Source: Rhodothalassiaceae bacterium
GTDB lineage: Bacteria; Pseudomonadota; Alphaproteobacteria; Sphingomonadales; Rhodothalassiaceae
Reading direction: 5' to 3'
Length of the DNA: 64,000 nucleotides
Assembly (NCBI GenBank): GCA_026004935.1
Contig: BPKC01000001.1
Location: 2,491,381 to 2,555,380, forward strand
Shown: positions 1 through 64,000 of the stretch, piece after piece
Numbering within the stretch: position 1 is the stretch's first letter
How the letters are laid out: each line of letters begins with the position of its first letter
Notes under the pieces: model-generated
Told to the model about the DNA's origin: nothing
Databases searched by the model: none
Seen by the model: only the letters and a program-made list of their open reading frames with translations
Program-made: the position numbers and the translations under genes

Positions 1-550
1 TGACGAGCGTCTCGCCGCGGAACCGGCTCATCGTCTCGATGACGGCCCGGTAATGGGGATGCAGATGGCCGGAAAGCACGGCCTTGCGCCTGTTGCGCTT
101 CAGGCGCATGGCCATCAGCACGGCCTCGGCGGTGGCGGTGGCGCCGTCATACATGGAGGCGTTGGCCACCTCCATGCCGAAGAGCGCGGCCACCTGGCTC
201 TGAAACTCGAACAGATAGGTCAGCGTGCCCTGGGCGATCTCCGGCTGATAGGGCGTGTAGGCGGTCAGGAACTCGCCGCGCTGGATGAGATGATCGACGC
301 TGGCCGGGATGTGGTGGCGGTAGGCGCCCGCGCCGATGAAGAAGGGGTGCTCGAAGGCCGGCAGGTTGCGCCGGGCGAAGGCCCGGAAGCGGCGGTCGAT
401 CTCGAGCTCGCCCTCGCCCTCGGGCACACCGTCCAGCGCCGGGTTGAGGAGCGCGGCCGGCACGTCCCGGAACAGCTCGTCGACGCTCTCGACCCCGATG
501 GCCGCGCACATCTGCTTGCGGTCGTCATCGGTCAGCGGCAGGTAGCGCAT
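1..550 (-). CDS. gcvPA: Glycine dehydrogenase (decarboxylating) subunit 1, N-terminal part
   Basis: This is the first 183 residues of the alpha subunit of the two-subunit glycine decarboxylase (P protein). The enzyme uses PLP to decarboxylate glycine and pass the aminomethyl group to lipoylated GcvH. The start [14 protein letters not shown] is typical of the family, as are the following [18 protein letters not shown] and [15 protein letters not shown] motifs. The gene runs off the left edge, so the C-terminal part and any gcvPB lie outside the window. It starts 46 bp after the gcvH stop and belongs to the riboswitch-controlled gcvT-gcvH-gcvPA operon. A split P protein is common in alphaproteobacteria and thermophiles. 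Confidence 0.93.
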
Positions 551-596
551 GGCGCCTCGACGTCCTTTCCCTTCTCGCGCCCGTGTCGGGCAGCCC

Positions 597-977
597 TCAG
601 CCCTCGAGCTCGGCGACGTAGGCCTTGTAGGCGTCCTCGTCCATGAGCGCGTCGAGCTCCGCCGGCTTGGCCGGCTTCATGCGGAAGAACCAGCCGTCCT
701 CCATCGGGCTCGTGTTGACGAGGCCGGGCTCCTCCGGCAGCCGCTCGTTGACGGCGGTCACCGTGCCGGACAGCGGCGCATAGACCTCGCTCGCCGCCTT
801 GACGGATTCCACGACGGCCGCCTCGTCTCCCTGCGCAAGCTCGCGTCCCACCTCCGGCAGCTCGACGAAGACGACATCGCCGAGCTGGCTCTGCGCATAG
901 TCGGTGATGCCGACGACGGCCTCCTCACCCTCGAGCCGCACCCATTCATGCTCCTTCGTATAGCGGATCGTGCCCAT
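597..977 (-). CDS. gcvH: Glycine cleavage system H protein
   Basis: This 126-residue lipoyl carrier protein shuttles the aminomethyl intermediate between the P protein and the T protein in the cytoplasm. It opens with [17 protein letters not shown], the standard GcvH start. The lipoylation site sits in the motif [16 protein letters not shown], with the modified lysine at K60. Length is normal for the family. It lies between gcvT (30-bp gap) and gcvPA on the same strand, so co-transcription from the glycine riboswitch promoter is expected. Nothing looks broken. Confidence 0.97.
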
Positions 978-1007
978 GATGCGTTCCTCCTCCTGATGCG
1001 GTTTGCG

Positions 1008-2144
1008 CTAACCCTGGCGCCGATAGCGGTGCGGGACGAAGGGCAGCGCGACCACCTCGGCCGGCTCGCTACGCCCGCGGATGACGACGGAAAGCGCGGT
1101 GCCCGGCGCATCGCATCCGCGCGCGACATGGCCCATGGCGATCGGCTTGCCGAGGCAGGGAGAATAGCAGCCGCTGGTCACCCGACCCACGGTCCTGGCG
1201 CCATCCGCGCTGCGGATTTCCGTCCCTTCGCGCGCGATGGCGCGGCCCTCGATCAGCAGTCCCACGCGCCGGCGTGCGGGGCCTTCGGCCAGCGCCTTCA
1301 GGATCCGCCCGGCACCCGGGAAATCCGCGGCCTCGCGCCGGGCCTTCGCGATGGTGAAGGCGAGATCGGCTTCCACCGGATCGGTCGTCTCGTCGATGTC
1401 ATGGCCGTAGAGGCACAGGCCGGCCTCGAGTCTGAGCGAATCGCGGGCGCCGAGCCCGGCCGGTGCCACCGCCTCATGAGCGAGAAGCGTCCGCGCCAGC
1501 CGCTCGGCCGCGCCGGCCGGGACCGAGATCTCGAAGCCGTCCTCGCCGGTGTAGCCGGAACGCGAGATCCAGATTTCCTCGCCCTCCCATGCGAAACGCC
1601 CCCACTGCATGAAGGCCAGCGCGGCCGCAGCGGGGACGAGGGCGGCGAGCGCCTCTTCGGCCCGTGGCCCCTGGAGCGCGATGAGTGCCCGCTCGTCATG
1701 GCGGGTGATCGCGACGTCGGCGCCGATGCGCCGTTCGAGATGCGCAAGGTCCACCTCCTTGCGCGCGGCGTTGACGACGGCGAACAGCGCGCCGTCCGGC
1801 GCATCCGTGCGGGTGACGATGAGGTCGTCGATGATGCCGCCTTCGTCATTGAGCAGCACGGTGTAGCGCATCCGCCCCGGCGCGAGCGTAACCAGCCGCG
1901 AGGGCACCAGCCGCTCGAGGGCGCGGGCGGGATCCTCGCCCGGCATGCGGGCGCGGATCGTGACCTGACCCATGTGCGAGACGTCGAAGAGGCCGGCGGC
2001 GCTGCGCGTGTGCAGATGCTCGGCGATGATGCCGGCGCGATACTGCAGCGGCATGGCGTAGCCCGCGAAGGGCACCATGCGCGCACCGAGCTCTTCATGG
2101 AGAGCCCGCAGAGGAGTGGACTTCAGATCCGTGCCGTCCGCCAT
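1008..2144 (-). CDS. gcvT: Aminomethyltransferase (glycine cleavage T protein)
   Basis: This 378-residue T protein transfers the methylene group from aminomethyl-GcvH to tetrahydrofolate and releases ammonia. I place the start at the ATG giving MADGTDLKSTPLRALHEELG. A longer frame continues upstream but would run through the glycine riboswitch. Family motifs include FDVSHMGQV, SRSGYTGEDGFEISVP and LRLEAGLCLYGHDIDET, followed by the C-terminal barrel with GRVTSGCYSPCLGKPIAMG. It is the first gene of the gcv operon and directly follows the riboswitch. Confidence 0.95.
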   Translation of the reverse strand: MADGTDLKSTPLRALHEELGARMVPFAGYAMPLQYRAGIIAEHLHTRSAAGLFDVSHMGQVTIRARMPGEDPARALERLVPSRLVTLAPGRMRYTVLLNDEGGIIDDLIVTRTDAPDGALFAVVNAARKEVDLAHLERRIGADVAITRHDERALIALQGPRAEEALAALVPAAAALAFMQWGRFAWEGEEIWISRSGYTGEDGFEISVPAGAAERLARTLLAHEAVAPAGLGARDSLRLEAGLCLYGHDIDETTDPVEADLAFTIAKARREAADFPGAGRILKALAEGPARRRVGLLIEGRAIAREGTEIRSADGARTVGRVTSGCYSPCLGKPIAMGHVARGCDAPGTALSVVIRGRSEPAEVVALPFVPHRYRRQG

Positions 2145-2214
2145 GTCCGGTCCCGCCTTCCTGCAACGCATGCGGCGCAACAGAACGCGCGCGCTTGCGG
2201 CATGATGCTGCCGA

Positions 2215-2465
2215 AGGCCGTCGTTCTGTCGCCCCCTCTGTCGCGGGACCTGAGAGATTTCGCGCAGCACCCGGACCCGTGCCGGTGCGGCGCTTATCCC
2301 CGTCGGTGAGGAGCGGCGCGCCATGGGCGTTCCGCTCCTGCTTTCCAGAGAGGCCGTTGCCTGCCTGCGGTCCTTCTGCCTGAGAGTTTCCGGGGCGGTT
2401 GCTCCTTCGGCGCCCGCCCGAAGGCGTGCAAGCACCTTCCGGCGGGTCTCTCCCGCAGGCGGATG
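2215..2465 (-). promoter_or_regulatory. Tandem glycine riboswitch controlling gcvTH-PA
   Basis: Read on the minus strand, two glycine aptamers follow each other. The first (about 2370-2465) starts with a GCGGGAGAGACC element and contains the hallmark CCGAAGGAGCAACCGCC and AAACTCTCAGGCA. The second (about 2215-2360) starts with a CCTCTCTGGAAAGC-like element and ends with AAATCTCTCAGGTCCCGC. The tandem sits directly upstream of gcvT. Glycine riboswitches normally switch gcv expression on when glycine is plentiful. The rest of the gap (about 2466-2633) should hold the promoter, though I see no clear -35/-10 pair. A GC-rich hairpin without a T-tract at 2591-2606 lies just beyond the ftsH stop. 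Confidence 0.93.
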
Positions 2466-2633
2466 CGACCTTGCGCCGGCTCGTTGTCGACGCCGGACGC
2501 CCGGTCGCGGGCCTGAGAGCGCAGTAGCCGCATCGCGGCGGCCGAGTCAATCGGCAGCCCGAGGACGGGCGCGAAGGATCGTGCGGCCGGGGGGCGGAGC
2601 CGCCCCTTCAAAGCGGCTCGCGGATCGGGGCCG

Positions 2634-4562
2634 TCAGCTCTGGGGCTGAGGCTCGGGGCCGAGGGCGGGCGGACGCCCCCGGCGCCGGCCCGTCTGCGGA
2701 ACGGTCGCGGGCTTGGGCGGCCGCACCTCGGCCTCCGGCGCGGGCGCGACATCGGGCCGCTCGATGGGCCGGCCTTCCAGCACGGCCCTGATCTCGTCGC
2801 CGGAGAGCGTCTCGTATTCGAGCAGCGCCTTCGCCAGCCTGTGCAGGTCGTCCAGGTGCTCCTCGAGAATCCGGCGCGCGCGCGCATAGGCCTCTTCCAC
2901 GAAGGCGCGCACCTCCTCGTCGATCTCGCGCGCGGTCTGCTCGGAGATGTGGCGCTGGCGGGCGATCGAGGCGCCGAGGAAGATCTCCTCCTCGTTCTCG
3001 TCATACTGCAGCGGGCCGAGCTTGTCGGACATGCCGTATTTCGTGACCATCGCCCGCGCGAGCCGCGTGGCCATCTGGATGTCGCTGGCCGCACCCGAGG
3101 TCACCCTGTCCGGGCCGAAGATCAGCTCCTCGGCGACGCGCCCGCCCATGGCGATCGCCAGATTGTCCTTCATCTTCTGGCGCGACTGGGCGTACTCGTC
3201 GCGCTCGGGCAGGCGCATCACCATGCCGAGCGCCCGCCCGCGCGGGATGATGGTCGCCTTGTGGATGGGATCGGCCTCCGGGCAGTGCAGCGCCACCAGC
3301 GCATGCCCGGCCTCGTGATAGGCGGTCAGCCGCTTTTCCTCCTCGGTCATGACCATGGAGCGGCGCTCGGCGCCCATCATCACCTTGTCCTTGGCCTCCT
3401 CGAATTCGGCCATGGACACGACCTTCTTGCCCTTGCGCGCGGCAAGCAGCGCCGCCTCGTTCACGAGGTTTGCGAGATCCGCGCCGGAGAACCCGGGCGT
3501 GCCGCGGGCGATGATCTTGGGATCGACGTCCTTGTCCAGCGGCACCTTGCGCATGTGCACGCGCAGGATCTTCTCGCGTCCCACGATGTCGGGGTTGGGC
3601 ACGACGATCTGGCGGTCGAAACGGCCGGGTCTCAGCAGCGCCGGATCAAGCACGTCCGGCCGGTTGGTCGCCGCGATCAGGATGATGCCCTCGTTCGATT
3701 CGAAGCCGTCCATCTCGACGAGGAGCTGGTTCAGCGTCTGCTCGCGCTCGTCGTTGCCGCCGCCGAGCCCCGCACCACGATGGCGGCCGACGGCATCGAT
3801 CTCGTCGATGAAGATGATGCAGGGGGCGTTCTTCTTGGCCTGGTCGAACATGTCGCGCACGCGGCTCGCCCCCACGCCCACGAACATCTCGACGAAGTCC
3901 GAGCCCGAGATCGTGAAGAAGGGCACGTTGGCCTCGCCCGCGATCGCGCGCGCAAGCAGCGTCTTGCCGGTGCCCGGCGGGCCGACGAGCAGCGCGCCCT
4001 TCGGAATCCGGCCGCCGAGGCGCTGGAACTTGTGGGGATCCTTCAGGAACTCGACGATCTCCTGCAGCTCCTCCTTCGCCTCGTCGATGCCGGCGACGTC
4101 ATCGAAGGTCACGCGCCCCGTCTTCTCGGTCAGAAGCCGCGCCCGCGACTTGCCGAAGCCCATCGCGCCGCCGCCGCGGCCCGCCTGCATCTGGCGCATG
4201 AAGAAGATCCACACGCCGATCAGCAGCAGCATCGGGAACCAGGTGATCAGAATCGACAGCAGCGGACTCGATTCCTCCTTTTTGGCGGCAAAGCGCACGC
4301 CGGCCTTGCGCAGGGTCTCGATGAGCCCCGGATCGTCGGGCGCGATGGTCGTGAACGAGGTGCCCGACCGCAGCTCGCCGCTGATCTCGTGGTCCTGGAT
4401 GGTGACCTGGCGCACCTCGCCCTGCTCGACCTTCTCCAGGAAATCGGAATAGGCGAGCTCGTGGGCGAGCCGCCCGGCCGGCGTCTGGAACATGTTGAAG
4501 ATGGCGGCGAAAGCCAGGATGAGCAGCAGCCAGATGAGAATATTGCGACCGAAATTGTTCAC
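2634..4562 (-). CDS. ftsH: ATP-dependent zinc metalloprotease FtsH
   Basis: This 642-residue membrane-anchored AAA+ protease degrades misassembled membrane proteins and regulatory proteins. A GTG start gives [14 protein letters not shown]; the open frame extends much further upstream but overlaps tilS. Transmembrane segments lie near residues 7-24 and 101-122, with a short periplasmic domain between them. Walker A is GPPGTGK (194-200), Walker B is IIFIDEID (249-256), and the second region of homology includes RPGRFDRQI. The zinc site is HEAGH (416-420). The C-terminal tail is proline- and arginine-rich. It lies 82 bp downstream of tilS, an order that is usual in proteobacteria. Confidence 0.98.
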
Positions 4563-4644
4563 ACGCGGTTCCTTCGTTCCTGCGCCTGCGGCCGGCAGCC
4601 GGCGCGCCACGCATCCGCATTCTACGCCGAAGCGCTGCGGTCTG

Positions 4645-6000
4645 TTAAGCAGATAGGGATTGCTTCTTCCTGAACAAGGGCGAGACCGGCGCAAAGGCCA
4701 GGGGGACGCTCCCTGCTGCGGGCTCGGGCGGGATGGGCAGCCCGGCGATGGCGACGAGGCGCCCGGACGGCTCGCGCAGACAGGCAAGCCCGGGCCTTGC
4801 CGGACCGGGAACGGCCTCCACGGCCTGCTGGCCACGGCGCCCGAAGGCGGCGCCGACCGGCGCACGCCAGCGTGCGCCGAGCGGCCCCAGGGTCCAGCCC
4901 GGCTCGAGATCGGCGGGAGCGCGCGCGAGGAAGCGGCCGTCCCAGCGCAGGACCCGGCCGGGTCGCAGCGCGACCGGCTCGGCGAGCGCCGCCGGCTCGC
5001 GGCACAACAGGATCTGTCCCCGCCAAGGCACGAGCAGGACGCCGGCGAGCGTTGCTCCCGCGAAATCGGCGCGTGTGACCTGGGCGAGCAGCCGGCGTAC
5101 GGCCGCCTCGCGCGGCGGGAAGACGCCGCCGCCGACATGCCGGATCAGACGGGTGAGCGCGCGCAGCGCCACCTCCTCGGGGGCATCGCGCAATGGCGAA
5201 GGCTCCAGCCGGGCGAAACCCGCGGGAGACAGCGTCAGGCAGCCTTCGAGAAGCGCATCTATCGCCGCATCCAGCGCCGCTTGCGCGCGCGCGAGCTTGC
5301 GGGCGACGGCGGCGATCCGTCGCGCCGCCCGCCCGCCGTCCGGGGCTGCGGCGAGCCAGCGGCGCACGCGCACGCGCGCGAAGCGCTCGTCCGCATTCAT
5401 GGGATCCTGCACCGGCTGCCATCCCGCCGCGGCCACGATCGGCGCAAGATGTGCGCGGGAGACGTTGATGAGCGGCCGCAGCCGCACCGGCCCGTCGGGC
5501 ACGACGAGCGGCGGCGCGCGCTCCGCCATTGCGGCAAGCCCCTCCAGCCCCGAACCCGCCAGCAGCCGCAGCAGCACGGTCTCGGCCTGGTCTTCGAGGG
5601 TGTGGGCGAGCAGGAGATGGCGGATGCCGGCCGCGGCGCAGGCCTCCTCGAGCGCGGCGTAGCGGGCAAGGCGCGCCCGCGCCTCGAGGCTGCCGTGGCC
5701 CGGCGGCAGATCACCCGGGGCCAGCCTCAGGATCCGATGGTCGATGCCACGGGCCCGCAGGAAGGCGTGAACCCGCTCGGCCTCCTCGCGCGAGCCGGGA
5801 CGCAGGCTGTGGTCCACGGTCAGCGCCAGCACCGGCCCCCAGCCGGCGGCCAGCAGCACGAGCGCCATGCTGTCGAGCCCGCCTGAGACGGCGACCGCCA
5901 CCGGCCCGTCCGAAGGGCGAAGGCCGAGCGCCGCCATGCGGCGGGCGAAGCCGCGCGCGCCCAGCGCCTTGACGGGCGGCCCATCGTCGCTCAGGGGCAT
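4645..6000 (-). CDS. tilS: tRNA(Ile)-lysidine synthase
   Basis: This 451-residue enzyme attaches lysine to C34 of the CAU-anticodon tRNA-Ile, which switches it from methionine to isoleucine. The PP-loop ATP-binding motif SGGLDSM starts at S39, followed by [11 protein letters not shown] and [18 protein letters not shown], which are typical TilS blocks. The C-terminal half is less conserved, as usual. The first 10 bases overlap the end of cpoB, implying translational coupling to the Tol-Pal cluster. ftsH follows on the same strand. Confidence 0.95.
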
Positions 6001-6878
6001 GCGAGCTGACGGCGCTGCGCGGCGGCGCGCTGCCGGACGGCCGTGGAGGCGTCGGGATAGCGGCTGGCAAGTTCCGCCAGCGCCGCGCAGGCCTCCTCCC
6101 TGTTTCCGAGGCTCGCGAGACTCATCGCGAGCTTGAGCAGGCTGTCGGCGGCCTTGGGCCGGTCGCGGTAGTCCTGATAGCCCTTGAGGAAGGCCTCCGC
6201 GGCCCGCGCATAGTCCTTGCGCACATAGTAGGTCTCGCCCAGCCAGTACTGGGCGTTGGCCGCCAGCTCGTGGCCGGCAAAGCGCTCGAGGAAGGCTCGA
6301 AAGGCCGCCTCGGCCGCCGCAAAATCACCCTGGCGCAGCAGCGCGAAGGCCGCGTCGTATGCCTTCTGGGGATCATCCGGCAGCTTCGGTCCTTCGGCCG
6401 GCCGGGCCGGCCCGGCGACCGAAGCGGCTTCGGGTGCGCCGGCGGAAGGGGTGGACCCTCCGGCTGGCGCGGCGGCGGCTGCCGGGGCCGTGGCGGAAGG
6501 CGCGCCCGATTCGAGCTGCAGCAGCCGGGCCTGGAAGTCCGCCGCCAGCCGGTCGAGGCGGGACTTCAGCTCGGCCACGGCATGTTCCTGCTCCTCCAGC
6601 CGGCCGTTGAGACCGGCCATCTGGCGCTCGATGTGCTCCATGCGCGCCACGAGGTCGGCCAGCAGGCGGGTTGCGCTGTCGGGAAGCTCCGTCCGCTTCC
6701 TCAGCGCCGCAAGGTCGTCCTTGACCGCGGCAAGCTCGGCGCGAAGCGTTTCGATCTCGGCCGCAAGCTCGGCGCGGCTGGGGGCGGCCGCCGCCGGCCC
6801 CATCACGAGAACCGCGGCGGCGGCCAGAACCGCCGCCAACATGTGTCGCAGGTGGCTCGCTGCGTTCATCGTCCTCAC
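5991..6878 (-). CDS. cpoB: Cell division coordinator CpoB (YbgF), Tol-Pal associated
   Basis: This 295-residue periplasmic protein is the last member of the Tol-Pal cluster. In E. coli, CpoB links peptidoglycan synthesis with outer-membrane constriction. An N-terminal signal peptide covers about residues 1-32 (hydrophobic run ending in GPAAAAPS). A long coiled coil spans about 35-125, with repeated LRAEL/LKSRLDRL heptads. After an Ala/Pro-rich linker come TPR-type repeats from about 170, with motifs such as YDAAFALLRQGDFAAAEAAF and YWLGETYYVRKDYARAAEAF. Length and order match the family. It begins 112 bp after pal. Confidence 0.93.
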   Translation of the reverse strand: MRTMNAASHLRHMLAAVLAAAAVLVMGPAAAAPSRAELAAEIETLRAELAAVKDDLAALRKRTELPDSATRLLADLVARMEHIERQMAGLNGRLEEQEHAVAELKSRLDRLAADFQARLLQLESGAPSATAPAAAAAPAGGSTPSAGAPEAASVAGPARPAEGPKLPDDPQKAYDAAFALLRQGDFAAAEAAFRAFLERFAGHELAANAQYWLGETYYVRKDYARAAEAFLKGYQDYRDRPKAADSLLKLAMSLASLGNREEACAALAELASRYPDASTAVRQRAAAQRRQLACP

Positions 6879-6990
6879 CTCCGCAAGCTTCCCGGCCGGC
6901 CGCGACCGCGCACATCCCGGGCCGCAGGCCGAGGATGCGGATCATGACCGCGGAATGCGGGCGAAAAGCGGCCGCCCGCCACGCGGACGG

Positions 6991-7575
6991 TCACACGCCC
7001 GGGGTGATGAGCTTGGTGACCGCACGGCGGTTGAGCCGCCAGACGGCCTCGCCGGTGCCCAGCACCGCCGGGCGTTCCTTGCCGTAGGATATCGTCTCGA
7101 TCCGCTCGGGCGCGATGCCGAGGGCGACGAGGTAGTTCTTCACGGCGTTCGCCCGCCGCTCGCCCAGCGCCAGATTGTATTCGCGGGTGCCGCGCTCGTC
7201 GGCATGGCCCTCGATGATGACGCGCACCTGCGCGTGGTGCTTCAGCCATTCCGCCTGCTTTTCGAGGGTTGCGCGCGCCTCGGGCGTGAGCTCCGCGCTG
7301 TCGAAGGCGAAATAGACGCGGTCGCCGGCGAAGGCGACAAGCGCGGCATCGGTCGGCGGCCCGTAGCGGTCGTCGAGCGCCTCGCGGTCGAGCGAGCCGG
7401 AGCCGCCGACCGCCGGCAGGGAGGAGGGACCGGTCTCGGCCTTCTCCGGCTGGCTTGCGGCCTGCTCCGGCCGCGCGGGCGCGGCCTCCGGTGCGGGCGT
7501 CTGCTTCGCACAGCCGGCCAGCAGCACCGCCGCCACGGCCGCGACGACCCAGTTCGTCAGCGCAAATCCCCTCAT
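6991..7575 (-). CDS. pal: Peptidoglycan-associated lipoprotein Pal
   Basis: This 194-residue outer-membrane lipoprotein binds peptidoglycan and TolB, tethering the outer membrane during division. I chose the start MRGFALTNWVVAAVAAVLLA because it creates a proper lipoprotein signal peptide with lipobox LAGC and acylated Cys22; the frame is open further upstream but would bury this signal. The C-terminal OmpA-like domain is clear: YFAFDSAELTPEA, VIIEGHADERGTREYNLALG and RRANAVKNYL. It lies between tolB and cpoB. The roughly 200-bp gap to tolB could carry its own promoter, but I see no convincing boxes. Confidence 0.96.
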   Translation of the reverse strand: MRGFALTNWVVAAVAAVLLAGCAKQTPAPEAAPARPEQAASQPEKAETGPSSLPAVGGSGSLDREALDDRYGPPTDAALVAFAGDRVYFAFDSAELTPEARATLEKQAEWLKHHAQVRVIIEGHADERGTREYNLALGERRANAVKNYLVALGIAPERIETISYGKERPAVLGTGEAVWRLNRRAVTKLITPGV

Positions 7576-7777
7576 GCCCGGCTCTCTTTCCCTGACCGTC
7601 CCGCATCCGTCGCCCGCCGTCGGGACGCAGCCCGGATGCCCCTTGCCTGCCCGCGCCACCGGCGCGCACACCGCTGCACGCCGGCGGGCGCGGCGCACTA
7701 TAGGACCGGGCATCCCCGCGATCAAGAAAAGCTCCGCCCCACCAGCGAGATTGCACAACGGCCGGACGCAGGGCACA

Positions 7778-9124
7778 TCAGTCGAGGAGCGGCGACCAGG
7801 CGGGGTCGGATGCATCCGTCGGGGTGGGCACCTTGCGCTCGTTGTAGCCGGTCAGATCGATGGTCCACAGGCTCGTCGCCCCGGTTGCCGGGTCGAGGCG
7901 GAAGAAGATGAGCACGCGCCCGTTCGGTGCCCAGCTCGGGGCCTCGTCCTGATAGGCGTCGGTGAGCAGCCGCTCGCCCGAGCCGTCGGGGCGCATGACG
8001 CCGATGCGAAACTTCTGCTCGCCCATCTTCGTGAAGGCGATCAGATCCCCGCGCGGTGACCACACCGGCGTCGCATAGCGGCCGTCGCCGAAGGAGATGC
8101 GGCGGATCTTCGTGCCGTCGGCCTCCATGACGTAGAGCTGCTGCGAGCCGCCGCGGTCGGAGTTGAAGACGATGTAGCGGCCGTCGGGGGAGTAGGAAGG
8201 CGAGGTGTCGATGGCGGGATGGTCCGTCAGCCGCCGCACGCGCCGGGTCTGCAGGTCCATCTCGTAGATGTCGGAGTTGCCGTTGTCCGCGAGCGACATG
8301 ATCACGCGCCGGCCGTCCGGCGAAAAGCGCGGCGCAAAGGTCATGTTGGGAAAGTCCCCGAGCACCTCGTGCTTGCCGGTTTCGAGGTCGTAGAGATACA
8401 CGCGCGGCTTGTTGCCGTAGTAGGCGAGATAGGTGATCTCCTGGCGCGTCGGCGAAAAGCGCGGCGTGAGCACCAGATCCTTCCCGTCCGTCAGATAGCG
8501 CAGGTTGAAGCCGTCCTGGTCCATGATGGCGAGGCGCTTGACGCGCTGCGTCTTCGGGCCCGTCTCGGCGATGAAGACGATGCGGGTGTCGAAATACCCC
8601 TTCTCGCCGGTCAGCCGCTCGTAGATGTCATCGGCGATGCGATGCGCCATGCGCCGCCAGTCCGCGGGCTCGGCCGTATAGCGCAGCCCCACGAGCTGCT
8701 GCTCGGCCAGCACGTCCCACAGGCGGAATTCCGCCACCAGCCGGCCGCTCGGCTCGCGATCGATCTGGCCGACGACCAGCGCCTGGGCCGCGATCGCGCG
8801 CCAGTTCGCGAACTGCGGCCGCACGTCCGCCGAAGCAGGCGTCGAGATGAAGGCCTCCTCCGGCAGCGGCCGGAAGAGACCGGAGCGCTGGAGATCCGCC
8901 GCGACCACCGCCGCCAGATCCTCGCCGCGCCGGGCGAGCTCGTCCGCGCCGGCCGCGCCCGGCCGCTTGAGCACGAAGGCGGGGATCGCGATCGGCAGCG
9001 GCTCCAGCATCCCGCGCGTCACGTCCACCCTGAGCTGCGCCGCTGCGGGCCGGCCGGCGACGAGCAGCAGGGCCGCGACGGCCGGCAGCAGCAGGGTGAA
9101 CCAGCGGCGCGTGAGACGGAGCAT
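7778..9124 (-). CDS. tolB: Tol-Pal system periplasmic protein TolB
   Basis: This 448-residue periplasmic protein connects Pal with the inner-membrane TolQRA motor. The start [20 protein letters not shown] gives a signal peptide cleaved after the AAA in [14 protein letters not shown]. The N-terminal alpha/beta domain is followed by a six-bladed beta-propeller with repeats such as [47 protein letters not shown] and [14 protein letters not shown]. Length is normal. tolA lies 67 bp upstream and pal downstream, as expected. Confidence 0.97.
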
Positions 9125-9191
9125 CCGGATCGTCCTCCTTCGCGTGGCGTCGGCGCGCGGGGCCGGCGCCCCGGCCCCGATCGGGCCCCGA

Positions 9192-10061
9192 TCAATACAT
9201 GTTCTTTGGCGAGAATGTGAACTCGATCTGCTGCCAGAGGCGATAAAGCGGCTGCGGCAGGTCGTCATAGGGCGCGCAGGCGAGCACCGCCCGGCGCGCG
9301 CTCTCGACGAAGACCCGGTAGTAGGGATCCGTCTTGAGCCGCGCCTCGTCGACGTCCACGAAGCGCGGCAGGCCGACGAGCCGGCCTTCCCGGCTCAACC
9401 TTACCTCGATGCGCACCAGCATGTCCTCCACGCCCTTCGCGCCGACGGGTGCCGTCCAGCAGCGCTGGACGCGGGCGGCCAGCGCGGCCGAAAGCGAGGC
9501 CACCGCGATCCGGTCCTTGAGCGCGTCGCGCGCCGCGTCCGGCTTCGCCTCGCTCTTCTCTTCGCCGCCGGAAGCCGGCGGCGTCTCCTTTCGCGCCTTG
9601 TCGAGAAGGGCCGCGACGCGCTCCGGATCGAAGCGCGTGGGCGGTGCGGGCTTCTCCCGCGGCACGGCCTCGATCCGCGGCCGCGCCGGGGCGGCCTCGG
9701 TGGGCGGCGCCGGCTTCGTCTCGGGCACGGGGATGCGTCCGGCCTCGGCCCGCTCGCGGATCTCGAGATTCTCCGCCGGCGCCGGAGCCGGCTTCTCGAC
9801 CGCTTCGGGAGCCGGGGCGGGCTTTGCCTCCTCGACGACGAACTCCACCGTCACGGGCTCCGGCAGCTCCATGTCCGGCGCCCGGGCTTGCGGCCAGCGC
9901 ACGACGATGAGCGCCACGACGAGCGCATGGAGCGCAAGCGAGGTCGCCATCCCGTACAGCCCGGCACGGCGCTCGAGCGCGCGCACACCGTCCGCCGGCC
10001 GCGCTCCTGCCGGCGGCTCCGCCACGAACGCATCGGGCATCCTCTGCCGCGTCCCGCTCAC
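9192..10061 (-). CDS. tolA: TolA-like inner-membrane linker protein
   Basis: This 289-residue protein has one transmembrane helix near residues 38-55 ([19 protein letters not shown]), a long Pro/Ala/Glu-rich linker, and a C-terminal domain of the TolA/TonB type ending in [20 protein letters not shown]. TolA transmits the force of the TolQR motor to TolB and Pal. Sequence conservation is weak, as is normal for TolA, so the call rests mainly on architecture and position. It overlaps tolR by 4 bases. The linker is shorter and more proline-rich than in enterobacteria. A second start eight codons in (MPDAFVAE) is possible. Confidence 0.88.
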
Positions 10062-10543
10062 GATCCTCTCGCCGCCCGTGCCGCACCGGCGGACCGGCGC
10101 GGCGGGGCGACATCCTCGCTCACCAGCGCGATCCGCAGGAAGCCCGCACCCCGGATGTCGGCCATCACGGCGACCACGTCGCCATAGGCGAGCGCCCTGT
10201 CGGCGCGCAGATAGACGACCGTCCTCTTCGGATCCCGCGCCCGCGCGATGGCGGCGAGCCGCTCGCGCAGGCTGCCCGCGGCGATCTCGTCATCGCCGAG
10301 ATAGAGCTTGCCGGCGCGGTCCATGGTGACGGTGACCGGCGTGTTGTCCTGGGCGAGCGGCGGCGCGTCCGCCTCGGGCAGATCGACGGGCACACCCGCC
10401 TGCAGCAGGGGTGCGGTGATCATGAAGACGACGAGCAGCACCAGCATCACGTCGACGAAGGGCGTGACGTTGATCTCGGCGAGCAGGCCGAAGCGGCGCA
10501 CGCGCCGGCCATTCTCCTCGCCGCCGGGGATCATCATGCCCAT
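10058..10543 (-). CDS. tolR: Tol-Pal motor protein TolR
   Basis: This 161-residue ExbD/TolR-family protein forms the ion channel of the TolQR motor with TolQ. After a short cytoplasmic tail comes LAEINVTPFVDVMLVLLVVF, the family signature, with the essential channel aspartate in the FVDVMLVLL helix. A periplasmic ExbD-like domain follows (KRTVVYLRADRALAYGDVV). The C-terminus is extended by an Arg/Ala/Ser-rich tail. It lies 12 bp after tolQ and overlaps tolA by 4 bases. Confidence 0.96.
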   Translation of the reverse strand: MGMMIPGGEENGRRVRRFGLLAEINVTPFVDVMLVLLVVFMITAPLLQAGVPVDLPEADAPPLAQDNTPVTVTMDRAGKLYLGDDEIAAGSLRERLAAIARARDPKRTVVYLRADRALAYGDVVAVMADIRGAGFLRIALVSEDVAPPRRSAGAARAARGS

Positions 10544-10555
10544 GGCCGGCCCCCC

Positions 10556-11272
10556 TCAACCGGCCGCCGCGCGGCGCGCCAGCACGGTGGAGAACTCGTC
10601 GGCGAAGCCTTCCAGCCGCCCGGCATAACGCCCGAGATCGCCGGCAAGCTTGTTGTAGGCGACGACGGCGGGGATCGCCGCCACGAGCCCCATCGCCGTC
10701 GCGAGCAGCGCCTCGGCGATGCCGGGCGCGACGACGGCGAGCGAGGTGTTGGAGGCGAGCGCGATGTCCTGGAAGCTGTTCATGATACCCCAGACCGTGC
10801 CGAAAAGGCCGATGAACGGGGCGGCCGAGCCCAGGGTCGCAAGATAGCCGATCTGCCCGGAGATCCGCTCCATCTCGCGCGCGATCGCCACCCGCATCAC
10901 CTTGGACAGCCGCGCCTCCAGTGCAAGCTCCGCAAGCGCCGCCCGCTCGCCCGCCCGCTCGCAGCTGCGGCGCCACTCGCGCATCGCGGCGACGAAGACG
11001 GTCTCCAGCGGATGCGCCAGACGGTCCTTGACCTCGGCATAAAGCTCGTCCAGCCCGATGCCCGACCAGAAGCGGTTCTCGAAGGCGTCCGCGGCGCGCT
11101 CGGCGGCGCGGATGCGCAGCCAGCCCGAGACCATGACCGCCCAGCTCCACACGGAGGCGAGCGCGAGAATCGCCATCACCGCCTTCACGACCGGATCGGC
11201 GCCCGCGATCATGTCCCAGACGCCGATCCCGTCGACACCGCCGAGTCGGCCCGCAACCATTCCCGAATCCAT
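10556..11272 (-). CDS. tolQ: Tol-Pal motor protein TolQ
   Basis: This 238-residue MotA/TolQ/ExbB-family proton-channel protein has three predicted transmembrane segments: near 28-48 ([20 protein letters not shown]) and the paired C-terminal helices containing [19 protein letters not shown] and [19 protein letters not shown], both family signatures. It powers TolA together with TolR. Upstream is ybgC with a 48-bp gap and downstream tolR. The annotated start [12 protein letters not shown] follows that gap; length is normal. Confidence 0.97.
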
Positions 11273-11320
11273 GTCCTCGCTTCTTCCCCTGCGGTTTGCG
11301 GGGCCCGCCCCGCCCCCTCG

Positions 11321-11827
11321 TTACGGCGCCTCGACCCTCAGAGCCTCCGGCGCGTCGGCCGGCACCACGAAGCCGGCGAGTCCCTCGCGCCAGTGCGCGG
11401 GCAGACGGCGCGGCCGGCCCCGCGCATCGACGCTGGCCGCCCGGATGCGGGCGTAGACCAGGGCCTCGCCGGCGCGCAAGACCGCCTGCGCGGCCTCCAT
11501 GCTGGCCGCACCAATGTGGCGGATCTGGGTCGCGACGAAGATGCGGTCGAAGAGGCGCGCCGGCCGCCGGAAGATGAGCTCGGCCCGGGCGATGGCGAAC
11601 CGCACGACATCCGTCGCCGCCCCGTCCGGCTCGCCCCAGTCCGCAAGGCCCAGCGCCCAGAGCATCTCGCTGCGCGCGCGCTCGAGGAAGGCGAGATAGC
11701 GGGCGTGGTGGACGATGCCGCCCGCATCCGTGTCCTCGTAGTAGACGCGAAGCGGCAGGCGGAAGGTCCGCCCGATGAAGCCCGGCTGCTGCGGTTCGGC
11801 GAGCGGGTCGGGCGTCCGTCTCGTCAT
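11321..11827 (-). CDS. ybgC: Acyl-CoA thioesterase YbgC (Tol-Pal associated)
   Basis: This 168-residue hot-dog-fold thioesterase of the 4-hydroxybenzoyl-CoA thioesterase family is usually the first gene of the Tol-Pal cluster. The catalytic block [19 protein letters not shown] contains the conserved aspartate. LERARSEML follows, as is usual. It has an N-terminal extension of about 25 residues compared with E. coli YbgC. The start overlaps the ruvB stop by 4 bases, so the ruv and tol clusters appear translationally coupled. Confidence 0.94.
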
Positions 11828-12879
11828 GGGACCGCTCCGCCTTCTCCGTCGTCTCCGGTGGTGAACAGGTCGCCCGCGGCCGAGGGCGGCGCCGCGATCC
11901 CCAGATGCCGGAAGGCATGGGCGGTGAGCACGCGCCCGCGCGGCGTGCGCTGGATGAAGCCCGACTGGATGAGATAGGGCTCGATGATGTCCTCTAACGC
12001 ATCGCGCGGCTCCGACAGGGCCGCCGCCAGCGTCTCGATCCCCACCGGCCCGCCGCCGTAGAGCCGGGCGATGGTCTCAAGATACCGGCGGTCCATCTCG
12101 TCGAGGCCGACGGCATCGACCTTGAGGCGGTTCAATGCGCGGTCGGCCACGATCCGGTCGATCCGCCCCGCCTTCTCGACGGCCGCGAAATCCCGCACCC
12201 GCCGCAGCAGCCTGACGGCGATGCGCGGCGTGCCGCGCGAGCGGGCCGCGATCTCGCGCGCGCCGTCGTCGGTGAGCTCCATCCCCAGCACGCCCGCCGC
12301 CCGGCGCACCACGGCCATCAGCTCCTCGATGCGGTAGAAGTCGAGCCGGATGGGAATGCCGAAGCGGTCGCGCAGCGGATTGGTGAGCAGCCCCATGCGC
12401 GTGGTGGCGCCGATGAGTGTAAACGGCGGCAGGTCGATCTTCACCGAGCGTGCGGCCGGCCCTTCGCCGATGATGATGTCCAGCTGGAAATCCTCCATCG
12501 CGGGATAGAGGATCTCCTCGACCATGGGGCTCAGGCGATGGATCTCGTCGATGAAGAGCACGTCGTGCGGCTCAAGATTGGTGAGCAGCGCCGCGAGATC
12601 CCCGGGCCGGGCGATCACCGGGCCCGAGGTCGCACGGAAGCCGACGCCGAGCTCGCGCGCGATGATCTGGGCCAGCGTCGTCTTGCCGAGGCCCGGCGGG
12701 CCGAAGAGCAGCACGTGATCCAGCGCCTCGCCGCGCGCGCGGGCGGCGGCGATGTAGACCTTGAGATTCTCCCGCTCGCGGTCCTGGCCGATGAACTCGT
12801 CCAGCCGGCGCGGGCGCAGCACCGCCTCCGCCTCGTCCTCGGGTGTCGGCGCGCGGTCGATCAGGCGGTCCCCGCTCAT
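11824..12879 (-). CDS. ruvB: Holliday junction branch migration ATPase RuvB
   Basis: This 351-residue AAA+ motor drives branch migration on RuvA-bound Holliday junctions. It carries [18 protein letters not shown], Walker [12 protein letters not shown], Walker [10 protein letters not shown], sensor 1 [19 protein letters not shown] and the C-terminal winged helix ending in [20 protein letters not shown]. Length is normal. The start overlaps ruvA by 4 bases and the stop overlaps ybgC by 4 bases. Confidence 0.98.
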
Positions 12880-13478
12880 CCGGCAAGCTCCTTCAGGCTG
12901 TCACGGATGAGGCCGGCGAGATCCGGCTCGCCGCCGCGCGCAAGCTGCGCGCGCACCGCCCGCAGGGCCTCCATGCGCCCATAGCCGAGATGCACCAGCG
13001 CCGATACCGCATCCTCGACAAGCCCGTGGTCCGCCGCGGTGGCCGCGCCGCCGCCTTCCGCCGCGCCGCCCGCCGGCAGACCGCCGAGCCGGTCCTTGAG
13101 TTCATGGCAGATGCGCTGGGCGAGCTTGCGGCCGACCCCGGGCGCGCGCGCGAGCGCCGCGTGATCCCCGGCCGCGATCGCAAGCTGCAGCGCCTCGCCG
13201 TCCAGCACGGAGAGCAGCCCGAGCGCAAGCTTCGCGCCGACACCCGAGACCCCGCACAGCATCCGGAACAGCGTGCGCTCGCCCGCGTCCGCGAAACCGT
13301 AGAGATGTATGTGGTCCTCGCGCACATGGGTCTCGATCGCAAGCGCCGCCTCCTCGCCGGGGGCAAGGCGCGCCAGCAGCCGGGCCGGCGCGAAGACGAG
13401 ATAGCCGACCCCCCCGACATCGAGGACGAGATGCCCCTCGCCGACCTCCGCGACGATGCCCTTCAGCCGGGCGATCAC
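12876..13478 (-). CDS. ruvA: Holliday junction DNA helicase subunit RuvA
   Basis: This 200-residue tetrameric protein binds four-way junctions and loads RuvB. I use the GTG start giving [20 protein letters not shown], which matches the family N-terminus and overlaps the ruvC stop by 4 bases. The frame is open upstream only because it shadows ruvC. Two helix-hairpin-helix motifs are visible ([15 protein letters not shown] and [16 protein letters not shown]), followed by a Gly/Ala-rich flexible linker and a C-terminal RuvB-binding domain ([20 protein letters not shown]). Confidence 0.96.
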
Positions 13479-13981
13479 CGCCGCCCTCCCCGCCGCGCGA
13501 GCAGGGCTGCGGCCGCACCGGCATGGTGGGCGTGGCAGATGGCGACCGCGAGCGCGTCCGCCGCATCCGCGCCGTCCACCGCGATCCCGCCGAGCAGCAC
13601 GCGCACCATCATCCGCACCTGCTCCTTTCCCGCATGGCCGACGCCGACCACCGCCTTTTTTACCGCGTTCGGCGCGTATTCGGCGATCTCGAGGCCCGCC
13701 TCGGCCGGCACCAGCAGCACCACACCACGGGCCTGCCCCAGTTTCAAGGTCGATGCGGGATTGCGGTTGACGAAGGTCTCCTCGACCGCCGCGCAATCCG
13801 GGGCCGCATCCGCGATCACCCGTCTCAGTCCGGCGGCCAGCATGGCCAGCCGCTCCGGCAACGGGGCGGCGGCATCGGAGCGGATCGTGCCGTGACCGAG
13901 GTGGACGAGGCGCGTGCCCTCGGCCGCCACCAGCCCCCATCCGGTGGCGCCGAGCCCGGGATCGAGGCCGAGGATGCGCAT
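13475..13981 (-). CDS. ruvC: Crossover junction endodeoxyribonuclease RuvC
   Basis: This 168-residue RNase H-fold resolvase cuts Holliday junctions symmetrically. Catalytic acidic residues are visible in [16 protein letters not shown] (Asp7), [12 protein letters not shown], and the C-terminal [17 protein letters not shown]. Length is normal. It starts the ruvCAB run, overlaps ruvA by 4 bases, and follows yebC with a 56-bp gap. Confidence 0.97.
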
Positions 13982-14037
13982 GGGCGGGGCCTTTCGGCCT
14001 GGTGGTCCGGCGTGCCGGGCGGGCCGCAGTCCCGGTC

Positions 14038-14787
14038 TCAGGCCGCTTCGAGCTTCTCCATCACCTCGTCCGAGATGGCGTAGTTGCCGTAGACCTCCTG
14101 GACGTCGTCATTGTCCTCGAGTGCGCTGATGAGCTTCATCAGCTTCTCGGCGTCCTCGAGACTCACCGGCACCTCATCCTTGGCCTTCCAGGCGAGCTTG
14201 GCCGACTGCGGCTCTCCCAGCCGCTCCTCCAGCGCCCGCGCGACCTGCGCCAGCATGTCCGGCGCGCAGGTGATCTCATGGGCGTGCCGGTCGGATTCCA
14301 CGTTGTCGGCACCGGCCTCGGCGGCCGCCTCGAAGACGGTGTCCGCATCGGCGACCGCGGCGGGATAGACGATCAGCCCCACGCGCTCGAACAGGAAGCT
14401 GGCGCAGCCCGTCTCGCCCATGTTGCCGCCGTTCTTGGAGAAGATGGCGCGCACCTCGGCCGCCGTGCGGTTGCGGTTGTCGGTGAGCGCCTCGACGATG
14501 AGCGCCGTGCCGCCCGGGCCGAAGCCCTCGTAGCGGACCTCCTCGTAGTTCTCGGCATCCGCGCGCTGGGAGGAGGCGATGGCGCGCTCGATGCGGTCCT
14601 TGGGCATGGAGGCGGCACGGGCGTTGGCGATCGCCGTGCGCAGGCGCGGATTGGACGCGGGATCCGGGGAGCCGAGCTTGGCCGCCACCTGGATCTCGCG
14701 GGCGAGCTTGTTGAAGAGCTGGGCGCGCTTCTTGTCCTGCGCGCTCTTCCTGTGCATGATGTTCTTGAACTGTGAATGACCGGCCAT
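14038..14787 (-). CDS. yebC: YebC/PmpR (TACO1) family protein
   Basis: This 249-residue protein belongs to the YebC/TACO1 family, described as a DNA-binding regulator (PmpR) and as a translation factor. It starts [20 protein letters not shown] and contains [39 protein letters not shown] and [16 protein letters not shown], all family hallmarks. It lies directly before ruvC, a conserved neighbourhood. It reads away from the small plus-strand ORF at 14976; the roughly 190-bp space between them should hold its promoter. Confidence 0.96.
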
Positions 14788-14975
14788 GGCGTCCCTCGTC
14801 CTGCGGCTCGGATGCTGGAAGGGTGCTGCGGGCCGGCCTCGTCGCCGCCCCGCGGATCGCGAGCCTTTTACTGCGCGGGGCGCCGGCTGCCAAGGGGGCG
14901 GCGCCGCGCCGGATGCGGAACCGCGGGCGCGTGTCGGCCCGCCCGGGGTAACAACGCGGCCAGGGGAGCTGGCGG

Positions 14976-15137
14976 ATGGAGCGGAAGCCCGTGATCTCGC
15001 CTCTCGGCCTCGTCTTCGGGGCCTTCATGGCCTTCATGCTGGGGGGCATCCTGTCTCCCTGGTGGTGGCTGGTGACCGCGGTCTTCCTGGGCCTGTGGCT
15101 CATCGACCTCGTGCGCTTCCTGCGCCGACCCTTCTGA
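14976..15137 (+). CDS. 53-residue membrane miniprotein, function unknown
   Basis: A short plus-strand ORF encodes [20 protein letters not shown] followed by [18 protein letters not shown] and a basic end, LRRPF. One long or two short hydrophobic helices fill about residues 9-46, with a tryptophan triplet in the middle. A purine-rich AGGGGAG lies about 7 bases before the ATG, a good ribosome binding site. It is divergent from yebC. I do not recognise a family. It is probably a single-span inner-membrane miniprotein, and no function can be inferred. Confidence 0.55.
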
Positions 15138-15160
15138 TGCGGCCGGGCCCCTCTCCGCAC

Positions 15161-15210
15161 ACTGATGACCCATCATTGAATCGTCGTTCGCCGGCTTGAC
15201 CGGCGAACCC
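15161..15210. repeat. REP-like palindrome at the outer end of the CRISPR locus
   Basis: The element contains the palindrome GTTCGCCGG-CTTGA-CCGGCGAAC, preceded by ACTGATGA and GAATCGTC. A close copy lies at 37833-37875, on the other side of the CRISPR-cas locus, and a diverged one near 37345-37375. The rest of the gap (15138-15465) holds decayed CRISPR repeats and no gene that I can support. Confidence 0.75.
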
Positions 15211-15261
15211 GGCCGGCAGCAATCGCGACTCCGGCGCCGGTATGCGCACAGGCTTGTGACC

Positions 15262-15340
15262 GGCCCATCCCCACGCAGACGGAGGCGCACACCGCAGGAT
15301 GCTTGCGCCGCGGTGGCAAACACCCCATATCGAGGGAACC
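15262..15340 (-). repeat. Decayed CRISPR repeats beyond the leader-distal end
   Basis: At 15262-15289 the sequence matches the CRISPR repeat at 22 of 28 positions, including the first eleven on the plus strand (GGCCCATCCCC). One period (61 bp) further, at about 15323-15340, CCCCATAT-CGAGGGAACC looks like a second relic with an internal deletion. Both lie in the orientation of the array, about 125-200 bp before its first recognisable repeat. I read them as remains of still older array units. Confidence 0.6.
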
Positions 15341-15465
15341 GCACGGGGGAGACCCCGGCCGCGTCGATAGCCTGGCGGTGGAGGGTCCAAGGCGCGGCGG
15401 AAATCGGAGGCGGCCTCCGCGATGGAGGCCGCTTTCTCATGTTCGCCGCGGGGCGAGGACACCGA

Positions 15466-18400
15466 AACCCATCCCCGCGCAGGCGGGGGAACCAGTGTCG
15501 GCGAACTCGTCGGCGGCAAACCGGCGGGCCCATCCCCGCGCAGGCGGGGGAACCTCGGGCAAGTACACGACACTCGCCCAGAACCGCGGCCCATCCCCGC
15601 GCAGGCGGGGGAACCCTGCCCCGCCAGGATCTGCTCCAGATGCATGGGGGCCCATCCCCGCGCAGGCGGGGGAACCGACGGCGCCATCTGCCGGGCGGCG
15701 GAAGGTCGGGGCCCATCCCCGCGCAGGCGGGGGAACCGCGGCCGCAAGCGTCGCGCGGGTGATACCATACGGCCCATCCCCGCGCAGGCGGGGGAACCCC
15801 GACCTCGATCCATGCCGGGCCGTCCCATCGCGGCCCATCCCCGCGCAGGCGGGGGAACCTCGCCGTCGTCATCGACGAGCTCGGCCGCGTACGGCCCATC
15901 CCCGCGCAGGCGGGGGAACCTGACCGTTCAGTCCAGCGTGACCGCCAAGGCAGGGCCCATCCCCGCGCAGGCGGGGGAACCCGGTGTGGGATCCCTGCTG
16001 CGGAGATGGTGCACGGCCCATCCCCGCGCAGGCGGGGGAACCGGCGTCGCCCAGGAGGGCGGTTTCGTGAGACGGGGCCCATCCCCGCGCAGGCGGGGGA
16101 ACCCTGGTGCGGCTCTGGGGGCCGCAGGAGGGGCCAGGCCCATCCCCGCGCAGGCGGGGGAACCCAGGACGCGCTGTTGAGCAGTGCGAGGCGGAGCGGC
16201 CCATCCCCGCGCAGGCGGGGGAACCGGCCAAAAGCTTTTCTTTTGCACATGACTCAAGGGCCCATCCCCGCGCAGGCGGGGGAACCCGGTCCGCCTGATC
16301 CACGATCACGGGCGCAATGGGCCCATCCCCGCGCAGGCGGGGGAACCCCTCTCGCAGTCGTCCAGCGTCTCTTCCAGCGCGGCCCATCCCCGCGCAGGCG
16401 GGGGAACCCCGGTCATCCAGCCCGACTTTTTCACCCTTCTTCGCCCATCCCCGCGCAGGCGGGGGAACCCCTCCGGATGATTGCATCGAGGTCGATCAGT
16501 GGGGCCCATCCCCGCGCAGGCGGGGGAACCACGTGGCGCGATCTCGCATGGGCCGTGGCGGGGGGCCCATCCCCGCGCAGGCGGGGGAACCGCGACCGTG
16601 GCCGTCCAGGGGTGGGACCCGGCGGGCCCATCCCCGCGCAGGCGGGGGAACCTCCAGAAATGCCCGGATAAACGAAATCCGGGCAGGCCCATCCCCGCGC
16701 AGGCGGGGGAACCGTGTCGCTGACGGTCACGGGATGGCTTATCAAGGGCCCATCCCCGCGCAGGCGGGGGAACCTCTGCGCCTGAGGCGTCCAGGGCCCA
16801 TCCCCGCGCAGGCGGGGGAACCACTGCGCAGACGGCCCATCCCCGCGCAGGCGGGGGAACCTCGAGGCGAGCCGCTCGTAGATCTGCTGCATGCGGCCCA
16901 TCCCCGCGCAGGCGGGGGAACCCCCTTCGGGCGCGCGCTCGAGCGGCATCAAGCAGGCCCATCCCCGCGCAGGCGGGGGAACCTCCTCGATGAGGTCGAG
17001 TGGCTGAAGTCGTGTGGGCCCATCCCCGCGCAGGCGGGGGAACCCTGGAAGGCAAGAAGATTCTGGTCCGGGGCCAAGGCCCATCCCCGCGCAGGCGGGG
17101 GAACCCAGGTGCGCCGCGTACAGCAGCGCGACCTCCGGGGCCCATCCCCGCGCAGGCGGGGGAACCACCGGCACCGTCTCCCCCTTCTACATCACCCCGG
17201 GCCCATCCCCGCGCAGGCGGGGGAACCTAGGCGACTGCGAAGTCGGTGGTGTCGTGGGGCGGCCCATCCCCGCGCAGGCGGGGGAACCGGGCCGTCGGTT
17301 GACGGTCAGCGTGACTGCCGGGCCCATCCCCGCGCAGGCGGGGGAACCAATCTCATACATTGCATATCAGTTGCACGGCCCATCCCCGCGCAGGCGGGGG
17401 AACCCTCGCGGCCCCGTCGCCGGCCGCGCTGAGGCCCATCCCCGCGCAGGCGGGGGAACCCTGCTACGCTTCAAGCAGGTTCATTGGCGTTCTCCGGCCC
17501 ATCCCCGCGCAGGCGGGGGAACCCCGCCACCGGCTGGCTGCCATGTGGGGATCCCGGGCCCATCCCCGCGCAGGCGGGGGAACCACCTCACCGGTGAATG
17601 GGCCGGAGGGCGCCTGAGGCCCATCCCCGCGCAGGCGGGGGAACCGCGACGGCAGCAGGGGCTGCGGACAGGCGGGCCCATCCCCGCGCAGGCGGGGGAA
17701 CCACCGTCAGCAACCCCGTGACTGTCCTGGGCATGGGCCCATCCCCGCGCAGGCGGGGGAACCTGCGGCTTGAGCTCGAAAAGGAGGTCAAGCCGAGGCC
17801 CATCCCCGCGCAGGCGGGGGACCCCGGAGGTTTGGTAGGTTGAAGGAGATGAAGGCGGGCCCATCCCCGCGCAGGCGGGGGAACCACGAATGCGGCGAGG
17901 TCGGAGGCGGTGCGGAGGGGCCCATCCCCGCGCAGGCGGGGGAACCTTGGTAGGGCTCGATGCGCACAAGATACAGCGCGGCCCATCCCCGCGCAGGCGG
18001 GGGAACCGGCAAATACATCACCTGGCACGCCGGCGGCATGGGCCCATCCCCGCGCAGGCGGGGGAACCGCACCGGGGGTTGCGGAACCCGCAGCGGTCGA
18101 AGGCCCATCCCCGCGCAGGCGGGGGAACCTTCGGGAATATCCAGAATAGAGATTGCTTGCCCGGCCCATCCCCGCGCAGGCGGGGGAACCGCCGCCATCG
18201 CCGTGGAGATGACGGCCGAGGCCGGCCCATCCCCGCGCAGGCGGGGGAACCCCGCCCTGCGGGCTCGCTCTATCCACTCATCGGGGCCCATCCCCGCGCA
18301 GGCGGGGGAACCTGCGGCCTGGGTTCGACGGTCGGGTGACCGCGCGGGCCCATCCCCGCGCAGGCGGGGGAACCTTCTCGTACGGCCGAAACCGCACAGC

Positions 18401-21400
18401 AAGGCCGGGCCCATCCCCGCGCAGGCGGGGGAACCTGTACGCTTCAAGCAGGTTCATTGGCTTTCTCCGGCCCATCCCCGCGCAGGCGGGGGAACCCCGA
18501 GCTTCTCAACGAGGTGCAGATCAGGGACAGGCCCATCCCCGCGCAGGCGGGGGAACCCCCGGACCTCGATGAGGCCGCCCTCGTCGGGCGGGCCCATCCC
18601 CGCGCAGGCGGGGGAACCGGGCTGGCGCGTGCCGTGAGGCCATAGCATGGCGGCCCATCCCCGCGCAGGCGGGGGAACCCCTGAGCTCGCGCCTATAGGC
18701 CTCAAGCATACCGGCCCATCCCCGCGCAGGCGGGGGAACCGTCTTCAGGTGGTCGGCAACAAGCCTAACAAGCGGCCCATCCCCGCGCAGGCGGGGGAAC
18801 CACCGCGATTCGGAATCGGCGGGCTCGCGTATCCGGCCCATCCCCGCGCAGGCGGGGGAACCTTCATATCCCCCTTCCTCAGGTAATGGTGGTAAGGCCC
18901 ATCCCCGCGCAGGCGGGGGAACCCTGTCCCGTGATAGACGCCAGCCCGCCGTATGAGGCCCATCCCCGCGCAGGCGGGGGAACCTTGTCGGCGGGATTGC
19001 TGCTGGCGAACGTGCCAGGCCCATCCCCGCGCAGGCGGGGGAACCAGGAGTTCAGGAAATGCAGGAACGTACGGCTGAGGCCCATCCCCGCGCAGGCGGG
19101 GGAACCGGTCAACCCCTCCCGCATCATCTCATGGCGACAGGCCCATCCCCGCGCAGGCGGGGGAACCACAACTCTTGAGCAGCAGCCCAATCAAGAGCAC
19201 GGCCCATCCCCGCGCAGGCGGGGGAACCGATCGCGAGAACCAGCGCCGCGCCGCTCAAGCCGGCCCATCCCCGCGCAGGCGGGGGAACCATCATCACGGA
19301 CCTTGTGGCGCTGCGGGTCGCCGGCCCATCCCCGCGCAGGCGGGGGAACCCTCGAAAAGCACCGCGACGTGGACGACAGGTACGGCCCATCCCCGCGCAG
19401 GCGGGGGAACCTCCGAGCAGCGGCGGAGTGACCATGGCGTGGATGGCCCATCCCCGCGCAGGCGGGGGAACCCGCTTCGTGCGGGCGCGCGGGCGGTGCG
19501 AATGGGGCCCATCCCCGCGCAGGCGGGGGAACCCCAGTCTGGACGGGGTCGTGCCCGTGCCAGCCGGGCCCATCCCCGCGCAGGCGGGGGAACCGTCACA
19601 TGGGCGACCGCGGATGCGATCTGGTCAGGCCCATCCCCGCGCAGGCGGGGGAACCTCCTCCAGACCATGCGCGAAGTGCTGGACAGCCGGCCCATCCCCG
19701 CGCAGGCGGGGGAACCGGAATGAAACGAGGTCGCACCAGTAGCGACCCGGGCCCATCCCCGCGCAGGCGGGGGAACCGACAGGTGCGCCGCGTCCAAGCT
19801 GTGGACAAAAGGCCCATCCCCGCGCAGGCGGGGGAACCATGGAGGACGCGGCCTCGGTCACGGCGGCGATCGGCCCATCCCCGCGCAGGCGGGGGAACCC
19901 CATTGAGACGCTGCGCCGGCGCCTTGAGGCGGGGCCCATCCCCGCGCAGGCGGGGGAACCATGCCGGCGTGCACCACGCGGCGCCGGATGGCGGGCCCAT
20001 CCCCGCGCAGGCGGGGGAACCTGGTGAGAGGAGAGACATATGACTGATGACTGGGGCCCATCCCCGCGCAGGCGGGGGAACCTCGACGGCCCACCCCTCA
20101 GGTAGCGCCCGCGGGGGCCCATCCCCGCGCAGGCGGGGGAACCGACTCAGCGGCTATGCGCCTGCACAAAGTCGGCGGCCCATCCCCGCGCAGGCGGGGG
20201 AACCACGCCACTGATCATGAACACCCCGCGGTCGAACGGCCCATCCCCGCGCAGGCGGGGGAACCAGGTGCCGGGGGTGCGCTCGTGGTATGAGGAGGGG
20301 CCCATCCCCGCGCAGGCGGGGGAACCGTTTGCGAGGCGGAAGTGAAACTCCCGTCGGCCGGCCCATCCCCGCGCAGGCGGGGGAACCAGGTGGTGGCGTC
20401 GTAGCGGTAGAACTCCTGTGGGCCCATCCCCGCGCAGGCGGGGGAACCGTCGCCTGACTCGACGGCACCCCTTGCACCGCCGGCCCATCCCCGCGCAGGC
20501 GGGGGAACCTCATCGAGCGTATCACTGCTCTTTCTAGGCACGGGCCCATCCCCGCGCAGGCGGGGGAACCACACCTCGGAGGCGGGTCGCGCTGACGAGG
20601 CGAGGCCCATCCCCGCGCAGGCGGGGGAACCGGGTACGATACCAGTCGTGTGGTGGGCGTCGAGGGCCCATCCCCGCGCAGGCGGGGGAACCAGGATCGT
20701 AGGCGTTGCGGCGCTGGCTGTGGTGGGCCCATCCCCGCGCAGGCGGGGGAACCAGGCGGCTGGAAAGCGGCCGCCTCAGCTTTTTGGGCCCATCCCCGCG
20801 CAGGCGGGGGAACCGTGACCGCGGCACCGTCCTTGGCGCCCGCCAGCGGCCCATCCCCGCGCAGGCGGGGGAACCGTGCATATGCAGCCCGCTTTGGACT
20901 TCGCTTCGGGCCCATCCCCGCGCAGGCGGGGGAACCGTCTCATCAGTGAGCGACGCCCTCCAGTCATCCGGCCCATCCCCGCGCAGGCGGGGGAACCGCC
21001 GTCAATTTGGCCATGTTGCTACTCCTTGGGGGCCCATCCCCGCGCAGGCGGGGGAACCTCCTCTTTGGTCCGCCTCATCGTCGACTGGCGCGGCCCATCC
21101 CCGCGCAGGCGGGGGAACCCCACAGGGGTGCTGCGTGATGGAGGTCACGTAGGGCCCATCCCCGCGCAGGCGGGGGAACCAGAAATCGACAATGGGTCGA
21201 CCGAGGCGGCCGGGCCCATCCCCGCGCAGGCGGGGGAACCGTGTAGCGATAGCCTGCCACGGCCTCGCCTGCAGGCCCATCCCCGCGCAGGCGGGGGAAC
21301 CGGAGGTGGGCACATAAAATTAACAAAAAACACCGGCCCATCCCCGCGCAGGCGGGGGAACCCATACCATCGCGTCCAGGCGGTCCGGGCTCTCAGGCCC

Positions 21401-24400
21401 ATCCCCGCGCAGGCGGGGGAACCTATGACTAGGGCTTTGCGCGCTTGCCCAGTAGAGGCCCATCCCCGCGCAGGCGGGGGAACCTCGACACCTGACCAAG
21501 AGCGCCACCCGTTGGACGGCCCATCCCCGCGCAGGCGGGGGAACCTTTTATCCCGCACTACAGCGCGCGGCCCGAAGAGGCCCATCCCCGCGCAGGCGGG
21601 GGAACCGCCGCGCGTCTCCATGCTGCCCGGGCCTGCTCGGGCCCATCCCCGCGCAGGCGGGGGAACCGGGCTACAACTTCGTAGCCCGGGTGCATCACCC
21701 GGCCCATCCCCGCGCAGGCGGGGGAACCACCCGGGACTATTACGCTCCGCTTCAAGAACAGGGCCCATCCCCGCGCAGGCGGGGGAACCGAAATAGAGGC
21801 GTGATAGGAAACACCATTACAGGGCCCATCCCCGCGCAGGCGGGGGAACCGCCGGGCGGTCGAGCGCATCGGCAGGCGACTGCGGCCCATCCCCGCGCAG
21901 GCGGGGGAACCCGTCGCCCACCGCGTCATCAAGGCGGTGGCGGGGGCCCATCCCCGCGCAGGCGGGGGAACCGGTGGCAGGCCGACACCAAAGATGCGGC
22001 GGCCGGGCCCATCCCCGCGCAGGCGGGGGAACCTTGAGGCCCTTATTGAGGCCCTTAGTGAGGCCCGGCCCATCCCCGCGCAGGCGGGGGAACCACCGTC
22101 GGGGCGGTGACGGTGGCGCGGGCCCACGGCCCATCCCCGCGCAGGCGGGGGAACCCTGACCTGCTGCGCGATGGGGGCGAGCCCGCCCGGCCCATCCCCG
22201 CGCAGGCGGGGGAACCAGCCGGTCTACGACAAGGCAATGGCGGCCGGCCGGCCCATCCCCGCGCAGGCGGGGGAACCTGAAGGAGAGGTGCGATGCATGA
22301 GCCGTTCGCGGGCCCATCCCCGCGCAGGCGGGGGAACCGCACTACCCATCGGTGGCCGAGCTGCTGGAGGCGGCCCATCCCCGCGCAGGCGGGGGAACCC
22401 ATAGGTGGTTCGACCTCGATCAGCATCTCTGGGGCCCATCCCCGCGCAGGCGGGGGAACCATGCCGGACTCCCGGGTTTATACGCACCGGTGGGGCCCAT
22501 CCCCGCGCAGGCGGGGGAACCTGCGGGTAATCGTAGGGCGACGGCTGGCACTCAGGCCCATCCCCGCGCAGGCGGGGGAACCCTCGCGGACCAGCTCACG
22601 ATACACGCGGAGCGCGGCCCATCCCCGCGCAGGCGGGGGAACCGGAGACGCTGACAAGCTCCCGCGCCACGCTTCAGGCCCATCCCCGCGCAGGCGGGGG
22701 AACCTCCTCGACGGTGATGCAGTACTGCACCACCGCCGGCCCATCCCCGCGCAGGCGGGGGAACCTATATGACCTCAGAAAGGAGGTCAGCAGCCATGGG
22801 CCCATCCCCGCGCAGGCGGGGGAACCGTGGTGCCGCGGGTCACGTGGACGCGCGGGTCCGGCCCATCCCCGCGCAGGCGGGGGAACCTCCAAGAGCTCGT
22901 GCGGGCGGAGGCGGCGTGGGGGCCCATCCCCGCGCAGGCGGGGGAACCGGTCGGGGACCCGTTTGCCACACTTATCCTGAGGGCCCATCCCCGCGCAGGC
23001 GGGGGAACCGTCAAACTAGCCCGACGATCAACAAGATCGTACGGCCCATCCCCGCGCAGGCGGGGGAACCCTAGCGCGGCCTCGAGGCCTTGCTCTATGT
23101 CAGGGCCCATCCCCGCGCAGGCGGGGGAACCCAGGCGCGCCACTAGGCTTGACCGTATGGTACGGGCCCATCCCCGCGCAGGCGGGGGAACCACCTGCAG
23201 CGCATCCACCTGACCCGGCAGTACAGGCCCATCCCCGCGCAGGCGGGGGAACCTGTTTGATTTTTCTTCCTCTTTCAAGACGATCGGGCCCATCCCCGCG
23301 CAGGCGGGGGAACCGCCGGGTCGCTCACGATCGACCAGCCTGCCTCCGGCCCATCCCCGCGCAGGCGGGGGAACCAAGAAGGAGCCGACCTGAACATCCG
23401 TGATCGCCGGCCCATCCCCGCGCAGGCGGGGGAACCCGGTCAAGACGGCCGTGATCGGCGCCCAGATCCGGCCCATCCCCGCGCAGGCGGGGGAACCATA
23501 CAGTAGCCGGCGCCGGCAGGCCCACAAGCGGGCCCATCCCCGCGCAGGCGGGGGAACCCGGTGATCGTGCCTCCCGTGACGGGAAGATAGGGGCCCATCC
23601 CCGCGCAGGCGGGGGAACCGGCGACGAGTTGACTTCGATCCCGCCTTCAGCGGGCCCATCCCCGCGCAGGCGGGGGAACCAGCGCGGCAATCAGCCGATC
23701 GATCGCCGCAACAGGCCCATCCCCGCGCAGGCGGGGGAACCCCGGCAGGAAGACTGCCATACTGAAGGGTGATCGGCCCATCCCCGCGCAGGCGGGGGAA
23801 CCATCACGGTGGCCGGCATCAAGGCGCGCGACCGGGGCCCATCCCCGCGCAGGCGGGGGAACCGACTGAACGGTCAACTCCACCTGTTTGATATCAGGCC
23901 CATCCCCGCGCAGGCGGGGGAACCCTTTTTATGAACCAAGCGCCGCCGCCGGGCTGCGGCCCATCCCCGCGCAGGCGGGGGAACCCGGATCTCGCCCCCG
24001 AATGGTCCTTTGTGCTCGGGCCCATCCCCGCGCAGGCGGGGGAACCCCGTCGCGGATCGGCTTGAAGGCGGCGACGAGGGGCCCATCCCCGCGCAGGCGG
24101 GGGAACCAGGAGCTCGTGCGTGCATGTGCCGCCGACGAGCGGCCCATCCCCGCGCAGGCGGGGGAACCTTGTGGCGCACCTGTGAGCGCTGCCCGGATCG
24201 CGGCCCATCCCCGCGCAGGCGGGGGAACCGGATGCGGCGCTGGCGGCCCTGGTGGCCGACCGGGCCCATCCCCGCGCAGGCGGGGGAACCTGCGGTGAGC
24301 GATTAGGCTTTCTTCCCGGTGAAGGCCCATCCCCGCGCAGGCGGGGGAACCATTCATCCATTCCAATGACTGAAAAGCCGCAGCGGCCCATCCCCGCGCA

Positions 24401-27360
24401 GGCGGGGGAACCGTGTCGTAGATTGAATGAAAATCCGACTCTTAGGGCCCATCCCCGCGCAGGCGGGGGAACCGTTTTCAACATAGCTAATTACAAAACG
24501 TCTTAAGGCCCATCCCCGCGCAGGCGGGGGAACCCGCGAGAACCAGCGCCGCGCCGCTCAAGAAGCCGGCCCATCCCCGCGCAGGCGGGGGAACCCGCGA
24601 GAACCAGCGCCGCGCCGCTCAAGAAGCCGGCCCATCCCCGCGCAGGCGGGGGAACCTTCTTCCGCTTGACGCGCAACTTCAACGAGAAGGGCCCATCCCC
24701 GCGCAGGCGGGGGAACCGGACCGCCAATACCAAAATCTTCATACACCACAGGCCCATCCCCGCGCAGGCGGGGGAACCCAGACCGGCGTCGACCGGTCGG
24801 GGACGGCCAGCGGCCCATCCCCGCGCAGGCGGGGGAACCCCTCAGCGGCCGAAAGCCGGCCGCCCGTCACAAGGCCCATCCCCGCGCAGGCGGGGGAACC
24901 TCTCGGTTGTCATGCCTCTTTTTATTTCATCACGGCCCATCCCCGCGCAGGCGGGGGAACCGTCGGCCTACGCGCCGGCACTAGGGACCGACGGCCCATC
25001 CCCGCGCAGGCGGGGGAACCCCGGCCGCGACGACTCGGTGCCCGCCATCGCGGGCCCATCCCCGCGCAGGCGGGGGAACCCCATGCGCGTGCATCACGAT
25101 CAGCTCGGCGTGCGGCCCATCCCCGCGCAGGCGGGGGAACCGGTGCATTCCTCTGTCCGCGCCCGACTCGGGCCCATCCCCGCGCAGGCGGGGGAACCCC
25201 TGCGCTCAATGCCGCTCTTCCACCGACAGGCCCATCCCCGCGCAGGCGGGGGAACCGCGTCCTGCGCGGTGGTCGGCCGGGACCCGGGGCCCATCCCCGC
25301 GCAGGCGGGGGAACCTCGACACCTGCCAAGAGCGCCACCCTGGACGGCCCATCCCCGCGCAGGCGGGGGAACCTATCCCGCACTCAGCGCGCGGCCCGAA
25401 GAGGCCCATCCCCGCGCAGGCGGGGGAACCCCATATACCCGATGCTGAGGCCGGAGATCGCCGGCCCATCCCCGCGCAGGCGGGGGAACCCGCGGTCTCC
25501 AGCGCGCGGGTCCATTGCCCACGGCCCATCCCCGCGCAGGCGGGGGAACCTTCCCGTGCGAGAAGTCCTCCTCCGTAACCCGGGCCCATCCCCGCGCAGG
25601 CGGGGGAACCGTTGACGATCGTCGTCATATGCACGCCTCCTTCCGGCCCATCCCCGCGCAGGCGGGGGAACCATGTATGAAGAAACCAATCTCTCTCAAC
25701 AACCAGGCCCATCCCCGCGCAGGCGGGGGAACCACAATGAAGGAGCAGGAAACTATTCGTCGTGAAGGCCCATCCCCGCGCAGGCGGGGGAACCTCATGC
25801 CCTCCATAAGCTTGGTCAAGCGCTCCAGGCCCATCCCCGCGCAGGCGGGGGAACCCATTCATTGATACCTTGCGCGCGGCGAATTGCGGCCCATCCCCGC
25901 GCAGGCGGGGGAACCTCCTTGGCGTAGGCGACCGCAATGTCGGCGTAGGGCCCATCCCCGCGCAGGCGGGGGAACCGACCGGCGGCGACGCCGGCGTGTA
26001 GATCTCGACGGCCCATCCCCGCGCAGGCGGGGGAACCCTACTCCGGCCTCATCCAAGTCAATCCAGCCCGGGCCCATCCCCGCGCAGGCGGGGGAACCGC
26101 GCTGGATGCGATCCTCGACGAGGAGGGCGGCGGCCCATCCCCGCGCAGGCGGGGGAACCCTGCCGGCGCAGAAGCTCGGTGTTGGCCTCGAGGGCCCATC
26201 CCCGCGCAGGCGGGGGAACCCGCCACTTGCCGTCGACGAGCTCCTCGCAGGCAGGCCCATCCCCGCGCAGGCGGGGGAACCCCCTGCGCCGGCAGGCTCG
26301 TGACGGTGATGTCCGGCCCATCCCCGCGCAGGCGGGGGAACCGTCAGCCGCTCGGCCGGCGCAGCACCTCGAGCGGCCCATCCCCGCGCAGGCGGGGGAA
26401 CCGAAACTCCGCGTCTGGTCGACGCCGTCTACGGGGCCCATCCCCGCGCAGGCGGGGGAACCGTGACCGCCGCGACCGGCCCGGCACGGCCAGGGCCCAT
26501 CCCCGCGCAGGCGGGGGAACCAGGAACCTCGACTCGTGTCGGGCCTGAAAGGCCCATCCCCGCGCAGGCGGGGGAACCCGTCGAGCGCCAAGCGCCCCGG
26601 GCCCATCCCCGCGCAGGCGGGGGAACCGCTCGGGCAGCCCAGTTCACCGGCCCATCCCCGCGCAGGCGGGGGAACCTTCACGCTACCTAGCACGGCACCG
26701 GACCAGGCCCATCCCCGCGCAGGCGGGGGAACCCCATGCGCAATCACCGCTCGTGCTGCACTGGGGCCCATCCCCGCGCAGGCGGGGGAACCCATGACAC
26801 CGCGTGCCGTGCTGCGCCGCGGCGGCCCATCCCCGCGCAGGCGGGGGAACCCTTGGTGCGCTACTCAGCCGCTGCGGGATCCGGCCCATCCCCGCGCAGG
26901 CGGGGGAACCCCATCCAGCGGCAGGCGGCGCAAAGACCCGACGGCCCATCCCCGCGCAGGCGGGGGAACCGTCTGACGCGTCACGGTGACGGAATATCTT
27001 CCGGGCCCATCCCCGCGCAGGCGGGGGAACCACACTGCCGAGATGCGGCCCCCCTGACGCGGCCCATCCCCGCGCAGGCGGGGGAACCGCCCCCGTGCCT
27101 GTCGCCCGAGCCGGCCCATCCCCGCGCAGGCGGGGGAACCCTGTCGCCGACTGCCACAGCTCCTTCGTGGGGCCCATCCCCGCGCAGGCGGGGGAACCCG
27201 CGAGCACCGACTCGAGGGCTGGGCCCATCCCCGCGCAGGCGGGGGAACCGCTCAGATCCGAGCTCCTGACTCGGGCCCATCCCCGCGCAGGCGGGGGAAC
27301 CGCAGCTCCGTCTGGTCCGACGCGTCACTGCGGGCCCATCCCCGCGCAGGCGGGGGAACC
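15466..27360 (-). CRISPR. Type I-E CRISPR array, 198 repeats and 197 spacers
   Basis: I counted 198 copies of a 28-nt repeat. On the transcribed minus strand it begins GGTTCCCCCGCC and ends GCGGGGATGGGCC, with a CCCCGC/GCGGGG hairpin stem, as in other type I-E repeats. The usual period is 61 bp, giving 33-nt spacers. Nearly all repeats are identical. Exceptions are the leader-distal one (15466, AA in place of GG at its edge), one at about 16442 (one edge base) and one at 17797-17824 (one A to C). Spacer length is irregular at 16775-16833, 17289-17702, 24962-25610 and 26343-27360. Orientation follows from the cas genes and from the decayed repeats at the low-coordinate end. The count was made by eye and could be off by one or two. 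Confidence 0.98.
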
Positions 27361-27417
27361 TCTGGCCCACAAAAGCCTGATTTTCTTCACATGTCAAAGA
27401 GCGGAAGGTTGAAAATC
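27361..27417 (-). promoter_or_regulatory. CRISPR leader with array promoter
   Basis: This 57-bp AT-rich stretch separates the cas2 stop from the first repeat. On the minus strand it contains TTGACA (27392-27397), a 17-bp spacer and TTTTGT (27369-27374), a plausible sigma-70 promoter that would start transcription within a few bases of the first repeat. The leader may extend into the end of cas2. New spacers should enter at 27360. Confidence 0.7.
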
Positions 27418-27747
27418 TCAGCCCTCGGAATCTTCCGGAAGTTGTTCCCCCGCGGGTCCGCGGGCCGCCACGACGAGGCCGTCGATCTCCACGAGCCGCC
27501 GGGGCGGCACGCCGAGCGTGCGGATCGCCTGTCCACAGGGTTCGTCCGCATCAGGCCAGGTCATCACCACCGCGCCCTGGCGCAGCTCGGTGTGCCAATC
27601 CTCGAGCACGGACCAGACGCGCGCGCGCACCCCGGTGCTCATGCGCGGCTGCGTGTAGACGCCCGGCGCGATCTCGAGCATGCAGCTGGCCAGAAAGCCC
27701 CGCATGCGATCCGGCACGTCACGCGTCACCACCACGGTCATCGGCAT
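27418..27747 (-). CDS. cas2: CRISPR-associated protein Cas2, type I-E
   Basis: This 109-residue protein is the structural partner of Cas1 in the spacer integrase. It starts MPMTVVVTRDVPDRMRGFLA, continues CMLEIAPGVYTQPRMS and RVWSVLEDW, and has the typical Cas2e ending ...LVEIDGLVVAARG. A C-terminal tail of about 15 residues is added. It overlaps cas1 by 29 bases and lies directly against the leader, as in E. coli. Confidence 0.96.
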   Translation of the reverse strand: MPMTVVVTRDVPDRMRGFLASCMLEIAPGVYTQPRMSTGVRARVWSVLEDWHTELRQGAVVMTWPDADEPCGQAIRTLGVPPRRLVEIDGLVVAARGPAGEQLPEDSEG

Positions 27748-28603
27748 CGAAAAGCTCCTTGATGCGGTCGATCATCGCGGGGATCACCCGCTTTTCCCGC
27801 AGCAGCCTGCCCGTGGCGCGGCGGGCCAGGCGCTCGATCGTGTCGCCCGTGCGCCGCTCGGCCTCGCGCGCCGCCTCGAAGGCCGCCGGCAGGGTGATCA
27901 TGTCGCGGAAGAGATCGGCGATATCCAGCACGAAGGATATGCCCGAATCCTCGTGGATGAAGCCGAGCTGGGGGATGGTCGCGGTGGCGGCCACGGCGAT
28001 GGCGGCCGCCGCCTCCACCGCGGTGGCCGCGTGGTTGATGGCCTGGTTGGGCAGGTCCGCCGCCTCGGGATGCGCCCGGTCGTAGCGGCGTCCGCGCCAG
28101 CGCACCCCGTAGCGGCGGGCGAGCAGGGCGTAGGTCTGCTTCATGCGCGCCCCTTCGATGCCGCGCAGCACGTCGATGCTCTGATGCGGCAGCACCTCGC
28201 CCAGGCGCCAGGCGTACATCCGCCGCGCGATGGCAAGCCGCGCACCTTCCGCGTCCGCCCAGGCGCGCGCCTGCCGCCGGGCGAGATCGGAGCGATCCGG
28301 CAGCAGCGGCGGCGCGGTGTAGAGCCGCACGCCGTCCTCGCCCACCGCCGCCAGCCCCGTGCCGTGGCGGGCGCACAGGCGCAGCGCGTCGTGGGTGACG
28401 CTCGATCCCGGCCCCAGCAGGATGAGCGAGACCATCTGGAACGGAATGGCATGGTCGCCCGGGGGCAGGCCGTCCGCTCCGGCGGTGACGAAGCGCAGCG
28501 TGCCGTCCTCGACCATCAAGGTGCCGCGGGCCAGCCATACGAGCCCGTGGCGGTCCGCATGCGGAATGCGGGCGGTCTCGAGTCCCAGACGGCCCTTCAG
28601 CAT
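27719..28603 (-). CDS. cas1: CRISPR-associated endonuclease/integrase Cas1, type I-E
   Basis: This 294-residue integrase, with Cas2, captures protospacers and inserts them at the leader-repeat junction. The metal-binding triad is recognisable: glutamate in RGIEGARMK, histidine in LGFIHEDSGISFV and aspartate in VLDIADLFRD. The N-terminal beta domain begins MLKGRLGLETARIPHADRHG, and the motif LGPGSSVTHDALRLCARHG is typical of Cas1e. It starts 11 bp after cas6e and overlaps cas2. All key residues are present, so acquisition should be possible. Confidence 0.97.
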   Translation of the reverse strand: MLKGRLGLETARIPHADRHGLVWLARGTLMVEDGTLRFVTAGADGLPPGDHAIPFQMVSLILLGPGSSVTHDALRLCARHGTGLAAVGEDGVRLYTAPPLLPDRSDLARRQARAWADAEGARLAIARRMYAWRLGEVLPHQSIDVLRGIEGARMKQTYALLARRYGVRWRGRRYDRAHPEAADLPNQAINHAATAVEAAAAIAVAATATIPQLGFIHEDSGISFVLDIADLFRDMITLPAAFEAAREAERRTGDTIERLARRATGRLLREKRVIPAMIDRIKELFDADDRGGDA

Positions 28604-28614
28604 CGCGGGTTTCC

Positions 28615-29337
28615 CTAGGACGCGCGCAGCAGCAGCATCCCGAAACCGAACACCCTGTGGCGGCCGATGCCGCGCGCCAGCAGCTCATGGAAGGCCGCGC
28701 CATCGCGCACCGCAAGCAGACCCTCGAACCGGGCGTCGGGTTTCGTCATGGTTCTCCGGGAGGCACCGTGGCGCAGCCGCACGCGGCGATAGGCGACGAG
28801 CCGCGCCTCGAGCAGCTCGGCCGCGCCGTCGCGCGCGAGCTGGCGGGCCAGCCAGCGGCGGTAGACCTCCTCGCGCCGAAGCGGCCGCTCATCGGGGCTC
28901 ATTCCGCCCGCCGCGACGAGGAAGGCGTCGGTCTCGCGGCTCTTCTCGCGTCTGCCCTCGCGGTCCTGACGCAGGACGGGGCAGACCCGGGTCGCAAAGC
29001 GCAGCAGCCGGCCCGTGGGCCAGTGCGCCGGCATCGCCCGCGCCTCCAGAGCAAGCACGGCGGCGGCGGCCGCGCGGTCCGCGGCCGCGCCAAGGGCGGC
29101 CCGCAGCCGTGCCGCATCGGCCCCGGTGTAACCGTAGACCCGCATCGTCGATCCGTCGGCGGGCGCACCGTCGGGATCCACGGCGAAGGGCTGGGGGCCG
29201 TCTGGACCCAGCGCACGCCGCAAAACGCAGTGCACGAGGTAGCCGGAATCGCCCTCCGGCGTCGCCAGCCCCCGGCCGCCGCCCCAGGCGAAAAGCCGCG
29301 GCAGCGACAGGGTGATGCGCGCAAGATGCAGGATCAT
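28615..29337 (-). CDS. cas6e: CRISPR pre-crRNA endoribonuclease Cas6e (Cse3)
   Basis: This 240-residue protein cuts the array transcript within each repeat and stays bound to the hairpin as part of Cascade. The N-terminal RAMP fold starts MILHLARITLSLPRLFAWGG. His36 in YLVHCVLR is the likely catalytic histidine (equivalent to His20 of E. coli Cas6e). The C-terminal glycine-rich loop reads GIGRHRVFGFGMLLL, a Cas6 hallmark. It overlaps cas5e by 4 bases. Confidence 0.95.
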   Translation of the reverse strand: MILHLARITLSLPRLFAWGGGRGLATPEGDSGYLVHCVLRRALGPDGPQPFAVDPDGAPADGSTMRVYGYTGADAARLRAALGAAADRAAAAAVLALEARAMPAHWPTGRLLRFATRVCPVLRQDREGRREKSRETDAFLVAAGGMSPDERPLRREEVYRRWLARQLARDGAAELLEARLVAYRRVRLRHGASRRTMTKPDARFEGLLAVRDGAAFHELLARGIGRHRVFGFGMLLLRAS

Positions 29338-30077
29338 CGTCCCTCCTCCGGCAGCGTGATCTCCACCTCGTCCTCCAGCATGAGCCGTTCGCCGACATGA
29401 ATCTGATTGCGCCAGTCGCGCCGGTCGTGGACGATCACGGGCCGCGGATTGCGGCCGCCCTCTTCCTCCGGCGGCCAGATGGCGAACATTTTGCCCGCGC
29501 CGGCGCCTGCCGGGCGCGGGCCTTCGGCCGGCGGCACGCGGGCCAGGATGTCCAGAAGCCCCGCGCCTTCAGCGGCCCCGAGCAGGAGGGGAGCCGAGGG
29601 CAGGCAGGGCTTGCGGCCGATGAACAGCGGCCGGCGCGGCGCCCTCAGGGCCGTGGCGAGCGCATCGAGATCGGGATCCTCGTCGGGGGGATCGAGGGCG
29701 AGCGCGACCGTGACACACGCATCTTCCAGATACTCGCGCCGGCGGATGTGGGTGCCCTTGGCCGCAGGCCCGCCCTCGCGCTTTTGCGGGCTGCCCGTCG
29801 TCGTCCAGCCTGGCCCGGTCATGAAGGGCTGACCGAGATCCACGGTCTGATAGTCCTCGAGGATCCGGCCGTCACGGTCGCGCCGGGCGGCGAAGCGCAG
29901 GCGCTGCTGCAGCCTGTCGTGGCGGTCGAAGGCGCCCTGGTCCCAGCCGAGGGCGTTGGCCAGCAGACCCGTCAGCATGGATGCCGCGGGGTAGCGGGCG
30001 GTGCGCCCGATGGCGTCCACCATGACGTCGCCGAAGGCCATGAGCGGCGCCTCCAGCCGCAGGATCAGCGCGCGCAT
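29334..30077 (-). CDS. cas5e: Cascade subunit Cas5e
   Basis: This 247-residue RAMP protein caps the 5' handle of the crRNA in Cascade. The chosen ATG gives MRALILRLEAPLMAFGDVMV, the standard Cas5e start; it overlaps the last base of the cas7e TGA. The longer open frame upstream only shadows cas7e. Further family blocks are RTARYPAASMLTGLLANALG and TGSPQKREGG, followed by the RREYLEDA strand. Length is normal. Confidence 0.95.
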   Translation of the reverse strand: MRALILRLEAPLMAFGDVMVDAIGRTARYPAASMLTGLLANALGWDQGAFDRHDRLQQRLRFAARRDRDGRILEDYQTVDLGQPFMTGPGWTTTGSPQKREGGPAAKGTHIRRREYLEDACVTVALALDPPDEDPDLDALATALRAPRRPLFIGRKPCLPSAPLLLGAAEGAGLLDILARVPPAEGPRPAGAGAGKMFAIWPPEEEGGRNPRPVIVHDRRDWRNQIHVGERLMLEDEVEITLPEEGR

Positions 30078-31276
30078 CACGATTCTCCGACCGTCCCCAA
30101 TGCCGCGACCGCCGCTTCCACGGCCTCGGGAAACGTCAGCCGCCGGGCGCCCGGCAGCGCCTCGCCGACCACCCCGGCATCGGCCTGCCAACGCCGCTCG
30201 CCGCGGCCATACATGGCGTCGATCCCCTCGACATGCGCCCGCAGGCGCGCGATCGCCGCGTCGCGGACATCTGCGGCCTCCTCGGGCCGGACCGCGGCGC
30301 GGAAGGCGTTGGCCAGCGTGCGCGGCTGACGCGCGCCGACCTCGAGCAGCACGAACTCCGCCATGGCGTGGGGCGCCGTCGATCCGAGCTTGGCCCCGGG
30401 CGAGACGGTGGCCGCGAGATGCAGCAGATGGGTCACCGCCTTGCGCGCGGCGTCCTGGTCCGCGTCCAGCCAGTTCTCGGGCGCGCATCCCTCGATGTTC
30501 GCGACGAGGGTGGGCATGTCGACGACGAGATAGCCGTAGTAGAGACCGCTGGTGAGCTCCGTCTGCCCGAGATGGCCGCTGCCCGACTCCTCGACGCCGG
30601 TGATCAGGTCGTCGACGGCCGTAAAGTAGTCGGATTCCGCCTCCTCCGCATGGACCGTGAAGGCATGGGCCACATGGACCGCCGCATTCTTGCGCGCGAG
30701 CACGTCGGAGGTCACCATGCGCCCGAACATCGCCGCGTCCAGCCCGGCGCCCGCGCGCAGGGCGTTGATGTTGGCGCGGATCGCCTTGACCCGCTCCGCG
30801 GCCCGCGCAGCGGCGTCCTTCTCGTCGGCGGCCGCGCGCACCACTTCGGCGACCTCGCTGCGCAGATAGTCGACCTCGGGCTTGCCGAGCACGGTCACCT
30901 GCTCGGTCTCGAAGGTCTCCTTCTCGCCCTTGGCCCTAGCCTTTTCACTCTTCTGGAAGATGGCATCCCGGAACGCCTTCAGCGCCGCGCGCACCAGAGC
31001 CTCGTCCAGCCCCTCGTCCACGAGGGGGTGGACGATGCAGCGCTCGAGCGTCTCGCGCGAACGGATCGCCATGTCGAGCCCGACGCGCGAGAGGGCCCAG
31101 GGGCCGTCGGCGGTGCGCCAGTGGCGCTTCAGGCACTGCGAGGAGATGCGCGTGCGCACGCTGCCTCCGAAGGTGATGCGCTTGGCATAGCCCGCGTCGT
31201 CGCGATTGATGAGCGCGGCCGGATAGCCGGTCAGCCAGTGCATCTGAAGAAAGCGGGCGGGTTCGGTGTTCTGCAT
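30077..31276 (-). CDS. cas7e: Cascade backbone subunit Cas7e (Cse4/CasC)
   Basis: This 399-residue protein polymerises along the crRNA spacer as the Cascade backbone (six copies in E. coli). It starts MQNTEPARFLQMHWLTGYPA and contains FGGSVRTRISSQCLKRHWR, DMAIRSRET and MFGRMVTSDVLARKNAAVHV, all conserved in Cas7e. A ribosome binding site AAGGGAGC lies upstream of the ATG. It starts 3 bases after cse2 ends. It is somewhat longer than E. coli CasC because of a charged insertion at about 108-155. Confidence 0.96.
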   Translation of the reverse strand: MQNTEPARFLQMHWLTGYPAALINRDDAGYAKRITFGGSVRTRISSQCLKRHWRTADGPWALSRVGLDMAIRSRETLERCIVHPLVDEGLDEALVRAALKAFRDAIFQKSEKARAKGEKETFETEQVTVLGKPEVDYLRSEVAEVVRAAADEKDAAARAAERVKAIRANINALRAGAGLDAAMFGRMVTSDVLARKNAAVHVAHAFTVHAEEAESDYFTAVDDLITGVEESGSGHLGQTELTSGLYYGYLVVDMPTLVANIEGCAPENWLDADQDAARKAVTHLLHLAATVSPGAKLGSTAPHAMAEFVLLEVGARQPRTLANAFRAAVRPEEAADVRDAAIARLRAHVEGIDAMYGRGERRWQADAGVVGEALPGARRLTFPEAVEAAVAALGTVGES

Positions 31277-31279
31277 GGA

Positions 31280-31888
31280 TCAGCTCCCTTCCTCGGTTAC
31301 CGTCTGCCTTTCATTGCGGGCCCTTGCCCGGTAATAGTCGGCCGCGATGCGGCGACGCAGGCGCTCCGCTTGGTCGTCCTGCCGGCGCGCCTCGGCGAGC
31401 AGCAGCTGCGCGAGCAACCGCCAGTCGAAGGCCGGTCCCGCCTGCGCGGCAAGATACCGGCACAGGCGCCGCAAGGTCGGCCACAGCCGCTCCCCGCGGG
31501 CGCGCAGGAACTGCTCCAGCCGCGCCTCGTGGAGCCCGGCCCCGGCCAGAACCGCCCCGAGCGGCCGCCCGGGGGCGTGGTGGCGCGGCGCGAGGATGGC
31601 CATGCCGGCCGCGACCATGGCCCAGGCGGCCTGCTCGCGGTCCGCATTCTCGCGCCTGTCGTCGAGGACAGTCGGGGCGGCCTCGGCCAGCAGGGCGTAG
31701 AAGGCCGGTGAGGCCATCTGCGTCGGCGGGTTGAGCCGGCGCAGGCCGGCAAGCCCGCCCCGGTCATGAAGCTCCATCGTCTTAATGCGTCCGGCGAGTT
31801 TGGAGACTATGACCGGGACGGGATCACCGGCCTTGCCGACGGCATCCGGCATGTCGGGATCGAGCGGCTTTGCTGCCACCTCAGACAT
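31280..31888 (-). CDS. cse2: Cascade small subunit Cse2 (Cas11)
   Basis: This 202-residue helical protein is present in two copies in E. coli Cascade and stabilises the R-loop. I start it at MSEVAAKPLDPDMPDAVGKA, which overlaps the cse1 stop by 8 bases; a start nine codons earlier is possible. Conserved Cse2 blocks include ELHDRGGLAGLRRLNPPTQM and LRRLCRYLAA. Position between cse1 and cas7e fixes the assignment. Confidence 0.92.
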   Translation of the reverse strand: MSEVAAKPLDPDMPDAVGKAGDPVPVIVSKLAGRIKTMELHDRGGLAGLRRLNPPTQMASPAFYALLAEAAPTVLDDRRENADREQAAWAMVAAGMAILAPRHHAPGRPLGAVLAGAGLHEARLEQFLRARGERLWPTLRRLCRYLAAQAGPAFDWRLLAQLLLAEARRQDDQAERLRRRIAADYYRARARNERQTVTEEGS

Positions 31889-33512
31889 CGGCCACCTCCT
31901 TTCCCTCTGCGGCAAGCTGCTGGAAGTGACGGCGCAGCTGCGCGTGGAAGAGGCTTTCCGCCTCTGCGACGGCGCGGTAGCGGCGGGCGCTCGTCTGCGG
32001 CGGCTCCTCCAGCGCCCGCATGAAGACCTCCCGCGCGGCCGCGATCAGCAGATCCCGCCAGTCCTGACGCGCGCGAGCGCGCGCGGCGGGGTCGGCTCCG
32101 GCGTTCACCTCCTCCCACAGATGCGCGCCGAAGAAGAACCCGTCGACGGCGTGGTGCAGCCGCGTCTGGGCCGCCCTTATCCACGCCTCCTCGCCCGCGG
32201 ACGGCCTGCCCGTCGCACCATCGCCCGGCCGCAGGCGGCGGATGAGCGCGGGGCGCAGCACCTGTCTGATCATCTTTTCCACCTCCTCCAGGCGTTCCTT
32301 GACGATCTCGCCAACCCGGTCTCGCTCTTGCGGAGCGAAGAGGAGTGAGCCGGTTTGTGCGGGAAAGGGAATGCGGCGTTCGTAATAGCCCTCGGTGCCG
32401 CCCTGGCCGCGCACAAGAACGCGTGCGACCAGGATCACGGAGCCTTGGTCGATACCGCTGTGCCATCTGAGAGCGAGCGGAGGCTCGTATTCCGGATCCC
32501 AGACGTATTCGGCGAGCCGGTCATAGCGCAGCCCGAGCGGACCGACGGTGATCGCATAGCCGCTCGTGCGCGAAACCGGCAGCCAGGGGTCGCCCAGATT
32601 GCCGTGGAATGCCGCGGCGTCGATGCGGGCCACGCGGGAGCCGGCGCCGCGCGCCTCGAGTGCGCCGCCCCCGTCCCTGACGAGCCGGTAGCGACGGCAG
32701 ATCTCGATGAACCAGGGATCGAGATCGGACACCGCCAGCTGGCTGCGCCCGTCCCAGGGCAGGAGCCAGAGAAGGCCGTGACCATCATCCCGATAGGCCC
32801 AGGGCCGTTCCCTTTCACCCATGGCGTGGGCCGCCTCCAGCCAGTGCTCCCGCCGTCTCGCGAGCAGCACCGCCACGTCCCGTCGTACATGGGCGCCGGG
32901 CAGCACCCCGGGCGCGATCCCGAACCCGGCGCGGCTGCTGTAGCCGCCGTTCATGCGGGCGATGCCGTACCAGGATCGGCCCGAATAGCCGGCGGCGGTC
33001 TGGCCGCTGACGAGAGCGAAAAGCCACCCTTCGGGCGAGGGACGGGCGATGCGCGCCGCCTTCACGTCGTGGTTCTTCGCCGTGACGAGGACATCGATCT
33101 CGTCGGGGCGCATGAAGACGGTCGTCAGCTCGGCATGGGTTTCGCCCGGCAGCGGCGGCTGGAGGAAGGCGGGCTTCGTCCAGTCGTCGACGACCAGACA
33201 CCACGGCTCGTCGCCGCCCTGCCAGCCCTCTGCGGCCGCAAGCGCGCGCAGGAGCTCCGCCCACTCCCGCTCCGATTCGGGCGGATCGCGCCGCCTGGCC
33301 CTGTGCAGCGCGAGCGCGGCCAGCTGCACCAGCAGCGCGTGCCAGGGATGCTCCTGCCACGGGGCGAGAGCCGGAAAGGCCGCGATCTCGTCGCGCATGA
33401 GGGCGGCCAGCACGCCGGGCAGCGTCATCCGCCGCCGGGTTGCTGCGGCCCGTTCGTGCGCATCCCGGCAGTGGACCGTGATCAGCGGATCTTCAAGAAG
33501 ATTGCCCTGCAT
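31881..33512 (-). CDS. cse1: Cascade large subunit Cse1 (Cas8e)
   Basis: This 543-residue protein recognises the PAM and recruits Cas3. The start MQGNLLEDPLITVHCRDAHE has the usual short beta hairpin. Diagnostic blocks follow: TLPGVLAALMRDEIAAFPAL, HPWHALLVQLAALALHRARR and WCLVVDDWTKPAFLQPPLPG, then MNGGYSSRAGFG, a conserved Cse1 glycine-rich segment. A strong GGGAGG ribosome site lies 6 bases before the ATG. Further upstream a TATAAC at about 33538 could be the -10 box of a separate Cascade promoter. It is separated from cas3 by a 667-bp gap. Confidence 0.95.
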   Translation of the reverse strand: MQGNLLEDPLITVHCRDAHERAAATRRRMTLPGVLAALMRDEIAAFPALAPWQEHPWHALLVQLAALALHRARRRDPPESEREWAELLRALAAAEGWQGGDEPWCLVVDDWTKPAFLQPPLPGETHAELTTVFMRPDEIDVLVTAKNHDVKAARIARPSPEGWLFALVSGQTAAGYSGRSWYGIARMNGGYSSRAGFGIAPGVLPGAHVRRDVAVLLARRREHWLEAAHAMGERERPWAYRDDGHGLLWLLPWDGRSQLAVSDLDPWFIEICRRYRLVRDGGGALEARGAGSRVARIDAAAFHGNLGDPWLPVSRTSGYAITVGPLGLRYDRLAEYVWDPEYEPPLALRWHSGIDQGSVILVARVLVRGQGGTEGYYERRIPFPAQTGSLLFAPQERDRVGEIVKERLEEVEKMIRQVLRPALIRRLRPGDGATGRPSAGEEAWIRAAQTRLHHAVDGFFFGAHLWEEVNAGADPAARARARQDWRDLLIAAAREVFMRALEEPPQTSARRYRAVAEAESLFHAQLRRHFQQLAAEGKEVADV

Positions 33513-34179
33513 CTCGACCTCCCGTTCCCTTCGCGAGTGTTATACGAAAATCGCGCGTCTGTCGCATCAAAATGTTTGCTTGCAGTTGCATCCATTGCGG
33601 CATCGGCGATCCACCGGCGGAGGGGATGTTGGCGCCCGCTGCGGCGGATGGAGAACCCAGAGGACGCGCCGGATCAGGACTTGTGCAGAATCCGAGGTCG
33701 GGCAAACCGGAAGAGCGCCACGCGTGGAATTTGCCCGGGTCTGACCGAATCGGGTTCCCCAGAGCTCGTGTGATTGTCGCATTCCGGTCTCCTTCAGTCT
33801 CGGAACGAGGGATGGCCCCTTCGCCGCCGGTTTGCCTCGTGTGGCATTCGCAAGCAGCACAGTTGTCTACCTTCGGTTTTTTTCCTTTCCCCTGCACCCT
33901 AAGCGGCACACTTCGATCTATCTAAGGCGGCAAATCTTCGCTGTCAAGCCCCGCGTCCTCGGCTTTGGCCGCCTAGTCCGGGGGAAAGACGCCTCTTCCC
34001 AATCCGCCGCAGCACACCTAACAGGAATTTGCGCCCGCGCCAGTGAGCGCTTCCCCGGCTGCCCGGGGATGGTCCGTGTGCCGCTTAAGGTGCAGGGCAT
34101 TCTCCGCCCACGCGGAGCCGCGGCGGCGAGGAGTGGATCCCGCCGCCGCCTTTTTGCGGCCGTTGTGCCCGTTGGGCCG
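33513..34179 (-). promoter_or_regulatory. Gap between cas3 and cse1, presumed Cascade promoter region
   Basis: This 667-bp gene-free stretch is less GC-rich than its flanks. A TATAAC box with AT-rich upstream sequence lies about 25 bp before cse1 on the minus strand; I cannot find a well-spaced -35. A plus-strand GC hairpin followed by CTTTTTG occurs at about 34124-34157. A pair of 22-bp inverted repeats is listed separately. In E. coli the same gap carries the H-NS-controlled Cascade promoter, so a control region here fits. Short ORFs in it look random. Confidence 0.5.
33890..34097. mobile_element. MITE-like element or large inverted repeat, 208 bp
   Basis: Two 22-bp segments, 33890-33911 and 34076-34097, are inverted copies differing at one base: CCCTGCACCCTAAGCGG... 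on the plus strand and its complement with one T for C. They enclose 164 bp with no coding capacity. I see no clear target-site duplication. A miniature transposon is one reading, a long operator or cruciform for Cascade control another. Confidence 0.45.
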
Positions 34180-36813
34180 CTACGCCCGCTCCGCCTCTTC
34201 CCGCCGCAGACCCAGGCGATCGTAGCGCAGCAGCACATCGCCAAGACGCAGCCGCAGCGGCGAATCGGCCACCACCTCGGGCTCGGCTTCCGCCGCGCCA
34301 CCCTTCAGCAGCCAATGCGGCACGGTGAGCACGTCCAGATCCTCGCCGCCGAAGGGACTTGCGAGCCCGCGCGGCAGCACGACGACCCGGTCGGCGGCCC
34401 CGAGTCGCGTCGCGATGGCGCAGCTGTCCGGAAAAGCCGTCGAGCCATACCAGCTGCCCCAGCCTATGCAGTTGAGCTGCGCGTGAGCCCGCTGCGCCGC
34501 CCGGATGCCGACGATCCGGCGCGCATGCTCCGCCCACGGGCCGGCATTCTCCTCCACGATCGCATCGAGCCGCTCACACCGTGTCGCACCTTCGACGAGC
34601 CGTCTGCTCATGGCAGGCAGCACCAGCCGGGGATTGGCCTCGAGCAAACGCCAGGTCGCCTCGATCACCCGCATGTCCGGATAGGCGCGGGGATTGCCGT
34701 CGCGGTCGATCCCGAAGCCGCCGCGGGGCCGTTCGAGAAGCGGCGTCAGATCCCGCTGCGGCCACACGAGGACGAGCGCGCGCGGCGTCTCGAAGCCGGC
34801 CGGGCGGCGGGGCCGGGCATGCCGGTGCAGCCGCCCGAGGCGCTGGATGAGCACGTCCATCGGGCAGATGTCGGTGATCAGAAGATCGGCATCGATGTCG
34901 AGCGACTGCTCCACCGTCTGCGTGGCGACGAGCACGCAGCCCGCTTCGCGTGCGGCCCGCTTGCCGAAGACCGCCTCCACCGCCGCGTCGAGACGCCGGC
35001 GATCGCCGCGGGCGAAACGGCCGTGATGCGGCGCCGGCACGCCGTTGCATCGAAACAGCAGCCCGCTGTCCCCGCCGAGCGCGCCTTCGACCGCCAGCTG
35101 CGTCGCGATGGCAAGCGCCACGGTGTTGCGGATGACGAGCACGCGCGCACCCTGCCGCGCCGCCTCCACCGCGCGCCGGGCCACATCGTCCACCGCGTCT
35201 TCGCCGATCGCCGGGACGAGCTCGATGGCGACGTGGCGATCCGGCGCATGTCCTCTGCAGGAAATCCGCGCGATCCCGCCGCGCGACCAGACCGTGAGCA
35301 GCGGATAGGGACGGCGCTCTTCCGTTTCCGGACTGGCGTCGGCTTGCTCGGGCAGCAGGACCCTGCGGGTCGAGCTGCCGAGCGTGGCCGACATCAGGAG
35401 CACGTGCCCGCCGGCGCATACGAGAAGATCGAGGAGGCCGTGGAGCAGGCTGCACATGTAGGGATCGGACGCGTGGACCTCGTCGACCACCAGAAGCGAG
35501 CGGCTGAGCGCGGCCGCACGCAGATGCGCGTGGCGAACCGTCAGCGCGCCGAGCAGCGCCTGGTCGACGGTCCCGACGGCCACCGTTGCGGAAAGATAGC
35601 GCTTGGGGCGCTCCGCCGCCCACAGGCGGCTGCCCGGCGCATCATGCGGATTGTCGGAAAACAGCACGCCTTCATCGGGAAGCGGACGCACGCCCGTGCC
35701 CTCCGCGTCGGGCTGGGCGGGCAGATAGCCCGGCACCGCAAGCAGCACGGGCGGCGCGTCCCGCCCCAGTGCACGCCGCATCGCCCCTTGCACCCGTCCA
35801 TGCATCTGCACGGCGGCCGCACGCGTCGGCAGCGCGAAATACAGGCTGTCCACCAGCCCCCGTCTGAACAGGTGAAGAAAATGGGCGATGGCCGCCTCGG
35901 TCTTGCCCGAACCCGTATCCGACTCGATGAGGACGACGCTGGGACCGTCCGGGATCTCGAGATTTTCCACAGCTTCCTGCATAGGCCGCGGCGTGTCGAT
36001 CCCGATCGCGGCAAGCCAGCTCCGTTCAGGACAGCGTCGGCGCCACGGATCGACCAGAAGCCCGATCTCGTTGAGGGCGCGAACCGCCTGCCTGCGTGCG
36101 AAGGGCCAGCGGTCCTCCTCGAGACTCTTGGAATAGGGAAAGAAGCGTCGGTCGGAGCCGATCCAGTCCGCAAGCATCACGAGGCCGGCAAAGGCATGGG
36201 TGAACCGCGGCCCGATCTTGAGGCGGGGCTCGCCTTCAAGGGGCGGCTCGATGGCGGTGAGCCCGCCCTCGAGATATTTGCAGAGCTGTGTCGCAAGTTC
36301 GTCGTGGTGGGCAGATAGGGACCACACCCACTCCGCGTTGCTGTCGAGGCGGTCGAGCGGCAGCGGCCGGCCGTGATGCGCGATGCTGGCGACCAGGAGG
36401 TGGCCGAGAGCGGCGCACCTTTCGTTCTCATTGTCGAACCAGCAAAGCATCTTGTCGGCGGACATCGCGCCTCTGGCCGTCTCGGCGAGATCGCCCGTCC
36501 GGAACAGGGCCAGGCCCTCGGCGACATGGCCGCTCCGCCCCCCGCCGTTGGCGCGCGCCTGAAAGCCCGGGTTGAGCTTGCCGATGTCGTGGAGATAGGC
36601 GAGCCAGCCGAGCCGGCGGATCCAGCCCGGGGTCAGGGCATCGACACCCGCCAGCGCGGCCAGGCGCGCGCCGAGAAGCGTCCGTGTGAGCAGGGCCTCC
36701 ATCACGGCGGCGACGTCGAGACAGTGGTGGACAAGCGGGTGCCAGGCTTCGACACACCCGGACTGCTCGTCGCGCGCGATCTTGCCCCAAGGGGCCGCAA
36801 TCGGCGGTTCCAC
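34180..36813 (-). CDS. cas3: CRISPR-associated helicase/nuclease Cas3 (type I-E)
   Basis: This 877-residue protein is recruited by Cascade to unwind and degrade target DNA. The N-terminal HD nuclease has WHPLVHHCLDVAAVMEALL and YLHDIGKLNPGFQ. The superfamily 2 helicase has Walker A SDTGSGKTEAAIAHF, DEVH in VVDEVHASDPYM, motif III LLMSATLGSS, and motif VI in IQRLGRLHRHARP. The start is a GTG. It is complete and shows no lost key residue. It lies upstream of the Cascade genes on the same strand and probably has its own promoter near the REP block. Confidence 0.96.
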   Translation of the reverse strand: MEPPIAAPWGKIARDEQSGCVEAWHPLVHHCLDVAAVMEALLTRTLLGARLAALAGVDALTPGWIRRLGWLAYLHDIGKLNPGFQARANGGGRSGHVAEGLALFRTGDLAETARGAMSADKMLCWFDNENERCAALGHLLVASIAHHGRPLPLDRLDSNAEWVWSLSAHHDELATQLCKYLEGGLTAIEPPLEGEPRLKIGPRFTHAFAGLVMLADWIGSDRRFFPYSKSLEEDRWPFARRQAVRALNEIGLLVDPWRRRCPERSWLAAIGIDTPRPMQEAVENLEIPDGPSVVLIESDTGSGKTEAAIAHFLHLFRRGLVDSLYFALPTRAAAVQMHGRVQGAMRRALGRDAPPVLLAVPGYLPAQPDAEGTGVRPLPDEGVLFSDNPHDAPGSRLWAAERPKRYLSATVAVGTVDQALLGALTVRHAHLRAAALSRSLLVVDEVHASDPYMCSLLHGLLDLLVCAGGHVLLMSATLGSSTRRVLLPEQADASPETEERRPYPLLTVWSRGGIARISCRGHAPDRHVAIELVPAIGEDAVDDVARRAVEAARQGARVLVIRNTVALAIATQLAVEGALGGDSGLLFRCNGVPAPHHGRFARGDRRRLDAAVEAVFGKRAAREAGCVLVATQTVEQSLDIDADLLITDICPMDVLIQRLGRLHRHARPRRPAGFETPRALVLVWPQRDLTPLLERPRGGFGIDRDGNPRAYPDMRVIEATWRLLEANPRLVLPAMSRRLVEGATRCERLDAIVEENAGPWAEHARRIVGIRAAQRAHAQLNCIGWGSWYGSTAFPDSCAIATRLGAADRVVVLPRGLASPFGGEDLDVLTVPHWLLKGGAAEAEPEVVADSPLRLRLGDVLLRYDRLGLRREEAERA

Positions 36814-37039
36814 CGCCCTACTCCGCCCGTCGCGTGGCAGCGGCCGGCCGTGCCGCGCCGCTGCGTCTGTGCCCCCCGTCGCCGCGCGACCAAGCTATCG
36901 CGACAAGGAGCTCACTCGCAAGGGCTGCCGGGAGCACCTGCGGCCGGGAAGGATGCTACCGGAACGTCGGGGAGGTCGCGGAACAGGCACGGCAACCGCA
37001 AATGGTCGGGGATCGGCGGCGGGGACGCCGGAAATAGGC

Positions 37040-38180
37040 CCCACCCTCGGCTGGACCCGCCGGTCAAGCCGGCGGGTGACGAAGAAGGGGCGGGCCCGCC
37101 GGTCAAGCCGGCGGGTGACGCTCTCCTTTTTTCGTCATTCGCCGCGAAAGCGGCGAATCCAGCCGCCGCCGAGGACGATCCCGGCGCTTGCGGCCGTCTC
37201 CGCCGCCTGCTGGACCCGCCGGTCAAGCCGGCGGGTGACGAGGGAAGGGTTGGACCCTCCGGTCGGGCCGGGCGGTGATGACGGGAACCGCGCACCGGCG
37301 GGTGACGCAAAGAGAAGAAGCACCGGCGGGTGACGCTCTCCTCACTCGTCGTTCGCCGACTTGATCGGCGAACCGAACAACCAGCTAAGGCAGCCTTGAC
37401 GCCCGTGATTGCTCCGCTTCCCGCCGGACCCGCCGGTCAAGCCGGCGGGTGACGAAGAAGGGGCGGACCCGCCGGTCAAGGCGGCGGGTGACGCTCTCCT
37501 TTTTTCGTCATTCGCCGCGAAAGCGGCGAATCCAGCCGCCGCCGAGGACGATCCCGGCGCTTGCGGCCGTCTCCGCCGCCTGCTGGACCCGCCGGTCAAG
37601 CCGGCGGGTGACGAAGAAGGGGCGGGCCCGCCGGTCAAGCCGGCGGGTGACGCTCTCCTTTTTTCGTCATTCGCCGCGAAAGCGGCGAATCCAGCCGCCG
37701 CCGAGGACGATCCCGGCGCTTGCGGCCGTCTCCGCCGCCTGCTGGACCCGCCGGTCAAGCCGGCGGGTGACGCACAGAGGAAGTGCCGGGACCAATGACA
37801 ATTACCGTGCACAACCAGCTGGTTATCTGATGACTGATGACTGAATCGTCGTTCGCCGGCTCGACCGGCGAACCCAGGAGCCGGCGATGGCAGCCCCCGC
37901 GCCTGTTATGGGCTCCACCCTCGGCTGGACCCGCCGGTCAAGCCGGCGGGTGACGCTCTCCTTTTTTCGTCATTCGCCGCGAAAGCGGCGAATCCAGCCG
38001 CCGCCGAGGACGGTCCCGGCGCCTGCGGCCGTCTCCGCCGCCTGCTGGACCCGCCGATCAAGTCGGCGGGTGACGCGGAATGGGCAGGGATCCGCCGATC
38101 ACACCCGGCGGATGACGAGTAGGGGACACCGGCCCGCGGGCACGCCGGCCCGCCGGTCGGGGCGGCGGGTGAAGACGGGA
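37040..38180. repeat. Cluster of REP-like palindromes with 159-bp composite units
   Basis: At least twelve copies of the palindrome ACCCGCCGG-TCAAG-CCGGCGGGT, often followed by GACG, occur here, for example at 37051, 37091, 37210, 37427, 37583, 37742, 37925 and 38045. Between them lies a second palindrome, ATTCGCCGC-GAAA-GCGGCGAAT (about 37136, 37508, 37667, 37972). Together they form nearly identical composite units with a 159-bp period (37051 to 37210, 37583 to 37742). The whole space from 36814 to 38232 contains no gene I can support. Confidence 0.9.
37833..37875. repeat. REP-like palindrome, near copy of the one at 15161
   Basis: ACTGATGA, GAATCGTC and the palindrome GTTCGCCGG-CTCGA-CCGGCGAAC repeat the element at 15161-15210 in the same orientation, with a short indel between the first two blocks. 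The two copies bracket the CRISPR array and cas genes. Confidence 0.75.
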
Positions 38181-38232
38181 AAGGTGCCGATGGGACGAGG
38201 CAGGCTGGAGCCGGGCGGGCGCGGGGCGGTCG

Positions 38233-38562
38233 TCAGCCGCGGGTTTCCTCCATGATCTGGCGTTGCGCCTCGTCCATCCGGCGGGCGAGCTCGCGCTCGA
38301 TGCGGTGGGGATCCATCTCGATCCCCCTGGCCTTGAGGTCGGCGAGAATCTTGCGGATGACGTCCTGGTCGCCGGGCTCCTCGAGATCCGCCTTGACCAG
38401 CGAAAGCGCGTACTGTTCGGCCTCCTCCCCCTGCAGCCCAAGCTGTTCGGCCACCCACAGCCCGACGAGCTTGTTGCGCCGCGCCCGGGCCTTGAAGCGC
38501 AGCTCCTCATTGTGGGCGAACTCCTGCTCGAACTTGCGCTCGCGGTCCTCAAGACCGGTCAT
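38233..38562 (-). CDS. Zeta-type F1-ATPase inhibitor (DUF1476)
   Basis: This 109-residue protein matches the alphaproteobacterial zeta subunit family (DUF1476), which blocks ATP hydrolysis by F1-ATPase. I start it at MTGLEDRERKFEQEFAHNEE, because homologues begin near FDEREK...FAHDEELRFKA; the frame is open 18 codons further. Conserved blocks are ELRFKARARRNKLVGLWVAE, VKADLEEPGDQDVIRKI and the C-terminal helix LARRMDEAQRQIMEE. It reads away from metZ and stands alone. The family occurs in alphaproteobacteria, which supports the taxonomic call. Confidence 0.9.
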   Translation of the reverse strand: MTGLEDRERKFEQEFAHNEELRFKARARRNKLVGLWVAEQLGLQGEEAEQYALSLVKADLEEPGDQDVIRKILADLKARGIEMDPHRIERELARRMDEAQRQIMEETRG

Positions 38563-38720
38563 TTCTGGTCTCTCCTTCCAGCCTGTCTCGCGGCCCTGCA
38601 CCACTCTCCCGCCCATTTAAGGGGGAGCCGCGTCGGCCTCAAGGAAAATCGGCGCGTGAAGGGATCGCGCCCCGCATCGAAGACGGTTGATTCGCGCGCC
38701 GATCCCGGCTAGCCGGAGAA

Positions 38721-38777
38721 TACGTGGTGATTTGGTCCGACCGGCTTGCGGCCACGTTAAACAAGCTCGCTAAAAGG
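38721..38777 (+). promoter_or_regulatory. SAM-II riboswitch upstream of metZ
   Basis: The segment holds the SAM-II core almost unchanged: CGTGGTGATTTGG, GGCTTGCGGCCACGTTAAA and GCTCGCTAAAAGG, which together form the H-type pseudoknot that binds S-adenosylmethionine. It lies about 65 bp before metZ. SAM-II elements control methionine and SAM synthesis genes in alphaproteobacteria and turn them off when SAM is high. Confidence 0.95.
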
Positions 38778-38795
38778 TCGGGGTGCGCGAGCGGG

Positions 38796-38826
38796 AGGCC
38801 CTGACCCTGAGCGGTCGGGGCTTTTT
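38796..38826 (+). terminator. Terminator-like hairpin between the riboswitch and metZ
   Basis: AGGCCCTGACC (38796-38806) pairs with GGTCGGGGCT (38813-38822), followed by a T-run. The upstream GGTCGGGG (38776-38783), at the edge of the aptamer, could pair with the same 5' arm, so two mutually exclusive structures are possible. This suggests transcriptional attenuation rather than only masking of the ribosome site. Confidence 0.6.
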
Positions 38827-38843
38827 GTTCGAGGCATCGGGAC

Positions 38844-40055
38844 ATGAAGGCGAAAACGGGAATCGATCCGGCCATCACGGCGCACTGGCGCGAGCAGACG
38901 CGGGCGGTGCGCGGCGGCACGCGCCGCAGCGAGCTGCACGAGGCGAGCGAGGCGCTGTTTCTGACCAGCGGCTTCGCCTATGATTCTCTGGCGGAGGCCG
39001 AGCGGCGCTTCGCCGATCCGGCGGCGGGCCACACCTACAGCCGCCAGGCCAATCCCACCGTCGAGATGTACGAGGAGCGGCTGCGCCTGCTCGAGGACGC
39101 GGCTTTCGCCCGCGCCACCGCCACCGGCATGGCGGCGATCGCGGCCTGTCTGTTCGCGCTGCTCAAGGCCGGCGAGCGCGTGCTGGCGCACCGCGTGCTG
39201 TTCGGATCGTCGCGCTGGCTGATCGGCGAATGGCTGCCGCGCTACGGGATTGCGGGAGACGTGGTGGACGCCACCGATCTTGACGCGGTGCGGGAGATGC
39301 TCCGGCCCGAGACGCGGCTGATGCTGATCGAGACCCCGGCCAATCCGACCATGGAGATCCTCGACATCTCCGCACTGGCCGAGCTGTGCCGCGCGAACGG
39401 GACGCTTCTCGTCGTCGACAACGTCTTCGCCACCCCGGTCCTCCAGAAGCCGCTCGCGCTCGGTGCCGATCTCGTCGTCTACTCGGCGACGAAGCACATC
39501 GACGGCCAGGGCCGCGTCCTGGGCGGCGCGATCCTGGGGCGCGACGAGACGCTGCTCGAGGATCCCCTGGGCCCCTTCCTGCGGCATACGGGGCCTTCTC
39601 TTTCGGCCTTCGACGCCTGGGTGCTGCTCAAGGGGCTGGAGACCCTGCCGCTTCGCGTGCGCGCGATGAGCGAGCGGGCCGAGGCCATCGCCCGCTTCCT
39701 CAAGGCCCGCGGTCTCGACGTGCGCTATCCGGGCCTGCCGGGCACGCCGGATGCGGAGCTCGCGCGCCGGCAGATGGCGATGGGCGGCAGTCTCATCGCC
39801 TTCCGCCTGCCCGGGGGACTGGAGCAGGCGGCCCGCTTCTTCGACGCGCTGGAGATCATCGACATCGGCAACAACCTCGGCGACGCCAAGTCGATCGCTG
39901 CCCATCCCTGGACGACCACGCACCGGGCGCTGGCCGAGGAGACCCGCCGGGCGCTCGGCATCGACGAGGGCCTGGTGCGCCTGTCGGTGGGGCTGGAAGA
40001 CGTGGACGACCTGATCGCCGATCTCGACCGCGCGCTCGCCCGCGCGGGCGTGTAG
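38844..40055 (+). CDS. metZ: O-succinylhomoserine sulfhydrylase
   Basis: This 403-residue PLP enzyme of the Cys/Met metabolism family makes homocysteine from O-succinylhomoserine and sulfide. It contains FLTSGFAYDSLAEAE, TYSRQANPTVEMYEERL, the Ala-rich TATGMAAIAACLFALL block, IETPANPTMEILDI, and the PLP-lysine motif VVYSATKHIDGQGRVLGG. The C-terminal RLSVGLEDVDDLIADLD is typical. Length matches MetZ. The upstream SAM-II riboswitch supports methionine biosynthesis rather than cystathionine metabolism. Confidence 0.95.
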   Translation: MKAKTGIDPAITAHWREQTRAVRGGTRRSELHEASEALFLTSGFAYDSLAEAERRFADPAAGHTYSRQANPTVEMYEERLRLLEDAAFARATATGMAAIAACLFALLKAGERVLAHRVLFGSSRWLIGEWLPRYGIAGDVVDATDLDAVREMLRPETRLMLIETPANPTMEILDISALAELCRANGTLLVVDNVFATPVLQKPLALGADLVVYSATKHIDGQGRVLGGAILGRDETLLEDPLGPFLRHTGPSLSAFDAWVLLKGLETLPLRVRAMSERAEAIARFLKARGLDVRYPGLPGTPDAELARRQMAMGGSLIAFRLPGGLEQAARFFDALEIIDIGNNLGDAKSIAAHPWTTTHRALAEETRRALGIDEGLVRLSVGLEDVDDLIADLDRALARAGV

Positions 40056-40101
40056 GAGCCGTCGGCGCCGAAGGCGGCGGGCGCGCTGCGGGCGGCCGCG
40101 A

Positions 40102-40950
40102 TCAACCCCCGGCGGCGGCCGCCACCACCGTCTCCTCGGCGTCGGAGGGCAGATACAGCCCGCGCTGGCCGCGCACGGGCCGGAAGCTCTCGGTGATCCC
40201 GAGGACCGTCTCGGCCGCGCCGAGGAACAGCACGCCATCGGCCGGCATGATCCGGCGCATGCGCTCCAGCACGTCCTTCTTCGTCGCCTGGTCGAAATAG
40301 ATCAGCACGTTGCGGCAGAAGACGACGTCGAACTTGCCGAGAGACGTGAAGGGGTCGAGGAGGTTGAACTCCCGATAGGACACCATGTTGCGGATCTCGG
40401 GCGCGATCTGCCACTGGTCGCCCACCTGCGTGAAGTATTTCATCAGCATCTGGATCGGCAGGCCGCGCTGCACCTCGAACTGGGAGTAGAGCCCGGCTTC
40501 CGCCTTCTTGAGCACGGGACGGGAAATGTCGGTGCCGATGATCTCCACCGACCAGTCCTTCCACTCGTGCCAGCGGTTGCGCAGGATCATCGCGATCGAA
40601 TAGGGCTCCTGGCCGGTTGAACAGGCCGCGCACCACACCCGGATCCGCCTGGTCGCGGCCCGGCGCGCGCGCAGCATGGGCAGGACCTGCTTTTCCAGGA
40701 TCTCGAAGGGCGTGCGGTCGCGGAAGAAGAAGGATTCGTTGGTCGTCATCGCCTCGGTGACCTCCCGGGCGAGCGACTCGGAATTCGTGCGCCGCAGCTC
40801 CTCGACGAGGGCGTCGATGCCATCCAGCCCGCGCCGGCGCGCCAGCGGGGTCAGCCGGGATTCCAGAAGATAGACCTTGTCGGGATTGAGCGTCAGCCCC
40901 GACCGCTTTTTGAGCAGCGCACTCAGGAATTCGAAATCGGCCGTCTTCAT
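40102..40950 (-). CDS. cheR: Chemotaxis protein methyltransferase CheR
   Basis: This 282-residue SAM-dependent enzyme methylates glutamates on chemoreceptors. The N-terminal helical domain (FEFLSALLKKRSGLTLNPDK) is followed by the SAM-binding site in VWCAACSTGQEPYSIAM and the motif VVFCRNVLIYFDQATKK. The start overlaps the cheB stop by 4 bases, so methylation and demethylation enzymes are translated together. It is the last gene of the minus-strand che cluster and faces metZ tail to tail with a short gap. Confidence 0.97.
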   Translation of the reverse strand: MKTADFEFLSALLKKRSGLTLNPDKVYLLESRLTPLARRRGLDGIDALVEELRRTNSESLAREVTEAMTTNESFFFRDRTPFEILEKQVLPMLRARRAATRRIRVWCAACSTGQEPYSIAMILRNRWHEWKDWSVEIIGTDISRPVLKKAEAGLYSQFEVQRGLPIQMLMKYFTQVGDQWQIAPEIRNMVSYREFNLLDPFTSLGKFDVVFCRNVLIYFDQATKKDVLERMRRIMPADGVLFLGAAETVLGITESFRPVRGQRGLYLPSDAEETVVAAAAGG

Positions 40951-42224
40951 CGGCCACCTCCCAGAAACCCGTTCAGTTTTTCAGCCATGCGGTCGAGAGG
41001 GACCACCGCCGCGCACAGGCCGGCCGTCGCCACCGCACCCGGCATGCCCCAGACCACGCTCGTCGCCTCGTCCTGGGCGACGATGGTCGCGCCCGCGGTC
41101 ACCAGATCCCGCGCGCCCCTGAGGCCGTCGTGCCCCATCCCGGTCAGCACGACGGCCAGCGTCCGCGCAGCGTAACTGCGCGCCAGCGAGCGGAACAGCG
41201 GATCGACAGCCGGCCGGCAGAAGTTTTCGGGCGGATCCTGGTTGAGCCGCAGCACCGCCCTGCCGTCCTCGCGCTCGACCAGCATGTGCCAGTCACCGGG
41301 GGCGACATGGATGCGCCCCCTTTCGAAGGGCATCCGGTCCTCGGCCTCGACCGCCGGCAGACCGCTCACCCGCGCGAGATGCTCGGCGAGAATCCCGGTA
41401 AACGTGGGCGGCATGTGCTGGACGATGGCGATCGGCACCTTCTCGAGCGCCCGCCGGTCGAGCTCGCCGAACAGCTTCATCAGCGCCTGGGGGCCGCCCG
41501 TGGACGAGCCGATGGCGAGCACCTCCGGCGGAAACAGGGAGGGGGCGCGCAGCACGATCTGCTCGCCGCGCGCCGCCGCGATCGGCTCCTCCGTCCGCTC
41601 GCGCCCGCGCGCGACCACCACCACGCCCGCGCGGCGCCCGCCGGCTGCCGGCCCGGTGGGCTGGATCGCGGCCGCGCCCTTCGGCTGGCCCGAGCGGTTC
41701 AGGCCCTCGGGCTGGGGAATGCCCAGCTCGCGCCGGCGCTGGGCCGCGTAGATCTTCACCTTCTCGACGAGCTCGCGCCGGAAGTCGAGGCTGGCATTGA
41801 CGGCGCGCAGCGTCTCCGGCTTCGGCACGTAGTCGCTGGCGCCGAGCTGCAGGGCCCGCAGCGAAATCTCCGCGTTCTTCTTGGTAAGCGTGGAGGCCAT
41901 GACCACCTTCACCGAAGGCTCCTGCGCGAGGATCTTCGGCAGCGCCGTCATGCCGTCCATCTCGGGCATCTCGATGTCGAGGACGACGACGTCCACCGGT
42001 GTGCGTGCCAGATTCTTCAGCGCCATGACGCCGTTGGAGGCGCTCGAGACGACCTTGATGGCCGGGTCCTCCTCCAGATAGCGGGTGAGAAAGCCCCGGA
42101 TGACGGCGCTGTCGTCGACGACCATGACGCGGTAGGGCCCGCCCTGCTGTTCCCCCGGGGCGGCCGAACGATCCGATGCCGACAAGCTCACTGTCCTGCT
42201 CAACGCTGCTGCTCCGGTGGACAC
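40947..42224 (-). CDS. cheB: Chemotaxis methylesterase/deamidase CheB
   Basis: This 425-residue response regulator removes methyl groups from chemoreceptors. The receiver domain begins at about residue 31 with YRVMVVDDSAVIRGFLTRYL and has the phosphoacceptor aspartate in VVVLDIEMPEMDG. The linker (about 155-230) is long. The esterase domain carries the catalytic triad: Ser in AIGSSTGGPQALM, His in IVQHMPPTFT and Asp in LTGMGHDGLRGAR. The N-terminal 30 residues precede the domain and a later start is possible. It overlaps cheR by 4 bases. Confidence 0.97.
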   Translation of the reverse strand: MSTGAAALSRTVSLSASDRSAAPGEQQGGPYRVMVVDDSAVIRGFLTRYLEEDPAIKVVSSASNGVMALKNLARTPVDVVVLDIEMPEMDGMTALPKILAQEPSVKVVMASTLTKKNAEISLRALQLGASDYVPKPETLRAVNASLDFRRELVEKVKIYAAQRRRELGIPQPEGLNRSGQPKGAAAIQPTGPAAGGRRAGVVVVARGRERTEEPIAAARGEQIVLRAPSLFPPEVLAIGSSTGGPQALMKLFGELDRRALEKVPIAIVQHMPPTFTGILAEHLARVSGLPAVEAEDRMPFERGRIHVAPGDWHMLVEREDGRAVLRLNQDPPENFCRPAVDPLFRSLARSYAARTLAVVLTGMGHDGLRGARDLVTAGATIVAQDEATSVVWGMPGAVATAGLCAAVVPLDRMAEKLNGFLGGGR

Positions 42225-42279
42225 CCGCGGCGCGACCCGCCTGTGTCGCGGCCGACCGCGAAACTGCCGCCCCGCCCGC

Positions 42280-42645
42280 TCACACCAGGCCGACCTGCGC
42301 GAACTTCGCCTCGATGATCTCGCGGTCGAAGGGCTTCATGATGTATTCGTCGGCCCCCGCCTCCATCGCCTGGCGGATGTGGGCCATGTCGTTCTCGGTC
42401 GTGCAGAACACCACCACCGGCTGCTTGACCCCTTCCATCGCGCGGATCCGCTTCAGAAATTCGAGGCCGTCCATGACCGGCATGTTCCAGTCGAGAAGAA
42501 CGACGTCCGGCATGCGCGCCTGACAGCGCTCGAGTGCGTCCCGGCCGTCGGCGGCTTCCTCGATCTCGAACTCGAGCTCCTCGAGGATGCGCCGCGCAAC
42601 CCTGCGGATGACCTTCGAGTCATCCACCACCAGACAGGACTTCAT
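42280..42645 (-). CDS. cheY: Chemotaxis response regulator CheY
   Basis: This 121-residue single receiver domain carries the acidic pair Asp8-Asp9 in CLVVDDSKVIRR, the phosphoacceptor Asp52 in VVLLDWNMPVMDG, threonines in VVFCTTENDMAHI and the lysine in EYIMKPFDREII. When phosphorylated by CheA it should act on the flagellar switch. It lies between cheW (72-bp gap) and cheB (55-bp gap). The LDWNMPVMDG form is common in alphaproteobacterial CheY proteins next to CheA. Confidence 0.96.
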   Translation of the reverse strand: MKSCLVVDDSKVIRRVARRILEELEFEIEEAADGRDALERCQARMPDVVLLDWNMPVMDGLEFLKRIRAMEGVKQPVVVFCTTENDMAHIRQAMEAGADEYIMKPFDREIIEAKFAQVGLV

Positions 42646-42717
42646 CGCCGTGCTCCCATCAGCTTGCCCATCCCTTTGCTCCCGGCTGCTGCGGCCTCTT
42701 CTCTTTGCCTTCGCGCC

Positions 42718-43206
42718 CTAGGCCGCCACCGCCGACTGCTGATCGAAGTCGAGCAGCTTCTCGACATCGAGTGCGACGAGCAGCTCCTCGTCCAGCCGGT
42801 AGATGCCCTTCGAGACCTCGCGCCAGCGCGGGTCGAGGGTGACGGGATTGCGCTCCAGCCGGTCGTCCTCCAGCCGCAGGACGTCGCCGACCTCGTCGAT
42901 CTGCAGGCTGTAGGGCTCGCCCCGGAACTCCAGCACGACGCTCATGTCCTCGCCGCCGTCCTCGCGCGGCGTAAAGCCCAGCCGTTCGCGCAGATTGATC
43001 GCCGTCACGATGCGTCCGCGCAGGTTCAGCACGCCCGCGACCCATTTGGGCGCCAGCGGAATGCGGGTGATCTTCTGCGGCGCGAGCACGTCGTGGACAG
43101 CCAGCACCGGGATACCGAGGAGCTGGCCGGCCAGCCGCACGGTCACGAACTCCTGGGCGTCCTCCTGCAGCAACAGCTTTTTCGCGTCGGTTTCCGGACC
43201 GCTCAT
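42718..43206 (-). CDS. cheW: Chemotaxis coupling protein CheW
   Basis: This 162-residue coupling protein links CheA to chemoreceptors. The CheW fold is visible from FVTVRLAGQLLGIPVLAVHD through KITRIPLAPKWVAGVLNLRG, with the signature NLRGRIVTAINLRERLG, to the C-terminal DEELLVALDVEKLLDF. It overlaps cheA by 4 bases and precedes cheY. Confidence 0.95.
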   Translation of the reverse strand: MSGPETDAKKLLLQEDAQEFVTVRLAGQLLGIPVLAVHDVLAPQKITRIPLAPKWVAGVLNLRGRIVTAINLRERLGFTPREDGGEDMSVVLEFRGEPYSLQIDEVGDVLRLEDDRLERNPVTLDPRWREVSKGIYRLDEELLVALDVEKLLDFDQQSAVAA

Positions 43207-46200
43207 GCCGCATCTCCCTGAAGGTTGAGCTGCTGCGACAGGCTGGCCAGCAGCGCCTTGCGATCGAATTTGGCGATGTAGTCATTGAAGCCCACGGCCC
43301 GCCCGCGCGCGAGATGCTTCTCGCTCGCGAAGCTGGACAGCGCAACAAGCGGCGTGTCCTTCCAGCGTCCGCCGGATTTCACGATCTGGGCGAACTCGAA
43401 GCCGTCCATCCCGGGCATGTCGATGTCCGAGATGATGAGATCGAAGTCCTCGCCCTCTTCCCTGAGCTCGAGCGCCTTTTCGGCGCTGTCCACGGTGACG
43501 AGCTCGTAGCCGGCCGCCTTGAGCAGCGGCCGCAGCATGTTGCGGAAGAAGCTGCTGTCGTCGATGAGCAGCACCCGCGTGCCCTTCCTGGGCGAGACCT
43601 CCTCGTTCAGATTGCGCGAGCGCAGCCACTCGCCGAAGGCCTTGCCGAGATAGTAGGACACGTCGATGATCTCGGTGGCCTTGCCCGCGATCACGGCCGA
43701 GCCGACGATGCCGGGGCGCTTGGAACCCAGCTTGATGTCGAGCGCATCCTCGACGATGTCGAGGATCTCGTCGACGGCCAGCCCCATCGTGTAGTCGCCG
43801 TCGGTGAAGACGATGACGGGCTGGCGGCCCTCCGTGCGCAGGGCCTCGAGGCCGTCGACGGGCACGATGGGCATCAGCGCGCCGCGGTACTGGACGACGA
43901 GCTGGCCGTCGGACTCCTCGATGCGCTCGACCTCGATGTCCTCGAGCCGCGCCACCAGCGACAGCGGCACCGCCTTGCGGCCGTGTTCGCCGGCGCGCAT
44001 GAGCAGGAAGGTCTCGCGCTCGCCCTCGCGCCGGCGCTGGGCTGCCGCATCCTGCTCCTTCGTCTTGTCCTGGTCATCGGAGACGGCGGCGTTTGCGAGA
44101 TTGGCGATGCCGTTGGGATCGAGGATCATGATGACGCTGCCGTCGCCCAGGATCGTGTTGCCCGAGTAGACGGACAGATGCTTGAGGATCGGGGCGACCG
44201 GCTTGACCACGATCTCCTCGGTGTCGAACACCTGATCGACGACGATGCCGAAGGTGAACGCGCCCACCTGGGTCACGACGATGAAGCCGTCGTGCGAGGC
44301 CTCTTCGGCCATGATCTCCGCATGGCTCTTGAAGCCCAGAATCCCGTTCAGATAGACGAGCGGCAGCAGCCGGTTGCGCAGGCGCAGCACCGGCGTGTCC
44401 TTGATCCGCTCGATGCGGCTGTCGCTGTTTCCGCCGACCCGCACCAGCTCGAGAACGCTGATCTGCGGTATCGCGAAGCGCTCGCCCGAGGCCTCGACGA
44501 TGAGCGCCGAGACGATGGCCAGCGTCAGCGGAATCTTGATCCGGAAGGTCGTGCCCCGGCCCTCGGTCGAGACCATGTCGATGGTCCCGCCGATCTTTTC
44601 GATGTTGGTGCGCACGACGTCCATGCCGACCCCGCGCCCCGACACCGAGGTGACCTGCTCGGCGGTGGAAAAGCCGGGGTGGAAGATGAACTTCTGGATC
44701 TGGTTCTCGGACATCTCGGCGAGTTCCGCCTCGGTCGCGAGCCCCTTCTCCAGGATCTTCTTGCGGATCTTCGAGACCGAGATGCCGCGCCCGTCGTCGG
44801 AGATCTCGATGATGATGTGCCCGCCCTCGTGCATGGCGTTCAGATGGATCGTGCCGGTCTCCGGCTTGCCCAGCGCCACGCGCTCGGCGGGTGTTTCGAT
44901 GCCGTGGTCCGCGGAGTTGCGGACCATGTGGGTGAGGGGGTCCTTGATCAGCTCGAGAACCTGGCGGTCGAGCTCGGTCTCGGCGCCATGCATCTCGAGA
45001 TTGATCTTCTTGTCGAGCTCATGGGCGAGGTCGCGGACGATGCGGGGCAGCTTCGCCCAGGCGTTGCCGATCGGCTGCATGCGGGTCTTCATGATCCCTT
45101 CCTGCAGCTCGGTCGTCGTCTGGGACAGCCGCTGGATCGGCACCGTGAATTCGCTGTCCTCGCGCTCGCGCACCATCTGCAGGAGCTGGTTGCGGGTGAG
45201 CACCAGCTCGCTGACGAGGTTCATCAGATTCTCGAGGAGATCGACGGAGACCCGGATCGACTGGGCGCTGCGCCGATCGACGCCCGCGCCGTCGCCGCCC
45301 TGTGCGCCCTGCGCGTCCGGCTTCTTCGCCTCGGGCTTCGCCTGGCGGCGCGAGCTTTCGATGGCGGACTCGCGGACCATCTCGAGCGCCATCGAGGCAT
45401 CGTCGCAGGTCTCGGCCTCGAGCTGGATCTCCTCGAAGACGGCCTTGGCGAGCTTGACGAGGCCGTCGAATTCCTTGTCGCCGAAGCCCTCCTTGCCGAT
45501 CATCGTCTCCATGACGTTGCGGGCGGCCGCCTCGTCCTCCTTGAAGAGCGCCGTCATCAGCCCCTGGAACTGGGCCTTGCGGCGGTCCTCCGGCACATCG
45601 GCGAAGAAGGAGCCCAGCACCGGGTCGCGGGCGATGCGCTTGGCCATCAGATGCGCCGCCACCGCGATCGAATCGTCGCCGCCGACGCGCTCGAACAGCC
45701 GCGCGCCGGCCGCCGGGGCGGAGGCGGCACGGGGCGCCGCGGCGCCGTTGTTGTCGTTTGCGGTATCGGAAGGCGCCTCGTCGTCGGGCCCCGGCGCCTC
45801 CTGGAAGGCGCGCTCCAGCTCTTCCAGCGAGACTTCGCCCGGCTTCAGACGCCGGCCGAGGCCGGGATCATAGGCCCCCTCACCCTCTTCCTCGTCAGCC
45901 GTCCCGTCGGCCGCGCTTTCGGCTGCCGGCGGCTCGGCGGCGGGCGCGGCCGCCCCGCCCTCGGCGATCGCGTCGAGCCGGGAGATCAGATCGCTGTCGT
46001 CACCCTCGGGCTCCTGGCCGCTCGCCTCCAGGCCGCGCAGGATCTCCTTGATGCGGTCGAGGCTCTCGAGCACCACCGTCACGGCATCGGGCGTGACCTC
46101 GAGCTCACCGTCGCGGAACTTGCCGAGGACGTTTTCGGCCGCATGCGCCACGCTCTCGAGACGCGGCAGGCCGAGGAAGCCGCATGTTCCCTTGATGGTG

Positions 46201-46331
46201 TGCACGAGGCGGAAGATGTTGTCGAGCACCTCGCGATTGCTGGGGTCCTGCTCGAGCTTCACCAGCTCGACGTCGACGACATCGAGGCTCTCGTTCGTCT
46301 CGGTCAGAAATTCGACGAGCAGATCGTCCAT
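43203..46331 (-). CDS. cheA: Hybrid chemotaxis histidine kinase CheA with globin-like insert and receiver domain
   Basis: This 1042-residue kinase is longer than the usual 650-750. Domains in order: HPt with His44 in FRLVHTIKGTCGFLGL; an acidic, disordered linker; a truncated-globin-like domain at about 211-305 (LFERVGGDDSIAV, RIARDPVLGSFFADV); the dimerisation helices (about 355-425); the ATPase with MVRNSADHGIETPAERVALG and SGRGVGMDVVRTNIEKIGG; a CheW-like P5 domain; a second CheW-like domain (about 730-890); and a C-terminal receiver domain with LIISDIDMPGMDGFEF. The receiver may be a phosphate sink. It begins the che cluster. The globin-like insert is the odd part and is discussed as a finding. 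Confidence 0.95.
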   Translation of the reverse strand: MDDLLVEFLTETNESLDVVDVELVKLEQDPSNREVLDNIFRLVHTIKGTCGFLGLPRLESVAHAAENVLGKFRDGELEVTPDAVTVVLESLDRIKEILRGLEASGQEPEGDDSDLISRLDAIAEGGAAAPAAEPPAAESAADGTADEEEGEGAYDPGLGRRLKPGEVSLEELERAFQEAPGPDDEAPSDTANDNNGAAAPRAASAPAAGARLFERVGGDDSIAVAAHLMAKRIARDPVLGSFFADVPEDRRKAQFQGLMTALFKEDEAAARNVMETMIGKEGFGDKEFDGLVKLAKAVFEEIQLEAETCDDASMALEMVRESAIESSRRQAKPEAKKPDAQGAQGGDGAGVDRRSAQSIRVSVDLLENLMNLVSELVLTRNQLLQMVREREDSEFTVPIQRLSQTTTELQEGIMKTRMQPIGNAWAKLPRIVRDLAHELDKKINLEMHGAETELDRQVLELIKDPLTHMVRNSADHGIETPAERVALGKPETGTIHLNAMHEGGHIIIEISDDGRGISVSKIRKKILEKGLATEAELAEMSENQIQKFIFHPGFSTAEQVTSVSGRGVGMDVVRTNIEKIGGTIDMVSTEGRGTTFRIKIPLTLAIVSALIVEASGERFAIPQISVLELVRVGGNSDSRIERIKDTPVLRLRNRLLPLVYLNGILGFKSHAEIMAEEASHDGFIVVTQVGAFTFGIVVDQVFDTEEIVVKPVAPILKHLSVYSGNTILGDGSVIMILDPNGIANLANAAVSDDQDKTKEQDAAAQRRREGERETFLLMRAGEHGRKAVPLSLVARLEDIEVERIEESDGQLVVQYRGALMPIVPVDGLEALRTEGRQPVIVFTDGDYTMGLAVDEILDIVEDALDIKLGSKRPGIVGSAVIAGKATEIIDVSYYLGKAFGEWLRSRNLNEEVSPRKGTRVLLIDDSSFFRNMLRPLLKAAGYELVTVDSAEKALELREEGEDFDLIISDIDMPGMDGFEFAQIVKSGGRWKDTPLVALSSFASEKHLARGRAVGFNDYIAKFDRKALLASLSQQLNLQGDAA

Positions 46332-46582
46332 GATCCCATCCCTGCCTGTGGCCGCAGGCCGGCAGCCATCCGACCCCCATATGCCGACGGGGCGGCGGCC
46401 ATGCCGCGCGTGAGATGCGCCCGGGCGATGGCTTCGGCGCCGGGTGGACTGTCGCCGAAATCCGTTAAGAAGCTGTAAAGTGCAGAGCCCCGCGCCGGTC
46501 CTATCCGCCAGTCACGGAAGCGAGGCGGCAGGTCCCGTCAAGAACGGAACCCCGCACAAGTCTCTAGCCGGATTGTGCCGCC

Positions 46583-47263
46583 TCACCCGGCAGCCGCACC
46601 CCGCACCTCGACCGTGAGCCGGGCGCGACCGCCTTCCTCCGGGGGGATGCTGTCCGACGGCCGGTATTCCGCAAGGCCGAGGCGGCGACCGTCGCCGGCG
46701 GCGGCGCGCAGGGCGAGCAGCACCGGGGCGCAGCGGGGGCTGGCCGCGACGGGCGCGTCCGGCGCGCCGAGAAGCGTCACCATCTCGTCGGGCACGATCA
46801 GACGCTCGCCCTCGCCCGTGATCGCGAGCGTGCCGCCGTCTTCCGAGATCGTGAGCGTGCCGCCCCGGATCAGGCATTCCGCTACCGCGAGCGCCAGATT
46901 GAGGACGACCTTCGCCTCCCGCTTGCCGAGAAGGGAACGGGCGACCTCCCATACGAGCCGGATCCGCATCTGTTCGAGCAGATGACTCAGGCTGCCCGCA
47001 AGGAAGCCGGCGTCGATCTCCTCGCCGAGCCCCGCGGCCATGCCGAAGGCGAGGCGATAGAACTGGAGGCGGGCGTTCAGAGTCGCCGCGCTCTTTTCCA
47101 GCATGGCGACGATCTCGCGGATCCCGTCGGGATCCGTCTCCTCGCGCAGCAGCTCCATCCCGTTGGCCAGCGCCCCCGAAGGACCCACGAGGTCATGGGC
47201 CATGCGCGAACACAGAAGTCCGGCCAGCTCGAGCGGATCGTCGCCGGTCGCCGTCCCGTCCAT
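46583..47263 (-). CDS. chpT: ChpT-like histidine phosphotransferase
   Basis: This 226-residue protein resembles ChpT, which in Caulobacter passes phosphate from CckA to CtrA and CpdR. The likely phosphorylated histidine lies in LLCSRMAHDLVGPSGALANG. A degenerate ATPase-like domain follows (VVLNLALAVAECLIRGGTLT). I chose the ATG giving MDGTATGDDPLELAGLL because GAGGGAGGAAG directly precedes it; a start nine codons earlier is less likely. It lies 251 bp upstream of cheA on the same strand and diverges from cysQ. Confidence 0.85.
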   Translation of the reverse strand: MDGTATGDDPLELAGLLCSRMAHDLVGPSGALANGMELLREETDPDGIREIVAMLEKSAATLNARLQFYRLAFGMAAGLGEEIDAGFLAGSLSHLLEQMRIRLVWEVARSLLGKREAKVVLNLALAVAECLIRGGTLTISEDGGTLAITGEGERLIVPDEMVTLLGAPDAPVAASPRCAPVLLALRAAAGDGRRLGLAEYRPSDSIPPEEGGRARLTVEVRGAAAG

Positions 47264-47459
47264 TCTTCCTCCCTCGAACACGGCGGCCATCCCCCGCAGT
47301 CGCCGCGCGCCTCAACTTTGGTGAAATGATAGCCTCCGCGGCCGCCCTTGCCAATCTTTGCACAGGCCGGGACTCCCGGGGGCTTGCCATGGCCCCGGCT
47401 GGCGGGCCAAGACGGCGGCACCCGCCGACCGGGCCGTATCAGAAACGGGAGCCGCCGCC

Positions 47460-48323
47460 GTGAATGCCGCCGATCCCTCGGGACCGTTCACCCTCGCCCA
47501 CATGGCCGATTCGCCGCTGCTGCCGGCCGTCGCCGCAGCCTGCCGGGCGATCGAGCAGGTGGCGGAGGAGACGATCGCCGTGCGCGAGAAGGGCGATCGC
47601 TCGCCCGTCACCCTGGCCGACGAGCGCGCGGAGCGGATTCTGCTCGCGGCTCTCGCCGAGATCGCGCCGGAGATCCCGGTGATCGCGGAGGAGCAGGCGG
47701 AGCGCGAAGGGCTGGCCGAGGCGGCGCCGGCGCGATTCCTCCTCGTCGATCCCCTGGACGGGACGAAGGAATTCATCCGCGGCGGCGACGACTACACCGT
47801 CAATGTCGCGCTCGTCGAGGCGGGCCGGCCGGTCTTCGGTCTCGTCGCGGCACCAAGGCGCGGGACCGTCTGGATCGGCGCGGCCGGCGAAGGTGCGCTG
47901 GCCGCCCGCCTCGGTGCCGGCGGGAGGCTCGAGGAGTCCCGGCGGCTGGCCGTGCGGAGGGCGCCGGAGCGGATCACGATCGTCGCCAGCCGCTCGCACC
48001 GCAATCCGGAGACCGAGCGCTATCTCGCCCACTACCCGGATGCCGAGACCGTCGCGATCGGCAGCTCGCTCAAATTCTGCCTCCTGGCCGAAGGGCGGGC
48101 GGATCTCTACCCGCGGCTCGGCCCGACGATGGAGTGGGACACGGCCGCGGGCGATGCCGTGCTGCGGGCGGCGGGCGGACGCGTGCTCGACGAGCGGGGC
48201 CGGCCGCTCGCCTACGGCAAGCCGGGTTTTCGCAACGGCTGGTTTCTGGCGGTCGGCGATCCCGCGCTGCGCCCCGTGCCGCTTTCGGCCGCGACCGGGG
48301 GCGCAGAACCCGACCGGGCTTGA
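47460..48323 (+). CDS. cysQ: 3'(2'),5'-bisphosphate nucleotidase CysQ (inositol monophosphatase family)
   Basis: This phosphatase of about 287 residues hydrolyses PAP to AMP in sulfur metabolism. The GTG start (VNAADPSGPFTLAHMADS) has GGGAG eight bases ahead; ATG at 47502 is a good alternative. Metal-binding motifs of the family are present: VIAEEQAE, LLVDPLDGTKEFIRGGDDYT and the C-terminal TMEWDTAAGDAVLRAAGG. The DGTKEFI form points to CysQ rather than to inositol monophosphatase. Confidence 0.9.
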   Translation: MNAADPSGPFTLAHMADSPLLPAVAAACRAIEQVAEETIAVREKGDRSPVTLADERAERILLAALAEIAPEIPVIAEEQAEREGLAEAAPARFLLVDPLDGTKEFIRGGDDYTVNVALVEAGRPVFGLVAAPRRGTVWIGAAGEGALAARLGAGGRLEESRRLAVRRAPERITIVASRSHRNPETERYLAHYPDAETVAIGSSLKFCLLAEGRADLYPRLGPTMEWDTAAGDAVLRAAGGRVLDERGRPLAYGKPGFRNGWFLAVGDPALRPVPLSAATGGAEPDRA

Positions 48324-48364
48324 CGGGCCTGTTCGCGGGCCGGCAGAGCGCCTATATCGCACCC

Positions 48365-49069
48365 ATGATCGTCGTCTTCGATTGCGACGGAACGCTCGTC
48401 GACAGCCAGCACGCCATCTGCGCGGCGCTGGCCGAGGCCTTCCGTGCGGCCGGCCTTGCGCCGCCGCCGCCCGCGACCGCGCGCGGGATCGTGGGGCTGT
48501 CGCTCGAACCCGCGATGCGCCGGCTGCTCGCGGCGACCGGCCAGGAGGCGGACCCGGCCCGGCTGGCGGCGTTCTACCGCGACGCCTTCTTCGCCATCCG
48601 CAGCCGCAACGGCGCGGATCCGGATTTCGAGCCGCTGTATGAGGGCGTGCGGGAGATGCTGGAGGCGCTGCGCGCGGCCGGCTGTCTGATGGGAATCGCC
48701 ACCGGCAAGTCGCGGCGGGGGCTGGCCGCCACGCTCGAGCGCCACGATCTGCTGCCCTTCTTCGACGCCTGGGCGACCGCCGACGACCACCCCTCCAAGC
48801 CGCATCCGGCGATGCTCCAAGAGGTGGTGGCGGCGCTCGGCGGCGCACCGGGCGGCGCGGTCCATGTGGGTGACACCCGCTTCGATGTCGAGATGGCCCG
48901 CGCGGCGGGCGTCACCCCGATCGGGGTCGCCTGGGGCTATCACGAGCCGGCGGAGCTTGCGGCGGCGGGTGCCGCCCATGTCCTCGACCGGCCGGGGGAT
49001 CTGCCGCCCATCGTCCTCGCCCGGGCTGCCGGCGGGACCACCGCAAACACCCTGCAGGAGACGGAATGA
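48365..49069 (+). CDS. HAD-family hydrolase, phosphoglycolate-phosphatase-like
   Basis: This 234-residue haloacid dehalogenase-like phosphatase carries the nucleophile motif VFDCDGTLVDSQ (Asp6, Asp8), the cap domain at about 15-90, motif II in IATGKSRRG, the motif III lysine in HPSKPHPAM, and motif IV in VHVGDTRFDVEMARAAG. It resembles Gph but the substrate cannot be read from sequence. It starts 41 bp after cysQ and overlaps the next gene by 4 bases. Confidence 0.88.
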   Translation: MIVVFDCDGTLVDSQHAICAALAEAFRAAGLAPPPPATARGIVGLSLEPAMRRLLAATGQEADPARLAAFYRDAFFAIRSRNGADPDFEPLYEGVREMLEALRAAGCLMGIATGKSRRGLAATLERHDLLPFFDAWATADDHPSKPHPAMLQEVVAALGGAPGGAVHVGDTRFDVEMARAAGVTPIGVAWGYHEPAELAAAGAAHVLDRPGDLPPIVLARAAGGTTANTLQETE

Positions 49070-49515
49070 TGCCCGAGCGGGATCCGAAGCGCCTCAGGAT
49101 GCGCTTTCTCTTCCTCGCCGGCGGCATGCTGGCGGCGGCGGTCCTCGTCTATGTCGTGATGGCGGCGCTGCCGCCCGTGGATCCGACGGGGCTGGTCGCG
49201 GCGCTTCAGACCTTCTTCGCGCTCGTCCTGCTGCTCGTCGTCGCCTTCGCCCTGCTGTTCCTCCTCGCCGCCACCAGCACCCGGCTCGCCGGCTTTCTTG
49301 CCGACCGCGGCCAGTATCTGGTCGATCTCTGGCGCGTGCCCTTCCGCTTCATCGGCTTCGGCGGATTCTTCGACAGCGACCCGCTGGCCGAGAAGGCCAT
49401 CGCCTCCGAGCGCAAGCGCGCGCGTGTCGAGCGCCGGCGGCTCGCCCGCGCCACCCGGCCGCGCGGCAAGAGCAGCCCTCAATCCGTGTCTTCCCAAGGC
49501 AAGGAGGGGAAATGA
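49066..49515 (+). CDS. Two-span inner-membrane protein, function unknown
   Basis: This 149-residue protein has two hydrophobic helices, about 13-34 (FLFLAGGMLAAAVLVYVVM) and 43-70 (LVAALQTFFALVLLLVVAF), followed by a cytoplasmic basic tail with KRARVERRRLARATRPRG. I do not recognise a family. It overlaps the HAD gene and the ATP12-like gene by 4 bases each (ATGA junctions), so the three are almost certainly translated together. Confidence 0.75.
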   Translation: MMPERDPKRLRMRFLFLAGGMLAAAVLVYVVMAALPPVDPTGLVAALQTFFALVLLLVVAFALLFLLAATSTRLAGFLADRGQYLVDLWRVPFRFIGFGGFFDSDPLAEKAIASERKRARVERRRLARATRPRGKSSPQSVSSQGKEGK

Positions 49516-50243
49516 CGAAGGCAGCCGTGATCTGGCGGGCCGGGGCGCGCCGGCGCTTCCGCGAGGCCGCGGCCGAGGCGGTCGACGGCGGCTGGCGCAT
49601 TCTGCTCGACGGCCGCGCGCTCTCGACTCCGCGCGGGCGGACGCTGCTGCTGCCGACGGCGGCGCTCGCCGAGGCGGTCGCGGCGGAATGGGACGCGCTC
49701 GGCGAGCGGCTCGATCCTCGGATGCTGGCGCTCACCGGCCTTGCCAATGCGGCCGCCGATCTCGTGGCCGGCCGCGAGGAGGAGGTCCGTGCCGAGACGC
49801 GGGGCTGGGTGGACGGCGATCTTCTCTGCTATCGCGCGCCCTTCCCGGAATCCCTGCGAAGGCTCCAGGCGGAGCACTGGGACCCCCCGCTCGCCGCGCT
49901 CGCCAATACCCTCGGCGCGGCCTTCACGGTAGCCGAAGGCGTCCTGCCGCAGACCCAGCCGCGGGCGCTCCACGAGGCGGTCGCGGCCGTGCTCGCCCGC
50001 CAGGACGCCTGGCATCTCGCGGGCCTGCGGGCGCTTGCGGGCGCCGCGCACTCGCTCGCGCTTGCGCTCGCCCATCTGCTGTGCGGCTGGCCGATCGAGA
50101 AGGTGGTCGCCGCCGCGCTCCTGGATGAGACCTTCCAGGCCGGGCGCTGGGGCGTGGATGCCGAGGCCGAGGCCCGCCGCGAGGCCCTCGCACGCGACAT
50201 GCGCACCGCCGCCCGCTTCCTCGCGCTAATTGACGCCGCCTGA
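49512..50243 (+). CDS. ATP12 family protein (F1-ATPase assembly chaperone)
   Basis: This 243-residue protein resembles mitochondrial ATP12, the chaperone of the F1 alpha subunit. It has FREAAAEAVDGGWRILLDGR followed by ALSTPRGRTLLLPTAALAEA, AEWDALGERLDPRMLALTGL and DGDLLCYRAPFPESLRRLQA, the conserved ATP12 core. AAGGAGGGG directly precedes the ATG at 49512. Bacterial members occur mainly in alphaproteobacteria. It overlaps the membrane protein gene by 4 bases. Confidence 0.9.
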   Translation: MTKAAVIWRAGARRRFREAAAEAVDGGWRILLDGRALSTPRGRTLLLPTAALAEAVAAEWDALGERLDPRMLALTGLANAAADLVAGREEEVRAETRGWVDGDLLCYRAPFPESLRRLQAEHWDPPLAALANTLGAAFTVAEGVLPQTQPRALHEAVAAVLARQDAWHLAGLRALAGAAHSLALALAHLLCGWPIEKVVAAALLDETFQAGRWGVDAEAEARREALARDMRTAARFLALIDAA

Positions 50244-50300
50244 ACACCTCGTCGCAGCCATGACGCTCGAACGGGCCGAGTCGCGTTCCAGCCCGCTTTT

Positions 50301-50318
50301 ATGTAACCGGTACCACAT
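50301..50318. promoter_or_regulatory. Candidate LacI-family operator 1
   Basis: ATGTAACCGG continues into TACCACAT; the outer ATGT/ACAT and central CCGG are symmetric. It shares nine of ten bases with the site at 50401 and lies upstream of the TonB receptor gene. LacI-family proteins commonly bind such CG-centred palindromes. The product of the operon's own LacI gene is the obvious candidate. Confidence 0.5.
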
Positions 50319-50400
50319 TACTCGATTTGGTCAGGAAGTGACGTATTTGCAAAGACATAAGTTGGTTGAACCCATACGGGTTGCGTTGGTTGCGATTATT

Positions 50401-50414
50401 ATGTAAACGGTTCC
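50401..50414. promoter_or_regulatory. Candidate LacI-family operator 2
   Basis: ATGTAAACGGTTCC lies exactly 100 bp after operator 1 and about 105 bp before the receptor ATG, in an AT-rich patch that probably holds the operon promoter. The left half-site TGTAAACG is typical of LacI-family operators; the right half is poor. Confidence 0.5.
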
Positions 50415-50519
50415 CTCGTCGTCCGGCAATGCCACGGCTGGCGGGCGGCACCCGGCCCGAAGGGGAAGGAACCGGATCCGCGTGCGGGCGGATCCGCGCG
50501 ATCAGGGAGGAGAAAGCCA

Positions 50520-53072
50520 ATGCGTCACACGACGGATCGATTCGCTCAGCGGCTTCTGACGGGTGCGGCCGTCTGCGCGATCGCGCTTGCGATTGCGGCC
50601 GGGCTCGATGGGAAGCGGGCCTGGGCCGCACCGGATGCGAAGGATGCGACGGCCCAGACGGATGACGGCAGCAGCGAGGAAAAGGCCGACCAGCCGGTCG
50701 AGGCGCTGGAAGAGATCGTCGTCACCGGCACCAGCCGGGTGCGCCGGGCCTTCAGCGCGCCCAACTCGGTCACTCTGATGGATGAGGAGGAGCTGTCCCG
50801 CTACAGCTTCAACAGCCAGGCGGACATCCTGCGCAACATCCCCGGCCTGCGGGCCGAAGGCGGCGGCGGCGAGGTGGCGACGAACGTCTTCATCCGCGGC
50901 ATGCCCTCGGGCGGCCAGTTCCAATTCACGCCGCTCGAATATGACGGCATTCCGGCGTTTTCGACCTTCGGGCTCAATTCTTCGGCCTTCGACGTCTACT
51001 ACCGCAATGATCTGGGGATCGAGCGTCTCGAATTCGTCCGTGGCGGCGTTTCCAACCTGTTCGGTCCGGGCTCGGTGGCAGGCATCATCAACTACATCTC
51101 GATCACCGGCTCGGACACGCCACAGAGTGCCCTGCAGCTGGAGACCGGCACGCCTACGGAGGGGCCCAGCGCCTTCCGCTTCCGGGCCGACTTCATGAGC
51201 GCAGGCCCCCTGAGCCGGGACAACGGGCTCTACTACGCCATCTCCGGCTACTATCGCTATGACGAGGGCCCCATCAAGACGGGCTTTCCGACGCAGGGTT
51301 TCCAGCTGCGCGCCAATATCAAGAAGGAATTCTCGGACGGCTCCGGCGATTTCCGGATCTTCGGCCAGGTCATCAATGACGACGTCCAGTTCTTCCTGCC
51401 CTTCCCGCTGGATGGCGCAACGAAGAAGCGGGCGATCGGCAATGACGGCAAGCGCGTCTTCACCGTCCAGACGGACGACGCGAACTTCCTGAGCTTCGAC
51501 CGTCCGGACGGCCGTTACCAGACTCGCATCCGTCACGGCGTACGCACGGAAGGCGGGGCGATCGGCTTCGCGTTGGACAAGGATCTGGGTGACGACTGGC
51601 GGCTCAACGTGAAGAGCAAGTACGCCCGCTACAGCCACGAGTTCAATCTGTTCCTCGATGGCGATGGAATCGTCAACGTTCCCGAAACCCTGGCCGGTTT
51701 CTTGGAGGCGCGCGGTCTTCCCGATCTTTCCAATGCAAATTTCACCTTCACGGAAAGCGGGGAGCCGGTGCCGGCCAACTTCCTGCTGTTCGCCAACCGC
51801 ATCCTCGATCGCCTGCGGCCGGCGAACGACTTCACCTTCGAAGCAAACATCCGGCGTGATGCCGTAACCGGCAACGTCGACCACACCTTCACGCTCGGCG
51901 GCTTCTTCGCCCGCGCGGAAGCCGACGACGTGGACACGATTCTGACCTACCTGGGCGAGTTCTCGAACCGTCCGCGGCTCGTGGACCTGACCGTCACCCT
52001 GCCCGACGGATCGGAACAGATCGTCTCGCAGAACGGCCTGCTCAACGCCGGCACCGGCTACAGCAACAACAAGCACACGGCGACCCGCTTTGCAGCCTAT
52101 GCCGCGGACCAGATGGTGTCCGGGCCGTGGAGCATCGACGTCGGCGTCCGGGTCGAGCGCATGATCGGTGATCTGCTGCGCGAGATGACGGGCACCTTCA
52201 CCATCAGCGACGATCCGATGCTCGCGCAGGCCCTGCGCGACGTCGTCTTCGGCACCGGCGACTTCCTGAAGGGCAGAGTGCGCACCACGGCCTGGGCAGC
52301 AGCAGCCGCGGTGGGATACGAGGTCAGCCGCAACCTCAACCTGTTCGCCAATTTCTCGCGCGGCTTCTTCTTTCCGCAGCTGCGGGGCGTGCGGTTCGAT
52401 CCCTTCGGCAATCCGAGCCAGTATGAGGCGGAGGTCATCAAGCAGTCCGAGGTCGGCGCGAAGTACCAGAACGCCCGGTTTGCCGCCACCATCACGGGCT
52501 TCTGGGTGAAGCTGTCGAACCGTCAGGACATCCGCTTCATCAACGATCCGAACAACCCCGGCCAGACGATCAATGTCGCCAATCTCGTCGGCACCCGCAC
52601 CTTCGGCGTGGAGGCCACGGGCGAGGTGACGATCACCGAGAACCTCACCTTCTCGGCCAATGTCACCTTCCAGGACCACCAGTTCACGAGCTTCGAGGGC
52701 TCCCCGCAGTTCGTCGGCAACGAGATGCCGCGCCAGCCGCGCGTGTTCGTCAACAGCGGGCTCGTCTATGACGATGGCCGGTTCGACGTCGCGATCTTCA
52801 ACACATTCCAGGGCAGGACGTTCTCCAGCAATGCCAACAACGTCCGCCTCGACGGGTTCAACCTCACGCGGCTGGAGGCCGGCTATCGCTTCGAGATTGC
52901 CGACGGCCAGTTCGTGCGGGCATCCGTCGCGATCTTCAATCTGTTCAACAGCGACGGCATCACCGAGGGGAGCCCGCGCGTCGGCAACGCGCAGTCGTCC
53001 GCCGGGGCCTTCTTCGTGGGGCGTCCCATTCTGCCCAGGCAATTCACCTTCCGTCTGCGCTACGACTTCTAG
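50520..53072 (+). CDS. TonB-dependent outer-membrane receptor, operon-linked
   Basis: This 850-residue receptor starts with a signal peptide (about 1-37, ending AWAAPDA) and has a TonB-box-like stretch EEIVVTGTSR. The plug domain spans about 75-190 (SFNSQADILRNIPGL, NVFIRGMPSGG, RLEFVRGGVSNLFGPGSVAG), and the beta-barrel ends in FTFRLRYDF with the terminal phenylalanine. GGGAGGAG precedes the ATG. As first gene of the glycosylglycerate operon it probably imports the solute or a larger glycoside. An intrinsic terminator follows it. Confidence 0.95.
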   Translation: MRHTTDRFAQRLLTGAAVCAIALAIAAGLDGKRAWAAPDAKDATAQTDDGSSEEKADQPVEALEEIVVTGTSRVRRAFSAPNSVTLMDEEELSRYSFNSQADILRNIPGLRAEGGGGEVATNVFIRGMPSGGQFQFTPLEYDGIPAFSTFGLNSSAFDVYYRNDLGIERLEFVRGGVSNLFGPGSVAGIINYISITGSDTPQSALQLETGTPTEGPSAFRFRADFMSAGPLSRDNGLYYAISGYYRYDEGPIKTGFPTQGFQLRANIKKEFSDGSGDFRIFGQVINDDVQFFLPFPLDGATKKRAIGNDGKRVFTVQTDDANFLSFDRPDGRYQTRIRHGVRTEGGAIGFALDKDLGDDWRLNVKSKYARYSHEFNLFLDGDGIVNVPETLAGFLEARGLPDLSNANFTFTESGEPVPANFLLFANRILDRLRPANDFTFEANIRRDAVTGNVDHTFTLGGFFARAEADDVDTILTYLGEFSNRPRLVDLTVTLPDGSEQIVSQNGLLNAGTGYSNNKHTATRFAAYAADQMVSGPWSIDVGVRVERMIGDLLREMTGTFTISDDPMLAQALRDVVFGTGDFLKGRVRTTAWAAAAAVGYEVSRNLNLFANFSRGFFFPQLRGVRFDPFGNPSQYEAEVIKQSEVGAKYQNARFAATITGFWVKLSNRQDIRFINDPNNPGQTINVANLVGTRTFGVEATGEVTITENLTFSANVTFQDHQFTSFEGSPQFVGNEMPRQPRVFVNSGLVYDDGRFDVAIFNTFQGRTFSSNANNVRLDGFNLTRLEAGYRFEIADGQFVRASVAIFNLFNSDGITEGSPRVGNAQSSAGAFFVGRPILPRQFTFRLRYDF

Positions 53073-53085
53073 GGAGTCGTGCGGT

Positions 53086-53133
53086 GGGGGCGGGGCTGCG
53101 ATCCTTTCTTGGCCGGCCCCGCCCCTCCTTTTC
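53086..53133 (+). terminator. Intrinsic terminator or attenuator after the receptor gene
   Basis: GGGGGCGGGGC and GCCCCGCCCCTCC form a long GC stem followed by TTTT, 14 bp after the receptor stop. It should reduce read-through into the enzyme genes, so the receptor would be made in excess. Confidence 0.65.
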
Positions 53134-53238
53134 CGCGCCGCCTGGCCGGCCATGCCACCCGGTCATGCGGCCGGCGGCCCGCCCGCGGAAGGCATGAAGC
53201 GGCTTTTCCTCGAAGAGGATGGCAGGTCAAGGGGATCG

Positions 53239-54573
53239 ATGGCGAAGATGGCGACAGGGCGACGGGATGATCTCGATGCGCAGGCGCGCCGCATCCTCCA
53301 CGCGAACGACCGCGGCGGCTATACGGTGCCCAATCCCCATGTCTATCCGTTCCAGTGGAACTGGGACTCGGCATTCGTAGCGCTCGGCTGGCAGGAGATC
53401 GATTCGCACCGCGCTTGGCGGGAGCTTCAGACCCTCTTTGCCGCCCAATGGGAGGACGGGTTTCTTCCCCACATCGTCTTCTGGCAGCAGGATCCCGGCT
53501 ATTTCCCGGGGCCTGACGTCTGGCGCGTGAAACGCGCACCGGCCACCTCCGGCATTACGCAGCCACCGGTGGCGGCCAGTGTCGTGCGCTGGATGTGGGA
53601 GCGCCAGGGAAGCGCCGCCGATATGGTGGTGGCCGATCTCTACCCGCGTCTGCTGGCCTGGCATCGGTGGTTCCGCCGGGCGCGCGATCCGGAAGGTTTC
53701 GGTCTGCCGCTCATCATTCACCCCTGGGAGAGCGGACGCGACAATTCGGTCGAGTGGGACGCCCCGGGCGAGGCCGTCGACACCAGCGCGATCGAACCCT
53801 ATGAGCGCCGGGACATCACGAAGCTCGAACACGGCATGCGTCCCACCAAGCGGGACTACGACCGCTATCTCGCCCTCCTCCAGTTCGGCCGCGACAAGGG
53901 CTGGGACCAGCGCGTCATCGCCGCCGAAGGGCCCTTTCGCGTCATCGACTTCGGGCTGGCCGCCATCTTTCTGCGCGCCGAGCGGGATCTTGCGGTCATC
54001 GCCGAGCGACTCGGCCGCACGGAGGAGGCCGCCGAGACCCGCTCGAGCGTCGCGCGGGCGGAGACGGCGATGCAGCGGCTGTGGCAGGAGGATCCGGGCG
54101 CCTTCTGCTCTCTCGATCTGAGAACCGGCGCTCCCGTTCGCGTCATCACGAATGCCTCGTTCCTTGCGTTCTACGCGGGGATCGGCAACGCCCGGCAGCG
54201 CGGGCGGCTGATCGCCCATCTTGAGGATATCGCCGCGCACTGCAGGTTTGTTGTGCCGAGCCTCGACCCGCGGCATGAGGCGTTCGATCCTTTGCGCTAC
54301 TGGCGCGGCCCCGTCTGGGCCGTCGTCAATTTTCTCATCGCCCGCGGACTCGAGGAGACGGGATACGGCCGCTGGGCCGAACGCATCCGCCTGGATACGG
54401 CCAGTCTGATCCGCAAAACGGGTTTCTTCGAGGCCTTCTCGCCCATCGATGGCGCGGCGAGCGGGGGCGCAGACTTCTCCTGGACGGCGGCCATCTGGCT
54501 CGCCTGGGCCGGCAGAACTCCCGAACACCGACAGGACGCGGCACGCGCCAGCCGGCAAGCGGACGGCGCGTGA
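53239..54573 (+). CDS. GH63 mannosylglycerate/glucosylglycerate hydrolase
   Basis: This 444-residue protein matches the GH63 hydrolases that split mannosylglycerate and glucosylglycerate into hexose and glycerate, as described for Thermus MgH. Hallmarks are NDRGGYTVPNPHVYPFQWNW, DSAFVALGW, IVFWQQDPGYFPGPDVW, TSGITQPPVAASVVRW and IIHPWESGRDNS; Asp168 in the last fits the general acid. YWRGPVWAVVNFLIARGLE and FFEAFSPIDGA complete the (alpha/alpha)6 barrel. There is no signal peptide, so it is cytoplasmic. I chose the ATG at 53239, preceded by AAGGGG; an earlier ATG at 53194 lacks a good site. Mannose versus glucose cannot be told from sequence. Confidence 0.88.
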   Translation: MAKMATGRRDDLDAQARRILHANDRGGYTVPNPHVYPFQWNWDSAFVALGWQEIDSHRAWRELQTLFAAQWEDGFLPHIVFWQQDPGYFPGPDVWRVKRAPATSGITQPPVAASVVRWMWERQGSAADMVVADLYPRLLAWHRWFRRARDPEGFGLPLIIHPWESGRDNSVEWDAPGEAVDTSAIEPYERRDITKLEHGMRPTKRDYDRYLALLQFGRDKGWDQRVIAAEGPFRVIDFGLAAIFLRAERDLAVIAERLGRTEEAAETRSSVARAETAMQRLWQEDPGAFCSLDLRTGAPVRVITNASFLAFYAGIGNARQRGRLIAHLEDIAAHCRFVVPSLDPRHEAFDPLRYWRGPVWAVVNFLIARGLEETGYGRWAERIRLDTASLIRKTGFFEAFSPIDGAASGGADFSWTAAIWLAWAGRTPEHRQDAARASRQADGA

Positions 54574-54586
54574 GCCGGTGAAAGCC

Positions 54587-55456
54587 ATGGCCCGCACCTC
54601 CGGACAGCCACGGGAACGATCCGCCGCACCGGCCGAAGGCGCCGCGCGCCGAGGGGAGAAGCTGCGCGTGGGCATCTGCCAGTTCGCACTGTCGGATTCC
54701 GTCAGGGTTGCCGCCCGGATCGCCTCCGCCCTGCAACGGCTGAGCGACTGCGACATCGTGCTGCTGCCGGAATATGCGGCCCATACCACACTGGCGGCCG
54801 AGGTTCTGCGCGCGGGCCGGCTCCGCGGGCGGGATCATGAGCACGCCGCATCCCTCATCCGCGCCAGCGCGCAGGCGGACACGGTGATGTCGCTGGCCGA
54901 ACGACACGATCAGGCGATCCTTTTCGGCTGCCTTGACGCGGAGAACGGCCGTCTCGTGAGCCGGGCCGCCTTTCTCGATCCCCGCACCGGCGTCCATCTC
55001 GTCTGCGACAAGGTCCATGTGCATTGGACGGAGGGATTTCTGGCACCGGGCGAAGGGCTCGTACCGCTGAAGACCCGCCTCGGCCGGATCGGCGTGCTCA
55101 TCTGCTTCGATCTGGCGTTCTGGGAAGCGGCTCATCTTCTCGCCGAGAGGGGTGCGGACTGGCTGTGCGTTCTGTCCGCCGTTCCCCGCGGATTCGACTG
55201 GCGGATCGTGCACCGGCGCGCCGCCGGTGCGGCCGTCTTCACGCAATTGCCCCTGGCCGCCGCCTGCCTGGGATCCAGCCGGCTCTTCCCGATGGGCGGC
55301 CATTCCGCCATCTTTGATCACCTGGGAGACAGGCTGGCGACGCTGGGTCATGCCCGTGGTGGCTGCTGTACGGCCGATCTCGATCTTGCCGCCGCCGCAG
55401 CCTGGCGTGAGCGCGAGCCGGTGGCGCGCCACCGGCGGCCCGAGATCTACCAATGA
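54587..55456 (+). CDS. Carbon-nitrogen hydrolase (nitrilase superfamily), probable amidase
   Basis: This 289-residue protein carries the catalytic Glu-Lys-Cys triad of the superfamily: Glu in IVLLPEYAAH, Lys in LVCDKVHVHWTEG and Cys in VLICFDLAFWE. It starts at MARTSGQPRERSAAPAEG; an open frame upstream overlaps the hydrolase gene. There is no signal peptide. It lies 13 bp after the GH63 gene and 19 bp before the symporter gene, inside the operon. A role on an amide of glycerate or of its glycoside is inferred from context only. A general omega-amidase-type function is the alternative. Confidence 0.85.
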   Translation: MARTSGQPRERSAAPAEGAARRGEKLRVGICQFALSDSVRVAARIASALQRLSDCDIVLLPEYAAHTTLAAEVLRAGRLRGRDHEHAASLIRASAQADTVMSLAERHDQAILFGCLDAENGRLVSRAAFLDPRTGVHLVCDKVHVHWTEGFLAPGEGLVPLKTRLGRIGVLICFDLAFWEAAHLLAERGADWLCVLSAVPRGFDWRIVHRRAAGAAVFTQLPLAAACLGSSRLFPMGGHSAIFDHLGDRLATLGHARGGCCTADLDLAAAAAWREREPVARHRRPEIYQ

Positions 55457-55475
55457 GCCGGAGGGGATGCAGCCG

Positions 55476-57047
55476 ATGAACCCGTTCGATTACGCCGTCA
55501 TCATCGCCTATCTTGGGGGCATGCTTGTGCTCGGATTCATCTTCCGCCACCAGCGCGGTGAACGCGATTACTTTCTTGCCGATGGGCGGCTCGGCTGGCC
55601 CGCGCTGGCGCTGTCGGCGATGGCCACCCAGCTCGGCGCCATCAGCTTCGTCTCGGCGCCGGCTTTCGTGGGCCTGCGCGAGGGAGGCGGCATGGTCTGG
55701 CTCGCCTATGAGTTCGGCGTCCCGCTCGGCATCGCGCTCGTTCTCGCGACCGTTGCGCCGGCTCTGTATCGCAGCGGGGTCGTGACGATCTACGAGTTCA
55801 TCGAGCGCCGGTTCGGACTGGGGACGCGCCTCGCCCTGTCTTCGACCTTCCAGCTTTCGCGCGGTCTTGCGACGGCGGTCACGATCTACGCGGTGGCCGT
55901 AATCCTGAAGGCCGGGTTCGGCGTCCCCTTCTGGCAGTCTCTCATCATCGTGGGGGCCGGCACCGCCCTCTATTCGATCATGGGCGGAATGCGGGCGGTG
56001 GTGATCGGGGATGCGATCCAGATGACGATCATCGTCACCGCGATTTTGACCTGCCTTGCCTTCGGTCTGGCGGCGCTCGGAGGATGGTCGGTGCTGCTGG
56101 ATGCCGTCGATCCGACCCGGCTCACGGTTCTGCGCACCGGCTCGCTCGGGTTTTCCGGAGACGAATTCGGCCTGTGGCCCATGATCTTCGGCGGCATCGT
56201 GCTCTATGCATCCTACTACGGCTGCGACCAGACCCAGGCCCAGCGGCTGCTTGCCGCAAAGGACTATCGGGCCGGGCGCCGCGTGCTGCTGGCAAACGGC
56301 CTCCTGCGCGGGCCGATCACGCTTACCTACTGTCTCATGGGGCTGGTGGTAGGGGCGCTGGCCATGCGCCACCCCGGATTCGGCGCGCAGGTTTCCGCCT
56401 CCGAGCCGGATCGGCTGATCCCGCTCTTCATCCTCACCTATCTGCCGCACGGGCTGATCGGCTTCGTGTTCGTCGGCATCCTGGCGGCCGCGATGTCCTC
56501 GCTGTCATCCGCGATCAACAGTCTTGCCGCCGTGAGCGTGGAGGACTGGTGCCGCCTGCGGGGACGCCCGCAGGAACCGGGGCGCACGCTCGTGTGGGCG
56601 CGCTGGGCGGCCATCGGCTGGGGCGCGTTCACGCTCGCATTCTCGGGTCTCGTCGCGCGCATCGCACCCACGGTTATCGAGGCGATCAACAAGATCGGCT
56701 CGCTCTTCTATGGCCCCATTCTCGCGGTTTTCCTGCTGGCCGTGGTTTCACCCCGCGCAGGAGGCCGCGCCGCGATCGCCGGCCTGCTGGGTGGACTCGC
56801 CGTCAATCTCGGGCTCTGGCTGTTCTTCCCGCAGGTCTTCTGGTTCTGGTGGAACGCCGTCGGCTGCCTCGTGGCACTGGGCATCGGCGGAGCCGTCTCC
56901 CGCCTGGCCCCGGCTCCGCGTTCTATGCCGGATGCCGCTTCGCAGGCCGCGTGGAGAGAGCTCTGCGCGCCGACCGGATGGGCGCTTTATGCCGTCTTTC
57001 TGGCTCTGTTGGCCACGGGCGCGGCATTCGGTCACCTGAAGGGGTGA
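55476..57047 (+). CDS. Sodium:solute symporter (SSS family)
   Basis: This 523-residue transporter has about 13-14 hydrophobic helices. It opens MNPFDYAVIIAYLGGMLVLG and has RGERDYFLADGRLGWPALAL, a common SSS motif, then ATQLGAISFVSAPAFVGLRE, YYGCDQTQAQRLLAAKD and AAMSSLSSAINSLAAVSVED. The start at 55476 has GGAGGGG nine bases ahead; the in-frame ATG at 55467 sits on that site and is less likely. It is the expected inner-membrane importer of the operon's substrate. The substrate is not readable from sequence. Confidence 0.93.
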   Translation: MNPFDYAVIIAYLGGMLVLGFIFRHQRGERDYFLADGRLGWPALALSAMATQLGAISFVSAPAFVGLREGGGMVWLAYEFGVPLGIALVLATVAPALYRSGVVTIYEFIERRFGLGTRLALSSTFQLSRGLATAVTIYAVAVILKAGFGVPFWQSLIIVGAGTALYSIMGGMRAVVIGDAIQMTIIVTAILTCLAFGLAALGGWSVLLDAVDPTRLTVLRTGSLGFSGDEFGLWPMIFGGIVLYASYYGCDQTQAQRLLAAKDYRAGRRVLLANGLLRGPITLTYCLMGLVVGALAMRHPGFGAQVSASEPDRLIPLFILTYLPHGLIGFVFVGILAAAMSSLSSAINSLAAVSVEDWCRLRGRPQEPGRTLVWARWAAIGWGAFTLAFSGLVARIAPTVIEAINKIGSLFYGPILAVFLLAVVSPRAGGRAAIAGLLGGLAVNLGLWLFFPQVFWFWWNAVGCLVALGIGGAVSRLAPAPRSMPDAASQAAWRELCAPTGWALYAVFLALLATGAAFGHLKG

Positions 57048-57058
57048 CAGGCGGACGG

Positions 57059-58426
57059 ATGAGCTGTCACCCGCAGAGGAGTGTGCGCACGCAGATGTGG
57101 CGCGATCCCGCCTTTCAGCGCCGCTTTCTGGAAGACCTCTTCCGCGAGGCGACGGCGCGGCTCGAGCCGCGGCGTCTCCTGCGCAGACACTGGGTGCAGA
57201 TCACGACCCGCTGTCCGCAACTTGGCACGGCGCCCGCGCATCCCGAGGGACGAACCATCGTCGTGGGCTATGGCAAAGCGGCGGCAGCCCTCGCCGCAGG
57301 CGCGGTGGAGCATCTCCAAGGCCCGACCATCGGACTGGTCAGCGTTCCGGAAGGATATGCGGACGGCTGCGAAGAGGTGCTGCGGGACGCGGGCATCGGC
57401 GTGGTCGTGGCGGGACATCCCGTTCCCGACGAAAACAGCCGGAAGGCGGCCGAACGCGCGCTTGCCCTGATGCGCCGCGGCACCAGGGCGGACCGGGTGC
57501 TGTTTCTGGCCACCGGGGGCGGCTCGGCGACGCTCGCTGCTCCCCTGCCGCCGCTGACCCTGCGCGAGAAACGGGACATCGTCCGTCATCTCGTGCTCTC
57601 CGGTGCGCCCATCGCGGATATCAACCTGGCCCGCCGCCACCTCTCCGCGGTCAAGGGGGGCAGGCTGGCGGCCGCCGCATCCGCCGTGGGCCTGCGGGTC
57701 ACGTTCGTGATTTCCGACGTCGTCGGCGACGACCCGGCGCTTGTCGCCTCGGGTCCGAGCATTCCGACCGAGCCCGCGCCGCAGCGGGCGCGGGCCATTC
57801 TGAGCCGGCACGGGGCCCCTCACCGAAAGAAATGGCTTGCCGTGCTGGGCCGCCCCAGCCCGAGTGACACGCACGGGCTGCAAACCGCCCGCGATCCCGT
57901 CTTCGTGTTGGCCACGGGCGCGGATCTTCTGCGGGAGGCGGCGGAGATCGCGCGCGCGGCGGGTCTGGACGTCGTCGACCTTACCGATCGCATTGCCGGC
58001 GACGCCGAAGAGATCGGGCGTGCCCATGCCGAGCTCGCAAGACGGCTGCTCGCCACCCGCAGGACCCCGGTGCTCGTGCTTTCCGGCGGCGAGCTCACGG
58101 TGCGGGTGCGCAAAGCCGCGGGCCGCGGCGGTCCGAACTTGACCTATCTTGCGACGATGCTTCAGGAACTGGGGGGTGAGGAGGGAATTGCCGCACTGGC
58201 CGCCGACACCGACGGACGGGACGGCTCGAGCGGCCATGCGGGAGGCGTCATCACGACGGAGAGCTGGTGCAAAGTCGAGGAGACGGCCTTGCCGGTGGAG
58301 CGGCTGCTTGCGCAGAATGAAACGTTGAGTCTGTTCGAGAGGATCGGCGGTCTGCTCGCGACCGGGCCGATTCCGCTGAACGTCAACGACTTCAGAGCCA
58401 TCCTGATCGTGCCCCACGATGGCTGA
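57059..58426 (+). CDS. Glycerate 2-kinase (GckA/MOFRL family)
   Basis: This protein of about 455 residues phosphorylates D-glycerate to 2-phosphoglycerate, feeding glycolysis. Family blocks are IVVGYGKAAAALAAGAVEHL, LFLATGGGSATLAAPLPPL, DINLARRHLSAVKGGRLAAA and VTFVISDVVGDDPALVASGP, followed by the C-terminal MOFRL domain with ALAADTDGRDGSSGHAGGVI and TGPIPLNVNDFRAIL. The ATG at 57059 is 11 bp after the symporter; GTG 57083 or ATG 57095, nearer a GAGGAG site, are possible. It overlaps the LacI gene by 8 bases. Together with the GH63 enzyme it defines the glycerate branch. Confidence 0.94.
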   Translation: MSCHPQRSVRTQMWRDPAFQRRFLEDLFREATARLEPRRLLRRHWVQITTRCPQLGTAPAHPEGRTIVVGYGKAAAALAAGAVEHLQGPTIGLVSVPEGYADGCEEVLRDAGIGVVVAGHPVPDENSRKAAERALALMRRGTRADRVLFLATGGGSATLAAPLPPLTLREKRDIVRHLVLSGAPIADINLARRHLSAVKGGRLAAAASAVGLRVTFVISDVVGDDPALVASGPSIPTEPAPQRARAILSRHGAPHRKKWLAVLGRPSPSDTHGLQTARDPVFVLATGADLLREAAEIARAAGLDVVDLTDRIAGDAEEIGRAHAELARRLLATRRTPVLVLSGGELTVRVRKAAGRGGPNLTYLATMLQELGGEEGIAALAADTDGRDGSSGHAGGVITTESWCKVEETALPVERLLAQNETLSLFERIGGLLATGPIPLNVNDFRAILIVPHDG

Positions 58427-59591
58427 GCGCGCAGACAGTTCACGGCCCCGGGCCGCCCGGGGCGATCCCGGGAACGACCGCGGGCGCGACTCAGGCCGCA
58501 AGGCCCGTCGGCGCCGGAGCCAGCGGAACGCCGTGACGATCCGCCGGGTTGCGGAAGAAGCGGGGGTGTCGGTTGCGACCGCTAGCCGCGTGCTGAACCG
58601 CAAGCCCGGCGTCGATCCGGAAAAGCGCGCGCGCGTCCTGGCCGTGATGCGGCGGCTGGAATATCGCCCGTCCCGCCTCGCCCGCGAACTTTCCCTCGGG
58701 CGGGCTCAGCGGATCGGATTCAATTTCGGATTCGGCAACCCGCTGGCCCGGCACTACGCGCTGGTGCGCGACCTGCTCTATCGCGAACTGTTCGGTCGCG
58801 GCTTTCAGCTCGAAGTGATAGAGACCGATGCGCGCGGCCTGCCGGCCCGTCTCGCGGATGCGTTCATTCTGGGATCTGTCCTCGACGAGGATCCCCGCAT
58901 CGCGTTTCTGAAGGAGCGGGGCATTCCCTTCGTGGCCCTGGGTCCGGCCGACGGCTGCTTCTGGGCCCTGTCCGACGAGTATGCCGGCGGACGGCTGGCC
59001 GGCGAGCATCTCGTCAAGCTGGGACATCGCGAGATCCTCTTCGTCACCGGGGGCGTCAGACGCCGCGGTCTGCCGGGGGCGCATCTGCTGACCTTCGCCT
59101 CGCACGAGCGCCAGCGCGGGTTTGCGGACGCCCTTGCCGCCGCAGGCCTCGAGCTGCCGGCGAGCCATGTGGTCAACGGCCAGTTCACCGAGCTCGGCGG
59201 CTATCTTGCGGTACGCGATGCGTTGCGGGCGGGTCTTCGCTTCAGCGCCATCTTTGCGCTGTCCGACGAGATGGCCATCGGCGCGCTCGTGGCGCTGGAG
59301 GAGACCGGGCTCGACGTGCCGCGCGACGTCTCGGTCATCGGTTTCGACGATCTGCCCGGCTACGGCGAGCATCTGACGACCATCCGCCAGGACCGCGAGG
59401 GACTGGTGCATGCGGTGGCCGAGCTTCTTGCCGAGGCGATCGAGGGCGGGCAGCCCCACGGCCGCTTCATCCCCGTGGAGCTGATGGTGCGGGGAACGAC
59501 GGCCCAGTATCGTCCGCCGACGACGGCCGGGCGGAGCCGGGAGACGACCATCGGGATGCGGTCGGACAGGAAGGAGGCCGGCGGACCATGA
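58419..59591 (+). CDS. LacI-family transcriptional regulator
   Basis: This 390-residue regulator has a basic N-terminal extension of about 38 residues, then the LacI helix-turn-helix VTIRRVAEEAGVSVATASRV with hinge LNRKPGV, and a periplasmic-binding-protein-like effector domain (GRAQRIGFNFGFGNPLARHY, GHREILFVTGG, FALSDEMAIGALVALEETGL, SVIGFDDLPGYGEHLTTIRQ). It overlaps the kinase by 8 bases and the cupin gene by 4. It probably represses the operon through the sites at 50301 and 50401 until the glycoside or its product binds. Confidence 0.95.
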   Translation: MAERADSSRPRAARGDPGNDRGRDSGRKARRRRSQRNAVTIRRVAEEAGVSVATASRVLNRKPGVDPEKRARVLAVMRRLEYRPSRLARELSLGRAQRIGFNFGFGNPLARHYALVRDLLYRELFGRGFQLEVIETDARGLPARLADAFILGSVLDEDPRIAFLKERGIPFVALGPADGCFWALSDEYAGGRLAGEHLVKLGHREILFVTGGVRRRGLPGAHLLTFASHERQRGFADALAAAGLELPASHVVNGQFTELGGYLAVRDALRAGLRFSAIFALSDEMAIGALVALEETGLDVPRDVSVIGFDDLPGYGEHLTTIRQDREGLVHAVAELLAEAIEGGQPHGRFIPVELMVRGTTAQYRPPTTAGRSRETTIGMRSDRKEAGGP

Positions 59592-59950
59592 CCAACAGCT
59601 ACGAGGTCGGCGCATCCGACGAGCGGCCATGGGGGCGCTGGACGGTGCTGGATGTCGGCGAGGGGTTCGCCGTCAAGCGCATCGAGGTGCACCCCGGCCA
59701 CCGCCTCTCCCTCCAGCGCCACAGGCATCGCGCGGAGGACTGGATCCTCGTCCAGGGCGAGGCCGTGGTGCGGGTCGGTGACGAGGAGATGCGGCTGAAG
59801 GCGCCCGCGCGCGTTCACATCCCCGTCGGCAGCCTGCACCAGATCGCCAATCCCGGGGCCGGCACCATGGTCTTCATCGAGGTGCAGACGGGCCCGGTCC
59901 TCGACGAGGCCGACATCGAGCGCATCAGCGACGACTACGGCCGGGTGTGA
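59588..59950 (+). CDS. Cupin of the type II phosphomannose isomerase family
   Basis: This 120-residue single cupin matches the C-terminal isomerase domain of ManC/type II phosphomannose isomerases. It has ERPWGRWTVLDVGEGFAVKR, EVHPGHRLSLQRHRHRAEDW and VVRVGDEEMRLKAPARVHIP, with metal-binding His residues in LQRHRHRAE and GSLHQIAN. Stand-alone forms may interconvert mannose-6-phosphate and fructose-6-phosphate. Its presence hints that the glycoside is a mannoside, but no hexokinase gene is visible here. It is the last gene of the operon. Confidence 0.85.
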   Translation: MTNSYEVGASDERPWGRWTVLDVGEGFAVKRIEVHPGHRLSLQRHRHRAEDWILVQGEAVVRVGDEEMRLKAPARVHIPVGSLHQIANPGAGTMVFIEVQTGPVLDEADIERISDDYGRV

Positions 59951-59995
59951 GAGTCCCGTGCCATGTGGACGGAGCACCAGAGCGCGAGCCTGCCC

Positions 59996-61297
59996 TTACG
60001 GCGCGCCGAGCCAGGCCAGAATCCGGTCGACGGCAGCCTGATGCCAGCCCAGCTCCAAGTGGTTCGCGGCGATCGTCTCGGCCCCCGCGACGAAGCCGAT
60101 CCCGCCCGTATCGCGGCAGCTCGCAAGAAAGATCACGCCGTCGGAGGGTCCCGTGTGTTCGTTGTGGAGCAGCGGGATGTCGTTCTGGTCGCCGCACAGG
60201 AGATAGGTGGCGACGGTCGGCGGTATCCCTGCCGCGCGTAGAGGGTCGACGAGCGAGCGGTCAAGATGCGCCGAAATCCCGGGACTGTGGGAGAAGAAGC
60301 CCCACCCGCCGTAATAGGTCGTCCACGCGTCCGCCTCGAACAGCGCCGGGGCATATACGGAATCCCAGCGCTTGAGCATCTGGGCGGGCCCCGGGAAGAT
60401 CACGGATCCATACGTCCATTCAGGATGGTACCACCACCAGCCGAAGCACACGAACCAGTCGTGCACCGCCGGCCCGTTTACGATACCCCCGCACTCGGGA
60501 TAGACGCTGAGGCTGCCGTAGGTGCCATGTCTGAAGGACCAGTCGAAGCCGTTGTTGGGGCCGCCGATCAGAATGAGGCGCCTGACGTCGCCGCGATAGG
60601 CGTCGCCCCAGCTTTGTCGCAGTGATGATACGTACATCCGCGCATTGAAGGCGCCTTTGGACCAGGCAATGATGTCGACCTTGGCGCTGCCCGTCCGGTC
60701 CCTGATGATCGCGATGGCATCCGCGATCTGCTGGGCCCAGAAATAGCCGTCGCCGTTCGTGTGCGGAAAATTGATCGCGAAGACCCGGTAACCTTGGGCC
60801 GCCAGCGCCTGCATGAGTCCCGTGGACGGGCAGTTTGCCCGCCCGCAGGCGCCCGTCGAGTCCGCCGGATTCGCCCAGGCCTGATCGGCGTTCTGGGTCG
60901 CGCCGTGAACCAGGAGTACGGGCACCGGACGCCAGCCGCGGTCCCAGCCGGGCGCGTAATAGAGCAGAAACCTGCTCGAGTGCGGTTGCGCCGAGCCGAA
61001 GAACACGGCCCGCTGTCCCGTCTGGTCACCCCGGCCATCGGGCGGAAAGGGCTCGGCGGTGAAGGCGGGATCCGGATCCCGCCAGCGCTCGACGCGCACC
61101 CAGCCGTTCTCGATGCCCGATGTGAAGCCGGCCTCGAGGACCGGTGCCGCCTCCGCGGCCCGTATCCAGCCCGGGCAGCTCATCACCTGAAGCGCGGCAA
61201 GAGCCGCCGCAAGTCGGGCGGCCGACGCGCGCCGTCGTCGATCGGGCCGTCCCGCAGCGGGCTCCGTACGCCCAACGGCAGAAATCGGTCTCGTCAT
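59996..61297 (-). CDS. Secreted alpha/beta hydrolase, lipase-like
   Basis: This 433-residue protein probably carries a long Arg/Ala-rich signal region (about 1-52), after which the mature part starts APVLEAGFTSGIENGW. The alpha/beta hydrolase core has VPVLLVHGATQNADQAWANP (oxyanion strand), YRVFAINFPHTNGDGYFWAQ and the nucleophile elbow IIAWSKGAFNARMYV. Near the C-terminus AANHLELGWH may hold the catalytic histidine. The start at 61297 overlaps the upstream esterase gene by 4 bases (ATGA), which supports it over an earlier ATG. The substrate is unknown; a triacylglycerol or polyester is possible. Confidence 0.7.
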   Translation of the reverse strand: MTRPISAVGRTEPAAGRPDRRRRASAARLAAALAALQVMSCPGWIRAAEAAPVLEAGFTSGIENGWVRVERWRDPDPAFTAEPFPPDGRGDQTGQRAVFFGSAQPHSSRFLLYYAPGWDRGWRPVPVLLVHGATQNADQAWANPADSTGACGRANCPSTGLMQALAAQGYRVFAINFPHTNGDGYFWAQQIADAIAIIRDRTGSAKVDIIAWSKGAFNARMYVSSLRQSWGDAYRGDVRRLILIGGPNNGFDWSFRHGTYGSLSVYPECGGIVNGPAVHDWFVCFGWWWYHPEWTYGSVIFPGPAQMLKRWDSVYAPALFEADAWTTYYGGWGFFSHSPGISAHLDRSLVDPLRAAGIPPTVATYLLCGDQNDIPLLHNEHTGPSDGVIFLASCRDTGGIGFVAGAETIAANHLELGWHQAAVDRILAWLGAP

Positions 61298-62325
61298 GGC
61301 GGCACCCCTGCCTCCTCTGATCGTGACGCCCCATCTCCGCATTCGTCGGCAGCTAGGTCGCCCCTGACCCGGCCGGCAAGCCAGGCGCGGCCGACGCGCG
61401 CGATGGCCAGATCGCCGAATGGCAGGAATCCGTGAATGGCGGTCGGAAAGAGCTTTCCCGTCGTCTCGACACCCGCATCCACGAGTCTGCTTGCGAAGGC
61501 CTTCGCCTCATCGGCCAGCGGATCGAAGCCGGCGATGATGAGGGTCGTCGGAGGAAGCAGGGAAAGCTCCGGGAGAAGCAGGGGCGAGACGATCGCCTGC
61601 TCGGCGCGGCCCGCGCGGCGCAGATAGGTGTCGGCCGAATGCGCGAGATCGTCCACGGAAATGAGGAAACGGCCGTCCCCGTAGGCGAGGCGGGAAGGAT
61701 GGCGGCCGTGATCACCGCGCAGGTCGAGAAAGGGGTAGAGCAGGTAGGCGCGGCGGAAGCGCCCGCGGCCGCGCCGAGCGAGCCGCCAGGCGGTTGCGGC
61801 GGCCAGGGCGGCGCCGGCGCTGTCGCCCATCACCATCACCGCCTCCCGCTGAACACCGATCTCGTGCGCGTGGGCGAAAACCCACTCGGCCGCACGCAGA
61901 CAGTCCTGGTGGGCCGCGGGAAAGGGATTTTCCGGGGCGAGACGATAGTCGACGCTCGCGAACGGCAGCTGCGTCAGCGCGCACAGCGTCCTGACGAAGG
62001 GGTCATAGTCTTCGGCCGAGCCCGCCATCCACCCCCCGCCATGAAAGAAGAGAACGAGCGGAACCGGTCGGCCCGCCGGCTTCGCCCCCGGGCGGTACAG
62101 CCGAAGCGGAACATCCCCGCATCCCGTGCGGATCGACAGAAGCTCGACACCCACCGGCGACGGGACGCGAGGCGCGCAAGTCCGCATCAACCAGCGCGTC
62201 AGCGCCCGCGCAAGAGCCACCCGGTCCGGATGCCGCCGGCTCAGCTGCCCGGCCCGGAGCTCGACCTCGGCAAGAAGACGGGCGAGCTCCGGATCAAGAG
62301 CGTGGGGATGACCGCGCGCGTCCAT
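61294..62325 (-). CDS. Alpha/beta hydrolase of the hormone-sensitive lipase family
   Basis: This 343-residue family IV esterase has the oxyanion motif LVLFFHGGGWMAGS, FASVDYRLAPENPFPAA, the nucleophile motif VMVMGDSAGAALAAATAW, LIIAGFDPLADEAKAFASRL and the catalytic His in TAIHGFLPF. It has no signal peptide and is probably cytoplasmic. It is translationally coupled to the secreted hydrolase downstream and begins 7 bp after the TonB receptor gene, so the three may form one operon for uptake and hydrolysis of an ester substrate. Confidence 0.9.
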   Translation of the reverse strand: MDARGHPHALDPELARLLAEVELRAGQLSRRHPDRVALARALTRWLMRTCAPRVPSPVGVELLSIRTGCGDVPLRLYRPGAKPAGRPVPLVLFFHGGGWMAGSAEDYDPFVRTLCALTQLPFASVDYRLAPENPFPAAHQDCLRAAEWVFAHAHEIGVQREAVMVMGDSAGAALAAATAWRLARRGRGRFRRAYLLYPFLDLRGDHGRHPSRLAYGDGRFLISVDDLAHSADTYLRRAGRAEQAIVSPLLLPELSLLPPTTLIIAGFDPLADEAKAFASRLVDAGVETTGKLFPTAIHGFLPFGDLAIARVGRAWLAGRVRGDLAADECGDGASRSEEAGVPP

Positions 62326-62332
62326 GCGTCTT

Positions 62333-64000
62333 CTAGCGCCGCCATATCAGGCGCAGCTCCCACAACCGGGGCGGCCCCATGAAAGCGGTCTCGACACCAG
62401 AAAATTCCGACGTGTTGAAGCTCTGGGCCGCACGCGCCCTGTCCGTCAGATTGGTGGCGCCGAAGCGCAGTTCCCAGCGCCCGTCCTCCGTCACGACCGA
62501 CGCGAGCGCGTTGAGGAAGACGACCTTCTTGACCGCGAGATTGGGCGAATCGGTCGTCTCGTTCGCGTGGTCGCCGCGATAGGCGGCATCCACGTGCAGG
62601 CGGAGGCTCCAGCCGCCGGCGATCGGCGCGTCATATGTGGCGCCCAGGAACCCCGTCCATTTGGGCGAGTTCGGCAGCCGACGGTTGCTGACATCCGTGA
62701 GCACGCCGCGCACCAGAGTGAAGAACTTCTTGTAGTCCGCATCAAGAAAGCCGGCCGATCCCTCAAACGTGAGACCGGGCAGCAGCTGTGCCGTTGCCGT
62801 GGCCTCCACCCCCTGAATGCGCGCCTGGGCCGCATTGGTAAAGAGCGAGACGAAGCGGCCCGTGTTCGGATCCTGCCCGAAACCGTTGAGCTGCAAATCG
62901 CGGTATCTGTTGTAGAAGTAGGCCAGCGCGTAGCTCAGCCGGCGATCGGACGTGCGTCCCTTGATTCCCCCTTCGAAGGTCCACACGCGCTCCGGCGCGA
63001 AGGGCCTGAAGCCGATGGAGTCGAAGGCGCGGCCCGGAAAACCGCCGCTTTTGAACCCGCGCGAAACGGAAGCGTAGACGATGTTGTCCTCGTCCACGTC
63101 ATGACGGATGACGACCCGCGGCGTGAAGGCGTCGAAGTCCTTCTTTCCGAGCAGATTTTCGCCCGGAAACCCCAGTCCGGCCAGAAACGGCGGAAAATCC
63201 CGGCTCAGAAACAGATCCGGGTTGAAAAAGAACTCGTTGCGCCGGCGCATGCGTTTTTCGTCGTAGGTGTAGCGCAGACCGAATTCGATTTCCGTGTCCG
63301 CCGCGAGCTCGAAGGTGAGATCACCGAAGACGGCGAACGAGTCCGTCCTCTGCCGGCTTTCCCCGTACCCGCTCGACGGCACGCCGACAAGAAAGATGGG
63401 TATCGTGATGCCGTTGAAGGTAAACGGCGCATTGAGATCGTCAAAGCCGGCAAGAACCCTGTCGAAGTCATGAAAGTAATAGACTCCGCCCGTGAACCGG
63501 AGACGCCGCGCTCCTCCGTAGTTCAGACGGATCTCGCTGGTCGTCTGCCGATCGTGCTCGAAGACGGGGATGTCCAGGTCCGCAAAAGGAGTGTCATCCG
63601 CGTCCAGAAGCAGGTCCCAGTCGAGCTCGCGGTGGGAAGCGATCCAGTAGAGGGTCCAGTCGCGAGCGAAATCCCATCTCAGATGCAGGGTGAAGCCGTA
63701 GGAGGTCAGATCGGCGAAGTCGTTGGCCGTGCCCTCCACGACATAGGGCGTGCCGAACGCGTCTTCCGTCGGCGGAAAGGTGATGGCCTTCGCGGGATCG
63801 CCCACGGGATCGGGAAATACCGTCAGCGGCGTCTTGCGGATGGGGGTGAGCGACCGCTTCGGCCGTTCGATCTTGCCGTCGCTCGTAAAGGAGATGGAAA
63901 GCTCGGGCCTGGGGTCCCACACCAGCTCGGCCCGCCAAGCGCCAAGGGCGGTATCGCCGTCGTGGCCGCCTTCGACGACGTTGCGGAAGAACCCATTGCG
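62333..64000 (-). CDS. TonB-dependent receptor, C-terminal part
   Basis: The last 555 residues of a TonB-dependent outer-membrane receptor are present; signal peptide, TonB box and plug lie beyond the right edge. The barrel shows alternating strands such as FTLHLRWDFARDWTLYWIAS, LEFGLRYTYDEKRMR-like stretches, DNIVYASVSRGFKSGGF and RVWTFEGGIKGRTSDRRLSY, and ends MGPPRLWELRLIWRR. The last residue is arginine, not the usual aromatic, though W-R-R keeps a tryptophan nearby. Its 3' end lies 7 bp from the esterase gene. Confidence 0.92.
   Translation of the reverse strand, partial: RNGFFRNVVEGGHDGDTALGAWRAELVWDPRPELSISFTSDGKIERPKRSLTPIRKTPLTVFPDPVGDPAKAITFPPTEDAFGTPYVVEGTANDFADLTSYGFTLHLRWDFARDWTLYWIASHRELDWDLLLDADDTPFADLDIPVFEHDRQTTSEIRLNYGGARRLRFTGGVYYFHDFDRVLAGFDDLNAPFTFNGITIPIFLVGVPSSGYGESRQRTDSFAVFGDLTFELAADTEIEFGLRYTYDEKRMRRRNEFFFNPDLFLSRDFPPFLAGLGFPGENLLGKKDFDAFTPRVVIRHDVDEDNIVYASVSRGFKSGGFPGRAFDSIGFRPFAPERVWTFEGGIKGRTSDRRLSYALAYFYNRYRDLQLNGFGQDPNTGRFVSLFTNAAQARIQGVEATATAQLLPGLTFEGSAGFLDADYKKFFTLVRGVLTDVSNRRLPNSPKWTGFLGATYDAPIAGGWSLRLHVDAAYRGDHANETTDSPNLAVKKVVFLNALASVVTEDGRWELRFGATNLTDRARAAQSFNTSEFSGVETAFMGPPRLWELRLIWRR

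Follow-up and report, generated by a model that had tools for sequence, protein, structure and literature searches.

A long type I-E CRISPR array in a Rhodothalassiaceae bacterium matches a resident Mu-like prophage and probably contains blocks of consensus error

The 64,000-nt window analysed here (Rhodothalassiaceae bacterium, assembly GCA_026004935.1, contig BPKC01000001.1, positions 2,491,381 to 2,555,380) carries what is, as read from its genes and repeats, an ordinary type I-E CRISPR-Cas locus that is complete and whose array is unusually long. Its most interesting feature is a group of spacers that match a prophage resident in the same genome. The explanation that we consider probable joins an ordinary long type I-E locus to blocks of spacers that would be consensus errors, interference that would be held off the prophage, and self-repression that a CreR-like element may provide. 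Positions below are those of the window, except that seven-digit positions and those prefixed C1 are genome coordinates.

The type I-E locus and its array

Eight cas genes, all on the minus strand and spanning 36813 to 27418, follow one another as cas3, cas8e, cas11, cas7, cas5, cas6e, cas1 and cas2, so that every member of the type I-E set (cas8e, cas11e, cas7e, cas5e, cas6e, cas3, cas1e and cas2e) is present and uninterrupted. They comprise cas3 (34180..36813; profile search and alignment to 4q2c), cas8e (cse1, casA; 31881..33512; TIGR02547 just above cut-off, PADLOC Cas8e at 500 bits), cas11e (cse2; 31280..31915; TIGR02548), cas7e (30077..31276; TIGR01869), cas5e (29334..30080; TIGR01868), cas6e (28615..29337; TIGR01907), cas1e (27719..28603; TIGR03638, 291 bits) and cas2e (27418..27747; TIGR01873, 92 bits). 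Seven of the Cas proteins passed their NCBIfam cut-offs, Cas8e barely (75.5 versus 70.05 bits), while Cas3 passed the core-helicase and HD domain models, matched PADLOC Cas3e over its full length and, in the alignment to 4q2c, retained its HD, Walker A, DEVH and QRLGRLHRH segments. In Cas1, a Glu, a His and an Asp align with those of the E. coli structure, which we take to be the catalytic residues of the active site. Family scores, motifs and alignment thus agree with an earlier, sequence-only reading of this DNA, which had described the cas genes and the Cas1 residues as intact, intactness being judged here by family scores and a few motifs only. The assignment to type I-E is likewise upheld by the complete gene set, the 28-nt repeats and the mostly 33-nt spacers.

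The array occupies 15466..27360 and comprises 198 repeats of 28 nt (GGTTCCCCCGCCTGCGCGGGGATGGGCC) and 197 spacers, with its crRNA orientation on the minus strand; a script count reproduced exactly the coordinates and the hand count of the sequence-only reading. By the same count 195 of the 198 repeats are identical, the exceptions being the first (15466), with two changes, and the 17th and 40th, with one each. Exact copies of the repeat in the whole genome (2.91 Mb, two contigs) also number 195, all of them forward, which is the number in the array itself, and a reversed-pattern control gave zero copies. Between cas2 and the array lies a putative leader, read directly from the sequence (27361..27417, minus strand), of 57 bases and 44% G+C, compared with 70% for the window. 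In related loci, oriented to put Cas1 on the plus strand, the listed repeats have the form GGTTCCCC...GGGGATnGnCC or near it, which is the orientation of the minus-strand reading of the array here. From the leader, the side on which the cas genes lie and the repeat orientation in related loci, the leader is placed at the right end, adjoining spacer 197 as the newest, and spacer 1 is the oldest. Repeat no. 1, the altered terminal one, sits at the old end of the array, the usual place. At the leader, Cas1–Cas2 would add 33-nt spacers taken beside AA motifs; only 2 of the 197 spacers have A as their first base, in agreement with that motif.

Some further features of the array and its surroundings may be recorded. 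About 180 bases past the old end, a repeat-like sequence (15262-15289, minus strand) with 6 of 28 positions changed is possibly a remnant repeat. Spacers 150 and 151 (24535-24628) are identical, and spacer 63 has 28 bases in common with them, shifted by three. Many copies of a palindromic intergenic repeat of the CGCCGGCTTGACCGGCG type occur upstream of cas3 (36900-38050) as well as at C1:2184700-2185700 and C1:2218600-2221500.

The array is very long, but not a record, as the sequence-only reading had called it. Published accounts of Haliangium ochraceum describe arrays of 587 and 189 spacers within the same genome (PMC7145573, PMC8047081); the larger is the longest that we found in print. 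The two genomes resemble each other in having a very long single array, the one here being about a third of the size of that record. For comparison with closer systems, 83 distinct Cas1e loci were assembled from 80 relatives and 4 same-family stretches, with one contig common to both sets (L025 and L039) counted once. These are type I-E systems of alphaproteobacteria and relatives, likewise with a type I-E Cas1, among them that of Rhodospirillaceae bacterium BRH_c57 (L029), whose Cas1 is 81% identical to the one here, and those with arrays have the same repeat type, with either 28-nt repeats and 33-nt spacers or 29 and 32. They contained 67 I-E-like arrays, the largest with 151, 130 and 111 repeats; these largest arrays end inside their loci, and the 10-kb flanks would hide anything above about 160 repeats.

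A second CRISPR system, of type III-A, lies at C1:38.3-52.5 kb and encodes Cas10, Csm2-5, Cas6, a CARF-HEPN protein and a Cas1. Its arrays have 19 and 23 repeats of 36 nt in opposite orientation (C1:38300-55400, L026-L027). One of its spacers (B4) has 28 of 30 bases in common with type I-E spacer 118, and another (B15) has 21 of 23 in common with spacer 57; the 28/30 match suggests that the two systems have probably encountered related elements.

Off-length spacers in four blocks

Spacer length divides the array into regular and irregular parts. Of the 197 spacers, 159 are 33 nt long, 10 are 32 nt and 28 are neither, so that 38 are off-length (range 11-35 nt). Besides being smaller, the 67 comparison arrays are far more regular: 50 of their 2067 spacers deviate by at least one base and 13 of 2067 by at least two, compared with 26 of 197 deviating by at least two here. 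Isolated off-length spacers (48, 95 and 172) are each one base off. The other 35 fall into four blocks on the minus strand: spacers 22-23, of 20 and 11 nt (16775..16833); spacers 31-34 and 37 (17289..17674); spacers 157-168, in which spacer 159 is 33 nt (24962..25644); and the leader-proximal spacers 180-197, in which spacer 191 is 33 nt (26343..27332). They include 17 of the 18 newest spacers. Adjacent off-length pairs number 28, whereas 10000 shuffles averaged 7.1 and never exceeded 16. All 42 repeats that touch the four blocks are exact.

Within the blocks, spacers recur in altered form and in order. For example, spacer 34 is spacer 50 with insertions and one substitution, and spacers 163-164 are spacers 100-101 with scattered deletions. 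In an order test, with scores capped so that no single pair dominates, spacers 180-197 resembled spacers 151-168 at an offset of -29 (0 of 300 permutations reached the observed score), and spacers 186-197, a part picked after an earlier look at the data, resembled spacers 170-181 at an offset of -16 (5 of 300). For four control stretches of regular spacers the counts were 268, 36, 283 and 252 of 300, and blocks 2 and 3 taken alone were not significant (271 and 89 of 300). When every pair of offsets was tested base by base for two-parent blends, the -29/-16 pair was not among the best, in a setting where pairwise gapped alignments give a high background. Block spacers are also richer in G+C than regular ones (0.70 versus 0.64, p 0.006), which fits a consensus and could have other causes.

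Simulated assemblies bear on the same question. A single register of noisy reads yielded 32-33-nt spacers and left 98% of repeats exact; when two to eight registers were stacked, spacer lengths ranged over 18-36 nt and the share of exact repeats was 63-82%. These values come from a deeper rerun with fewer errors, made after a shallower simulation with too few reads had kept only 1.8 of 6 repeats exact in one register. The real repeats in the blocks (42 of 42 exact) are therefore cleaner than those of the simulated mixed stacks. Mutation or acquisition, for their part, would not be expected to leave all the repeats untouched. Together with the noisy copies, the ordered resemblance and the simulated lengths, this makes consensus error the most likely origin of the 35 off-length spacers in the four blocks. 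Reads out of step by whole repeat units would be stacked on one another, so that repeats would stay perfect while spacers would be blended or shortened.

The alternative, which we regard as improbable, is that all 197 spacers are real and that the off-length ones were shortened by deletion after acquisition, or were taken up by a Cas1–Cas2 that had lost its length ruler, recently so in the case of those near the leader. Off-length spacers are indeed commonest beside the leader, where the newest lie, but they also occur in the middle and in the old part of the array, where they are likewise accompanied by perfect repeats. None of the 35 block spacers ends in T at the motif side, as is true of nearly all regular spacers (2 of 159 do), pointing to an acquisition bias in common; the lack of T is, however, equally expected from blends of regular spacers. 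Spacer 33 weakly matches 13 viral loci (described below), which could mean that it is real. Against this stand the ordered resemblance of spacers 180-197 to 151-168, the scattered deletions that separate spacers 163-164 from 100-101, and the 67 other I-E-like arrays, which lack such an off-length pattern. Consensus error is accordingly retained as the preferred account of the blocks.

It is safe to trust the regular blocks, with their roughly 160 spacers, whereas the 18 leader-proximal units need reads. Of the near-perfect uniformity claimed in the sequence-only reading, the 195 identical repeats stand, whereas both "197" and "uniform" are insecure within the four blocks because these read as consensus errors. 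Copies introduced by assembly, which that reading had named as a threat to its own count, are probably present in these blocks (35 spacers).

Spacer matches to a resident Mu-like prophage

Several spacers match the genome that carries them. Four are perfect over 33 bases: spacer 115 (22400..22432; target at C1:2189357), spacer 117 (22522..22554; C1:2189711), spacer 134 (23559..23591; C1:2191865) and spacer 137 (23742..23774; C1:2190191). Spacer 135 (23620..23652; C1:2190247) matches at 32 of 33 and spacer 6 (15799..15831; C1:2192908) at 31 of 33, all six spacers lying on the minus strand. Within 100 kb around these matches, spacers 119 (30/33), 179 (26/33) and 139 (25/33) also matched. AA lies directly 5' of the target (crRNA orientation) in eight of the nine matches in this tail-fibre region (at most 8 mismatches), spacer 119 having CC instead. 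Spacer 5 matches the endolysin gene at 10 mismatches, with GAA.

Controls set these matches apart from background. A genome search with the array returned matches at C1:2189357-2192940 and one in another array, from candidate stretches scored by BLAST, so that weak matches elsewhere can be missed. With the 190 spacers of at least 28 nt and up to 25% mismatch, 19 rows were found; the ten besides the nine above lie at 6-8 mismatches and none is AA-flanked. A shuffled spacer set gave 3 rows at 7-8 mismatches without the AA filter, and with the AA filter, at up to 10 mismatches, each of ten sets shuffled from the 159 regular spacers yielded at most one row. All prophage-matching spacers are regular 33-nt spacers, and gapped alignment of the off-length spacers with the target genes gave nothing above the shuffled maximum.

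The close matches all fall in two genes at the left end of the prophage (2188558-2193899). One encodes, at the C-terminus of its product, a chaperone-of-endosialidase domain of the kind that tail fibres typically carry (1300 of 1358 residues scanned), and the other has a weak short-tail-fibre match. The surrounding region is a Mu-like prophage that encodes a CI-type repressor, a small HTH regulator (Ner-like), a transposase (MuA-like), a transposition protein (MuB-like), an endolysin and a holin, together with a terminase, a Mu portal, a head protease, a major head protein, a tape measure protein and tail protein J; the names MuA-, MuB- and Ner-like are labels given here to the families found. 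A list of 11-base inverted repeats gave no clear prophage ends. The self-matching spacers could derive either from another phage with this module or from primed acquisition around an older spacer.

The prophage is flanked by a major-head gene on the left (2186447-2188195) and a BR0599-type tail gene on the right (2217873-2218517), which we take to be of the kinds known from gene transfer agents. On the right side, this stretch (C1:2186447-2223819, L120-L122) also holds a weak NlpC/P60 match below cut-off and an Rcc01698-like gene. DUF2460, presumably another gene transfer agent gene, was not found in the genome, and the middle tail genes may therefore be missing.

Searches for protospacers in other phages and plasmids gave weak matches. 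Among cultured phages the most consistent was between spacer 68 and cytosine methyltransferase genes of enterobacterial phages (87-91%, E 0.7-9). A Gordonia phage match (E 9e-6) includes repeat sequence and was taken for chance. Megablast of the whole array against plasmid and phage collections, in which an exact shared word of 28 bases is required, gave no match. In distant mode the first 8000 array bases returned 114 plasmid records, 102 of them at 60-80% identity, which were taken for G+C-rich, repeat-driven matches; one of the 114 records reached at least 99% and was not among the matches listed. In IMG/VR, relatives of the prophage portal and capsid provided 90 viral loci (1.40 Mb, several of them near-copies), while the tail protein J query gave no match. 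Against these loci, 190 of the 197 spacers (at least 28 nt) gave 14 rows with up to 6 mismatches, none with AA; 13 were due to off-length spacer 33, at 4-6 mismatches of 28, and one to spacer 176.

The long, active phage pressure proposed in the sequence-only reading is thus half borne out: some of the regular spacers do have matches in Mu-like phage DNA, but the four perfect AA-flanked matches mean that the resident prophage is presumably not under interference now.

Tolerance of the prophage and a CreR-like element

A working type I-E system should cleave a chromosome that holds four perfect AA-flanked targets; because the cell exists despite them, interference is presumably blocked, weak or lost. 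Ways out of self-targeting described in a review (PMC6990116) are mutation, reduced Cas expression and anti-CRISPRs. Here an anti-CRISPR, low expression or a hidden defect would keep interference in check and so let the cell survive.

The first route, a type I-E anti-CRISPR encoded in the prophage or elsewhere in the genome, is a tentative candidate, possible but less likely than not. Mu-like phages are classical carriers of anti-CRISPR genes, and here perfect AA-flanked self-matches lie beside cas genes that look intact. Against it, no anti-CRISPR gene was identified among the prophage genes called in 2188558-2217856, nearly all of which are structural, lysis, regulatory or transposition genes, and the gap at 2206109-2206680, which we take to be the classical site of acr genes in Pseudomonas phages, holds just one plausible ORF, of 64 aa and with no PHROG family. 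A precedent exists in Xanthomonas albilineans, where, according to PMC10810201, two anti-CRISPRs help explain the tolerance of extensive self-targeting by type I systems. In both cases a genome with type I systems and their cas genes contains several targets of its own spacers; unlike that case, the putatively functional system here is of type I-E, the close targets lie in one prophage only and no inhibitor was found among the prophage genes.

Interference may also have been lost invisibly before the prophage entered, for example through a cas point mutation. This is unlikely: the judgement of intactness does come from family scores and a few motifs only, but seven Cas proteins stand above NCBIfam cut-offs (Cas8e barely), and Cas3 passes its domain models and keeps the motifs examined.

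Low cas expression bears on a second feature of the locus, which lies in the gap between cas3 and casA (33513-34179). Here an isolated degenerate repeat (34048..34075, plus strand; 6 of 28 positions changed) is followed by a 22-nt crRNA-like spacer (34076..34097, plus strand) and then, by eye, a second hairpin that is perhaps a degenerate repeat. The crRNA-like spacer matches 33890..33911 on the minus strand at 21 of 22 bases, with GAA 5' of the match, and this match lies just downstream of a promoter-like sequence (TTGACA-17-TAGATA, by eye) that faces casA. CreR is described in a review (PMC12737573) as an RNA that lets Cascade repress its own operon, and the likeness consists in a crRNA-like element that lies within the cas locus and partly matches the region of the cas operon promoter. 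The traits of CreR found here are an isolated degenerate repeat with a short spacer outside the array, and a partial, PAM-flanked match to a putative promoter. The element at 34048-34097 therefore fits a CreR autorepressor, albeit a putative one, whose guide should let Cascade repress the casA promoter. Unlike in plain CreR, a 97-aa ORF lies between the putative promoter and casA, so that a CreTA/CrePA-like arrangement is possible. This ORF (33567-33860, minus strand) has atypical codon use and low third-position G+C, and may represent a leader RNA, a small toxin or nothing.

Similar elements occur in related loci. A free-mismatch search of 66 loci found four more (L034, L041, L042 and L101), 4.6-5.3 kb into their loci, with cas1 starting near 10 kb; in the control for this search, random 15-mers gave 35 such matches in 3309 trials. 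Over the first 15 bases of the five elements, 7 of the 10 mismatches are accounted for by spacer bases 7 and 13, which presumably correspond to the positions that Cascade leaves unpaired. A stricter search that ignored those two positions retained 6 of the 66 loci (the window, L034, L041, L042, L043 and L093) and dropped L101; it covered 574 candidate elements, and 2870 control positions gave 6 matches. The match in L093 falls on array sequence and is spurious. Arrays in CreR-like loci were not significantly longer (five loci, including the spurious L093, versus 60, with the window left out; p = 0.11), and for this reason the claim that CreR allows long arrays is not made.

That the prophage is tolerated through low cas expression, by CreR-like autorepression or other silencing and with no inhibitor, is possible but rather doubtful, somewhat more so than an anti-CRISPR. 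The 21/22 match with its AA motif at the casA promoter region speaks for it, as does the account of CreR as lowering Cas levels and avoiding autoimmunity; yet the same account has CreR repression lifted once crRNAs are plentiful, a condition that an array of 197 spacers should promote (both statements on CreR from PMC12737573). Basal interference, moreover, can suffice to kill. A speculative proposal, which we place between these two routes, is that some inhibitor or control circuit as yet unrecognised, and perhaps tied to the CreR-like guide, would let a complete type I-E system with a very large pool of crRNAs tolerate four perfect, AA-flanked prophage targets and spare its own chromosome.

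Implications

Phage history is commonly inferred from array lengths and from the order of the newest spacers. The locus described here indicates that flawless-looking repeats in a deposited array do not vouch for its spacers, which here, and most of all near the leader, are probably untrustworthy; spacer length by position offers a simple check on deposited arrays. For the biology of this bacterium, the CreR-like element represents a testable regulator of the type I-E operon, and the perfect self-matches to the resident prophage give a clear starting point in the search for an inhibitor of type I-E systems.
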